Shown: positions 1-64,000 of the stretch, piece after piece
Layout of the letters: every line of letters begins with the position of its first letter
Numbering within the stretch: position 1 is the stretch's first letter
Origin: Lolium rigidum
Lineage: Eukaryota > Streptophyta > Magnoliopsida > Poales > Poaceae
Length of the DNA: 64,000 nt
Reading direction: 5' to 3'
NCBI RefSeq assembly: GCF_022539505.1
Contig: NC_061508.1
Span: forward strand, 345,353,484-345,417,483
Notes under the pieces: model-generated
Database searches by the model: none
What the model saw: only the letters and a program-made list of their open reading frames with translations
Told to the model about the DNA's origin: nothing
Made by a program: the position numbers and the translations under genes

Positions 1-290
1 GGGCTTTCGATCGGTGGCTGGGGCGAGCTGGATTGCTCGCCGGAAATGGTCAGGGGCGGCGGCGGAGGGAGAGGAACGGTGGAGGGGAGTAGGGTTTGCG
101 ACCCGAACTCCCCTCCGCGAACCCTTTTAATAGGGGCCGTTCGGGGACCGATTCGGGCCCCTGGACTTATTTTACGTGCCGGCCCATCTTTTCGGTCGCT
201 GATCTGCGACACATTCGGCCCGAACCCGTAAATCCGCCGGAAAAGTTCAGTTCCAGCAGAATTTACGGGTTCTGTTAGAGATGCTCTAAG
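1..290. mobile_element. Right end of a DNA transposon, clipped by the window start
   Basis: A GC-rich block ends in TGTTAGAGATGCTC followed by TAA. This is the common grass terminus GAGCATCTC(C/T)AACA read outward, next to a Harbinger-type TAA flank. The last 70 bases contain an inverted GGGTTTACGG-like/AATTTACGGGTTC arrangement. The other terminus lies outside the window, so size and target duplication cannot be confirmed. The short open frames here carry no domain I recognise. Confidence 0.5.
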
Positions 291-299
291 CTCGGTGAG

Positions 300-1700
300 A
301 AAGGACTGGAGCCAAGGTAAAAAAAGAAAGAGCTGGAGCCTCCCTTCCTGGCTTCCTGCACCGGCCACCGCTCCGGTGCTCAGCTATACCATTTTCTGGA
401 GAAATGCATAACCTGATGTAAGAAGGGCCCCCGGCATTATCTGTGCCATCTGTAAGATTTATATTTTGCAAATTTGCCCTCCCACCTTGATACTGTTCAG
501 TTTCTTCAGTCTACTGCATTTTTCAGAAAGCCCCTACCTTTTCAGGGTTTTTGAGAAGTTTCACCTCCGTACATGCTACCGTTTTATTGTCTCCCCTCAC
601 ATCTCACAAACATTTTTTCAGATATTTAATTGGTGTAGAAACTGAATAATTTATTTTTCATACAAATTCACAATAGAGATTTTTTAAGAGAAAATAATTG
701 ATCTTTCCTTTGAACCATGTAAGGAACTCCAATAGATTATCTAAGAAAACATACAGTAATTGATGATTCCTGCGAATTATTTAAGAGAAGTGATCAATAT
801 TCGTGCATAATCAAATATGCTAATTACCATTCATTTACAAGTCATGCAAGATTCATCACACTTTTGAAAAAAGCCCCACAAATTTTTACCAGATCTGTTT
901 CAGTTTCACATCTCGTATAAGATTTAATTTCTAGATTAAAGCAAATATATCAAGATAAAATATTCATCAACAATTATGTTGAACTTTTTCACAGAATCAA
1001 GTTGCATCGATACAAATTGATGCATTTTTGTTCAGTTTCTTCATAGATTCATAACCAGATACATAGAATCCATGAGATTTTATTCAGAGGATTGAAACTC
1101 CATTTGAATCTTGAAAGATTCATACAGGATTCAAAATCATCAGAGTCAAAAAATTATCAACAAAATCATGCAGTGGCATAATCATCACCAAAATCACCAG
1201 ACTCGAAAAATCATCACATAAATAGATCATTGGAACTTGAATGAAACTTGTTATACATTTGAGTAAGTGTAACAAATTAAGTTCAACAAATTTATACTAT
1301 GGTCATACATGTTAAGTCAGGATCATACAGTTCATAGACATATCCATTCAAGATCGAGCCAAACGTTGAAGATCCATAACAGTATCATACCCCTATCATC
1401 TCAGACCCATAAAAAGGTGTAAGAATAATCACAATTGCATAACATTAGTAGAAGCAAGTGAAACTGTGAGTTAACAGTGAAATTGTAAAGCCGAATATTA
1501 TACACTATATAAAAGCTAAACAATTTACCAATCCCATATTGACTCAGCCACTGTAGATGGGCTATTTATCTCTTCGCTCATCCAATTGCTGTGTGGCATG
1601 TAGCTTTCTTTTCCTTGCATTTGATCGGCTCGGACGATCGAGTGAATTTTGTTGCCTTTTTTTGGGGGGTCTGGGGCTACCGGCTACCGGTTACTACCCT
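300..1700. other. AT-rich intergenic DNA, no gene seen
   Basis: No long open frame, RNA gene or clear terminal repeat. The stretch 1000-1250 is rich in short repeated words such as AAAATCATCA and GATTCA, which looks like simple drift. Confidence 0.6.
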
Positions 1701-1739
1701 TTTGTGTAGACGTTGTGTTATGTTTCGGGTGACCTTCCC

Positions 1740-2384
1740 CCTTCGTTCACGTGTTTAGATCAGTTTGGTCAAAAGCGGTGGTACACCCCACAATTTACTT
1801 CACACGTCATCTCTTTCTGGACTTTTCCCCACAATTCTTCTCCATCCCCCACCTCCCTCGCCTCGCAGACCTCCATCTCCACCGGCCTCTCCATGGGTTC
1901 CCAGCCGAGATCCTTCCCAAAGCCGCTCACCACACACTGTCACCACCTCGCGCAAGGAAGTCGGTCGCATGGGGGGTAGTAGGGATGCGGAGGACGACCA
2001 AGGGCGCTAGGTTTCTCCAGCAGTCACACACATGGGCGAAACGGCATCGTCATGGTGGCCAATCGGTGGAGGAGTCCAATGCGGTGTTGGCCGGCGTACA
2101 GGAGCAGATCTGGACTTTTCTAGGATTGATGGCCTCCTCTCTCCCCTGGCCACCGTTATCCCTTCTCTGCTTGAGCTCCTTCCCGTCATGGCTGTCGCTA
2201 GGTATGCTGCTTGGTCTTCAGGCTTTAGGTTTTTTTTCCGCTCCTCACAGTGGAGCTCTTGATCGATCTGCACGTCCTCCAGTTCTAGGTGCCGGCCCAT
2301 CGGTGCTTCGTCTGATGTGATCATGTGGATGCTCGAGGTCCCTCCGGGTTCTCTCGTGAGGGGCTCCTCCATCTGCCCGCTTTC
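1740..2384 (+). pseudogene. C/T-rich gene-like block interrupted by a LINE; possible leader exon or gene remnant
   Basis: The composition changes sharply here to C/T-rich, GC-rich DNA like a plant 5' leader plus first exon. The ATG at 1893, in a good context after a pyrimidine-rich leader, opens only about 28 codons (MGSQPRSFPKP...). Other frames are open for up to 189 codons but show no domain I know. The block continues past the LINE at 4334 (CTGGCTATTTCGTTTCAG), so the LINE split it. I infer a dead gene or a non-coding transcript rather than a working coding gene. Confidence 0.3.
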
Positions 2385-2400
2385 GTGATTCCAAGCCACT

Positions 2401-4317
2401 TTTTCAAGGATACATCATGGAGAGACGTATCTGTTTCATAGAAGAAAGGCCAGAAGGCCAAATTACAACACACTTCTGGCACAGCCGCCAGAAAGCGCTC
2501 ACCACGCTGCCTTAGAAAGGCAGCTACACACACACTACAGGACTACTCGCGACATCTCCACTTTCCCACGTCTACAAGACTACCCCTAAACAAACCCGCC
2601 AGGCGCCACATGTCTGCCTCGTCAGAGATCCGGGTGACTACCGCGCCCGAGGATGGGGTGGCGCCTTCGAAGACGATGTCATTCCGGTGCCGCCACAGAC
2701 ACCAGCAGACGAGGGTGACGGCTGTCCAGAAATCTCGATCTTTTCCCGGACCCCCACGCTTCGATTGGAGCCAAGGGACGAATCTAGTGTCAGTCTGCGG
2801 CATCCAATGGATCTTTCCCCACCATCTCAGGCACGTTGCCCAGACCTGCCTGGACAGGACGCATCCAAGCAGAAGGTGGTCGAGCGTCTTAGCCTCCTGA
2901 TCACAGAAAGGGCACACTGCCGGGTGCGGGAGACCACGTCTGCTCAGCCTGTCCGTCGTCCAGCATCTATCCCTGGCCGCCAGCCAAAGGAAAACTCTGA
3001 AGTTTGGCGGTGCCCTGGACCGCTAAATTTGGGTCGCTCCCGCCATCTCCACTCTACCTCCGAACATCGCACGATAACAAGATCGCGCAGAGTAGCAATG
3101 GTCCTGCTCCCATCTCCATCGGAAAACATCCTCCACGCCCTCATCCAGGGCAATGTTCGTCAGACGGTCAGCCAATTGGAGGAGCTCTCCTACGGCCAGG
3201 GCGCTGAGGTCCGGAGGGACATCATCTAGCCATCTCCCAGCTAGGCCCTCACGTACCCGTCGCTGTCTGAGGGCGGCTTTCGGCACCGCCTCAAACAGGT
3301 AAGGTGCTAACTCACAGATCTGCCCCTCCGGCAGCCACTTGTCCGTCCAGAAAAAAGTAGTCGCTCCATTGCCGAGCACTGAGTAGGTTGCCCCTTCAAA
3401 GAGCTGTCTTGCCATCTTGGGCACCTGAATGTTAAGCTCCTTCCACGGCTTGGAAACGTCCATACGCTGTAGCCACAGCCATCTGGTCCTCAAAGCCACG
3501 TTCATCATCTTGATATTGGGGATCCCTAGCCCGCCCCATTCCTTAGGTGCGCAGACTTTGTCCCACGCCACTAGACAGTGGCCACCGTTGACGTCCTTTC
3601 TCCCCTTCCAGAGGAAACCTCTTATTATTTTCTCAATTGCCGTGATTGTCTTGGCTGGTAGATCAAGAGACATCATGGTGAAGATGGGTATCGCGGAGAG
3701 AGTCACGCGTACCAACTCCAGCCGTCCACCTCTATCGAGAAGTGAGGCCCTCCAACCAGGTAGCTTGTTAGCCACACTATCCACGAGGTATTGCAGCTGG
3801 GCTGCAGTCGGCTTCCTCAGGGTGAGGGGCAGCCCAAGGTACCTGAGGGGAAAATCCACCACGGGGCATCGAAGCTCCTGGTCCACAACAGCCAAGTCAG
3901 CATCGCTGCAACGGATAAGGTTCGCTGAGCATTTCTCCATGTTGACACATAGGCCCGAGGCTGCCCCAAAATCATCCACGATCCCGGAGAAGACCCTAAA
4001 ATCAAGCACAGTAGGGCGTAGGAAGGTGACCACATCATCCGCGTACACCGATGTACGGAGCCGCAGTCCTGTCTGTGCCAGCGGGGTAAGCAGCCTTTCA
4101 TCGGCCGCTTTCACAAACATCAAGTGCAGGATCCCCATGATCAGAACGAAGAGCTGGGGGGATAGGGGGTCCCCCTGACGCAGTCCACGCCTGTTGGCAA
4201 TCCGCGCACCAGGTGTACCATTCAGCAGGACCTGGGTGGTTGCTGTGGAGAGGAGGGCGCAGATAACCGTCAGGACCCTCTCGCCAAACCCAATCTTCCG
4301 GAGGACCTCCAGAAGAA
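2401..4317 (-). mobile_element. 5'-truncated LINE (non-LTR retrotransposon) with 16-bp target duplication
   Basis: The insert is flanked by perfect 16-bp direct repeats GTGATTCCAAGCCACT at 2385-2400 and 4318-4333, the target-site duplication. On the minus strand the element begins inside ORF2 (reverse transcriptase), runs to the end of ORF2 at 2543, has about 140 bp of 3' untranslated sequence and ends in a short A run beside the left duplication. At 1.9 kb it lacks ORF1, the endonuclease and the start of the reverse transcriptase, which is normal 5' truncation during target-primed reverse transcription. Confidence 0.9.
2543..4317 (-). pseudogene. LINE ORF2 fragment: reverse transcriptase and zf-RVT C-terminus with one stop
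   Basis: The open frame from the right border covers about 430 residues of LINE reverse transcriptase. Visible motifs are RRGLRQGDPLSP, the catalytic YADD at 4034-4045, YLGLPL, and the downstream WGGLG and WLW blocks. A TAG stop at 3023-3025 replaces what is normally Trp. The same frame then reads on through ARDRCWTTDRL and the zf-RVT motif CPFCDQE with a later H-x4-C to the true end at 2543. The apparent initiator at 4327 is a TTG inside the target duplication, so there is no real start codon. Non-functional copy of a common grass LINE clade. Confidence 0.9.
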
Positions 4318-4333
4318 GTGATTCCAAGCCACT

Positions 4334-4760
4334 GGCTATTTCGTTTCAGTAGGTGGCAGGCCTCTCCTCCTATTTCTTCTTCTGGTATGTGATGCTCTTG
4401 CTCTGGATTCAGTTACACACCCATTTTGTGTTCCGTTATTTGGGGCTTAAGTTTTTCCTCCTAATTGATTTATAGCTTTCAGTTATATGATATACAAATG
4501 TAGGCTTTTCCTGGTAGTGATTGAACCATTATTGCCAATGTTCCTTTGGTAAAGTTCCAAAAAGAAAAAGACAACGTTCCTCTGATCATGGTATCGATCC
4601 TTCTTTTGCTAGCCATGCCAGTTCAGCTAGCAATTTTCCAGATGATATTGATGGTCGGATGTACAGAGTTTATCTACCCAAAAAGGTTATTGACTGTACA
4701 AGTAGCACTATGCCTCCTAATTTTTTCTTTCTCTGTTCAAAGAAAATATATTAGATGTTG
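4334..4760 (+). pseudogene. Right-hand part of the gene-like region, with a possible exon
   Basis: After the LINE the C/T-rich sequence continues. From about 4540 a frame reads GKVPKRKRQRSSDHGIDPSF and on to DDIDGRMYRVYLPKK. This is basic, protein-like and preceded by a plausible acceptor, but no downstream donor or continuing exon is evident. I do not recognise the product. It could be a decayed exon of the same locus as 1740-2384. Confidence 0.25.
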
Positions 4761-6455
4761 AATATAGTGTATAATAAGTCAACAAAAAATGTTAAATAGC
4801 ACTCTCGCGGTGCGGCACATTTTTTAGGATTGCTGTTCGCTCTTCACGGGTTCGTCCTGCTGCAGGTCTGCGGCGTTGGCGTCTTCTGCTTCGCTTAGGT
4901 ACGCCTCTATGTGCCGTCTCTCAGTTTTCCTCCTCAACAAAGCGGCAGCATCCTTGATCTGCCTCTGCTTCCATCACACTGGCTTGTGCTGGTCAGATGT
5001 TGGTGCCTGGCAGTCTGCAAGGCCACTCATGAACTGCCAGGACATGTCTGCTAATACCGTAGGGTGATGTTGTTAATAGAGCCTTTAAAATTTCCTCTAT
5101 AATGTTTGCACGATGCTGACTACCTTTTTAGAATGAGGTAAATCAATCCCCCTCCAAGTTCTTCTCTACTTTCCTTCTTCACGTAGCAATTTCTGTACAT
5201 TTATCTATTTCAAGTGTGCAAGTAATTTGTGCTTTTTCTTCTTCCATCGTTTGTAATCATACATGAGTCTCTGTTAAAAAAAACAAGATCTTCAAAAAGT
5301 GCCATTTTTGACCACTTCTACTGCATCCATGTGCTTGCAGAATGTTAGTTTATTCCTCCATGGCCATACACCAAACTTCGATTTGGTTACTTTAGCTCCC
5401 TTTGTCAACAAAGGGGTTATTTCATCTTTCTGAATTGTGGTCAGATCTTTGAAATTCATGGGACTCTGCAATTTTGCAGCATATATTATTTTCTGTTTGT
5501 ACCCATTTAATACTAGAGAGTTACTTCCTGCAGGGTTTCTTCCAAATTTATTGGTAAGCTTTTCATATTACAAACTCATTGACCAGTTTTTCCGAACATT
5601 GAATTGATGCCAGGTCTGAGCTTTCCACTGAAGTTTTCATGCTTACAGGGATTTCTCCTGCAGGTTTGAGTTATTCTTCGAAAGACACCAACATATTATG
5701 TTTCTTCTTCGGGTTCAGAAGTTGCCCATCCATAATTCAACACGTCCTCCTGGCCCCACTCCATCCACCGCGGCGACCAATTATTATATGTCATGTTAAG
5801 TCGTTGCCACTGGAACACCGAGCAAATATGATTACTAATAATTGCGTGTGTAAGACCTTTTCTTAATTCTAAATAAGATTCTTCAGTTGCTACTTTCTTG
5901 AAGGATAAATCGCGCGTATCCATTATGTTTGGTCAAGAGGATTGGGAGCATAAGATTCGTTCTGGCAGTTGGATATGAAACCGTCATATTTCGTTTGTGG
6001 ATCTTGCTTCCCATAGAAATATGCCATGTTTTTTCATCTAAAGCAGAGCCAGTGGTGCAAAAGAGGTTAGATTTTGTTTTTATTTGAACTAGCACAGTGG
6101 CCCTCGCAAATGCGATGGCAACTTCTTAACTTAAGAGTTAAAATTATTATTAGACTTTCATTTTTTGTACTATGAGAATAAATTTTCGTGTAGTCAGAAT
6201 TTTATTTTTTTATTGGTATGAATATGGTTGGATAAATTATAAATTGTAGCATTAAAAAAAATCCAAGATGGGTCCAATGATTATCTATAGACTCGACTAT
6301 AGGATAAATAATACTAATTTTACTCAAACAATCTGCATATTAAATACATACCAACAACCTCAACTTCAAGTTACACGAAAACTTGGAATATGGTAGACAT
6401 CAGTTACTCTACAAATTTATTTGAATCTCACAGGTTTGATTTCATTTCCTAGGAA
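4761..6455. other. Intergenic DNA with no supported gene
   Basis: A somewhat GC-richer piece at 4800-5070 and T-rich DNA after it resemble intron or untranslated sequence. Open frames at 4876-5067, 5639-5866 and 5883-6095 are short and show no domain or splice pattern. Confidence 0.5.
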
Positions 6456-6778
6456 TTGCATGCATGAAAGATGAGGTAGGTTTGACTCTAAATTTTTTTA
6501 GAACATCGATGACATGTTTTAGACCCAAAATACATATGGTATCAACATTGTTCACCATTTATTAGCATACAGTGGTAGAATTAGAGCTACATTTTCAATC
6601 ATGTATTTGAACCAATCTTGCATGCATGAAAGTTGAGGTAGGTTTGACTCTAATTTTTTTTAGAACATCGATGACATGTAGTAGACCCAAAGTACCTATG
6701 GTATCAACATTGTTCACCATTTATGGCATAGAGTGGTAGAATTAGAACTACATTGTTCATCATGGATTTGAACCAATT
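6456..6778. repeat. Tandem duplication of a 162-bp unit
   Basis: Unit 1 starts at 6456 and unit 2 at 6618, both with TTGCATGCATGAAAG. They stay alignable through AGAACATCGATGACATG, TATGGTATCAACATTG and ATTTGAACCAAT. The copies differ by scattered substitutions and small indels, so the duplication is old. Confidence 0.85.
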
Positions 6779-7869
6779 TTCTAGCAAGCTGAACATGCAA
6801 AATCCCTTTTAGTATGTTCTAATCCCTGCAGAATATTGGTGCATTAATTAATTGCCTCCTAGGTTGAAAGTGAAATGAAGTCACACGGGGAATTATTTCG
6901 TTGAAATGATAGTGAAATTTTGGACCAAATTCGTAAAATCAGCTGTTTTTAGCAAAGGGTGAGAAAAGGTAGGTTTGGACAAACCTAAAAATAATCACAC
7001 GTATAAGGGTTTATAGAAATATATGTATTTTCACTAAATAAGATCTATTTTAGGTGTAGTGCGTTTGCACTTTTCGATTAGGTGGTGTGATTGACTCCAA
7101 AGACCAATACTTAATTTTGTAAAAAGAGTTTAAAAACTCAACTTCAAGTTCTTCCATTTTTATACATATCCTATTTATTTTTGAATTTTTTACGAAATCT
7201 GCGAAACTTGGGTAGTTGCGAAAAATAATCCTTAAACAAAATGTCAAACTGTTATCATAGCTTCTTGCTGTGTATTTGCTGGATCATCTAACATCACTAT
7301 GTTCTGCGGACTACGGTGTGTTGAATTATCTAGCCTTCGAAAGTTCAGTGTGCCGCAACTTATTTATTCGAGCTGGTACAAATTATCTATAGAGATATTT
7401 GCGGAACTAATATGATGATGGGAAGTCTCCTAATCTGGTTTCAAATACTTGTAGCTAGAAATGGATTTAAAATAATATCGTGATCACCCTTGCAAAGCGA
7501 TCTCAACGTATCTTATTTACCTGATTGTGGTGTTTATTCCGATTGCTCACAGCTGCGTCTTCATACCTTTTTTTTTCTATGAACATGAATGTTCATAGTA
7601 CTGATTCTAGGATGAGAGGGTGCCGGGAAAGATGCATTTAGAAATCTGGAATATCTACACTACTAAGGTTGAGAGAGATAGGGACTACGGGATTGATTGG
7701 CAATAAAATGATATCTTGAGAAATTGTGCATGTCTCGTGGGATTGTAAAACCAAATCTTAGTACTCCTCTTATAATAAAATTTGTGCCTTTCCCACGTGG
7801 AGACATATCTCATCTTTTTTATTGCTTAATATAGATATACATGTTTATTTTAATGGTCAACTTTTCATC
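6779..7869. other. AT-rich intergenic DNA, nothing recognised
   Basis: No long open frame and no convincing terminal repeat. One short minus-strand frame at 7050-7247 has no recognisable content. Confidence 0.5.
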
Positions 7870-8715
7870 GACGTGACAAGATGTACACGTTTATAGTTCA
7901 CATAACATTTTCTTGATTTAAATCTTAACTGTTAAAATTAAGATTGGTTATTCAAATAATTGTAGCATATGTAGATTAACACGGTGTCTCTAGTTTTGAT
8001 CACTGTATTTTTCTTTAATGTCTAATAAATATTTTTTTTGTTTCTATTAAACGGATCTAGAGTCCTAGATATATACGTCTTTTTCATGCTATACATAGTA
8101 CGTGGTATCTCCATCGGTCGATCAATTTTTTCTACGTTCCTTCCTTTTCACCTCCTACATGCATGGTACACGACGTGACAAGATGTACACGTTATAGTTT
8201 ACGTAAAAAATTCTTACATTAAATCTTAACCGTTAAAATTAAGATTGATTATTCAAATAATTATAGTACATGAGGATCAACATGGTGTCACTATTTCCGA
8301 TCACTGTATTTTGCTTTAATGTCCTAGAGATATACTGTTTTCTTGTTGTACATGGTACATGATTTCTCCATCTAGCAGGGTCGATCAATTTTTCTAGACT
8401 CTTTCCTTTTCACGTCCTACATGCATGGTACATGATTTTCCTTCCAAATTGATATATATGCATGTTACGTGATTTCTCCTTCCTTTTCACATCTTACATG
8501 CATGACACGTGATTTGCTTTCTATATTGGATTATATGCTTTTTTATTGAACGTGTCAAACAATGTTACACAATTATGTACGTAACTATTTTTTTCTTGTT
8601 AAATCCTATCCGTGAATTATAGATCTAATAGTTAGAATAATTCTAATGATGTGGATTAACATGGTGTCTCTATTTTAGACCCTCGTATTGTGCTTTTAGT
8701 ATATAATAGATTTAT
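7870..8715. repeat. Diverged tandem array of about 300-380 bp units
   Basis: Three related blocks start near 7870, 8173 and 8553. Each carries a GACGTGACAAGATGTACAC-like word, then TAAATCTTAACNGTTAAAAT, then ATTAACATGGTGTCTCTA-like and ATCACTGTATTTTGCTTTAA-like words. The third is the most diverged. Between them a second motif (CCTTTTCACNTCCTACATGC plus ATGGTAC) recurs at about 8145, 8410 and 8490. No terminal inverted repeats were seen, so this reads as local duplication, not a known transposon. Confidence 0.7.
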
Positions 8716-11097
8716 GCTCGCTTTGTAATTCCGTTTTCCTTTCTAATTGGCATCTGTTCGTGTGCCTACGGTTCGGTGTTGGTATGATATTGTTATTTGC
8801 AAATGCACTGCAAGAAGGTGCAATGAACAAAATATTTGTGAATATGCCAAAGCCTCATGATGTATACTCATGTGGTTTATTATGTCCTCAAAAAGCCTCC
8901 CTGGAACCTGGTCTGTTAGATGAATATTTGAGAAGTGCAGTGAGAATTTTTTGGTTGCAGTGCATACCTATATAGTGTGTTGCCTTTGCTTAGGTTCCTT
9001 TTGTAAAGGATTAATTAATTGATCAATTGGAATTTTTCAACTCTCGAAAGTCTGGCCAACCTAGAACCAGGTCCGTGAAAAGGTGGTATATCAATTGGAA
9101 TTATGAGTCCTTACCATCTGAAGGGGACTTTCTTAGCCTTAAGTGGGTATTGTGGTATATCTGATAGACATGTCTTGAAGAGTTGTATTTTTTTCCTATA
9201 TAGCTATGCTGCATAGCAAAACTGAAATTTATTATGAGAGTTTCTTATCGGAGACGACCGCTATAAGAAAGGCAGATACATTTGCAGACAGATAATATGA
9301 TCGTTCACTCCACAATGTTCTGTATGCTTCTTTTTGGGGCAAAATGAACTCAAACTCAAGTATTTCCCTCGCTTGCTTTATTGTGTTACATGATACGATG
9401 ATGGATATGTGCCAGTTCATGTTTTACACACGGCAGATAATCTGACCTTTGCTTAACCGGTTTCAAACAGAGATGTATATGTGATATAGCACAAACATGT
9501 GTTGTTTATGCTGTTGGTTTTGAAGTTCAGTGCTTGGCTTTGGTCCAAGGTCTGGGTCAACCATGGGTAGACTTTCTATTTTAACTAATTATTTTCACCA
9601 TGTGATTAATGACACTATTGAATTTGTAAAATACCAGAAAAGAAGTGAGCCATTTATTATTTGCCATGCTGATAAATTTAAACATTTGCCATGTCCCAAT
9701 ACATGATGACATGTAGTTGGAGATTTTAAAAAATAATTTCATTGGAAGTCTGAACATGCTTTCAATCATATTTCCATCTTTCAGATATACTTTTTTAGAA
9801 AGTAAAACAACGAACAAAACCAAAAGCAATTCCCAGGAGTCTTAGTGCAGAATTATAGTTCACAGCTTTTGCCAATTTTGTACCAAGTTCTGCTGTAAAC
9901 TTAAAAACTATACTCTGAGACAGTTCAGGTTTAACGCTATTGTTACATGATACGACGGTATGTTATATTCCTTTTGCATGCACTACTATACCAGATAATC
10001 CACACTTTTGGTTCAGCAGGTGCGGCAACATCTCTTTTTTTGAACAAGTATACTGTTATCGTGGAGAAGGCACAGTATCTTCATGGAATAACAAAAAGGT
10101 ATCGATATGACAGTGCACCTACTGTATCTACTACATTTTGAAGTACAACCTGTTAATTCATATATTTCGCCAGCTTTACTTGACGATGATGTTATCCAAA
10201 GGTACTCTACGGCAGTGGTTCTGCATCCCAAATCCGATTAGTATTTAGCAGACTTGGGACATGTTCGTGAATTTATTAAGTCAAAATATACATGTTCGTA
10301 TATGAGTTCAGCTGCTGAATGACTATGCATTTCTTGGTTTATATTGAGCAGAATTATCCTTTCATGTTGCCATACAAGATATTATTTATTTCAATGGTAG
10401 ACTAGATTCATAGGGGAGAGCTAGAGCATATCCAATGGCCGTCAGTTGTTTATGTGGTCATGACAAAGACACAGACCCTGCAACTTAAATTCAGCTCCAC
10501 TGATTGGATACGTATTGGGTCACTTTGGATAAATGAAATCGCATGAGCTAATTGCAGATTACAGCAAGTAGGACCTTGGTGAAGTTATCACATCTGTGCT
10601 CCAGATCAAGATGCTGCCATTGCGACTGACGAACTTGACCAACCTCTATGTTGTATATCAGTGTAGTATTTTATTTTTGTTAGAGACCCTTTCCATGAAC
10701 TATATTGTAAGTTGCTACATTATGTTGAATTGTAGTATGCCAGACTATTGCTCTCTATAACCTTAAGCCAGTTCTGAAGAAACAGTCTCTGTTCTGCTAA
10801 TTTTGCTCATATCTAACTGGCTATTTCCGGTCCACTCAGTTCTATTGAACATCTATTAAATTTTCTGTCTTTTAGTTCATTCCCTCATCTTGATGTAATA
10901 AAGATTGGATCGAAAATTAGATCACTAATAGTACTAATTATAAAGCCTGATGGCATTTAAGTTAACAAAATTGTTATACTGCCATTAGACGAATCTTGGA
11001 ACAAGGTTATTTGCCATCTGCCTTTATTCTACAAATATGTATGCATTAGTTCTATTAATTTTTACCATGCCAATGCTTCCATACCAAAAGATAACAC
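8716..11097. other. AT-rich intergenic DNA, no supported gene
   Basis: Short frames at 8760-8975, 9232-9420, 9581-9829 and 9947-10231 contain no domain, signal peptide or splice structure I can defend. The composition is that of unconstrained intergenic or intronic DNA. Confidence 0.5.
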
Positions 11098-11252
11098 CAC
11101 GGGCGTGGCGTGCCGCCGCGCCAATGCTTCCTATTATGTCCATATAGGGCAAACAAATGAAAGGACTGGACTTGCAGCATAAGTAACATACTCCGTTTTG
11201 TTTTAGTCTACACTAGCAAGGTGGGGCGCGGCGGCACACCGCGCTAGTGAGA
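11098..11252. repeat. Short inverted-repeat pair with GC-rich arms
   Basis: CACGGGCGTGGCGTGCCGC at about 11098-11122 is inverted relative to GGCGCGGCGGCACACCGCG at about 11228-11252. The arms are about 25 bp with four or five mismatches, separated by about 100 bp of AT-rich DNA. They look like a very small non-autonomous transposon remnant. No clear target duplication. Confidence 0.4.
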
Positions 11253-11954
11253 CAACATTGGCTGCACGCGTGGTGACTACGTACGAAAATTTCATCGAAA
11301 ATTTCATGAATATATATCTGGTGGACATAACTATGAGTCAAAACCTATAGTTAAGTGGTAGATAAAAGCGGCTGATGTTGCTTATCCCAGGCAAAACAAC
11401 ACATGCTCATGTGGTCCTGCATTTTTAAGGCTTATATTTTTAATGATTCATCTAGTCTGTCTAAGCGGCTGCATAGATCAGTAAGCCAACCTAGTCGGCA
11501 ACACCCGTGAGGCCGTGACTGCCCTCGCAATAACTGGGAGGACTATTGTTTCATTCGCTAGGTGCTCAACATTTTTCATCGCCGGTGAAGGCAGCACTCG
11601 TTTCTGCGGTAAGCTTGTCGGTTCTCGCCTAATGAGTGGCATCAATGACCCATGTGATGGAAATGGCTCTATAACCTAAAGAAAGTAAGGCTCGAATACC
11701 ATCTCACAATCAACAACATAAGCAGAAACTGACTCATAGTTCTTATAAGAAAAAGCAAAAACCCAAGACCACCAGATTATTTTACAGAATGCAGATTGAC
11801 CACTATTGGCAAGAGCAGCCTATTAGTTCACATATAGTTAGTAACAACTTGATATAGACGGGGCTAATTATTTATTTCCAATCATCATATACTCGCTACA
11901 TAGGATATCATTCATATATTATCACTCCAAGCTCTATCACTCCCTAGACTGTTC

Positions 11955-12093
11955 TAGATTAGATGGTATTTTACCCCCCATCATAATAATAGTTACAACG
12001 ACGTAATAAGTTTTGTGCTACTTTAGATTAGAAGGTATTTTAACCCCCATAATAATAATAATGATAGTGACAAATAAGTAATAAGTTTTGTGT
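11955..12093. repeat. Tandem duplication of a 69-bp unit
   Basis: TAGATTAGATGGTATTTTA at 11955 recurs as TAGATTAGAAGGTATTTTA at 12024. Both are followed by CCCCCAT, ATAATAATA and GTAATAAGTTTTGTG-like words. Confidence 0.7.
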
Positions 12094-13876
12094 GTACTAA
12101 ATATATGAATGCCAAAAACAAATTATCAACCTCTCCGCCAGAATCTTCCATTGTGTGCCTGCAGCTATAGCTTCCATCCTTATTACCTTACCATATTCGA
12201 ATAGTCTGCAAAGTTGACAAACAAAGGAGTGAAACCCATAATTGGCAGACTGGAAATTTCAATATGTTACTAAATCCCAGTTGAATACTCCTGCCATGTA
12301 CGGTTAAGCACACTCATCATCTATGGTGCTCTCTTGTTGGAAATATCTAATATACATGGGATCAACCTCGGCAAGACACTGTAGCAAAATCCCAAGTTGT
12401 TTTTTTACTCTAGAATCGAGCTCCTTGACTAACCTAGCTTGCTATCTATGTTATCTATGTAACACCGAATCTAGCACTGAAGAGGGATCAGCCTGTTATA
12501 TACCAGCAAAGGTATATGCAGGCCTTTTGCATGCAAAACCTGAAGGTACATGCATGTCTTTGAAGGTTTTTTCAGGCCATCCAAACCACCATTTCTTTTC
12601 ACAAAACAGTGGGAGAACTATTTGTCCCTAAATTTCAAATGTACCGCGCATCCTCCAATGAAATCATAGGCTGCACTAAATTTGGGAAAAGAAAGCAAAC
12701 CAATATGATATCTATGATACCACACGTTGGATATTATACTACAGAAAAATCCAAACTATAGATACAACCATAGATAGGTAGAAACAAATTTTATAAGGTT
12801 GATGTATCCTAATGCAGACTATGCACACTGCAACAGAATTAGTTAACCTGACCTCTCGTAGCCTATGATAGTGCAGAAAAATGCACTATTTGTTCTACAG
12901 ATGCTAAATTAATTTCAGTTTCAAACACACCACATACTTTCGTGCTAGATTGTAGTTAGAACATCTACTGCCAATCTGGGTAGTATAAATTGAAGATGAG
13001 AAGTTAAATAAATCACAAACAATTGTACTTGGTTTACTTGGTTTACTTGGATCAATAAATTATCTTATAATTACCTGGCATGGGACTCAGCCCCTCAATC
13101 TTGCTTCATTTATGTCGAGTGTTCAAGGAACCCTGTAGGTTGCCAAGACTGCACCTCTGCTAAAACAAATGTGGCACCTGTTATCAATAAGGAATGACAT
13201 AGAAATTGTTATTCTGCACCAAAGAAAAGGTTACGTAAATCTACCCATTCAAAGACCCTCTTCAAAATCATCAAGACGTGTAACAGCTTCAGTGGAGACA
13301 TTTGTCAGTATCATATTTGATGAATTCCTGAACCCATACATTTGACACTTGTGAATCCAGATAACAAATTTAGAATACATATTCCAAATTCTCTGTAAGC
13401 AATAAGATTGCATTACATATTATTTTGGAAATGAACTAACCAAGAACTGGCCGACAATCAAAAGATATATGAAAACAAAATACTGACATACTGATGCAAG
13501 TAAGAGATATGTGAGATCTCTAATAGTAAGACAAATAATTAAATTGCTAAACCAGAAAGTATGGCCTGCTGCCTGAGCGGGACAATGTCACAATGTATGA
13601 CCTAATTATATCTGAGATGCTCAATCTGATTCATCTGCCTTTTGTGATATGTGAACCGCTTGTATGTCCTCATTCACAATTAATTATGTAGTTGCTAATT
13701 GGAGAACTCAAGTAGCAGCCCTGCTGTTTCTGAAAATATAAGTCTCAAGCAGCTAAGCTAACCACAACTACAAGCACTGCTATACTATGTATGGATTAGT
13801 TATCATGGTCATTTTACCTCAGGTATTGGAAAACAGAAAATGAATTAGTGATTGATATGCTCCCTTAAACTAACTA
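12094..13876. other. AT-rich intergenic DNA, no supported gene
   Basis: The only longer frame (12323-12631, plus) starts in unremarkable sequence and has no recognised domain. Nothing else supports a gene or RNA. Confidence 0.5.
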
Positions 13877-13993
13877 GGGATTTCTATTTTCGTGCCCTCA
13901 GGTTCTTAGTTGTGCTCAGTTTCCCCAGCCGCTTAGTTTTTCCTCAGTTTTCCCCAAACCCTTGTCTGGAACCCTCACAAGGAGCTCAGACGG
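13877..13993. mobile_element. Left terminus of a Mutator-like element, cut off by element A
   Basis: The block begins GGGATTTCTATTTTCGTGC and continues with GTGCTCAGTTTCCCC and TTTTTCCTCAGTTTTCCCC. These are the same terminal motifs as the complete Mutator-like element at 38812-51387. It runs about 117 bp and is replaced at 13994 by the LTR of element A. No matching right terminus was found nearby, so only one end survives. Confidence 0.8.
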
Positions 13994-15574
13994 TGATACG
14001 TCCCAAACGTATCTATAATTTCTTATGTTCCATGCTACTTTTATGATGATACTCACATGTTTTATACACATTATATGTCATTATTATGCATTTTCCGGCA
14101 CTAACCTATTGACGAGATGCCGAAGAGTCAGTTGCTGTTTTCTGAAATCCTAGTAAGGAAATATTCTCGGAATTGGACGAAATCAACGCCCAGGGTCCTA
14201 TTTTTCCAGGAAGCTTCCAGAAGTCCGAAGAGGAAACGAAGTGGGGCCACGAGGTGGCGACACACCAGGGCGGCGCGGCCCAAGCCCTGGCCGCGCCGAC
14301 CTGTTGTGTGGGCCCCTCGTGACGCCCCTTGACCTGCCCTTCCGCCTACTTAAAGCCTTCGTCGCGAAACCCCCAGTAACGAGAGCCACGATACGGAAAA
14401 CCTTACTGAGACGCCGCCGCCAATCCCATCTCGGGGGATTCAGGAGATCGCCTCCGGCACCCTGCCGGAGAGGGGAATCATCTCCCGGAGGTCTCTTCAT
14501 CGCCATGATCGCCTCCGGATCGATGTGTGAGTAGTCCACCCCTGGACTATGGGTCCATAGCAGTAGCTAGATGGTTGTCTTCTCCTCATTGTGCTATCAT
14601 GTTAGATCTTGTGAGCTGCCTATCATGATCAAGATCATCTATTTGTAATGTTACATGTTGTGTTTGTTGGGATCCGATGAATATTGAATACTATGTCAAG
14701 TTGATTATCAATCTATCATATATGTTATTTATGTTCTTGCATGCTCTCCGTTGCTAGTAGAGGCTCTGGCCAAGTTGATAGTTGTGAATCCAAGAGGGAG
14801 TATTTATGCTCGATAGTGGATTCATGCCTCCATTAAATCTGGGACAATGACAGAAAGTTCTAAGGTTGTGGATGTGCTGTTGCCACTAGAGATAAAACAT
14901 CGATGCTTTGTTTAAGGATATTTGTGTTGATTACATTACGCACCATACTTAATGCAATTGTCTGTTGTTTGCAACTTAATACTTGGAAGGGGTTCGGATG
15001 ATAACTCGAAGGTGGACTTTTTAGGCATAGATGCATGCTGGATAGCGGCCTATGTACTTTGTCGTAATGCCCTGATTAAATCTCATAGTACTCATCATGA
15101 TATATGTATGTGCATTGTTATGCCTTCTTTATTTGTCAATTGCCCAACTGTAATTTGTTCACCCAACATCTGTTTATCTTATGGGAGAGACACCACTAGT
15201 GAACTGTGGACCACGGTCCAATTCTTTACATCTGAAATACAATCTACTGCAATTGTTCTTTATTGTTCTTCGCAAACAATCATCATCATCATCCACACTA
15301 TACATCTAATCCTTTGTTTACAGCAAGCCGGTGAGATTGACAACCTCACTGTTACGTTGGGGCAAAGTACTTTGATTGTGTTGTGCAGGTTCCACGTTGG
15401 CGCCGGAATCCCTGGTGTTGCGCCGCACTACACTCCGTCACCAACAACCTTCAACGTGCTTCTTGACTCCTACTGGTTCGATAACCTTGGTTTCTTACTG
15501 AGGAAAAACTTACTGCTGTGCGCATCACACCTTCCTCTTGGGGTTCCCAACGGACGTGTCAACTACGCGCAGCA
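13994..15574 (+). mobile_element. LTR of element A (Gypsy-type, tRNA-Asp-primed family)
   Basis: A 1581-bp LTR with TG...CA ends: TGATACGTCCCAAACG at the left and CTACGCGCAGCA at the right, directly before primer-binding sites. It aligns by eye with the LTRs of X and Z through ATGTTCCATGCTACTTTTA, the GGAATTGGACGAAATCAACG motif, the GGAGATCGCCTCCGG region and ATTGGGCAAC/GTTGGGTGAAC. Open frames inside it, such as 14241-14534, are not genes. The partner LTR is missing. Confidence 0.85.
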
Positions 15575-15585
15575 AGTAGATTTTC

Positions 15586-15677
15586 TGGCGCCATTGCCGG
15601 GGAACGAAGAAAAGTTACACCACAAAGATTTCCAACTCCCACGTCAACAGCTCTTTTTCTGGCGCCGTTGCCGGGGA
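15586..15677 (+). promoter_or_regulatory. Two primer-binding sites complementary to tRNA-Asp
   Basis: TGGCGCCATTGCCGGGGA at 15586-15603 and TGGCGCCGTTGCCGGGGA at 15660-15677 lie 74 bp apart after the LTR. The second exactly complements the 3' end of plant tRNA-Asp including CCA; the first has one change. Each is preceded by TTTTCT. A single site is normal, so this is a local duplication of the priming region. Confidence 0.8.
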
Positions 15678-15901
15678 GATCAAGACACGCTGCAAGGGGA
15701 GTCTCCCACATCCAATCTCTTTACTTTGTTTTTGTCTTGCTTTACTTTATTTTATTTACTGCTTTGTTTGCTCTTATATCAAAAACACAAAAAAATTAGT
15801 TGCTAGTTTTACTTTATTTAGTGTCTTGTTCTCCATATCAAAAACACACAAAAAATTAGTTACTCGCATTTACTTTATTTATCTTTTGTTTATTTCATCA
15901 T

Positions 15902-16424
15902 GTTTCCTCCTAAGTACACTCTAAAAGACATACCGGACGTGGGTCTATCATTGGGAGAGATAATATAGAAGATTTTTTCACTCATGTTAGTACAGCTGAA
16001 GATTTTGAAGATAGACACTTGGTAGAACTTGCTCCTACTTATGAAATTGCTGTTGCTTCTTTAGTACACATGTTGGAAACTAAATTTGTTAATCTCAATC
16101 CTATAATTCAACATATGTTTCTTACACTCGGTGATATGGAAGAAGGAGAAAAGAAAGATTTTGTTTTAGAAACCCTTCTTAAAGAATTTGGTGGTGTAGC
16201 AAGAGAGGCTAGAAAAGTCTTTATTAAATATAAGATGCTTGGCTCTTATACCAACTTTGCTAGTACCCTCGAAAAGATGGACATGGATAGAATAAGGTAC
16301 ACTAATAATGTTAATGATGGTGGGGAGATTAAGACAACAATACCTTGTAAGCTCCTAGGAATGCATGAAGCTCTAGAAAATAACTATGGTTGGCTTGTTC
16401 CCGAAAATTTGTTTGATGAGCATA
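15902..16424 (+). pseudogene. Gag-position ORF of element A, broken and truncated
   Basis: An ATG at 15902 opens MFPPKYTLKDIPDVGLSLGE but stops after 23 codons. A second frame is then open from about 16019 to 16424 (LAPTYEIAVASLVHMLETKF... to VPENLFDEH) and is clearly coding-like, with acidic helices. It ends abruptly where GC-rich DNA begins at 16425. I see no zinc knuckle, protease, reverse transcriptase or integrase. This ORF type recurs in non-autonomous tRNA-Asp-primed grass retrotransposons, but its function is unknown to me. Confidence 0.65.
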
Positions 16425-16963
16425 GCCGCCACGGCCGAGCCTCCGCGCCGCGCCGCCAGGCCGTGCCCTGCCCCGCGCCTCAGGCCGCCGCTGCCTCGCC
16501 ACGACGCGAGGACAAGCGCAACGACGCCAGCCGCGAGCATGGACAGCAGCACCTGCCCCGTGTCGCGTCGTGCCGTACCTCGGCCGTCGCTGGCCGCACC
16601 TCGACGCCGTCCCGTGCCGCGTCTCTCTGGTCGCGTCTCCGGCTCCCGCTGGCCGCGCGTCGCCGCCGCCCAGTGCCGCGTCTCTCTGGCCGCGCCGCGC
16701 CTCGCTATAGCCGCGTCGCGTCTCTCTGCCCGCGCCGGCCTCGCCCGCCACGCCGTCCTGGCCGCGCCGCTGCTCTCGCTCGCTGGTGCCGTGGACGCGC
16801 AGTATACTCAGAAGGATGGTGTCCGGTTTGGGTTGTGTGTGGGTTTGGGGAATAAAAATGAGGACGGACGTCTGTGTGCGTCCGCGCGACATCCGTGTAT
16901 CCGCGGGACGATCCAAACGGACCGTTTAGGTCATAGCGTTGGAGTTGCCCTAACTTGCAACTA
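16425..16963. mobile_element. GC-rich DNA-transposon fragment with terminus GTTGGAGTTGCCCTA
   Basis: The sequence shifts abruptly at 16425 to very GC-rich repetitive DNA (CGCGTCGC/TCTCTCTGGCCGC words). It then runs through GGACGGACGTCTGTGTGCG and CCAAACGGACCGTTTAGG and ends GCGTTGGAGTTGCCCTAA. That ending is a typical outward grass DNA-transposon terminus (TAGGGCAACTCCAACG). The left terminus is absent. The Ala/Arg-rich frames here are compositional. Confidence 0.55.
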
Positions 16964-17291
16964 TATGCGCAGATGATTGTAGAATCAAACCGCGTAGGAT
17001 TTCACGAGCATGAACTTAGTTCAGCTCAGAACTAATAAATCCTTGCAAATATAGGTTGGAAAATATTAGTGTACAATATTAGCTAAAATCACGCTGGTCT
17101 GACCACTTTCTGCCACGTGGTAGCCTCGCGACAGATTGACAATGAGGCAGAAGTGCAGAACACAGTACACAGATTACACGAAACCAGACGGGAGAGCGGC
17201 GCGGTCAAAGCTTATCGCGCCAGCTCGCGTTGACCACACGACGAGCAGAGAGCAGTAGCGCGGGCGCCGACGGGCACGCGCCGCCGCAGGC

Positions 17292-18149
17292 TCACTTGGC
17301 CTCGTCCTTGCGGCGGCCGAAGTCGTGCACGGAGAGGTGGAGCTCGGCGGCGGCGACGAGGAAGTGCACGGCCTGCGGCGGCCGGAGCAGCGCCACCACG
17401 GCGCGCAGCGTGTCCATCCTGAGCCCGTCCGCCATCTCCAGCACCCGCCTCATCCCCTCCGCCTTCGCACCCATCTCCCGCTCCATGCCCTCCTCCGCCG
17501 CGCCGCCGCCTGCGGAGAGCTCCACCATCTTCACCGTGGCCAGCGACTCCTGTGTTTGCACATTGCTCGTAGCTGAGCAGAGCTCCAGGGCCAACGAATA
17601 GTTAATTGATCAGTTGGTTACCTGCGCGCTGGCGGCGGCCTCATCGATCTCGCGTTCGCTCCGGATGGTGCGGCGCTGGAGCTGGTCCGCGGCCTGGAGC
17701 TGGTCGGCGGAGAGGCCGCCGAGGTCGCCGTCGTGGAGGTCACCGCCGTCGAGGAAGGCCGGGAGCTGGGCCTCGAGCTGCGCGCCGGACTTGGAGTAGA
17801 GCAGCTGGAGCGCGGCGGTGGGGCGCCAGCCGCCGCACCACAGGTAGAGGGTCTCGGTGGCGGAGATCCAGGAGGGCGCGAACATGGGGAGCACGTCGTC
17901 GGAGGCGGCCGCGGACTTGGCGCGGTAGTAGTGCTCGTAGTGGCCGAGGACCCGGTCGACCAGGCGCCGGAGGCCGGCGTCGTCTTCGTGGCCGGCGGAC
18001 GCCGCCGCCGCGGCACGGAGCGCGTCCAGGTCGCGGGACTGCTGCAAGATCCAGCACTCGAAGAACTTGGCGAAGGTCTCGGCGCCGTCGGGCGGGGTCA
18101 GGGTGCCGTTGGCGTGAGCGGCGTGCTGTGGTCGCGAGGTGGCGGTCAT
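17292..18149 (-). CDS. DOG1-domain protein (DELAY OF GERMINATION 1-like), two exons, 261 aa
   Basis: Exon 1 is 17622-18149 (176 codons from the ATG at 18147-18149) and exon 2 is 17292-17549 (85 codons plus TGA). The 72-bp intron has GT at the donor (GCGCAG|GTAACC) and an ACACAG acceptor, phase 0. The protein shows DOG1-domain blocks in order: FAKFFECWILQQSRDLDAL (about 26-44), LVDRVLGHYEHYYRAK (63-78), the Trp-rich APSWISATETLYLWCGGWRP (91-110), then the C-terminal helices with LRMDTLRAVVALLRPPQAVH. Family knowledge: DOG1 proteins control seed dormancy, and the domain also occurs in TGA bZIP factors. No bZIP precedes it here, so it is a stand-alone DOG1-like protein. The length is typical. 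No stops or frameshifts; it looks functional. It sits alone between transposon remnants. Confidence 0.88.
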
Positions 18150-18199
18150 GGCGATCCAAGTGGCTGCCTCTCTCGGACGCTGGGTGTACAGGCGGTGTA

Positions 18200-18260
18200 G
18201 CGAGGTAGGTGAAGGCTGGAGTGAAGGAGAGGGGCGGTCGATTTTAAAAGTGGCAGGACG
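18200..18260 (-). promoter_or_regulatory. Possible core promoter of the DOG1-like gene
   Basis: On the minus strand CTTTTAAAAT at 18241-18250 lies about 92 bp upstream of the ATG, followed by a C/T-rich leader. Spacing and composition suit a TATA-like element. No defined hormone-response site was identified close to it. Confidence 0.35.
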
Positions 18261-19029
18261 GAGGATACGCCAAGGTGGCTTTCTACATTTGGAGAGGTAG
18301 ACGTCACAAAAATTAACACTTTACTAAGAGTGTAGCTAAGAAAATTCGACAGAGTGACTCACACTTTTACCCTTTCGCATAAATAACACACTTTGTTAGT
18401 CGGTAGCCTGGTAGCCAACCTCACAAGTCACTGAGCTAATCGTCGTGTGTCATTTTTTCAAAGCCAAAAGTGTGCGTGTGCCATTTTGTCAATTTTCGGA
18501 CCTATCCTGTACAGGGGTACAAAGTCTGTGAGCTTTTATTTAAGATACATAGCCTATGAGAAAAAAACAACTTTACAACAAAACGTAAATTTTGCCTCGT
18601 AATATTTGATTCCAAGGATTTTCATAAATTTTATGTAGCATTCAAATCCTTCAAAATTATTCTATGATGGATGTTTGATTCATAGATTGTAATCAATAGA
18701 AAAAGCGAATCATTTGCACTAAATTTTCGTAGAAAATATAACATCCACTCAATGCATTTTTAAGAATCCTTTGTTTCTCTATAACAGAAACAAACAAATT
18801 CCGATCAATCCAAAATCATGTAGTGTTGGAATGGACATGATATCACAACCATCCATTTTTTTCCTACTCATGCATCTTCGGAATCCCGCGAATCGAAGAG
18901 GCGCTAGTGGTTGAAGTCGATATCGTCCATGTATCTTGTTTCTTAAGGTGATCTCGCAGGTTTAATGTAAGCATGGTCATTCACACTTTTGGGCGGGCTT
19001 ATTGAAGATCTACCAATTCTTTTTATGGC
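18261..19029. other. Upstream intergenic DNA with a degenerate MITE-like segment
   Basis: Between about 18590 and 18850 words such as CCAAGGATTTTCATAAATTT, ATTCAAATCCTT, TTGATTCATAG and AAGAATCCTTTGTTTC resemble the inner sequence of grass Tourist/Harbinger MITEs, but termini and a target duplication are not clear. No gene seen. Confidence 0.35.
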
Positions 19030-19660
19030 TTGGAACTTCATCAAGGATGGGCCCTAGGTCAGGTTCTAGGAGGGCACTTGATATTTGATTGGAGTTGTTC
19101 AAATCGTAAGGAACAAACATGCCACATTCACCAATATTCTAGGTGTCTCTCCTGCAAATGTTACCTTCAGAAGTGATCTAATCGGTCCTCGATTTGTAGT
19201 GTGAAAACCCTTAATTTGTTGGATCGACTAGAATATGTTAATGGTGTAGATGAGTTTAGATGGAATCCAGAATGGAAAATCCTCTATAAATTCTCACTAC
19301 GTTGATCTACTTCATACTAACACTACCATGAATAGTTACGAATTCTAGAAGATGAAAGCCATGTCAAGATTAAGATCTAATTTCTGGTCATAGGAAATCT
19401 CTCTTTGGTAACTTTGTGGTGGTGTACTCTTGAAAAGGCTAAACGTAATTGCCGAGGAAGCACGCAATTGTGTCTTCTGCCACCATGATGGCCCAGTAAA
19501 CATCTATTTTCTATTGGACATTTGCTCGAGATGTGTGATCTATTTCTCATGCATGTAGCTTCTAATATGTATCCACCTCATATTGTCTAAATTATGTTCC
19601 GAGAATTCATGAGAAACTTATTAATGGCCTACAAGAAACACAAATGTGAAGACCAAAATA
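19030..19660 (+). pseudogene. Highly decayed LINE ORF2 C-terminal remnant
   Basis: Read on the plus strand with several in-frame stops, mostly where Trp is expected, the block matches the part of grass LINE ORF2 after the reverse transcriptase: SLYNIV-like YLIGVVQIVRNKH, then NILGVSPANVTFRSDLIGP, INSHYVDLLHTN, and the zf-RVT motif NCVFCHHDGPVN near 19460-19500. It carries many more disabling changes than the LINE at 2401-4317, so it is older and from another subfamily. No ends or target duplication recognised. Confidence 0.72.
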
Positions 19661-20548
19661 AATTTGTAATGCCTACTTAGGGCTGCATTTTTTCCCACGC
19701 AGCCGAAAATACAGCATGTTTTAAAGGAAATTTTACAAGTTCGTAGAAATAATCTTCACGCATGTGAAATAATCTTCACCCGGGAGCCGCCGAATTGAAT
19801 TTCTAGAGGATTTAGTTATATAAAACTCAGGTTCATGGAATCTGTGGAAGTAACATAATGTAGTCCTAGCATCTTGCATGCCTCGATCAGGCTGAGCCTC
19901 CATGTTTGCAAGTGGACCTCTGCCAACGGAACAGCTGTGGATTCCTTGTTCAAAGCGTACTATCCTTCATCCACCAATGGCATGCACCTTTGTTGGAAAG
20001 AAAAATGAAATGTTATGGTGGGCAGTGTGCCACGCGACGGGTGATGAGTCGATTATCTTTAGCCGCGGCGCATGCAGTTGGCTGCCTGGGTCTGACTCTG
20101 ACCTGGTGCATCGCCCCTAGCTCGGAGGCTGGGACGTACTATGTCGGCTCGTCGAGTTCCGCCATCACGTCTCTGGACGGACGCACGCAGGCGCGGAGCA
20201 AGTTGACGCCGTTTTTTTTTTTTTTTGAACATAAGTTGACGCCGCTTGGTTCCTTCCTTGGGAGCGAAGGCAAAAGAAGAGCTACATCACTACATGCATC
20301 GGCCCGAGTCCGGGCTAGCTGCGGCGCACACTGGTTGCACGGGCCCGGCTCGGGCGGTTTCCGGTGGGAGACGCCGTGGCACATGGTTTTCTCTTCTCTA
20401 CGTACTCTCAGAGTTGGAAGTGGTAGAGCACGAATAATACCATACATGTATCATTGCCACTTCTGTTCCTATTAGTATAACTGCTGATTACATATACACA
20501 AGACAAGCTTAACGAGTCATCAACTCAGCTCGTTTGGCCCGTTTATAA
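19661..20548. other. Intergenic DNA, no supported gene
   Basis: It contains a T homopolymer at about 20213-20226 and frames at 19902-20475 without recognised domains. Confidence 0.45.
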
Positions 20549-20922
20549 GAGCATCTCCACTCGTCTTCCCGAGAAGCCCTCCACGAGTCGTTTTTTACAT
20601 CCGGACGGCGAAAAACGGCCCAGTCGCGCCCCCAGGTTCTCGTTTTCATCCGGATTTGGGTCTAAATTCATCCGGCGATCCCACGCCATCCCGGCCCCCC
20701 GGGGAGCGCTCGGGGACTCCGGATGGAGCAAAACCAATCGCCCACGCCCACGTGTCTCCTCTTTCGTCCGAACTCCCCGGGCCATCCTCTTTTTCCCCGA
20801 GAAACGCCGCTTGGGGAGCAAACGACTGGAAATATACTGCCCCCCAGGCCAAATTTTCGTCCAATCCGAACGAAAATTTCGCCGGATTTGGGCGTGGAGA
20901 GCGTCAACGAGTAGGGATGCTC
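20549..20922. mobile_element. 374-bp non-autonomous Harbinger-type element with TAA duplication
   Basis: Left end GAGCATCTCCACTCGT and right end ACGAGTAGGGATGCTC are inverted repeats. TAA flanks both sides (20546-20548 and 20923-20925), the 3-bp duplication expected of PIF/Harbinger elements. The GC-rich interior has no credible gene. Confidence 0.8.
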
Positions 20923-20925
20923 TAA

Positions 20926-21201
20926 TAACGATCTAAAATGTTGCTCAGATTGGCATAAGAAATTTCTGAGTTTTCCGTCCTGTCCTAATCAGGGAGGGTT
21001 TACGTATCCATCGATCAATAGTTTACATCATTAATATTTTAATACAAAGCAAAGGAGGGGAGATTTGTGGCTCCATCTACAATCAGTCTCAAAGACTCGT
21101 CAGATTAGTCTTGAACTCGGTCTGTGAGAGGAAGTGCTCGTAGCGGCATAGTGTGCGTACGTATATACAAATGATTGTATGAGCGTATTTATGAACGTTT
21201 A
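20926..21201. other. Short intergenic spacer between two transposons
   Basis: Nothing recognised. Confidence 0.5.
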
Positions 21202-22105
21202 GAGCATCTCCAATCGCGTCCCCCAAACCGCCCGCATTAAGCGTTTGGGGGACGTGTTTTGTTCGTGCCGCGTTTGGGGGACGTCGCTCCCCAGCCGCGT
21301 CCCCCAAACGCCGCCCCAAATAAATATTGGTGCACGAAAACAAGGTTTTCATTCAGATTTGATTATATATTACAAAGTTTGAATAAAAACGGTTTAATTT
21401 CATCTAAACCTAGACTACTGACCGCCCGACGGTGCGTTCGACGGCCCCGCCCCGTCATCGCCTCCCCGCCGCCGCAGCTCCTCCTGCGCGCGCCTCCTCT
21501 CCTTGCGTTAGGCGGTGGGTAGACGCCGCCGCTCCAGCCGCGCGTCCTCGTCCGCCCTCCCCTGCTGCGCCGCCTGGAGGGAGAGCTCGATGGTGCGACG
21601 AATCTGCGCCTCTTCGCGGGCACGGGCGTCGTCCTGGAGCTTTTTCTCCGACTCGAAGGACTCGACGAGCGCGCGTTGCTGATCGACCGTCTCGTCCGGG
21701 TGCGGCCCGTCGTCGTCGGACCACTCGAACTCGTCGTCGTCGTCGTCCACCACCTCGGCCTCCTCCTCCTCCTCCATCATCGCCGCCGCCAACGCGTCCG
21801 CCCGCCTCCCCCAGATCGCCGCCTCCCGCTGCTGACGCTCCTCCGCCGCCAGCTGCTGCTGGCGCTCGACCGACTCCCGCCGCCGGCGCTCGATCACCTC
21901 CCGGCGTTCACGGTACAGCGCATTCCGCTCACCGCGATGGCGCCGGCGCTCGTCAGCCCACCGCTGCTCCATCTCCTCCGTCCGGCGCCGTCGCACCTCT
22001 TTTGCCGTCGAGGAGTCGAACACCGCAATGGTGTCCGCCATCGCCTCCAGAGGTGGTCGACCGGGTGGTCTCGCCGACAAGTTTGGGGTGACATGGCAGC
22101 CAGTG
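21202..22105. mobile_element. Harbinger-like element, left end only, carrying a charged ORF
   Basis: It begins GAGCATCTCCAATCGCGTC after TTA, followed by repeats of GCGTTTGGGGGACG and CCCCAAACGCCGCCCC typical of a grass Harbinger-like family. No matching right terminus is seen, so it is truncated or its right end has decayed by about 22105-22290. Confidence 0.6.
21508..22041 (-). CDS. Highly charged coiled-coil protein of unknown function inside a transposon
   Basis: From the ATG at 22039-22041 the frame encodes about 177 residues: MADTIAVFDSSTAKEVRRRR, then Arg/Glu-rich helices (ADERRRHRGERNALYRERRE, ERQQQLAAEERQQREAAIWG), an acidic patch EEEEEAEVVDDDDDEFEWSD, and a second Gln/Arg-rich helix. 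No transposase DDE motif or DNA-binding domain is visible. It could be the accessory ORF of an autonomous relative or a captured host fragment. GC-rich composition alone may keep the frame open, so coding status is uncertain. Confidence 0.4.
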   Translation of the reverse strand: MADTIAVFDSSTAKEVRRRRTEEMEQRWADERRRHRGERNALYRERREVIERRRRESVERQQQLAAEERQQREAAIWGRRADALAAAMMEEEEEAEVVDDDDDEFEWSDDDGPHPDETVDQQRALVESFESEKKLQDDARAREEAQIRRTIELSLQAAQQGRADEDARLERRRLPTA

Positions 22106-22299
22106 AAAACCGCGCCTCGCCTTCGGCTATGGCGGACGATGGCGGCATCTTTTGGCGTCGTTACCTTATCGAAGGCATCATCTTCGCTTGTCTTGTTATT
22201 ATTTTGGGAGCGGATCCTACAGGTTGTCGGTGGGTGGCGTGGGGGCTACTGGCTCAGTTTCAATAAAGGAGGCGGTCCTAGGGTCCCTCTCAAGCCAAT

Positions 22300-23480
22300 A
22301 CGAAATTATGCTTGACGCATGTATTTATTGATCCATGAAAGCTCCGCAGCTAATGACTAAGTCATGGAGATATAATCACATGTGAACGAGTCAAATAGCC
22401 TTGTCGGTAACGAGATCGAACTAGGTATTGTGATACCGATGATCATGTCTCGGACAAGTGCGGTATTGAATGAACAAAGGAGTAAGACTATATGCATAGG
22501 TTCAACCGACGATCATATCTTCGTGGAATTCATAGTGATCGCAATGGTTCTCTAGACCTCCCTAGTGATCATATGATCGGTGACCTAGTCGCCGTTTCAT
22601 AGCTATGTTATTCACGAACCGTAGGATAACACACTTACGGGTTCAACAAAGCTACAAATGTTTTTGGATTCATCAGAGTTGAGAGATATATCCGGAATAG
22701 GGTTCCCGTGAAATCCCAAAGAGGTTCGAAACAGTTCGGGAGGTGTCTCGAACTAATAGGCAATTAAGGATATGTTTAATATTTGATTAGATGAATCATT
22801 ATATTAAAATATATTTAATTATATAAATATATTATTTTAATTTTAATTAAAATGGCATCCCTATTTTGTTAGACTCCCCGGAAGCAGCCAAATAAAATAA
22901 AAAGAAGAGGGGAAAAAGAAAAAAAAGGTGAGGGGCCAGCCCGGCCAAGTGGGCCGGCCCACCAAAAGCGGCCACGAGACAATGCTGCCACCTCCTCTCC
23001 TCCCTCCGTCCGACCTTGCCCCCTTATGAAACCTAGTACCCCTTTCCCCTATATATATAGGCCAATTGGGATCAATTAAATACACAATTAATTGGAGAAA
23101 ATCTCTCTCTAGTTTCCGACTCTGTGCGATTCCCCGAAGAACTGCATAGGTTGGAGACAACTCCACCCGATTCGCAGGAGCGCTGCCAGGATCCAGATCC
23201 AAAAGATCTACTTCCGCAACTTTGCTGGAACAGAGCTGGGAGCGTCGCTGAGCACCGTACGTGTCTGAAACTATGAGGTGCTGCATTTGCGGTACTTGAC
23301 GTTGGGGAGAGGACGTCTTCATGACCCTGAGGTCGGTGTCGCCTCTTCGACTACATCGTTCATGTTCTAGCGGACGTTTTCGATATCACATCTTTTACTA
23401 CATTAATACATGGATAGATCTTGAACGCATCAGGTTTGCGTGTAGTTAGAATTTTTTCCTGCTGTGAGACCCACTAGTTC
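22300..23480 (+). mobile_element. LTR-like sequence, candidate solo LTR
   Basis: The block has the texture of a grass LTR: tracts such as GAGATATAATCACATGTGAAC, GTGATACCGATGATCATG and GGTTCCCGTGAAATCCCAAA, then a GC-rich domain, a strong TATA box CTATATATATAG at 23050-23060, and a transcribed-leader-like stretch after it. I could not define TG/CA ends or a target duplication, and no internal domain follows. The minus-strand frame at 22861-23322 is not a gene. Confidence 0.4.
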
Positions 23481-23816
23481 TTTGGTTGCTGGGTTGCATG
23501 GTTTAAGTCAAAAAGGCAATTTTGTTTGTTTGCGTGTAGTCAACCAACCCAAATGTTGATGGAGATGAAATTCAGGCAAGGGTAAGTCCACCTTTTCTTT
23601 ACATAGATAACATTACCATACTATCATCTCCCATGACATGAAAATCACAGTTCATCAGTTGCACATTAACCTTATAGTAGTTCATGAATTCATCGCTAAT
23701 ACTACGAATGGTAGATCATAACCCTCAGCTACTACGAATACCAGTTTACCAGCACATGAAAGTTCAACAAAGGGGTGTATTAAGACATGTACCGTGTAAG
23801 AACCCGGAGACGACCA
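23481..23816. other. Intergenic spacer
   Basis: Nothing recognised between the LTR-like block and the B3-carrying element. Confidence 0.4.
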
Positions 23817-24954
23817 GGCACCCAAGGGCGCGTTTGGTTGCCTGAGCTGAAATTGTGCACCACTGGCGCAGCGAGATGGGCGCCCTTGCGCATTGCGAAC
23901 GGGCCGCCGGCCACTTTTGGCCCATCGTTTGGTAGGATGTGCTGCACCGGCCCGAACAGAGTTGCAAATTGTTTGGATGCCTGTACACAACGTTCCATAT
24001 CTGTTCAGCCACAACACATGTGTTTGGTTGCCATATTGGGCACCCTGACAACAGCTTCTCCTCACCACATTCAAATATGGTGACCTTACCATCATACAAC
24101 GACACACAAACAGATCAAACACGATCATAATCACAGCAAACACTTATAAACAACGATCAGAGTACTTCACAAGTCCTAATCTAGCGTCAGAGTGGTAAGA
24201 CGCTTGCCTAAACCTGGGGGCGGACTCCCCAGATCCAAAAGCAGTGTTCAAACGCCTCCTAGAGGCCAGCACAACAGTAAGATATGCACAAAAGTAGTGT
24301 TTATCAGCCTCCTAGAGATCAGCACAAGTAACAGGATCAGACTTAAAACATAGGGAGCGATGGAGCAGTAGCACCTTAATGGCGAGGTTCAGCAAAAGGG
24401 CCCTCGCGGTGCCTGTTGCAGCCGAAGACGCTGGAGCAGGACGTCTCCTTCCTGAAGACGGCGACCTTGAAGCCGTCGTCGTCAGGGGTGAAGACGAGCG
24501 TGTCGTCGACGTGCAGCAAAATCCTGGCGCAGAACTCGCTCCAGGACTTGATGAACCCGACGCGCTGCCCTGTCCACTGCAGCTACACCTTCCATGCGCA
24601 ACGGTCGCCCAAGTACAAGCAGACCGTCACAGGGGGGCCATTGTACTTGAGCTTGTACTTCCTGATGAGGGGGTGCTCCATGAACGACGGGACGGTGAGG
24701 GCACGGAGGTCCTGGCTCTCCACCTGGACGAAGAACGCCGGCAGACGCGGATTGGCATGGTGCCCCAGGTCAGCAGGACGGCCGGCGTGGCGCCTCGGCG
24801 CTGTGATCTGTGCGTGGGCTTCAATGAACGCTACGTTGGGATCACGCAGCTGCACACGGTCGACATAGTCCACAGCGTCCAGTATGGGCCCTTCCGAGAA
24901 GTATTCCAGGAAGGGTCAGTTCTGCACACACACAAGGAAGCCATGTCAAGCTTA

Positions 24955-25335
24955 ACAAGGCAACGACATGGACAAGAAGCAGCAAGCAATGTCATGGAAT
25001 GCACAAGCACCAGCAAGCAATGGCATGGAATGCACAAGCACCGGCAAGCAATGGCATGGAATGCACAAGCAGCAGCAAGCAATGGCATGGAAACCACAAG
25101 AACCAGCAAGCAATGTCATGGACAAGCAGCAACTAGGCAATGGCATGCACAAGCAGCAGCAAGCAATCTCATGCACAAGCAGCAGCAAGCAATGGCAAGC
25201 ATAAGCACCAGCAAGTAATGTCATGGACAAGCAGCAACAAGGCAATGGCATGGACAAGCAGCAGCAAGAAATATCATGGAATGCACAAGCAACAACAAGC
25301 AATGGCAAGCACAAGCACCAGCAAGTAATGGCAAT
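24955..25335. repeat. Minisatellite of about 30-bp units in the B3-gene intron
   Basis: Roughly a dozen imperfect copies of ACAAGCAGCAGCAAGCAATG followed by GCATGGAATGC or a shorter linker. Variants swap AGCAGC for AGCACC and GGCATG for GTCATG. Open frames across it are compositional. Confidence 0.85.
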
Positions 25336-25400
25336 GCCAAGCTCAAGCACTGCCATGGACTTGACATTATCAAGTTCATGATGGTGCTTGAGCTTGGCAT
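25334..25400. repeat. Perfect 16-bp inverted repeat next to the minisatellite
   Basis: ATGCCAAGCTCAAGCA at 25334-25349 pairs with TGCTTGAGCTTGGCAT at 25385-25400 across a 35-base loop. In the intron transcript it would form a stable hairpin. Confidence 0.8.
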
Positions 25401-26624
25401 GGCAAGCATAAGCACATTGCGTTGAATCCATGTCAAGCTTGATCTACAATGTCATCTAGTCAATGTAAACAAGCGACAAGGAGATTGAGTCAAGGTACTT
25501 ACGATTGGGTGGATCGCCAGCGCCCCACTCTGAGGAGGAAGAGGAGCAAATCCCGGTGGAGGGGGAGGCGGCGTAGCCGGTAAGTACGTCCTCAGGTCCG
25601 GCCGCGGTGCAGCTGTCGGGAAGCTGGGCGCCGATGGTGCTGACGTCTGGCGCCGAGCACGAGGTCGGGTGAACCCCGGCGGCGGCGGGACGGGAGGCTC
25701 GCCAAAGGGGGCAGGCGGTCGCGGCATGCCCCATGGCATCGCCGGATGCATCGGGGTGGACGTGAACCCCGGCGGGGGCTCCATCTCCCTGCTGGAGCCC
25801 GGTGCACCGCCCGCCATTGCCGCCGCCCTCGCCATCGGAAACCCTAGTGGGGACAGGGAAAAAACCCCCGTCCCCGACGGATCCGCCGGTCGAATCTCGG
25901 CGGCTCGAAGAGCCAGGACGGCGGCGCTCCGGGTTGCGACGCCGACGGGCCTCGTGCTCGCGAACGGCGATGGTCGATTCATCGCCGGCACGCGGCCGTC
26001 ATCGATCTTCGCGACCGAGTCTCCGCCTCTGGCCTCGTACTCGCGGACGAGGCGCATTAGCGCCTCGTTCGACCGGTTGGCCGACGGCCGTCCGGCAGGA
26101 TCCGTCGGCGCTGGAGAGGATGGCGGAGGTGGAGGAGGCGAGGAGGCCATGGCGGCGGTTGATGGGACAGGGCGATGGTGTCTGTGCCAGGAGTGAATGG
26201 GGAGAGAGAAGAACGAAGCGGTGAGGGGAAGTGGGCAGCGAGGACCAAGAAAACGCGCTGTCTCCCGCGCTTCTCCACGCGTGCAACCGTTGCACGCGGG
26301 CGTGCAAAATGGCACGACAACGGGCCTTGCCCCGGAGAAACTGCCGATTCGGGTGTTCCTCCAGGGCATGTCCCAGGAGTGCTTTGAGAACCGTTGGGCC
26401 ACAACACGGGCGTCTCATAGGCAACCAAACAAACCGGTTTTTGCTGGGCCGATGCGAGCCAAAGGGCTCGCAGCCTACCAAAGGCGCCACAAGCAGCTGA
26501 AAAAGTATGCCCCAACGCGAAGGGGTGCCCAGAATACGTAACCCGTCCGTATTCGAAAACTCTACAAAAAGGCCGACCTTAGCGAAGGGAGCACACTCGG
26601 TCCGCACGCGACAAGTTGGATGGT

Positions 26625-28067
26625 TGATACGTCTCCAACGTATCTATAATTTCTTGTGTTCCATGCTAGTTTTATGACAATACCTATATGTTTTATTCAT
26701 ACTTTATATCGTTTTGATGCATTTTCCGGTACTAACCTATTAACAAGATGCCGAAGCGCCAGGTTCTGTTTTCTGCTGTTTTTGGTTTCAGAAATCCTAC
26801 ACAGGAAATATTCTCGGAATTGGACGAAACGAAAGCCAAACCTCCTATTTTACCGAGACGGACCCAGAACACCGAAGGAGAGACGGAGTGGGGCCAAGGG
26901 GCCCCACATCACCTGGCGGCGCGGCCAAGAGGGGGGGCGCGCCCAGCTATGGGGTGGGCCCCTCGGGACCCCTCCGACGCCGCCCTTTCGCCTATATAAT
27001 CCTCCAGATGCGAAAACCCTAAAAACCCGACGATATTCCACGAAGAGTTCCGTAGCCGCCGCCATCGCGAAGACAAGTTTCGGGGGACAGAAGTCTCTGT
27101 TCCGGCACGCCGCCGGGACGGGGAATTGCCCCCGGAAGTCATCTTCATCGACACCACCGCCATCTTCATCGCCGTTGTTGTCTCCCATGATGAGGAGGGA
27201 GTAGTTCTCCCCCGAGGCTGAGGGCTCTACCGGTAGCTATGTGGTTCATCTCTCTCTCCCATGGTGTGATCTTTATGTGATCATGAGCTTTGTATCACTA
27301 TTAATCTATGTGCTACTCTAGTGATGTTAATAAAGTATTCTATTCCTCCTCCATGATGTAAAGTTGATAGTGTGTGCATCATGTAGTACTTAGCGTAGGT
27401 TATGATTGTAATCTCTTGTAGATTATGAAGTTAACTATTACTATGATAGTATTGATGTGATCTATTCCCCCTTTCATAGCTATTGGTGACAGTGTGTATG
27501 CTATGTTAGTACTCGGTCTAAATTGCAACGGTCTGTTATGCACTCTAGAGGTTACTTTAATATGAACTCCGGACGTTGTGGAGCTTGTTTACTCCGGCTT
27601 GAGGTGTGCTTTTATAACCCTACACAATGAATGGTGTTTCTTATCCAACAAGAGAGTGTTTGAAAGTATCACAAGTGAAGAGAAGTTATTTATTTATGTG
27701 ATCATTGTTGAGAGTGTCCACTAGTGAAAGTATGATCCCTAGGCCTTGTTTCTAAGCATTGAAACACTGTTTCTAACAAGTTCTGCTACATGTTTTCTTG
27801 CTGTTATTTTTATTTCAGATTGCAATTACTACTTACAATCATCCATATTACTTGTATTTCACTATCTCTTCGCCGAACTAGTGCACCTATACATCTGACA
27901 AGTGTATTAGGTGTGTTGGGGACACAAAAGACTTCTTGTATCTTAATTGCAGGGTTGCTTGAGAGGGATATCTTTGACCTCTACCTCCCTGAGTTCGATA
28001 AACCTTGGGTGATTCACTTAAGGGAAACTTGCTGCTGTTCTACAAACCTCTGCTCTTGGAGGCCCAA
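26625..28067 (+). repeat. 5' LTR of Y, left part (interrupted)
   Basis: It starts TGATACGTCTCC and reads to GAGGCCCAA, where X begins. The last five bases CCCAA (28063-28067) are X's target duplication. The missing tail (CACTGTCTACAGG...ACATCA) is found at 55410-55445. The frames at 26656-27204 recur in the 3' LTR and are not genes. Confidence 0.93.
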
Positions 28068-29671
28068 TGCTGGCGTGTAGTTGACACACGTCTATTGGGA
28101 ACCCCAAGAGGAAGGTGTGATGCGTACAGCAGTAAGTTTTCCCTCAGTAAGAAACCAAGGTTATCGAACCAGTAGGAGTCAAGGGCCACGTGAAGGTTGT
28201 TGGTGACGGAGTGTAGTGCGGCGCAACAACAGGGATTCCGGCGCCAACGTGAAACCTGCACAACACAATCACAATACTTTGCCCCAACTTAACGGTGAGG
28301 TTGTCAATCTCACCGGCTTGCTTGTAAACAAAGGATTAAACGTATGGTGTGGAAAATGATGTTTGTTTGCGAAGAACAGTAGAGAACAGAGTTTGCAGTA
28401 GATTGTATTTCACATGTAAAAGAATGGACCGGGGTCCACAGTTCACTAGTGGTGTCTCTCCAATAAGATAAATAGCATGTTGGGTGAATAAATTACAGTT
28501 GGCAATTGACAAATAGAGAGGGCATAACAATGCACATACATATCACGATGACTACTATGAGATTTAATCAGGGCATTACGACAAAGTACATAGACCGCTA
28601 TCCGGCATGCATCTATGCCTAAAAGTCCACCTTCGAGGTTAGCATCCGCACCCCTTCCAGTATTAAGTTGCAAACAACGAGACAATTGCATTAAGTATGG
28701 TGCGTAATGTAATCAACACAAATATCCTTAGACAAAGCATTGATGTTTTATCCCTAGTGGCAACAACACATCCACAACCTTAGAACTTTCCGTCACTTGT
28801 TCCGCATTCAATGGAGGGATGAACCCACTATCGAGCATAAATACTCCCTCTTGGAGTTACAAGTATCAACTTGGCCGAGCCTCTACTAGCAACGGAGAGC
28901 ATGCAAGAACATAAACAACACATATATGATAGATTGATAATCAACTTGACATAGTATTCCATATTCATCGGATCCCAACAAACACAACATGTAGCATTAC
29001 AAATAGATGATCTTGATCATGATAGGCAGCTCACAAGATCTAACATGATAGCACAATGAGGAGAAGACAACCATCTAGCTACTGCTATGGACCCATAGTC
29101 CAAGGATGAACTACTCACACATCAGTCCGGAGGCGATCATGGTGATGAAGAGTCCTCCGGGAGATGATTCCCCTCTCCGGCGAGGGTGCCGGAGGCGATC
29201 TCCTGAATCCCCCGAGATGGGATTGGCGGCGGCGGCGTCTGCGGAACTATTTCCGTATCGTGGCTCTCGGTAATAGGGTTTTCGCGACGGAGAGTTTAAG
29301 TAGGCGGAAGGGCAGAGTCGGAGGCGGCGCGAGGGCCCCACACCATAGGCCGGCGCGGGCCCCATGCTGGCCGCGCCGCCCTATGGTTACGGCCCCTCGT
29401 GGCCCCACTTCGTATGCTCTTCGGTCTTCTGGAAGCTCCATGGAAAAACAAGACCCTGGGCGTTGATTTCGTCCAATTCCGAGAATATTTCCTTTGTAGG
29501 ATTTCTGAAACCAAAAACAGCAAAAAACAGCAACTGGCGCTTCGGCATCTTGTCAATAGGTTGGTGCCGGAAAATGCATATAAATGATGTAAAGTGTGTA
29601 TAAAACATGTGAGTATTGTCATAAAAGTAGCATGGAACATAAGAAATTATAGATACGTTTGAGACGTATCA
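28068..29671 (-). repeat. 3' LTR of X
   Basis: 1604 bp with TG/CA ends (minus strand TGATACGTCTCAAACG to CTACACGCCAGCA). It matches 53801-55404 almost throughout. Confidence 0.92.
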
Positions 29672-30430
29672 AGCATCCCCAAGCTTAGTTCCTACTCGCC
29701 CTCGAGTAGGTAAACGATAACAAGGATAATTTACTGAAGTGACATGCTATCATAATCTTGATCAATACTATTGTAAAGCATATGAGATGAATGAAGTGAT
29801 TCGAAGCAATGGTAAAGACAATGACTAAACAACTGAATCATATAGCAAAGACTTTTCATGAATAGTACTTTCAAGACAAGCATCTATAAGACTTGCATAG
29901 GAGTTAACTCATAAAGCAATAAATTCTTAGTAGAAAGCTTTGAAACAACACAAAGGAAGATATAACTTTCAGCAGTTGCTTTCAACTTCAACATGTTTAT
30001 CTCATGGATATATATCTCATGGATAATTGTCAACACAAAGTAATATGATGAATGAAAATAAGCAAGTATGTAGGAATTAATGCACACATTTGACACAAGT
30101 GTTTGCTTCTAAGATAGAAAGAAGTAGGTAAACTGACTCAACATAAAGTAGAAGAATGGCCCTTCGCAGAGAGAAGCATGGATTACTGTTTTTGTGCAAG
30201 AGCTTTTCATTTTGAAAACATAGAATCAATTTTGCCAACGGTAGTAATAATTCATATGTGTTATGCATAACATATCCTATAAGTCGCAAGCCTCATGCAT
30301 AGAGTACCAATAGTGCTCGCACCTTGTCCTAATTAGCTTGGATTTACATGGATTATCATGCATAACATATGTTTCAACCAAGTGTCACAAAGGGGTACCT
30401 CTATGCCGCCTGTACAAAGGTCCAAGGAGA
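29672..30430 (-). other. 3' internal region of X (non-coding), left of Z
   Basis: On the minus strand it ends at AAGCTTGGGGATGCT, the purine-rich tract before the 3' LTR. It aligns with the 3' non-coding region of Y (58260-58972, opposite orientation). There is no coding frame. It stops at a junction with Z's LTR at about 30431 because part of X has been deleted. Confidence 0.8.
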
Positions 30431-31966
30431 TAGCAAGTTTTCCCTCAGAAAGAAACCAAGGTTTATCGAACCAGGAGGAGCCAAGAAGCACGTTGAAGGT
30501 TGATGGTGGCGGAATGTAATACGGCGCAACACCAGGGATTCCGGCGCCAACGTGGAACCTGCACAACACAACCAAAGTACTTTGCCCCAACGAAACAGTG
30601 AGGTTGTCAATCTCACCGGCTTGCTGTAACAAAGGATTAACCGTATTGTGTGGAAGATGATTGTTTGCGAGAAAACAGTAAAGAACAATTGCAGTAGATT
30701 GTATGCGATGTAAAGAATAGGACCGGGGTCCACAGGTTCACTAGAGGTGTCTCTCCCATAAGATAAAAGCATGTTGGGTGAACAAATTACGGTCGGGCAA
30801 TTGACAAATAGAGAGGGCATAACAATGCACATACATGACATGATAAATATAGTGAGATTTAATTGGGCATTACGACAAAGTACATAGACCGCTATCCAGC
30901 ATGCATCTATGCCTAAAAAGTCCACCTTCGAGGTTATCATCCGAACCCCTTCCAGTATTAAGTTGCAAAACAACGAGACAATTGCATTAAGTATGGTGCG
31001 TAATGTAATCAATAACTACATCCTTAGACATAGCATCAATGTTTTATCCCTAGTGGCAACAAGCACATCCACAACCTTAGAACTTTACGTCACTCGTCCC
31101 AGATTTAATGGAGGCATGAACCCACTATCGAGCATAAATACTCCCTCTTGGAGTTAAGAGCAAAAACTTGGCCGAGCCTCTACTAATAACGGAGAGCATG
31201 CAAGATCATAAACAACACATAGGTAATAACTTGATAATTAACATAACATAGTATTCTCTATCCATCGGATCCCGACAAACACAACATATAGTATTACGGA
31301 TAGATGATCTTGATCATGTTAGGCAGCTCACAAGATCCAACAATGAAGCACAATGAGGAGAAGACAACCATCTAGCTACTGCTATGGACCCATAGTCCAG
31401 GGGTGAACTACTCACTCATCACTCCGGAGGCGACCATGGCGGTGAAGAGTCCTCCGGGAGATGAATCCCCTCTCCGGCGAGGTGCCGCGAGAGATCTCCG
31501 GAATCCCCCGAGATGGGATTGGCGGCGGAGGCGTCTCGATAGGTTTTTCGTATCGTGGCTCTCGGTACTGGGGGTTTCGCGACGGAGGCTATTTGTAGGC
31601 GGAAGGGCAGGTAAAGAGGCGGCACGAGGGGCCCACACCATAGGTCGGCGCGGCTAGGGCCTGGGCCGCGCCGCCCTGGTTCGCCACCTCGTGGCCCCAC
31701 TTCGACTCTCCTTCGGTCCTCTGGAAGCTTCGTGGCAAAATAGGACCCTGGGCGTTGATTTCGTCCAATTCCGAGAATATTTCTTTACTAGGATTTCTGA
31801 AACCAAAAACAGCGAGAAAACGAGCAAGCGGCTCTTCGGCATCTTGTTAATAGGTTAGTTCCGAGAAAATGCACGAATATGACATAAAGTGTGCATAAAA
31901 CATGTAGATATCATCAATAATGTAGCATGGAACATAAGAAATTATCGATACGTCGGAGACGTATCG
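30431..31966 (-). repeat. 3' LTR of Z, missing its outer 62 bp
   Basis: It aligns with 35574-37109 through the whole length. Frames such as 30401-31012 and 31403-31657 occur in both LTRs and are not genes. Confidence 0.88.
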
Positions 31967-34428
31967 GCATCCCCAAGCTTAGTTACGCTCGTCCCGAGCA
32001 GGTAAACGATAAGAAAGATAATTTCTGGAGTGACATGCCATCATAACCTTGATCATACTATTTGTAAACATATGTAATGAATGCAGCGATCAAAACAATG
32101 GTAATGACATGAGTAAACAAGTGAATAATAAAGCAAAGACTTTTCATGAATAGCACTTCAAGACAAGCATCAATAAGTCTTGCATAAGAGTTAACTCATA
32201 AAGCAATAAATCAAAGTAAAGGTATTGAAGCAACACAAAGGAAGATTAAGTTTCAGCGGTTGCTTTCAACTTGTAACATGTATATCTCATGGATAATTGT
32301 CAACATAGAGTAATATAATAAGTGCAATATGCAAGTATGTAGGAATCAATGCACAGTTCACACAAGTGTTTGCTTCTTGAGGTGGAGAGAAATAGGTGAA
32401 CTGACTCAACATAAAAGTAAAAGAATGGTCCTGCAAAGAGGAAAGCATCGATTGCTATATTTGTGCTAGAGCTTTTATTTTGAAAACATGAAACAATTTT
32501 GTCAACGGTAGTAATAAAGCATATGAGTTATGTAAATTATATCTTACAAGTTGCAAGCCTCATGCATAGTATACTAATAGTGCCCGCACCTTGTCCTAAT
32601 TAGCTTGGACTACCGGATCATCGCAATACACATGTTTTAACCAAGTGTCACAATGGGGTACCTCCATGCCGCCTGTACAAAGGTCTAAGGAGAAAGCTCG
32701 CATTTTGGATTTCTCGCTTTTGATTATTCTCAACTTAGACATCCATACCGGGACAACATGGACAACAGATAATGGACTCCTCTTTAATGCATAAGCATGT
32801 GGCAACGATTATTATTCTCATATGAGATTGAGGATATATGTCCAAAACTGAAACTTCCACCATGAATCATGGCTTTAGTTAGCGGCCCAATGTTCTTCTC
32901 TAACAATATGCATGCTCCAACCATTAAGGTGGTAGATCTCTCTTACTTCAGACAAGACGGACATGCATAGCAACTCACATGATATTCAACAAAGAGTAGT
33001 TGATGGCGTCCCCGAAACATGGTTATCGCACAACAAGCAACTTAATAAGAGATAAAGTGCATAAGTACATATTCAATACCACAATAGTTTTTAAGCTATT
33101 TGTCCCATGAGCTATATATTCCAAGGCGAATGATGGAATTTTAAAGGTAGCACTCAAGCAATTTACTTTGGAATGGCGGAGAAATACCATGTAGTAGGTA
33201 GGTATGGTGGACACAAATGGCATAGTGGTTGGCTCAAGGATTTTGGATGCATGAGAAGTATTCCCTCTCGATACAAGGTTTAGGCTAGCAAGGTTATTTG
33301 AAACAAACACAAGGATGAACGGTGCAGCAAAACTCACATAAAAGACATATTATAAACATTATAAGACTCTACACCGTCTTCCTTGTTGTTCAAAACTCAA
33401 TACTAGATATTATCTAGACTTTAGAGAGACCAAATATGCAAACCAAATTAGCAAGCTCTAGGTGTTTCTTTATTAATGGGTGCAAAGTATATGATGCAAG
33501 AGCTTAAACATAAGCACAACAATTGCCAAGTATCAAATTATCCAAGACATTTTAGAATTACTACATGTAGCATTTTCCAATTCCAACCATATAACAATTT
33601 AACGAAGAAGAAACTTCGCCATGAATATTATGAGTACAGCCTAAGGACATACTTGTCCATATGCAACAGCGGAGCGTGTCTCTCTCCCATACAGTGAATG
33701 CTAGGATCCATTTTATTCAATCAAAACAAAAACAAAAACAAACCGACGCTCCAAGCAAAGCACATAAGATGTGACGGAATAAAAATATAGTTCCAGGGGA
33801 GGAACCTGATAATGTTGTCGATGAAGAAGGGGATGCCTTGGGCATCCCCAAGCTTAGACGCTTGAGTCTTCTTAAAATATGCAGGGGTGAACCACCGGGG
33901 CATCCCCAAACTTTAGAGCTTTCACTCTCCTTAATCATATTGCATCATACTCCTCTCTTGATCCTTGAAAACTTCCTCCACACCAAACTCGAAACAACTC
34001 ATTAGAGGGTTAGTGGACAATAAAAATTAACATGTTCAGAGGTGACACAATCATTCTTAACACTTCTGGACATTGCATAAAGCTACTGGACATTAATGGA
34101 TCAAAGAAATTCATCCAACATAGCAAAAGAGGCAATGCGAAATAAAAGACAGAATCTGTCAAAACAGAACAGTCCGTAAAAATGGATTTTATTGAGGCAC
34201 CAGACTTGCTCAAATGAAAATGCCCAAATTGAATGAAAGTTGCGTACATATCTGAGGATCACGCACGTAAATTGGCTTAATTTTCTGAGCTACCTACAGG
34301 GAGGCAGGTCGAAATTCGTGACAGCAAAGAAATCTGAAACTGCGCAGTAATCCAAATCTAGTATGAACTTTACTATCAAAGACTTTACTTGGCACAACAA
34401 AACACAAAACTAAGATAAGGAGAGGTTG
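31967..34428 (-). other. 3' internal region of Z, non-coding
   Basis: AT-rich sequence alignable with the 3' regions of X (37110-38800) and Y (56380-58260). Shared words include CTTCCACCATGATTCATGG, GGCATCCCCAAGCTTAG and CTAGGATCC. No supported ORF. Confidence 0.75.
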
Positions 34429-35274
34429 CTACAGTACTTGGGCTTTACCCTTACCTTTCTTGTTCTTTTTCTTACTCTTTGGCTTAGGGAATATATGACT
34501 ACCCCCGGGTGTAGAGGTGAATTTTAGGGTGCCTTCTCTCATGTCTATGACTGCTCCCAATAGTTTCAGCAGGGATCTTCCGAGTGTGATTTGTCCTGTT
34601 CCTGCGCATTTAATGACAAGATGATCAATGGATATTGTTCTCCCAAGAATGGTTGTATGCACACCCTCAGCTATTCCTTTAGGAATTATAACAGAGTTAT
34701 CAATAAGAGTTATTCCTTCTCCCCCTTCAGCAAATTCCCAAAGTTTCAAAGATTTATGAATACTCTTAGGCATTAGGCAAAATTCAGTCATAATATCACA
34801 ATTAGCATGAAGAGTTTGGTCACCTATGACAATTTTAATAGTAGGATCCCATAATGAAGGTTCAGAGTTCACTAAAACTTGATCAAGACGGTTACGAATA
34901 TATCCATAATTTTCATTTAAGCGAGATGCACTTGTCTCAAGAGTGTTTAATCTATTATAAATGCTAATAAGGGCTGAATCAAAGTTATTAGCTGAATCAT
35001 GTGATGCAACCAACTTCTTTATGGCATTAAAAGCTTGATCCCCATTGCAATGAAGGAAATCTCCTCACACTAGAGCATCCAAGGCATATCTATAGCGAAT
35101 CATAAGACCAAAATAAAAATTACTAAGGAGTAAACTTAGAGTCATTTGAGGTTCAGCTTTACGATAAGAAGTAAAAATCCTGGACCAAGCATCTTTAAAA
35201 CTTTCCTCATCCCCTTGTTTAAAAGTAAAAACTAATTCCTCAGGTGAAGAAGTAACAGGTACAGAGCTAGACAT
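34429..35274 (-). pseudogene. Gag/aspartic-protease-like ORF of Z with one stop
   Basis: ATG at 35272-35274 reads MSSSVPVTSSPEELVFTFKQ, then a gag-like helical region (FKDAWSRIFTSYRKAEPQMT). A TGA at 35065-35067 interrupts the frame, which resumes in phase to 34429. The second half resembles a retropepsin fold: NCDIMTEFCLMPKSIHKSL sits where D-[ST]-G-[AS] is expected, followed by GRTISIDHLVIKC and ITLGRSLLKLLGAVIDMREG. The catalytic triad is not conserved, so the protease is probably inactive. It ends in a Lys-rich tail. No reverse transcriptase follows. Confidence 0.7.
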
Positions 35275-35482
35275 GATAACAAAAGTAAACTAAATGCAAG
35301 TAACTAATTTTTTTTTGTGTTTTTGATATAGAGTGCAAGACAGTAAATAAAGTAAAGCTAGCAACTAATTTTTTTGTGTTTTGATATAATGCAGCAAACA
35401 AGAAAGTAAATAAAATAAAGCAAGACAAAAACAAAGTAAAGAGATTGGATTGTGGAGACTCCCCTTGCAGCGTGTCTTGATC

Positions 35483-35500
35483 TCCCCGGCAACGGCGCCA
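35483..35500 (-). promoter_or_regulatory. tRNA-Asp primer-binding site of Z
   Basis: Minus strand TGGCGCCGTTGCCGGGGA, exactly complementary to the plant tRNA-Asp 3' end, 11 bases inside the 5' LTR. Confidence 0.9.
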
Positions 35501-35511
35501 GAAAACAGTCT

Positions 35512-37109
35512 TGATGCGTGCAGATGACACACGTCCGTTGGGAAACCCCAAGAGGAATGTGTGATGCAGACAGTAGCAAGTTTTCCCTCAGAAAGAAACC
35601 AAGGTTTATCGAACCAGGAGGAGCCAAGAAGCACGTTGAAGGTTGATGGTGGCGGAATGTAATGCGGCGCAACACCAGGGATTCCGGCGCCAACGTGGAA
35701 CCCGCACAACACAACCAAAGTACTTTGCCCCAACGAAACAAGTGAGGTTGTCAATCTCACCGGCTTGCCGTAACAAAGGATTAACCGTATTGTGTGGAAG
35801 ATGATTGTTTGCAGAAAATAGTAAAGAACAATTGCAGTAGATTGTATGCGATGTAAAGAATAGGACCGGGGTCCACAGTTCACTAGAGGTGTCTCTCCCC
35901 ATAAGATAAAAGCATGTTGGGTGAACAAATTACAGTCGGGCAATTGACAAATAGAGAGGGCATAACAATGCACATACATGACATGATAAATATAGTGAGA
36001 TTTAATTGGGCATTACGACAAAGTACATAGACCGATATCCAGCATGCATCTATGCCTAAAAAGTCCACCTTCAGGTTATCATCCGAACCCCTTCCAGTAT
36101 TAAGTTGCAAAACAACAGACAATTGCATTAAGTATGATGCGTAATGTAATCAATAACTACATCCTTAGACATAGCATCAATGTTTTATCCCTAGTGGCAA
36201 CAACACATCCACAACCTTAGAACTTTCCGTCACTCGTCCCGCATTTAATGGAGGCATGAACCCACTATCGAGCATAAATACTCCCTCTTGGAGTTAAGAG
36301 CAAAAACTTGGCCGAGCCTCTACTAATAACGGAGAGCATGCAAGATCATAAACAACACATAGGTAATAACTTGATAATTAACATAACATAGTATTCTCTA
36401 TCCATCGGATCCCGACAAACACAACATATAGTATTACAGATAGATGATCTTGATCATGTTAGGCAGCTCACAAGATCCAACAATGAAGCACAATGAGGAG
36501 AAGACAACCATCTAGCTACTGCTATGGACCCATAGTCCAGGGGTGAACTACTCACTCATCACTCCGGAGGCGACCATGGCGGTGAAGAGTCCTCCGGGAG
36601 ATGAATCCCCTCTCCGGCAGGGTGCCGGAGGAGATCTCCGGAATCCCCCGAGATGGGATTGGCGGCGGCGGCATCTCGCAAGGTTTTCCGTATCGTGGCT
36701 CTCGGCATCGGGGGTTTCGCGACGGAGGCTATTTGTAGGCGGAAGGGCAGGTAAAGAGGCGGCACGAGGGGCCCACACCATAGGTCGGCGCGGCCGTGGC
36801 CTCGGGCCGCGCCGCCCTGGTGTTTCGCCACCTCGTGGCCCCACTTCGACTCTCCTTCGGTCTTCCGGAAGCTTCGTGGCAAAATAGGACCCCGGGCGTT
36901 GATTTCGTCCAATTCCGAGAATATTTCTTTAGTAGGATTTCTGAAACCAAAAACAGCGAGAAAACAAAGAATCGGCTCTTCGGCATCTTGTTAATAGGTT
37001 AGTTCCAGAAAATGCACGAATATGACATAAAGTGTGCATAAAACATGTAGATATCATCAATAATGTAGCATGGAACATAAGAAATTATCGATACGTCGGA
37101 GACGTATCA
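35512..37109 (-). repeat. 5' LTR of Z
   Basis: 1598 bp. Minus strand begins TGATACGTCTCCGACG and ends GTCATCTGCACGCATCA. Confidence 0.9.
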
Positions 37110-38802
37110 ATGTCCAAACTGAAACTTCCACCATGATTCATGGTTTTAGTTAGCGGCCCAATGTTCTTCTCTAACAATATGCATACTCAAACCATTTGAT
37201 CATGATAAATCACCCTTACTTCAGACAAGACGAACATGCATAGCAACTCACATGATATTCAACAAAGGTGTAATAGTTGATGGCGTCCCCGTAAACATGG
37301 TTACCGCTCAACAAGCAACTTATAAGAAATAAGATACATAAGTAACATATTCAATACCACAATAGTTTTTAAGGCTATTTTCCCATGAGCTATATATTGC
37401 AAAGACAAGGAATGAAATTTTAAAGGTAGCACTCAAGTAATTTACTTTGGAATGGCAGAGAAATACCATGTAGTAGGTAGGTATGGTGGACACAAATGGC
37501 ATAGTTTTTGGCTCAAGGATTTGGATGCACGAGAAGAATTCCCTCTCAATACAAGGCTTTGGCTAGCAAGGTTGTTTGAAGCAAACTCAAGTATAAACCG
37601 GTACAGCAAAACTTACATAAGAACATATTGCAAGCATTATAAGACTCTACACTGTCTCCTTGTTGTTCAAACACCTTAACCAGAAAATATCTAGACTTTA
37701 GAGAGACCAATCATGCAAACCAAATTTCAACAAGCTCTATGGTAGTTCTTCATTAATGGGTACAAAATACATGATGCAAGAGCTTAAACATGATCTATTT
37801 GAGCACAACAATTGCCAAATATCAAATTATTCAAGACATTATACCAATTACCACATGAAGCATTTTCTGTTTCCAACCATATAACAATGAACGAAGCAGT
37901 TTCAACCTTCGCCATGAACATTAAAAGTAAAGCTAAGAACACCAGTGTTCATATGAAACAGCGGAGCATGTCTCTCTCCCAAACAAAGAATGCTAGGATC
38001 CGATTTTATTCAAACACAAACAAAAATAAAAACATACATACGCTCCAAGTAAAGCACATAAGATGTGACGGAATAAAAATATAGTTTCACTAGAGGTGAC
38101 CTGATAAGTTATCGATGAAGAAGGGATGCCTTGGGCATCCCCAAGCTTAGATGCTTGAGTCTTCTTAAAATATGCAGGGATGAACCACGGGGGCATCCCC
38201 AAGCTTAGACTTTTCACTCTTCTTGATCATATTGTATCATCCTCCTCTATTGACCCTTGAAAACTTCCTCCACACCAAACTCAAAACAAACTCATTAGAG
38301 GGTTAGTGCATAATCGAAAATTCACATATTCAGAGGTGACATAATCATTCTTAACACTTCTGGACATTGCACAAAGCTACTGAAAGTTAATGGAACAAAA
38401 AAATCCATCCAACATAGCAAAACAGGCAATGCGAAATAAAAGGCAGAATCTGTCAAAACAGAACAGTCTGTAAATACGGATTTTTCAGGGGCACTTAACT
38501 TGCTCAGATGAAAAAGCTCAAATTGAATGAAAGTTGCGTACATATCTGAGGATCACGCACGTAAATTGGCAGATTTTTCTGAGTTACCTACAGACGGGGC
38601 TACTCAATTTCGTGACAGCAAGAAATCTGTTTCTGCGCAGTAATCCAATTCTAGTATCAACCTTACTATCAAAGACTTTACTTGGCACAACAATGCAATA
38701 AAATAAAGATAAGAAGAGGTTGCTACAGTAGTAACAACTTCCAAGACTCAAATATAAAACAAAAGTGCAGAAGTAAAATAATGGGTTGTCTCCCATAAGC
38801 GT
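37110..38802 (-). other. Internal region of X between Z and the Mutator-like element, non-coding
   Basis: It aligns with Z and Y 3' regions. The right edge GGTTGTCTCCCATAAGCG continues on the far side of the Mutator insertion at 51388 (TTTTCTTTAACGCCTTTCAG). No ORF is supported. Confidence 0.75.
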
Positions 38803-38811
38803 TTTTCTTTA

Positions 38812-38910
38812 GGGATTTCTATTTTCGTGCCCTCGGTTCCTTAATTGTGCTCAGTTTTCCCCAGCTCCTTAGTTTTTCCTTAGTTTTCCCCAAGACCTTG
38901 TCTGAAACCA
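38812..38910 (+). repeat. Left terminal inverted repeat of the Mutator-like element
   Basis: About 100 bp, inverted relative to 51288-51387 with a few substitutions. Confidence 0.92.
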
Positions 38911-39154
38911 TCACAGATGCTATAACGGCCGGTTTCCCGACGGTTGACCGTTATCTTCTGACTAGTGGGGCCACGTAGAGCCCGCAAAGACACGTCAGAC
39001 CATCCATCTTTGTTTGACCGTAAGCATCGTCTGTATCCCTGACCAAAACACGCACGAGTGGGGCTTCGGTATATCCAATGACAAGTGGGCCATGGCGCTG
39101 ATACAAGGGGCAATACACGGGTAGGAATAGATTTTTAAACGGAGCTCTACAGCG

Positions 39155-39365
39155 ATGGCACGGAGGAGGTGGCATGCGGGGTGCCGAGATGAGATCGACG
39201 TCCACAAAGAACTGCATGAGGCGAGATCAGACGCATTAGATAGATATGAACTAGACGCGTTTAACCATGCAAAGAAGAGAAGAAATGGTCGACGACATCG
39301 ACGACTACCTCAAAACTTTGACTGACCGTGTCCGACACGAACGCGAGCAATGTAGAGAAAACTAG
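39155..39365 (+). pseudogene. Coding-like, frameshifted helical segment inside the Mutator-like element
   Basis: From ATG 39155 the plus strand reads MARRRWHAGCRDEIDVHKEL then HEARSDALDRYELDAFNHAK. One frame change later, near 39275, it reads EEMVDDIDDYLKTLTDRVRH then EREQCREN and a TAG at 39363. Charged heptad-like content on both sides suggests one former coiled-coil coding exon. I do not recognise the parent gene. It may be a second captured fragment. Confidence 0.35.
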
Positions 39366-39857
39366 TGTCTCTCCTTTCGGGCGTGTATAGATGGGTGCTA
39401 GAAGAGTGTGGTGGCGAAGGGAAAGACCTCGCGGTGGTCTGTGGCGTCCAGCATAGCGGGGCGGCGTGGCCGTGCCCACGTCGGCGTGGATGCATGTTCG
39501 GCATTGGCATCAGCATGTACGTTCGGCATTGACCTCGGCGGTATCTCTGGTGTGTCAGTGATCGAATGAGGGGACGGGATTGAGGGTGCATCCCGACGGT
39601 GACCTAGCAGTGGCGTCGAGCATAGCCGTTTCGACCATGCCGATATCGGCATCGGCAAAGTTTGGAGGCTGTGGTGCTCGAATCAAAAAGGGATTTGTTT
39701 CTTGTACGCCAAAAGTGATTTGAAACAAGTTTCGTGTTGAAGGTTAGGTAACAAAAGTTTGTAACTAAGCCCAAAATTATACTAGCGCCATGGTGAGGTT
39801 CTTTTTGATAGAGCTATACGGTTGGGCAAACTTTTTTGACACTTTTTAGATAGGGTT

Positions 39858-40445
39858 CCTTGTTGTTACACGTATGGCATCATGTATGGCAAATTTGGGA
39901 TCATTTGGAGATGTTCGAAAAAATCACTTTGCTTAAACGCATGCCGTTTCGTCTCACCGAAACCAGCTTTTCTAACAAGGTGATTTATTCTACCTCCTCT
40001 AAATGACCTCAAATTTCATACAGACTGATCTTCTATACATAGATAGATAGATTGTTTCGTTTTTATATTTTTCGAACTTTTTATTTCCCTTTATAATATC
40101 CAATTGATTTTCAGGTCAAAACCTCGAAAAACAGCATCATGTATGGCATCATTTTCGCCATAAATTTCAAATTTTGTGAAACTTTCCCTTTTAGATATTC
40201 CTTGTTGTTATAGATATGGCATAATGTATGCCAAATTTGGTTAGGTCTCACTCGAAACCAGCTTTTGTAACAAGTTAGGTTTTTTCGACCTTCTCAAAAG
40301 GGATTTTTTTCTACCTTCTCTAAATGACCTCAAAAATCATACAGACGATCTTCTATACAAAGATAGGTAGATTGTTTCGTTTTTACATTTTTTTGAACTT
40401 TTATTTCCCTTTATAATACCCATTTGTTTTCAGGTCAAAACCTCA
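39858..40445. repeat. Direct duplication of about 250-280 bp in the Mutator-like element
   Basis: Copies at about 39858-40135 and 40200-40445 share TTGTTGTTA..ATGGCAT.ATGTATG, CGAAACCAGCTTTT, AATGACCTCAAA and ATTTCCCTTTATAATA, offset near 322 bp. Confidence 0.7.
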
Positions 40446-40469
40446 AATACAGAGATAGATAGATTGGTT

Positions 40470-40750
40470 CGTTTATCATTTTTACCGTGAATAGTAATGG
40501 CTACAAGAAATCGGTAATGGTCTATCAATTTTTGCGTGAAAAGTAATGGATACAACAAATCGGTGATGGTTTATCATTTTTTGCGTGAAAATTAATGGCT
40601 ACAACAAATCGGTGATGGTTTATCATTTGGGATTTTCGTGAAAATTAATGGCTACAACAAATCGGTGACGGTTTATCATTTTTTGCGTGAAAATTTAGGG
40701 CTACAACAAATCGGTGATGGTTTATCATTTTTTGCGTGAAAAGTAATGCC
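40470..40750. repeat. Tandem array of about 50-bp units, five to six copies
   Basis: The unit combines TTTATCATTTTTTGCGTGAA with AATTAATGGCTACAACAAAT and CGGTGATGG. One copy has GGGATTTTCGTG in place of the TTTTTTGCGTG linker. Confidence 0.88.
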
Positions 40751-41411
40751 TAAAAGAGTTTATAATTTTTAGCGCGTGAAAATAAATACAGAAAACCGCC
40801 CTTTAGCATACTTAGAGAGTGGAAGGTAACCGCCGACAGAGAGAGAGAGGGGTTATCCTGCCCGTTAGATCATACGATCAACGGTCGGCGGGCACGATCC
40901 GCGTGACATGGGCTAGACCAATCGGGGCAATGTTGCACGTGTGAGAGAATTTGTGGAGGGAGAGGGCAAAACCGAGTAGTATCAAGAAACCAAGGGCACC
41001 TATGTAAAAAACAGACTAAGGGATTCAAATATGAGATTTAAAAAATGGAAAATGCGTGTTTTGTACAATAAAACCCATCTTGGCCTATCTCAAACTATTT
41101 GCAATACAAATATACATGAGTGTGAGAATTGTGGCCTCATTTAGACAAAGTATGTTTTGGGGAAAGCTGTTTTGGGAAGGGCTTATTGTGGAAAACCATG
41201 CACCTTCATAGCTACTAGGTGATTTGAGAAGGCCTTTGAGAAGTGGCAATTTGTGGTAAAACTTGATTTATCTATGACTTATCTATGTTTTGAGAACTGG
41301 CAATTTGTGGTAAAGACTCCATGAGTATGTGCCACTATTTTTCGGAATTTTTTGCACATTAAATGACTCATTTAACTAGTTAATCCCATTTGTTGACTGT
41401 CTGTTGACCAA
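40751..41411. other. Mutator-like element interior without a recognised gene
   Basis: Mixed AT-rich sequence with GAGAGAGAG at about 40840. No coding frame. Confidence 0.5.
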
Positions 41412-41416
41412 CTACT

Positions 41417-42579
41417 TGTTGCCTGCCAAAACTCACCGGCGAGCAGTGGTTAAGCAACACGAAGAGCCGGGAGGCTCCCAAGGCCGCTTAGTGGACCCTG
41501 GCACCTCGCGTCGTCCCGCAAGTTTCCTGCACACGCCCTGGCGGTTGCAAGGGCGTGCCACCCGACCTAGACCCGATCGGAGAAGGTGTTAGATTGCTTC
41601 GATTGTTCCCGCATGGTAGACACGTAAACATTAAATACGAGCCCTATCGGCTCTCAGGTTGCCTCGTGGATCGGCTCAAAGAGCCGATCGCCCCATGGTT
41701 CACGCTCGGATTTGCAATGACATGGGGATCCCGCTTGATCAAAACAAAGCTAAACCAATCTACGACAGTTTAGGGTTTTCACCGCATAACCGGAACGTCC
41801 TACGCGTAGTTGGGCCTAGCAGATACGAAAGATGATGCAAACTATCCCTAGAAGAGGCCTAAAAACCAACATTACGTTAATTCCCGGAACATCCCTTCTA
41901 GGAACGGTAAACAACACCTAGCGCACTACCGGATCCTCCAACCCCAAGCATAAGGCCTAATCATGCGGATATTAAACTAATCCTTGCAGAACAAGGAGCA
42001 ACTATAACAGATCGGATCTACTAAGTATCGAACAAGCAAGATGCTGCCCTTACGCCCAGATAGGCGTAAGGGCAGCTAGGTGTCAAGGGACGGCATTGCT
42101 AAGCAGATATGCATAAGAAAAGCATCAATGCAAACCCCAAAACACCTAAGATAAGTAGTGCTACTCGCCATCAACAACGCTTCAGCACGAGTAGCACAAG
42201 GTAGACGAATAAACGTGTACCGCCTAGATCGCAAGATGCGATCTAGGCAGCATGATGCTTACCCGGAAGGAAACCCTCGAAGAAGGGGTGGCGATGCGCC
42301 TGGTTTGTGTTTGTTGTGAACGATGATTGTTGTTTATTTCATAAACCCTAGATACATATTTATAGTCCGGGGGACTTTCTAATTCCAGCGTGCACATAAC
42401 CGTGCATGGGCCAAACTCTACCTTTTAACTCTAAACACGATCTAATAAAATCCAGATACATGGGCAATTTAGCCCAAACTCTCGTGCAAGGCCGCTTCAG
42501 AGATTCTCCACGCGTATATCCTTCAAGCCCATCTCGCTTACGGCCTGTCTCCTGATATCGCCAAAATCTGGCGATAACA
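41417..42579 (-). repeat. 3' LTR of W
   Basis: 1163 bp with TG...CA ends, partner of 47889-49055. Confidence 0.93.
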
Positions 42580-42851
42580 CATGCCCCCTGGTTTTGGTAA
42601 TGATAATTCCAAAACCACTCTGTTTTTTTCCTTCGAAGGGTCACGTCGTGGCAGAGCAGCACCGTCGCAGTATTCTTCGCGATAATACCCTGCCTTCTCA
42701 ACTTTTGCACGATTGACAGCTTGAGCACCGTATCCTCGAAAACTGCTCAAGCATTGAATTTCCCCTATACCCCCTCTATTTTAACCGCATCGCACAGTTT
42801 ACTTCTTCACCCTTTTGATCCGTACTAGCCATCGAAAAACCCTCCTCCTCC

Positions 42852-43238
42852 ATGGCCTCATCCTCCTCCTCGGCTGCATCGGCTCTTTCCTTCCAATCTT
42901 CCCCTTCAGATGAGCTGATGCCAGAGCCCGGCCAACGGGAAGAGCCGGATGACCTCCTCTCCTGGGGAAGCTTCACCCCCTCCTACGAAGAGGAAGAAGA
43001 GGAGGATGAAGAGGACGACATCCCCTCCAACGAGGAAGAGGAAGAGGACGACACCTCCTCCGACGAGCCACCAGCGAAGCGATTCCGTGGCTAGGCATGG
43101 TCGGATGACGACGAAGACGACGATGATGAAGAAGAAGACGCCCCCATTGAAGGCTACGACAGTAGCGACGAGGAGCCCGCCAGCAGCAGCACCGGCAGCG
43201 GCTACGGCGGCGATGACGAGGCCAGCGACGGCTTTTAG
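42852..43238 (+). pseudogene. Antisense acidic ORF of W (additional ORF), one in-frame stop
   Basis: An ATG at 42852 in excellent context (CCTCCTCCATGGCC) opens on the strand opposite to pol: MASSSSSAASALSFQSSPSD, then long Glu/Asp runs (SYEEEEEEDEEDDIPSNEEE), then PPAKRFRG and a TAG at 43092-43094. The same frame continues AWSDDDEDDDDEEEDAPIEG to DDEASDGF and TAG at 43236-43238, so the intact form was about 128 residues. Tat-lineage plant Gypsy elements are known to carry extra ORFs, some antisense, between pol and the 3' LTR; position and orientation fit. Function unknown. Confidence 0.6.
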
Positions 43239-43372
43239 AGTAGGGGCCGCTTAGCATAGGCCAGTGGTAGCAATCTGTCCCCCTTTTGCTCTCCCTCCTT
43301 TGAGCGATCGGCTCCTTCTTTGTAAGAAATCCCTGGTTTTTCTCTGGCCGATATAAAATCGGCCTCCATACC

Positions 43373-46300
43373 TCACTGCCCATCATCCCACATGCTTGGG
43401 AAATACTTCTTGAGATGCTGGCCATTGACGGCCAATGGGAACTTCACACCGTCCAACTGTTCGAGCATGTATGCATTTCCCTTTAAAACTTGGACTACCT
43501 TGTACGGGCCATGCCAATTTGGAGACCATTTACCATACATTTTATCCTTCGTCCCCAACGGCAATACAGCCTTCCCATACCGGATCACCAACTTGGAACT
43601 CTTTTGGCTTCACTTTCTTATTATATGCACGAGCCACCTTGGCTTTATTCTCCTTGATTTTCTCAAGTGACCATAGCCTAAGTTCCGTTGCATCCTCAAT
43701 GTCGTCGCTCATCGTGGCTGCATATTCTTCGGCAGCTTAAATCATTCTGGAACGTGATCCGTCTTGACCCCGCCTTAATTTCCCAGGGTAACACGGCTTC
43801 TTGTCCATAGACCAGCTGGTATGGCGAGGTTTTTATCGTTCCAAGACACGACATGCGGTAAGCCCACAATGCCTCTGACAGCACCTCATGCCATCGTTTA
43901 GGGTGCTCGTCAATTTTCCTCTTAATCAGCTTGATCAAGCTCTTGTTGGACGCTTCAGCCTGCCCGTTTGCTTGAGCATAATATGGAGACGATCGGATTA
44001 ACTTGATCCCCATGTCATCACGGAACTTTTTCATCTCTTTCGAAACAAAGACCGAACCTCCATCGGTCGTAATAGTCCGGGGAATGCCGAATCTATGAAT
44101 GACATGTTCCAACACGAAACTGATAACATCTTTCGATGCTACTGCCTTCATAGGGACCGCCTCCACCCATTTAGTGAAGTAATCTGTAATGGCCAGAACC
44201 CACTCATGGCCTTTGCATGACGCAGGATGAATTTTGCCGATCATATCCATACCCCAACCTCGGAATGGCCAAGGTTTGATGATAGGATTCATTGCTGATG
44301 CGGGTACCATCTGAATGCTCCCAAACCTCTGGCATGCTTGACACCCTTTATAATACTGGAAACAATCTTCAAGCATGGTGGGCCAATAAAACCCCGAGCG
44401 CCTGATCAGCCACTTCATCTTGTGGGCCGACTGGTGAGTTCCACAAGCACCTTCATGCACCTCGTGCAAGAGCCGATTGGACTCGGCTGGTCCCAAACAT
44501 TTGAGAAGCAATCCTTCCAATGTCCTGTAGAACATGTCATCGCCAATCAGTACGTACTTCATGGCCTTGTATCTTACCCGTTTAGGTGCCCCCCGAGCCG
44601 GATCTTTCAAGTAATTGAAGATATCGGCTCTCCAATCATCTGGTTCCATGAACTGCACCTGAAAATCGGCTCCATCTGCTACATCCTTGTATCCTGACGC
44701 CGTCTGTGCGAGGTCGTTTGCCTCAGTATTTTGCGACCTTGGGATCCAATTGAAGCTTATATACCTGAATTGTGTCATCAGCTCACGGCATTGTATCCAT
44801 AATGGGAAGAGTGACTCGCTCTCGCACTTATATTCCTCCGTGAGTTGAGAGATCACCAATTTGGAGTCACCAAAAATCTCCACCGCTTCGCCCCAGCCTT
44901 CCAAGAGCAACTCCATTCCCTTGCGGATCGCTTCATACTCAAGCAACGTTGTTGGTACGAGGGATAGACAACCTGATAGAGAAGGAATATGTTGCCCCCC
45001 GAGGCGACACGAGTAGCACGCCGATGCCGCAACCATCTTCACAGACCGATCCATCGAAGAACATGGCCCAGGTACGCACAGATAGTGCTGATACGTCCGT
45101 GTTTATTCTTTCCGCTATAAGATCGGCTAGCGCTTGTCCCTTAACTTCTTTCGCAGGTTGATACCGGATCTCAAATTCCGATAATGCAAACATCCATTTG
45201 CCAAGTCGGCCTTTTAATACAGGAGCCGACAGCATATGCTTGATGACATTCGATTTGCATATGATGATGATTTCTGCGGACAGCAGGATGTGCTGGATCT
45301 TGGTGCAGGTAAAAAATAGACAGAGGCATAACTTCTCAATTTCAGGGTACCTTGTTTCTGCATCCAACATCCTTCTGCTGAGGTAGAAAACCACTTTTTC
45401 CGGACCATCATAAACCCGTACCACCACCGATGCGATGGACGTGTCGCCCACCGACAAGTAGATGTAGAATGGCATGTCTTGCTGCGGCGGAACTAACACA
45501 GGTGGCTTGGTTAGGTACTCCTTAATATCGTCAAATGCCTGTTGTTGCTCTGCCCCCCAGTGGAACTCCTCATCGGACTTGATCTTAACCAAGCTCATGA
45601 ACGGCTCAATTCGTCCTGACAGGTTGGAGATAAACCTTCTGACGAAATTAATTTTGCCGATGAGACATTGGAGCTCCTTCTTCGTGGTGGGTGGCTTCAT
45701 CATTCGCACTGCCTCTTGACTTTTCAGGCCGATCTCAATTCCACGTTCATGAACCAAAAAACCCAGGAACTGACCGGCCGTCACACCAAAGGCACACTTT
45801 TTCGGATTCATTCTTAGTCCGAACTTCCTCGTTCGGTCTAGGACGTGTCGCAAATCTTCTAAATGTCCGCTCGTTGAAACAGACTTCACCACCACGTCGT
45901 CGATGTAAATTTCTACCAATTTGCCGATTAAATCATGAAAGATGTAATTCATGGCTCTTTGATATGTGGCGCCGGCATTCTTCAGCCCAAACATCATGAC
46001 TACATATTCGAACAAGCCCACCGAGCCTCGGCACTCGAATGCGGTCTTGTGTATATCTTCTCGGAGCCATGAAGATTTGGTTGTAGCCGGCATTGCCATC
46101 CATGAAGCTTAAAATTTTGTGACCAGCAGCTGCATTGATCAGGGTCTCCGCTACTGGCATCGGATATTCATCCTTTGGAGTGGCACTGTTGAGGTTCCGA
46201 AACTCTATAGCAACGCGCCATCGGCCATCCTTTTTTTCCACAGGTACTACATTGGAAATCCATTCAGCGTACCTGCATGGCCTGATGAATCCGGCGTCCA

Positions 46301-46610
46301 ACATCTTCTGGATCTCCTTCTTGACTTCCACCAAGATTTCAGCCTTCATTTGTCGCGCTCGCTGCTGGAACGGCCGAAATCCTTTCTTCAAGGGGAGCCG
46401 ATGCTCAATGATGCTCCTATCTAACCCAGGCATCTCCGTATAATCCCATGCAAAACAATCTGGGTATTCTTTCAACAAGGCTATCATCGGGCCCCTCAGA
46501 TGAGGATCTAACTTTTTGCTGATAAAGGTTGGTCGTGGTTTATCCCCAGGACCGATGTCAATCTCTTCTAGCTCGTCAGCTGATGTAAACCCATACCCCA
46601 GACTTTCCAT
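43373..46610 (-). pseudogene. W pol: reverse transcriptase, RNase H and integrase with frameshifts
   Basis: In order on the minus strand: the reverse-transcriptase start FAWDYTEMPGLDRSIIEHRL and ISNVVPVEKKDGRWRVAIEF (46610 to about 46065); after a frameshift, FGLKNAGATYQRAM and catalytic YIDD at 45896-45907; the RT connection and RNase H start MFFDGS; after a second shift near 44950, RNase H EYEAIRKGMELLLEGWGE and IFGDSKLVISQL; then integrase with its HHCC zinc site (HEGACGTH...CQACQRF), the DDE core at ITDYFTKW, TTDGGSVF and QAEASNKS. A third shift precedes the C-terminal module GKWSPNWHGPYKVVQVLKGN at 43373-43591. At least three frameshifts make it non-functional. The motif set is Tat-lineage Gypsy. 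Confidence 0.92.
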
Positions 46611-47870
46611 CTCCTGCTAGGTCAATGTTGAACATAGGCAACGCATATGTTGGGGACAACATCGGCCGATTGCTAACATCGGCCTCCTCTTTCATTGCAA
46701 TGCTCAATGAGGGTTTACCACCTCTTGGTCCTTTATTACGGCTACGTGACTCGCTCGAGGTATGCTCACCATGCCTTGGACCATAAATCTCTGACGGGAT
46801 CATGGACACTATGTTTGTATCAGCCGATGCCTCTGCATCGGCCCTTGTCTGTTTAGGGCGCCACACTTTCTTTGGCAGGCGCGTCTTCGTCTCTAATGTT
46901 TGCTGAATTTTTACGGCCAGATCGGGCCGTGCTTTTCTCAACGTGTACAGGTACTGTGCCTCGGCTTCCTCCAGGTTTCGTAGCCGCTGCACCCTACGCT
47001 TCTGAGAATGGCTGAGTCCATCGTGGCACCACCTTGGCCGGTGATACCTATCTTCTTCACCATCCGACTCCTCAAAGTCTTCTTCTTGAGATGACTCAGC
47101 CTTGCTTGTTCGGAGGTGGGAGAGGCCCTAGACGCTTGAACACCGAAACCTCGTTTGTCCTCTTCCTTTGCCGTCCGCATTCTCGGGCAATTCTCGATTG
47201 TTGGCAATCGGCTCATTCCCGAGTCCCAAGCAATGTTTAAAGAAAGGACAAGTCCCAATGCCTATCCATGTCATCTGGCTCCCTTGACCTCCCTCTAGCG
47301 TGAAGCTCGTACCCGTTGTTGTTTCGTCATGCCGACGATACCTCCCCGTCCTCAACATCGACCGACGATGTCTCTCATCATCTACGTCGTAGCGCCGACG
47401 TCGGTCATACTCGCTGTTCATATTTGTTAAGGAGATGTGCGGAGAGTGGACGTTGATACCGCACGCTTCTCACCTCCTCTTCGGTTAGGTACCGTCTATC
47501 ATCATCATGGGGCCGGCCGCGTGGATCGGCCTCCTCTTTATCCTTGCCATGGGAGTGGCTGCTCTCTCGCTTTATCTTCGCCATGGCGGCTCACAAGCCC
47601 TGCCATGTTGACACTAAAAGAGAACCCTGGCTCGCACCTTATGGAGTGGCTAAGATCCACCATGTTGATGCCAGGAAACGGACGTGTGTCTCCTTTGACC
47701 CTGATGTCGTGTGAACGGGTCTTCTCAAAGGAGCCGATGAGTTCGGCTTCACAGATGGCCTTCAGCTCATCGTATTTCTTCTTGTGCTCCGCAGGAGATC
47801 CTCGTACTTGATCGGTTCGTCCGCCATCTCGGACGCAGGTGTTGACGTGGATGTTGTCGAAGATGGTCCC
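46576..47870 (-). pseudogene. W gag and protease-region fragments, rearranged
   Basis: Separate minus-strand frames hold recognisable pieces: a gag-like segment HKKKYDELKAICEAELIGSF near 47780-47720; RDD-rich basic sequence with a half zinc knuckle CPFFKHC near 47240; its continuation WDSGMSRLPTIENCP in another frame; and the linker KARPDLAVKIQQTLETKTRL near 46900 leading into the protease/RT part. The usual long gag domain is absent, so an internal deletion has occurred. Confidence 0.6.
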
Positions 47871-47888
47871 ACCGGGCGTGCCGTAATG

Positions 47889-49055
47889 TGTTGCCTCGCC
47901 AAAACTCACCGGCGAGCAAGTGGTTAAGCAACACGAAGAGCCGGGAGGCTCCCAAGGCCGCTTAGTGGACCCCGGCACCTCGCGTCGTCCCGCAAGTTTC
48001 CTCGCACACGTCCCGGCGGTTGCAAGGGCGTGCCACCCGACCTAGACCCGATCGAGAAGGTGTTAGATTGCTTCGATTGTTCCCGCATGGTAGACACGTA
48101 AACATTAAATACGAGCCCTATCGGCTCTCGTGTTGCCCCGTGGATCGGATCAAAGAGCCGATCGCCCCATGGTTCACGCTCGGATTTGCAATGACATGGG
48201 GATCCCGCTTGATCAAAACAAAGCTAAACCAATCTACGACAGCTTAGGGTTTTCACCGCATAACCGGAACGTCCTACGCGTAGTTGGGCCTAGCGGATAC
48301 GAAAGATGATGCAAACTATCCCTAGAAGAGGCCTAAAAACCAACATTACGTTAATTCCCGGAACATCCCTTCTAGGAACGGTAAACAAGCACCTAGCGCA
48401 CTACCGGATCCTCCAACCCCAAAGCATAAGGCCTAATCATGCGGATATTAAACTAATCCTTGCGAACAAGGAGCAACTATAACAGATCGGATCTACTAAG
48501 TATCGAACAAGCAAGATGCTGCCCTTACGCCCGCATAGGCGTAAGGGCAGCTAGGTGTCAAGGGACGGCATTGCTAAGCGTATATGCATAAGAAAAGCAT
48601 CAATGCAAACCCCAAAACACCTAAGATAAGTAGTGCTACTCGCCATCAACAACGCTTCAAAGACGAGTAGCACAAGGTAGACGAATAAACATGTATCGCC
48701 TAGATCGCAAGATGCGATCTAGGCAGCATGATGCTTACCCGGAAGGAAACCCTCGAAGAAGGGGTGGCGATGCGCCCGGTTTGTGTTTGTTGTGAACGAT
48801 GATTGTTGTTTATTTCATAAACCCTAGATACATATTTATAGTCCGGGGGACTTTCTAATTCCAGCGTGCACATAACCGTGCATGGGCCAAACTCTACCTT
48901 TTAACTCTAAACACGATCTAATAAAATCTAGATACATGGGCAATTTAGCCCAAACTCTCGTGCAAGGCCGCTTCAGAGATTCTCCACGCGTATATCCTTC
49001 AAGCCCATCTCGCTTACGGCCTATCTCCTGATATCGCCAAAATCTGGCGATAACA
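47889..49055 (-). repeat. 5' LTR of W
   Basis: 1167 bp, nearly identical to the 3' LTR. Visible differences are a handful of single-base changes and 1-bp indels. Confidence 0.93.
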
Positions 49056-49200
49056 CTACTTGAGGGTAAAACTGAGCATATTGCACTAGCCAGTATTAGC
49101 ACTCAAGGGGAAAACTGAGCACACAAAAAATGCTAGTATAATGCTCGAGGTTATACCTGAGTATATCTAAATTTCCAGGGTTAGACTCGAGGACGCGTGT

Positions 49201-49347
49201 TGCGGTGCGTAAATGAAAGACGTGCAATTGTTGACGCGTAGACGCCGGTCGCGGTGCGAAGTCGAAGACGTGCAATCGTGGACACGTGGCGCATTGCGGA
49301 AGTCCAAGACGTGCGTACGTGCAGCGGTGGACGCGTAGGACGCGGGT
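49201..49347. repeat. Three imperfect tandem repeats upstream of the captured gene
   Basis: Blocks starting at about 49201, 49250 and 49289 share GCGGTGCG/GCATTGCGG, AAAGACGTGCAAT-like and GGACGCGTAG-like words. They sit 25-175 bp upstream of the TATA-like element. Confidence 0.55.
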
Positions 49348-49369
49348 CGCATTAACCACCCCTTGCCTT

Positions 49370-49494
49370 TATAGACGCCTCCTCCCACTATCTCTCGTCA
49401 CTCTCACTCGCCTACGCAACGCCGCCTCTCTCACGTCCCATCATCTTCTCCAAAGCAAAAAACCCTCTCCCTCTCCCTCTCCTCTGCCGGCGAG
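49370..49494 (+). promoter_or_regulatory. TATA-like box and leader of the captured XS-zinc-finger-like gene
   Basis: CCTTTATAGACG at about 49375-49386 is followed by a C/T-rich 110-bp leader ending CCGGCGAGATGG. Spacing and composition suit a plant core promoter. Confidence 0.5.
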
Positions 49495-50661
49495 ATGGAC
49501 AAGGAGAATGCCAATCCCATCGTCCACGGCGCCGTCGGCTCCAAGCGTGACGCCTCCCTCTTCGACGCCGTCCCCTCAACGGACGTCGCCGCCGCCTCCG
49601 CCGGTGCATCGGAGGCTGCTGCCGCCGGTCGCGGCCAGATCCCGCCGGGATGGGACCCCTACGAGCCGGTGCCGTACGTCCCGCCCCCGAACCGCTACGA
49701 CACCTCCATAGAGTACCCATGGAACGAGGTAACTACGGTTTGCTTCCTTTTTTTGTTCCCCATTCCTTTTTGAACCCTATTTGTGCGGGTGTAGATGGAT
49801 CTCGTGGATGGATGAGTATTGGGCTAATATTTGCGCCGATTTTATTCCATTTTGCTTTGATCCCTCCTTGATTTCGTTTAAGATTTGGGGTTCGGCCGTT
49901 CGGTTAATTTATGCAAGTAATAATGGGATCTCGGCTCGGTTAATTTATGAAAGTAATCATAGGATCTCAATCAGTTATTTTATGCACGAATCAAAAGATA
50001 TCAACCGTTTAATTTGCAAATAATCTGGAATGTGTTCAAGTTCAGATCTGAAATCTGTTTCTTTGCCTATGATGAATCGGTGGGCACAGATTTTTACGAG
50101 GAGGGTTCGCCGAACCATTTCGTGTACAAATCTGTTGTGCATGAGCTTTGGTTCGCTTACACCGTCCCCGTAGACATATAATCGTGTCCACTCTAACCGA
50201 GGCTGCCTCTGTTTTTCCTAACTTTGTTATCATGCACGTTTGCAACTCATTCACTAATAAATTCCCGTTTGATATGGATCAGCCTGTCCGGCAGCGACGT
50301 CGGCAGCCGACGATGAGCACCATGACGTCAAGACTCGCCAGGTGCCGCGGAGGCCGCAGGTCGGCCGCACGTCTCCTACCTCGACGTCGCCAAGGGTGTC
50401 TACAGGTGCCCCTTCCGCACTAGGAGGCTCGGCGGCACCGACTTCAACCGCGTCCTCACGCATGCCGAGAACATCGGCCACACCAACCCCAAGGTCGGCG
50501 CGTCGGTGAACCCCAACTCCTTCCGCGCCAAGCACTTGGCGCTCGGCATGCACCTCCGCAAAGCATCCGGCCGGGTGGAGATCTCCGGCGGGCGCATGCC
50601 TCCGCTCAAGCCCAAGGCTCCCAAGGGGAGCAACAAGTGGAGGCAGAGGCGGATGGGGTAG
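49495..50661 (+). pseudogene. Captured XS-type zinc-finger-like gene, two exons, frameshifted
   Basis: Exon 1 (49495-49728, 78 codons) starts MDKENANPIVHGAVGSKRDA and contains PPGWDPYEPVPYVPPPNRYD, ending at an AACGAG|GTAACT donor. Exon 2 lies in about 50283-50661 after a GATCAG acceptor. Its last 88 codons read VYRCPFRTRR, then FNRVLTHAENIGHTNPKVG, FRAKHLALGMHLRKASGRVE and end RRMG-TAG. The Cys/His spacing and the AKHLALGMHL motif match the zf-XS domain of SGS3/IDN2-type RNA-silencing proteins. The second Cys of the usual CPYC is Arg here. The start of exon 2 (DDEHHDVKTRQVPRRP) is in a different frame from its end, and neither phase joins cleanly to exon 1, so the copy is probably dead. Confidence 0.62.
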
Positions 50662-51287
50662 GCGGAGTCCCGGACGTGTGCCGCCGCTGCCTCCTCCATT
50701 TTATTGTTGGGATCCCTTTGTTGTTAGCTAGGGATCCCTCGTTGTTATGTTGTTAGTATGATGGTACTGTACTCGCCGTGAAGAACCTCGAACCCTACTA
50801 TGTTTGGCTGCTCGAATGCAGCTTATTATGTATATTATCTATCCCTATTCTACTATATGACCTTGTGAATTTATCGTACATTCCCCGTAGATTTGCTTCT
50901 AGATTTAACTACATACATATGGACTAGATGGAGTACTAGATTGGGCTCCCTACTAGATTTGCTGCCATATTGGGCAAACAACGAGGGCCAAAAGGCACAA
51001 ATAATAATTGAAGAAAGACAGAAATGCAAGCTTCTCTAGATTTGATACTAATTAGGTGAAAAAGGCAGAGAGAAGGAGGCGTAAAAGGTACCGTTAAAAG
51101 GAAATGCCAATGGCCGAGAGAGACAAAACCCGCATCCTCGCTCACGTGCAACCAAACGCTATCTCGTCCCGTCCCACGCGGTCCCTTTCTACCAGCCCCA
51201 CGCGACGCGGGCCCACACGATGCGGCCCCACATGTCGGCATGGAGCGGTCAACTTAACGGGAATCCCGCCGTCCGAGCTGCCTTCTG
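50662..51287. other. 3' flank of the captured gene inside the Mutator-like element
   Basis: A T-rich 3' untranslated-like stretch to about 50900, then sequence leading to the right terminal repeat. Minus-strand frames at 50936-51241 have no recognised domain. Confidence 0.5.
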
Positions 51288-51387
51288 CGGGTTTCAAACA
51301 AGCACTTGGGGAAAACTGAGGAAAAACTAAGGAGCTGGGGAAAACTGAGCACAACTAAGGAACTGAGGGCACGAAAATAGAAATCCC
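51288..51387 (-). repeat. Right terminal inverted repeat of the Mutator-like element
   Basis: Inverse of 38812-38910. Confidence 0.92.
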
Positions 51388-51427
51388 TTTTCTTTAACGC
51401 CTTTCAGCTAGGCGTAGAAAGTGTGAA

Positions 51428-52333
51428 TCAAGTATTATCAAGAGATGAAGCATCAACATCGTAATTTGTTCTAATAATAGAATCATAAGGTAACTTCATT
51501 CTCTTCATAGGGAAGTGTGCCATACCTTTCTTGAGAAGAAATTGATACTTAATATTCCCTTCCTTCATATCAATGATAGCACCAACAGTTCGAAGAAAAG
51601 GTCTTCCCAAAATAATGGGACAAGATGCATTGCATTCAATATCCAAGACAACAAAATCAACCGGGACAAGGTTATTGTTAACCGTAATGCGAACATTATC
51701 AATTCTCTCCAAAGGTTTCTTTATAGCATGATCAGCAAGATTAACATCCAAATAACAATTTTTCAATGGTGGCAAGTCAAGCATATCATAAATTTTCTTA
51801 GGTATAACAAAATTACTTGCACCAAGATCACATAAAGCATTACAATAAAAATCATTGACCTTCATCTTAATGATGAGCTCCCAACCATCTTCTAACTTCC
51901 TAGGAATAGAAGTTTCAAGTTTTAATTTATCTTCTCTAGCTTTTATGAGAGCATTTGTAATATGTTTTGTAAAGGCCAAATTTATAGCACTAACATTAGG
52001 ACTTCTAGCAAGTTTTTGTAAGAACTTAATAACTTCAGAGATATGACAATCATCAAAATATAAACCATTATGATCTACAGCAATGGGATCATTATCCCCA
52101 ATATTTTGAAAAATTTCAGCAGTTTTATCAGTTCAGATAGCTTTAGCAGCTCAGATAGCTTCGAGCAATTTTGCACGCTTTGCACTAGGAGTAGAAACAT
52201 TGCCAACACCAATTATTTTACCATTGATAGTAGGAGGTTTAGCAACATGTGAAACATCATCATTACTAGTGGTGGTAATAGTCCAAACTTTAGCTACATT
52301 GTTCTGTTTAGCTAGTTTTTCTTTTTTTCCCAC
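51428..52333 (-). pseudogene. Protease-like domain of X, downstream of gag, with frame breaks
   Basis: After gag the frame shifts once. It then reads EKLAKQNNVAKVWTITTTSN and VAKPPTINGKIIGVGNVSTP, two in-frame stops near 52140, and a long open part from 51979. That part is retropepsin-like: FYCNALCDLGASNFVIPKKI carries DLGAS where active proteases have D-[ST]-G-[AS]; then VDFVVLDIECNASCPIILGR and PFLRTVGAIIDMKEG. This arrangement is typical of Athila-type Gypsy gag-pro. No reverse transcriptase follows before the non-coding 3' region, which the Mutator insertion splits just downstream. Confidence 0.75.
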
Positions 52334-52374
52334 CTAGCATGCAATTCAGCCATCAATCTAATATTTTCATTAAT

Positions 52375-53538
52375 TCAAACTTGGATGGTGTTTGCTGTAG
52401 AAAATGACTTAATATATTTATCTTCTTTAGGCATAGCTTTCAATTTTAAAAGTTCAACATCAGAGGAAAGACTATCAACCTTAGAAGCAAGAATATCAAT
52501 TTTACCAAGCTTTTCTTCAACAGATTTGTTAAAAGCTGTTTGTGTACTAATAAATGCTTTAAGCATGGCTTCAAGACCAGGGGGTACACTCCTATTATTG
52601 TTGTAATAATTACCATAAGAATTACCATAACCATTACCATTATTAGAAGGATATGGCCTATAGTTGTTACCAGAATTATTCCTATAAGCATTGTTGTTGA
52701 AATTATTATTGTTAATGAAGTTCACATCAACATGCTCTTCTTGAGCAACCAATGAAGCTAAAGGAACATTATTAGGATCAACATTAGATCTACCATTCAC
52801 AAGCATAGACATAATAGCATCAATCCTATCACTCAAGGAGGAGGTTTCTTCAACAGAATTTACCTTATTACCTTGTGGAGTCCTTTCAGTGTGCCATTCA
52901 GAGTAATTGATCATCATATCATCAATAAGATTTGTCGCCGCGCCTAAGGTGATGGACATAAAAGTACCTCCAGCAGCTGAATCCAATAGGTTCCGCGAAG
53001 AAAAATTCAGTCCTGCATAAAAGGTTTGGATGATCATCCAAGTAGTAAGTCCATGGGTAGGGCAATTCTTTACCAAAGATTTCATTCTTTCCCATGCTTG
53101 AGCAACATGCTCATTATCCAATTGCTTAAAATTTATTATGCTACTTCTCAAAGATATAATTTTAGCAGGAGGATAATATCTACCAATGAAAGCTTCCTTA
53201 CATTTAGTCCATGAATCAATACTATTTTTAGGCAAAGATAGCAACCAATCTTTAGCTCTTCCTCTTAAGGAGAAAGGAAACAATTTCAGTTTTATAATGT
53301 CACCATCTACATCCTTATACTTTTGCATTTCACAAAGTTCAACAAAATTCTTAAGATGGGCAGCAGCATCATCAGAACTAACACCAGAAAATTGCTCTCT
53401 CATAACAATATTTAGTAAAGCAGGTTTAATTTCATAAAATTCTGCTGTAGCAGCAGGTGGAGCAATAGGTGTGCATAAGAAATCATTATTATTTGTGCTA
53501 GTGAAGTCACACAACTTAGTATTCTCAGGAGTACCCAT
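52375..53538 (-). CDS. Gag polyprotein of element X
   Basis: An intact 387-residue frame from the ATG at 53536-53538, about 235 bp downstream of the primer-binding site, the usual place for gag. Residues 55-125 form the retrotransposon gag domain (HLKNFVELCEMQKYKDVDGD, KLFPFSLRGRAKDWLLSLP, CKEAFIGRYYPPAK). Residues 275-325 are Asn/Gly/Tyr-rich and the end is helical (SVEEKLGKIDILASKVDSLS). No CCHC knuckle. Gag would form the virus-like particle. Belongs to the Athila-like Gypsy group by sequence pattern. Confidence 0.85.
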   Translation of the reverse strand: MGTPENTKLCDFTSTNNNDFLCTPIAPPAATAEFYEIKPALLNIVMREQFSGVSSDDAAAHLKNFVELCEMQKYKDVDGDIIKLKLFPFSLRGRAKDWLLSLPKNSIDSWTKCKEAFIGRYYPPAKIISLRSSIINFKQLDNEHVAQAWERMKSLVKNCPTHGLTTWMIIQTFYAGLNFSSRNLLDSAAGGTFMSITLGAATNLIDDMMINYSEWHTERTPQGNKVNSVEETSSLSDRIDAIMSMLVNGRSNVDPNNVPLASLVAQEEHVDVNFINNNNFNNNAYRNNSGNNYRPYPSNNGNGYGNSYGNYYNNNRSVPPGLEAMLKAFISTQTAFNKSVEEKLGKIDILASKVDSLSSDVELLKLKAMPKEDKYIKSFSTANTIQV

Positions 53539-53772
53539 TTTAGCAGTAGTAAATAAAGCAAACTAAATAAAGTAAATGCAAGTAACTAATTTTTTGTGTT
53601 TTTAATATAGAGAACGCAAACAAGACAGTAAATAAAGTAAATCTAGTAACTAATTTTTTTGTGTTTTTGATATAAAGAACAAACAAAGCAGTAAATAAAG
53701 TAAAGTAAAGCAAGACAAAAACAAGGTAAAGAGATTGGATGTGGGAGACTCCCCTTGCAGCGTGTCTTGATC

Positions 53773-53790
53773 TCCCCGGCAACGGCGCCA
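53773..53790 (-). promoter_or_regulatory. tRNA-Asp primer-binding site of X
   Basis: Minus strand TGGCGCCGTTGCCGGGGA, ten bases from the 5' LTR edge at 53801. Confidence 0.9.
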
Positions 53791-53800
53791 GAAAATATCT

Positions 53801-55404
53801 TGCTGGCGTGTAGTTGACACACGTCTGTTGGGAACCCCAAAAGGAAGGTGTGATGCGTACAGCAGCAAATTTTCCCTTAGTAAGAAACCAAGGTTATCGA
53901 ACCAGTAGGAGTCAAGGGCCACATGAAGGTTGTTGGTGACGGAGTGTAGTGCGGCGCAACACCAGGGATTTCGGCGCCAACGTGGAACCTGCACAACACA
54001 ATCACAATACTTTGCCCCAACTTAACAGTGAGGTTGTCAATCTCACCGGCTTGCTGTAAACAAAGGATTAAACGTATGGTGTGGAAAATGATGTTTGTTT
54101 GCGAAGAACAGTAGAGAACAGAGTTTGCAGTAGATTGTATTTCAGATGTAAAAGAATGGACCGGGGTCCACAGTTCACTAGTGGTGTCTCTCCAATAAGA
54201 TAAATAGCATGTTGGGTGAACAAATTACAGTTGGGCAATTGACAAATAGAGAGGGCATAACAATGCACATACATATCACGATGAATACTATGAGATTTAA
54301 TCAGGGAATTACGACAAAGTACATAGACCGCTATCCAGCGTGCATCTATGCCTAAAAAGTCCACCTTCAGGTTAGCATCCGCACCCCTTCCAGTATTAAG
54401 TTGCAAACAACAGACAATTGCATTAAGTATGGTGCGTAATGTAATCAACACAAATATCCTTAGACAAAGCATTGATGTTTTATCCCTAGTGGCAACAAGC
54501 ACATCCACAACCTTAGAACTTTCATCACATCGTCCCGCATTCAATGGAGGCATGAACCCACTATCGAGCATAAATACTCCCTCTTGGAGTTACAAGTATC
54601 AACTTGGTCGAGCCTCTACTAGCAACGGAGAGCATGCAAGAACATAAACAACACATATATGATAGATTGATAATCAACTTGACATAGTATTCCATATTCA
54701 TCGGATCCCAACAAACACAACATGTAGCATTACAAATAGATGATCTTGATCATGATAGGCAGCTCACAAGATCTAACATGATAGCACAATGAGGAGAAGA
54801 CAACCATCTAGCTACTGCTATGGACCCATAGTCCAAGGATGAACTACTCACACATCAGTCCGGGAGGCGATCATGGTGATGAAGAGTCCTCCGGGAGATG
54901 ATTCCCCTCTCCGGCAGGGTGCCGGAGGCGATCTCCTGAATCCCCCGAGATGGGATTGGCGGCGGCGGCGTCTCTGGAACTATTTCCGTATCGTGGCTCT
55001 CGGTAATAGGGTTTTCACGACGGAGAGTTTAAGTAGGCGGAAGGGCAGAGTCGGAGGCGGCGCAGGGGCCCCACACCATAGGCCGGTGCGGGCCCCATGC
55101 TGGCCGCGCCGCCCTATGGTTACGGCCCCTCGTGGCCCCACTTCGTATGCTCTTCGGTCTTCTGGAAGCTCCGTGGAAAAATAAGACCCTGGGCGTTGAT
55201 TTCGTCCAATTCCGAGAATATTTCCTTTGTAGGATTTCTGAAACCAAAAACAGCAGAAAACAGCAACTAGCGCTTCGGCATCTTGTCAATAGGTTAGTGC
55301 CAGAAAATGCATATAAATGATGTAAAGTGTGTATAAAACATGTGAGTATTTTCATAAAAGTAGCATGGAACATAAGAAATTATAGATATGTTTGAGACGT
55401 ATCA
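53801..55404 (-). repeat. 5' LTR of X
   Basis: 1604 bp, matching 28068-29671. The terminal CA/TG are intact. Frames at 54068-54571 and 54873-55373 are LTR sequence, not genes. Confidence 0.92.
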
Positions 55405-55445
55405 CCCAACACTGTCTACAGGAAAAGAAGTGTGCGTAGACATCA
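55405..55445 (+). repeat. 5' LTR of Y, right tail after X
   Basis: CCCAACACTGTCTACAGG through GCGTAGACATCA completes the LTR broken at 28067, and repeats the CCCAA duplication. Confidence 0.92.
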
Positions 55446-55455
55446 AGCTATTTTC

Positions 55456-55473
55456 TGGCGCCGTTGCCGGGGA
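55456..55473 (+). promoter_or_regulatory. tRNA-Asp primer-binding site of Y
   Basis: TGGCGCCGTTGCCGGGGA, ten bases inside the restored 5' LTR. Confidence 0.9.
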
Positions 55474-55619
55474 GGTAAGGTAAAAGATATTCACATCCTC
55501 CGACTACTAAGCTATTTCCTAGCACTGTTGCCGGTGTGTGAGTGCTCGAAGTTATTTCCTTTAGATCCTGCAATTATATCTTTTTGTTTCTTGTTTTTAT
55601 TTTTCACTAGTTAGGCTTA

Positions 55620-56351
55620 ATGGAAAATAACAAAAAAATTACAGATCTTTATGAACTTTATATTGAATTAGGACATGATGTGTTTGAAGAGAGAATTAAA
55701 AAACCCGTGGAACTTTGTTTGCAAAATAGTTGTAGCAATGTTATTAGCATGAACTCTTTGAAGACTATTATTGCTAATGCTATGGAAGAATATAAGCTTG
55801 GGAAAGCTGGTTGTGATATTTTTTGTCCCCCAAGTTTTGAGGAGAAAATTTTCTTTGATGATACTTTGCCTCCCATTTATGATGATTATAATGATAGTGG
55901 TATTTTGGTGCCACCTACTATGGAGGATAAAGTTTATTATGATTATACCATGCCTGCAATTTATGATGATTACAATGATGGTTGTGATAGTTTTACTCCC
56001 ACTATTACTAATAAAATTGATTATGCTTATATGGAGAGTAATGATACTTTTATGCATGTGAATAAGAATGCTTTATGTGATAGTTATATTGTTGAGTTTG
56101 TTCATGATGCTATTGGAAATTATTATGAGAGAGGAAAATATGGTTGTAGAAATTTTCATGGTTCTAAAACACCTCTCTACATGCTGAAAATTTTGAAGTT
56201 ACTCGTGTTTTATCTTCCAATGCTTGTCACTTTGATCTTCATGAATTTATTTGTGTATAAGATTCCTATGCATAGGAAGCGGGTTAGGCTTAAATTTGTT
56301 TCATACTTGCTTGTTGATGCTCTCTTTGCTTCAACTCTCATCTTTATGTGA
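55620..56351 (+). CDS. Element Y ORF, 243 aa, with acidic repeats and a C-terminal hydrophobic segment
   Basis: The frame is open from ATG 55620, in the gag position after the primer site. It starts MENNKKITDLYELYIELGHD. Two acidic repeats follow, PPIYDDYND (84-92) and PAIYDDYND (112-120), each after a PP.(F/M)E(E/D)K motif. A hydrophobic segment at about 188-213 (ILKLLVFYLPMLVTLIFMNL) precedes a basic patch HRKRVRLK and a second hydrophobic tail. There is no gag helix domain, zinc knuckle or catalytic motif that I can name. Possibilities are a specialised non-autonomous gag or a membrane-associated accessory ORF. The reading frame is undamaged, unlike most ORFs here. Codon use is A/T-rich like the rest of Y. 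Confidence 0.6.
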   Translation: MENNKKITDLYELYIELGHDVFEERIKKPVELCLQNSCSNVISMNSLKTIIANAMEEYKLGKAGCDIFCPPSFEEKIFFDDTLPPIYDDYNDSGILVPPTMEDKVYYDYTMPAIYDDYNDGCDSFTPTITNKIDYAYMESNDTFMHVNKNALCDSYIVEFVHDAIGNYYERGKYGCRNFHGSKTPLYMLKILKLLVFYLPMLVTLIFMNLFVYKIPMHRKRVRLKFVSYLLVDALFASTLIFM

Positions 56352-58972
56352 GCATCATTAAAATTACTGAGCTCATCTTAATGGCTATAAAGAAAGCACT
56401 TCTTGGGAGATAATCCATGTTTTTATTTTGCTACTATTTTTTTGTGTCTTGGAAGTTGTTACTACTGTAGCAACCTCTCCTTATCTTTATTTTATTGCAT
56501 TGTTGTGCCAAGTAAAGTCTTTGATAGTAAAGTTGATACTAGATTTAGATTTCTGCGCAGAAACAGATTTCTAGCTGTCACGAATTTGAGTAGATCTCTC
56601 TGTAGGAAACTCTAAAAAATGTGCGAAAAATCATGAGTAATCCTCAGATACGTACACAACTTTCATTCAATTTGAGCTTCTTCATCTGAGCATGTTAAGT
56701 GCCTCTAAAAAATTGGTCTTTACGGAATGTTCTGTTTTGACAGATTCTGCCTTTTATTTCACATTGCCTCTTTTACTATGTTGAATGGATTTCTTTGCTC
56801 CATTAACTTTCAGTAGCTTTGGGTAATGTCCAGAAGTGTTAGGAATGATTGTGTCCTCTCTGAACATGTGAATTTTTGATTATGCACTAACCCTCTAATG
56901 AGTTTGTTTTGAGTTTGGTGTGGAGGAAGTTTTCAAGGATCAAGAGAGGAGGATGATATAATATGATCAAGAAGAGTGAAAAGTCTAAGCTTGGGGATGC
57001 CCCCGTGGTTCATCCCTGCATATTTCAAGAAGACTCAAGCATCTAAGCTTGGGGATGCCCAAGGCATCCCCTTCTTCATCGACAACTTATCGAGTCACCT
57101 CTAGTGAAACTATATTTTTATTCCGTCACATCTTATGTGCTTTACTTGGAGCGTCTGTATGTTTTTATTTTTGTTTGTGTTTGAATAAATTCGGATCCTA
57201 GCAATCCATGTGTGGGAGAGAGACACGCTCCGCTTTTTCATTTGAACACTTGTGTTCTTCGTTTTACTTTAATATTCATGGCTAAAGTTGAAAGCCGCGT
57301 TCATTGCTATTTGGTTGGAAACAGAAAATGCTTCATGTGGTAATTGGTATATGGTCTTCAATAATTTGATACTAGGCAATTGTTTTGAGCTCTCAAATGG
57401 ATCATGTTTGAGCTCTTGCATCATGTAGTTTGAACCTATTAGTGGAGAATTACTTTAGAGCTTGTTGAAATTTGGTTTGCATGATTGGTCTCTCTAAAGT
57501 CTAGATATTTTCTGGTAAAAGTGTTTGAACAACAAGGAGACAGTGTAGAGTCTTATAATGCTTGCAATATGTTCTTATGTAAGTTTTGCTGTACCGGTTC
57601 ATACTTGTGTTTGCTTCAAACAACCTTGCTAGCCAAAGCCTTGTACTGAGAGGGAATGCTTCTCGTGCATCCAAAACCTTGAGCCAAAACTTATGCCATT
57701 TGTGTCCACCATAACTACCTACTATGTGGTATTTCTCTGCCATTCCAAGTAAATTGCTTGCGTGCTACCTTTAAAATTTCATTCCTTGTCTTTGCAATAC
57801 ATAGCTCATGGGAAAATAGCTTTAAAAACTATTGTGGTATTGAATATGTTGCTTATGTATCTTATTTCTTATAAGTTGCTTGTTGAGCGGTAACCATGTT
57901 TCTGGGGACGCCATCAACTGTTACACCTTTGTTGAATATCATGTGAGTTGCTATGCATGTTCGTCTTGTCTGAAGTAAGGGTGATTTGTCATGATTAAAT
58001 GGTTTGAGTATGCATATTGTTAGAGAAGAACATTGGGCCGCCAACCAAAGCCATGTATCATGGTGGAAGTTTCAGTTTGGACATTAATCCTCAATCTCTT
58101 ATGAGAATATTATCTGTTGTTGAATGTTTAAGCATTAAAGAGGAGTCCATTATCTGTTTTCTATGTTGTCCCGGTATGGATGTCCTCAAGTTGAGATCTA
58201 TCAAAAACGAGAAATCAAATGCGATCTATCTCCTTGGACCTTTGTACAGGTGACATAGAGGTACCCCTTTGTGACACTTGGTTGAAACATATGTAATGCA
58301 ATGATAATCCATGGAAATCCGAGCTAATTAGGACAAGGTGCGAGCACTATTGGTATTCGATGCATGAGGCTTGCAACTTATAGGATGTTTTATGCATAAC
58401 ACATATGAATTATTACTACCGTTGACAAAATTGTTTCCATGTTTTCAAAATAAAAAGCTCTAGCACATAAGTAATCCCTGCTTCCCTCTGCGAAGGGCCT
58501 TTCTTTTACTTTATGTTGAGTCAGTTTACCTACTTCTTTCTATCTTAGAAGCAAACACTTGTGTCAACTGTGTGCATTGATTCTTACATACTTGCTTATT
58601 TGCATTCATCATATTACTTTGTGTTGACAATTATCCATGAGATATACATGTTGAAGTTGAAAGCAACTGCTGAAACTTATATCTTCCTTTGTGTTGCTTC
58701 AAAACCTTCTATTAAGAATCTATTGCTTTATGAGTTAACTCTTATGCAAGACTTATTGATGCTTGTCTTGAAAGTACTATTCATGAAAAGTCTTTGCTAT
58801 ATGATTCAGTTGTTTAGTCATTATCTTTACCATTGCTTTGAATCACTTCATTCATCTCATATGCTTTACAATAGTATTGATCAAGATTATGTTAGTAGCA
58901 TGTCACTTCAGAAATTATCCTTGTTATCGTTTACCTACTCGAGGGCGAGTAGGAACTAAGCTTGGGGATGCT
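56352..58972 (+). other. 3' internal region of Y, non-coding, ending in a polypurine tract
   Basis: About 2.6 kb without a supported ORF, alignable in inverse orientation with X (29672-30430, 37110-38800) and Z (31967-34428). It ends GGAACTAAGCTTGGGGATGCT immediately before the 3' LTR; AAGCTTGGGGATGC is the purine-rich primer tract. A second and third AAGCTTGGGGATGCCC occur at about 56988 and 57046. Confidence 0.75.
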
Positions 58973-60442
58973 TGATACGTCTCCAACGTATCTATAATTT
59001 CTTATGTTCCATGCTAGTTTTATGACAATACCTACATGTTTTATTCATACTTTATATCGTTTTGATGCATTTTCCGGTACTAACCTATTAACAAGATGCC
59101 GAAGCGCCGAGTTCTGTTTTCTGCTGTTTTTGGTTTCGGAAATCCTACACAGAAATATTCTCGGAATTGGACGAAACAAAAGCCAAACCTCCTATTTTAC
59201 CGAGACGGACCCGGAACACCGAAGGAGAGACGGAGAGGGGCCAAGGGGCCCACACCACCTGGCGGCGCGGCCAAGAGGGGCGCGCGCCAGCTATGGTGTG
59301 GGCCCCTCGGGACCCCTCCGACGCCGCCCTTTCGCCTATATAATCTCCCAGATGTGAAAACCCTAAAACACCCGATGATATTCCACGAAGAGTTCCGTAG
59401 CCGCCGCCATCGCGAAGACAAGTTTCGGGGGACAGAAGTCTCTGTTCCGGCACGCCGCCGGGACGGGGAATTGCCCCCGGAGTCATCTCCATCGACACCA
59501 CCGCCATCTTCATCGCCGTTGTTGTCTCCCATGATGAGGAGGGAGTAGTTCTCCCCCGAGGCTGAGGGCTCTACCGGTAGCTATGTGGTTCATCTCTCTC
59601 TCCCATGGTGTGATCTTTATGTGATCATGAGCTTTGTATCACTATTAATCTATGTGCTACTCTAGTGATGTTATTAAAGTAGTCTATTCCTCCTCCATGA
59701 TGTAAAGTTGACATTGTGTGCATCATGTAGTACTTGGCGTAGGTTATGATTGTAATCTCTTGTAGATTATGAAGTTAACTATTACTATGATAATATTGAT
59801 GTGATCTATTCCCCCTTTCATAACTATTGGTTACAGTGTGTATGCTATGTTAGTACTCGGTCTAAATTGCAACGGTCTGTTATGCACTCTAGAGGTTACT
59901 TTAATATGAACTCCGGACGTTGTGGAGCTTGTTTACTCCGGCTTGAGGTGTGCTTTTATAGCCCTACACAATGAATGATGTTTCTTATCCAACAAGAGAG
60001 TGTTTGAAAGTAGCACAAGTGAAGAGAAGTTATTTATTTATGTGATCATTGTTGAGAGTGTCCGCTAGTGAAAGTATGATCCATAGGCCTTGTTTCTAAG
60101 CATTGAAACACCGTTTCTAACAAGTTCTGCTACATGTTTGCTTGCTGCCATTTTTATTTCAGATTGCAATTACTACTTACAATCATCCATATTACTTGTA
60201 TTTCACTATATCTTCGCCGAACTAGTGCACCTATTCATCTGACAAGTGTATGTGTTGGGGACACAAGAGACTTCTTGTATCTTAATTGCAGGGTTGCTTG
60301 AGAGGGATATCTTTGACCTCTACCTCCCTGAGTTCGATAAACCTTGGGTGATTCACTTAAGGGAAACTTGCTGTTGTTCTACAAACCTCTGCTCTTGGAG
60401 GCCCAACACTGTCTACAGGAAAAGAAGTGTGCGTAGACATCA
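58973..60442 (+). repeat. 3' LTR of Y
   Basis: 1470 bp, TGATACGTCTCC...GTAGACATCA, followed by the target duplication ATGGT at 60443-60447. Confidence 0.93.
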
Positions 60443-60447
60443 ATGGT

Positions 60448-60816
60448 GTCAGAAAATCCCTGGAAAGTGGTCTCCCTGCTCGCCACGTGTCGCAAGGGGA
60501 AGCAAGGTGGGGATGGGGGAGGAGAGAGAAAACTGGGTTGTGTCAGTTTTCCCTTTTTTTTGTTCTAGATTCGTTTTTTCAAAATGAAATATCTTGAGAA
60601 CCGTAAGTCCAAATTGCCAACCGTTTTCACTTTTGAGATCCTCGCGTCGAGATCTTAAAACTAGATTCCATGTTGATAGGTTTGGATATACTTTTTTTTT
60701 CGTACTTCTAATAATATTATGATTGTACCTGTGGTGTGTACCTAACTGTATTCGTGTTTCAACTGATAAGTACTTCTATTTTTTGTGTATTTGGTGCAAT
60801 TTTCCCTTTACTCGCT
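60448..60816. other. Spacer with a fragment of a dispersed grass repeat
   Basis: From about 60565 the text TTCAAAATGAAATATCTTGA, ACCGTTTTCACTTTTGA and ATGTTGATAGGTTTGGA resembles a widespread grass transposon-internal sequence. No gene. Confidence 0.4.
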
Positions 60817-61208
60817 AACTGTACTCGCCCGTGTGCGGAACTGTACCTGTACTTACGCGCGACTGTACCTGCTCGTGTGCGCCATTGTACTTCTGTACAT
60901 GTACTTGCTCGTGTTCACGACTGTACCTGCTCGTATGCGCGTTTGTACCTGCTCGTGTGCGTGACTGTACTTGTACTCGCTCGTGTGTTCAACTGTACTC
61001 GTGTGTTATGCGTGACTGTACCTGCTCGTATGCACGACTGTACCTGGTCGTGTGCGCTACTGTACTTATGTACATGTACTTGGTTGTGTGAGCAATTGTA
61101 CCTACTTGTGTGCGCTTTTGTACTTGTACTCACACATGTTTGCAACTGTACCCTCGTGTGTTGTATGTAACTGTGCTCGTGCTTCTACATAACTGTACTC
61201 ATGTGTTT
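60817..61208. repeat. Minisatellite of GACTGTACCTGCTCGTGTGCG-like units
   Basis: About 18 imperfect units of 19-25 bp, built on CTGTACCTG/CTGTACTTG plus CTCGTGTGCG or a variant. TTGTACATGTACTTG variants appear at intervals, hinting at a longer higher-order unit. Cys/Val-rich frames across it are compositional. Confidence 0.85.
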
Positions 61209-61690
61209 GTATAGGATTATAATTATATGTTATGTGTAAGTGTACACGTATTGGAAACTAAGCCAGAGATGTGGTTGCATGCATATGCTAGCCTGCTTGT
61301 GCATGGACGTGCTCGCGAGCAAACTACCAGGAGACATACTCGCGCGGCGCTGGACGAAGCACGCGCGAGGTGTCGTACGCGCGCGGCGCGGGACGACGTG
61401 GAGCGGAAAGAATGCACTTGTTGCTACGCATCGTTTCGTAGTTTTTTCGATAAAGAATGTTTTATTACTTTGATAAGCACGCATCGTTTCGTAGTGGGTC
61501 TATTTTTCCTTTACGAAGGTTGGTCTTTATTTAGTGGTACACGTCCGTATTAACTTTGCCGAGCGAGCGCGCCGTGCTGGCTCAACAACCATGAATCAAC
61601 GATGAGCGTCCATGATTATCTATACATCTACCCTCTGCTCTTAGAGGCCCAGTCGGTTGTTCCTCACCATTCATTCTCGCAACTACCACC
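61209..61690 (+). promoter_or_regulatory. Upstream region of the DUF3632-like gene
   Basis: GC-rich to about 61410, then mixed. Weak TATA-like candidates are CTTTATTTAG at about 61525 and CTATACATC at about 61620. The leader just before the ATG (CTCGCAACTACCACCATGCC) gives a good plant start context. A duplicated ACGCATCGTTTCGTAGT occurs at about 61427 and 61481. Confidence 0.3.
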
Positions 61691-62710
61691 ATGCCGCCCG
61701 TCGTTGAGCTTCGCTTGGAATTTGACAATGAAGGCGCGGTCTACTTCGCGCCGCGGGTCATCGAGATACTCAATTCGACGCTGCCCGTCGACGGAGCAAA
61801 GACGCCCGTCGAAGCCGCCGCCGCACTTGATGCCCTGTTCGATGAGAACTACTCCGCAGAAGCCGATGATAGCGCAGAGGGTTTCCTGTGGTGGTTCTGG
61901 ACCTTGATGCACGACCTGTCGCGCCAAGTGCCACACAACAGCCCGGAGGCTGAGAGGCTGGCGAGCACGCTTAAGGCGCTGCACGATCTGCCAACCAAAT
62001 CCGTGAAGCTCGGCAAGTCATGGGGCGGTGGAACCCTGGAGCAGTGGCGAGACATGCCCTTTTTCGGCCCCTCCTACCGCGAGGCCCTCGACGATGGTAA
62101 GTAACGCGCTCTTTTCCTTGCTGCTCCGACTTCCGACTTCGCGTGCGTCCACCATTGCTGGCCGGCTGACCAAGCTCCGATCCTTGCGCGCGCGCATGCA
62201 GACCCCGGAGCAGCAGATGAAGAAGGCAGGAAGCAGCGGTTCGTGAACCTGCAGAGTTACGCGGCGAGAGCGGCGGGTCTGGGAGTCATCGAGGTGGAGG
62301 GATGGTGCTTGTGGGCGCTGTGGACGCTGGTCGAGGCGCTCGAGGGCTCCATGACGCCGGTCAGAGGTGCTCCGGATGAGATCAACGACGATCCAGCTGC
62401 TGTGCAGGGCTACATGGTGAAGAGCGCCGCGGCATGGATCATCTTCGCCGGCAATCGTCTGTATGGACGAGACGAGGAGGTCGTTGGTGCCTCAGCCGGT
62501 CCACTCTGGAGACTCTGCAAGGAGGAAGCAGTCAAGTCGAAGAGGAAGACGAAAGGAACAGATGGGTTTTGCCCGGAGCGCTGGAATCTGTGGAAGCAGA
62601 GGTTCGCTCGGATAAGGGACACGGAGAAATTAGAGGCAGATGTTCGGAGCGAGGCGGGCTGTGCGGTCACTGCAATGGAGGCGGCGGAGAAATTTCATAC
62701 TCCTAGCTAG
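61691..62710 (+). CDS. Fungal-type DUF3632-like protein, two exons, 304 aa
   Basis: Exon 1 is 61691-62096 and exon 2 is 62202-62710 (TAG). The 105-bp intron has a G|GTAAGT donor and a GCATGCAG acceptor, splitting the codon of Asp136. The protein follows the DUF3632 pattern: an N-terminal helix pair with PVEAAAALDALF (39-50), FLWWFWTLMHDLSRQVP (65-81), PEAERLASTLKALHDLP (85-101), WRDMPFFGPSYREAL (119-133), then VNLQSYAARAAGLGV (150-164), LWALWTLVEALEG (172-184), the AAAWIIFAGNRLYG block (211-224), PERWNLWKQRFARI (260-273) and a C-terminal helix. Length and order match fungal members, which have no assigned biochemical role. The frame is undamaged and spliced with plant-like signals, GC-rich like a grass gene. 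I infer a resident gene of fungal ancestry; assembly contamination is unlikely because it sits within grass repeats. Confidence 0.72.
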
Positions 62711-62997
62711 GGAGTAAACTGGAAAGGTCAAACACGGATGAAGAAATGTCAGCAAATGCCTCTGATGCTTGCTCGTTGGTACTATAGTATATTGCGATAA
62801 AAATACCAGCGTCATGTCGAAATTGTCAAATAAGAATAGTATCTGCTCGGCAAAACTTACATACATGTAAGCGAGTTCTAAGTAAATGAGGAAAGGCAGC
62901 GGATGCGTATTTACTTTTGACGAATGCGCGTTGAGTCTCTTGTGTCAGAGTTAAGTTAGCGGACTTAGGGTACATTGGTTTAGACAATTTGGGTTTG
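62711..62997. other. 3' flank of the DUF3632-like gene
   Basis: A possible polyadenylation signal GATAAAAATA lies near 62796. Nothing else. Confidence 0.35.
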
Positions 62998-63329
62998 TAT
63001 AATTACTCCATGTCATATGCGTAGTATAAATAATGATATATACAATAATCTGCATGTAATTTGTCTATTTTTAGCCATATCTACGTGTGAGTTTAAATTA
63101 AAGACGCCGTTCATACAACAACAAAAGTGATGTTTGTAAGATATCTGTAAGAAGACTACAGACTGTCTAGAACTTTATAGCTCTCTCTTTCATCATTCTA
63201 TTTCCTCCACATCATCAAAGTCACCTACAACTACCTTTTGCAGAAAGTTAAATCATCACCATTGTAGATGTCTTAAGGGCATGTACAACAGTCACTGTAA
63301 AATCAATAATGTAGGAAATCTGAACGACG

Positions 63330-63369
<40 letters not shown>

Positions 63370-63842
63370 GAGAGAAGACGCACGTCTGTATAATTACAGT
63401 CAATCTACTCCGCAGAAATTGCTGCCTATAGACAACCTTTTCCCCGTTGTACGAAGGACATCGCGTATCGTGGCTGAGATAATCTCGTTTCCAGCTTTTC
63501 CAAGGTAGTCGAGAGAGATCAAATCTTCAACCTTTACTGAATCTCCTTATATCACGGTTCTTACCGATGGCCAATCAGACGGGTTGTTGTAATAGCACTT
63601 CATGTTATATATAGACAATAGTATAAACAATGTGTAAGCTATCTATTTTTATGTGTGAGTATAAGTTATAGACACCCTTCACACAACAACAAAATGATGT
63701 CTGTTAGCCGTCTATAAGAAGCCTACAGACCGTCTATAATTTCACATACAGCCTCCGTCCCTCTCTCTTATCATTCTCTTTCCTCTACATCACCTAAATC
63801 ACATATAACTACCCCTAGTCATTACCATTGTACATGCCATTA
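62998..63842. mobile_element. Two related MITE-like repeats in direct orientation
   Basis: Blocks 62998-63278 and 63576-63842 share AATTTGTCTATTTTTA/AAGCTATCTATTTTTA, ACAACAACAAAA.TGATGT, GAAG.CTACAGAC.GTCTA, CTCT..TCATTCT.TTTCCTC.ACATCA and end ACCATTGTA.ATG. The inner junction GGGCATGTACAACAGT at 63278 and ACCATTGTACATGCC at 63828-63842 are inverted termini, with TTAA on both outer sides. They look like a Harbinger-type MITE and a relative inserted beside it. Confidence 0.5.
63333..63366. repeat. (GA)n microsatellite
   Basis: About 17 GA units, slightly interrupted just after. Confidence 0.95.
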
Positions 63843-64000
63843 AGCTAACTACCTTGCAATTAACATGTAGCGTTATCTAAACGTCAATCACCTCTGCACG
63901 TACAACAAACGCTGCCTTGTAAACCGCAATTGATGTGGGGCTATATATATCCCAACAATCAATCAATAGAATCACTCTTTCCACGGATATAGGTACACGG

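What the first reader, a model, noticed from the sequence alone, without database searches (positions are those of the whole stretch)
61691..62710. Intact fungal-type DUF3632-like gene in a grass genome
The 304-residue product carries the ordered motifs of a domain I know from fungal proteins, yet it is spliced by a 105-bp plant-like intron and flanked by grass repeats. Undamaged reading frame and splice sites suggest it has been kept. Pooideae live with Epichloe-type endophytes and some grass genes are thought to have come from such fungi, so lateral transfer is the simplest inference. Its role is open.
Basis: partly seen in the sequence, partly recalled or inferred. Interest (0 to 1): 0.9.

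Follow-up and report, generated by a model that had tools for sequence, protein, structure and literature searches.

The report
Fungal gene kept in ryegrass genome
A ryegrass-type genome carries an intact gene that came from a fungus related to its grass endophytes; the transfer was already published in 2020, but the gene's second copy and the predicted fold of its protein give a first handle on what it might do.

Summary
Window 61691-62096 plus 62202-62710 encodes an intact 304-aa DUF3632 protein (Pfam E 1.1e-33) with a 105-bp intron. Lateral transfer from a fungus is right but not new: the Lolium perenne gene is published as LpDUF3632 (PMC7670438), and a Lolium perenne protein is 96% identical. 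The intron is not plant-like in origin: unlabelled fungal-type relatives share its position, and leader and part of the intron resemble one of them, so DNA was probably transferred.

The parts
61691..62096 (+). Exon 1 of the DUF3632 gene, from ATG; ends in phase 1
62097..62201 (+). GT-AG intron, 105 bp; position shared with unlabelled fungal-type relatives; 62122-62161 resembles intron sequence of one of them; CTGAC branch-site-like motif 36 nt before the 3' splice site
62202..62710 (+). Exon 2, to the TAG stop
61611..61682 (+). Leader DNA that resembles the DNA upstream of exon 1 on the unlabelled contig of P0022; taken as co-transferred 5' sequence
   Evidence: score 44.0 against a maximum of 21.2 in 200 other window stretches and 20.5 in 200 shuffles; 64 of 71 bases compatible
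61545..62969 (.). Interval with no match in this genome except itself and the second copy among the candidates scored (40 of 157 and 40 of 301), between plant repeats: outer limits of the foreign DNA as it now stands (about 1.4 kb)
61539..63310 (.). Segment duplicated at C6:318469315-318471103 (95.0% identity), part of a longer interrupted collinear duplication
62970..63280 (.). MITE-like plant element, dispersed over contigs C1-C7 and present beside both gene copies
   Evidence: 40 of 43 listed matches are pieces of this element
61400..61544 (.). Plant repeat directly upstream of the unique interval
   Evidence: 39 of 41 listed matches lie in query 1-145

Best explanation
The gene is the ryegrass-lineage DUF3632 gene (published as LpDUF3632) or a paralogue of it. 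It was acquired as DNA, with leader and intron, from a clavicipitaceous fungus related to Epichloe, inserted among plant sequences, and later duplicated to a second chromosome within a larger segmental duplication. Both copies are intact and probably under purifying selection. The protein most likely adopts a MIF4G-type HEAT fold. Most likely mechanism (inferred, about 0.3): it binds a DEAD-box RNA helicase or another mRNP component, as MIF4G domains do, and so adjusts translation or mRNA handling in the plant. Shown: gene structure, fungal descent, second copy, plant context. Inferred from models: the fold. Inferred only: the molecular role. Separate estimates: fungal origin 0.96; one transfer then duplication 0.9; kept by selection 0.8; MIF4G-type fold 0.8; helicase or mRNP role 0.3. 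The confidence below is for origin and fold together.
Confidence: 0.77

Rival explanations
1. Passenger gene: transferred and duplicated by accident, still open because transfer and duplication are recent, doing nothing for the plant.
For: 3' flank (2.3%) and leader (3.4%) diverge between copies about as little as nonsynonymous sites (2.5%); the nonsynonymous deficit outside CpG sites is P 0.056. The grass stem is long (0.23-0.25 changes per site against 0.005-0.017 for P0002), as expected if constraint relaxed.
Against: Both copies found are open with intact splice sites; window-P0002 differences avoid conserved columns, P 7.6e-5; dN/dS 0.29 with P 0.0006 against synonymous sites, and the intron diverges 8% like synonymous sites. 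Expression in all tested ryegrass tissues and Ka/Ks 0.31 are reported (PMC7670438).
Confidence: 0.17
2. Contig chimera or endophyte contamination: fungal sequence mis-assembled into a grass contig.
For: The protein's nearest named non-grass relatives are all fungal.
Against: Both copies lie inside contigs of 364.7 and 361.8 Mb and share a plant MITE and collinear flanks, with a fasciclin-domain ORF in a duplicated piece; another assembly, of Lolium perenne, encodes it on a 354-Mb sequence; the paper mapped it genetically in ryegrass.
Confidence: 0.01
3. Vertical inheritance: an old eukaryotic gene kept by Loliinae and lost by other plants, or transfer from grass to fungus.
For: The tree is unrooted and shows no other plants, so direction rests on sampling.
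Against: Grass groups with the named fungus Conoideocrella at 100/100 and, more widely, with other fungal rows at 93/90; the family is broad in ascomycetes (36 of 37 named hits); the paper found no match in Brachypodium, rice, sorghum, maize or Arabidopsis.
Confidence: 0.02
4. DUF3632 is an oxidative enzyme (peroxidase-like), as suggested for PutPoxA of Parascedosporium.
For: A structure-based screen listed the DUF3632 protein PutPoxA with peroxidases; it is upregulated on wheat straw (PMC10714830, passages).
Against: The paper itself reports a Q-score of 0.01, poor overlap and no signal peptide; both models here match MIF4G domains instead.
Confidence: 0.02

Closest known systems
LpDUF3632 of Lolium perenne (Shinozuka et al. 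2020, PMC7670438; GenBank MG680923 not seen)
   Same: DUF3632 gene with one intron at the fungal position, plant repeats around it, nearest to Epichloe in the paper, Loliinae distribution; the Lolium perenne protein P0001 is 96% identical.
   Different: Here two intact copies lie on two contigs inside a segmental duplication. P0001 shares derived residues with the window copy (H82, S128) and with the other copy (L150, I245), so orthology to one copy is unclear. The paper reports one map position, on linkage group 3.
Fungal DUF3632 proteins of Clavicipitaceae (P0003 Conoideocrella; unlabelled P0002; Epichloe festucae EfM3.028800 from the paper)
   Same: Similar length and domain, and the conserved WWFW, GxPDE, RDE and GPLW motifs.
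   Different: Grass proteins have a 2-residue insertion near residue 55, a 2-residue deletion near 206, D71 changed to T or A, K207 to M.
MIF4G domains (eIF4G middle domain, DAP5, Paip1, Gle1, CBP80, NOT1, UPF2, CWC22)
   Same: Predicted mostly helical HEAT-like fold over nearly the whole protein.
   Different: 7-15% identity in the listed rows, no Pfam MIF4G match, stand-alone 300-aa protein, no binding partner known.
Other fungus-derived grass genes: LpBGNL, LpFTRL, Fhb7 (named in PMC7670438 and PMC8432771)
   Same: Epichloe-like donor, Pooideae recipient.
   Different: Other genes, and independent events according to the paper.

Membership tests
DUF3632 (PF12311) | Full-length match above the curated cut-off | tested here: met
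   117.6 bits against 23, profile 1-175 of 175; both exons of the second copy also pass
LpDUF3632 of Loliinae | Very close to a Lolium perenne protein | tested here: met
   96% identity over 100% to P0001; whether P0001 is the product of MG680923 was not seen
LpDUF3632 of Loliinae | Intron at the position of the fungal intron | tested here: met
   Inserts in P0016, P0019, P0020 and the split ORFs P0022/P0014, all unlabelled, fall at the same place; the paper says the same for Epichloe
LpDUF3632 of Loliinae | DNA identity to GenBank MG680923 and to the Epichloe festucae gene | not testable with these tools
   I had neither DNA sequence; the paper gives 88% to an E. festucae scaffold
LpDUF3632 of Loliinae | Host is a Loliinae grass | tested here: inconclusive
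   Assembly unnamed; 2.44 Gb; the one named host among 120 listed gag relatives is Lolium multiflorum
MIF4G domain | Sequence match to the Pfam MIF4G model | tested here: not met
   Not among the 11 families matched by any of 52 family members up to E 10, HMMER filters on
MIF4G domain | MIF4G/HEAT fold | tested here: inconclusive
MIF4G domain | Binding of a DEAD-box helicase, RNA or cap-complex partner | not testable with these tools
   Needs binding experiments

The most novel reading that the evidence does not exclude
DUF3632 is an unrecognised MIF4G-fold family. A grass took one member from an endophyte-type fungus, changed it quickly (stem 0.23-0.25 changes per site against 0.005-0.017 for the nearest fungal-type branch), duplicated it, and now uses it as a lineage-specific regulator of its own RNA helicases or translation, possibly during life with the endophyte.
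Probability: 0.25. Interest if true: 0.75.

Novelty: already known. Interest (0 to 1): 0.45.

Why it matters
Fungus-to-plant transfer into crop and pasture grasses is rare and debated. This locus adds a whole-genome view: one transfer, a later segmental duplication with plant neighbours, two intact copies, and leader and intron that point to transfer of DNA. The MIF4G-type fold would turn a domain of unknown function into something testable at the bench, in fungi and in grass.

Tried and rejected
Viral vector: one scan of viral contigs with P0001 gave 4 pattern matches and no relative. Sequence relatives among solved structures: none up to E 10 with the A1 profile. Pfam on stop-to-stop window ORFs: of 30 given, 6 had retrotransposon domains (2 of these 6 only below the curated cut-offs) and 24 had nothing; the window lists 67 ORFs of 130 aa or more, so 37 were not scanned there, two of which are the gene's own frames covered. 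Eight of 23 listed ORFs of L004, right of the window, gave one hit, fasciclin. The 3' part of the intron against P0014 gave no signal. Independent second transfer for the other copy: rejected, because both copies share grass-specific residues, the plant MITE and collinear flanks. The first tblastn for the leader was weak (E 0.007 for 13 residues) and was followed by the back-translated alignment. Further literature searches showed, in their listings, no other report of this gene; PMC7896725 names DUF3632 once, as a family expanded in Clonostachys (passage). Copy number of window 22047-23900 and a protein search of the own genome stayed unanswered.

Rows dropped: of 57 relatives, 51 were aligned with the window product (A3) and 6 (P0052-P0057) were not; 11 fragments were left out of the main tree, leaving 41 rows; searches used 15 and 16 rows. 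Only 7998 candidates were scored in each; one search lists E up to 1e-30 only. Searches scored 40 of 157 and 40 of 301 candidates. One search prints only matches of 150 bp or more, 86% or more, with at most 3 overlapping hits.

Full report
Gene. Splicing 61691-62096 to 62202-62710 gives a 915-bp frame and a 304-aa product with no internal stop; the intron is 105 bp, GTAAGT to CAG. Pfam gives DUF3632 at E 1.1e-33 over the whole profile.

Already published. PMC7670438 (outline, passages, Results and Discussion read) reports LpDUF3632 in perennial ryegrass: closest to Epichloe, present in Loliinae, not found in the other plants searched there, mapped to linkage group 3, expressed in all tested tissues, intron position shared with Epichloe, Ka/Ks 0.31. 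PMC8432771 repeats it in its background (one passage). Four papers in the library hold 'DUF3632'.

Relatives and tree. Two protein searches gave 57 distinct relatives. Of the 37 with a name, 36 are ascomycetes (by my reading of the names) and one is Lolium perenne, 96% identical. In a 41-row tree the two grass proteins, unlabelled P0002 and Conoideocrella (Clavicipitaceae) form one side of a branch at 100/100. With the exons of the unlabelled 27,977-bp contig added, grass falls beside P0002 inside that contig's branch at 89/86 and 91/85 with the second copy. The grass stem is long, 0.23-0.25, while P0002 sits 0.005-0.017 from the shared node: either fast change after transfer or an unsampled fast fungal lineage.

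Intron and leader. P0016, P0019 and P0020, unlabelled and apparently predicted without splicing, carry inserts at the window's splice point; P0022 and P0014 are two exon ORFs, both listed with a 27,977-bp contig. Aligning back-translated residues of P0022 to the window gives 44.0 for 61611-61682, against maxima of 21.2 and 20.5 in 400 controls. For the intron, 62122-62161 scores 21.4 against a maximum of 20.7 in 500 shuffles, a narrow margin and about 25 nt in from the splice site; the 3' part gave nothing. The intron also holds CTGAC 36 nt before its end, which resembles the branch site that I recall for filamentous fungi. With the shared position, I read the intron as having come with the gene, so that DNA rather than mRNA was transferred; the paper reached the same view.

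Second copy. The window is C1:345353484-345417483 of a 2.44-Gb assembly; the size recalls Lolium rigidum, from memory only. DUF3632 is found at two places: here and on C6 (5 of 5 candidates scored). The C6 copy, C6:318469467-318470481, has a 100-bp intron, an open 304-aa frame and 16 amino-acid differences. The 1.79-kb match (window 61539-63310) is 95% identical. Comparing about 118 kb on C6 with about 102 kb on C1, 18 printed matches have no competing hit; 15 of them run in the same order on both contigs (window scale 15917-16426, 16977-21201 in pieces with one small local step back, 22047-23825, 61539-63310, 63352-63541, 63904-67279, 68036-68354, 69506-69921) and 3 do not (two to 55405-57059, one to 90489-90745). 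The repeat-rich stretch 23.8-61.5 kb of the window is represented on C6 by 48 bp between the flanking matches. A fasciclin-domain ORF lies at window scale 65152-66138, beyond the window's end, inside the duplicated piece 63904-67279; the ORF was tested on C1 only. So the gene was already in the plant when a segment was duplicated. In a search with 61400-63000, 39 of 41 matches fall before 61545 and the other two are the copies; in a search with 62711-63600, 40 of 43 are one ~300-bp element at about 62970-63280, and the rest are the two copies and a piece 26 kb beyond the C6 copy. Both lists are capped at 40 scored candidates. What is not plant repeat is therefore about 61545-62969.

Is it kept? 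Between the copies: 17 synonymous and 17 nonsynonymous differences, dS 0.084, dN 0.025, ratio 0.29, Fisher P 0.0006; intron 8.0%, leader 3.4%, 3' flank 2.3%. CpG sites carry 9 of the 17 synonymous changes; outside CpG the ratio of rates is 0.43, P 0.056. Window-P0002 differences avoid columns conserved in 38 non-grass rows: 5 of 56 differences fall there, 16.2 expected, P 7.6e-5, though part of that branch may be fungal. The 13 differences from Lolium perenne are too few to tell (1 at conserved columns, 3.6 expected, P 0.084). I read this as retention under reduced constraint.

Mosaic. The Lolium perenne protein shares derived residues with the window copy in exon 1 (H82, S128) and with the C6 copy in exon 2 (L150, I245), while C241 in exon 2 is shared with the window copy. 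Gene conversion or exchange between copies is one reading; it was not tested.

Noticed in passing
G000 C6:318469467-318470481 (L003:2968-3982): Second intact DUF3632 gene in the same genome, 95% identical over 1.79 kb, within an interrupted collinear segmental duplication.
   Followed up: yes
window 61691-62710 compared with L003 and P0001: The Lolium perenne protein looks like a mosaic of the two copies (H82 and S128 as in the window copy, L150 and I245 as in the C6 copy), hinting at gene conversion.
   Followed up: partly
window 13992-15603, 26618-38752, 53561-60406: Repeat pieces of about 1.2-2.9 kb in both orientations, 84-97% identical to each other, with retrotransposon gag and protease-like ORFs at 51428-53562: probably nested retrotransposons that separate the gene from its former left neighbour.
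   Followed up: partly
L004:1636-2622 minus strand (window scale 65152-66138, past the window's end): Fasciclin-domain ORF, likely a plant fasciclin-like protein, inside a piece duplicated together with the gene.
   Followed up: partly
window 60817-61174: Diverged 22-bp tandem repeat array upstream of the gene.
   Followed up: no
window 61545-63310 against L003: Synonymous sites and intron differ by about 8% between copies but the flanks by only 2-3%; CpG content explains part of it.
   Followed up: partly
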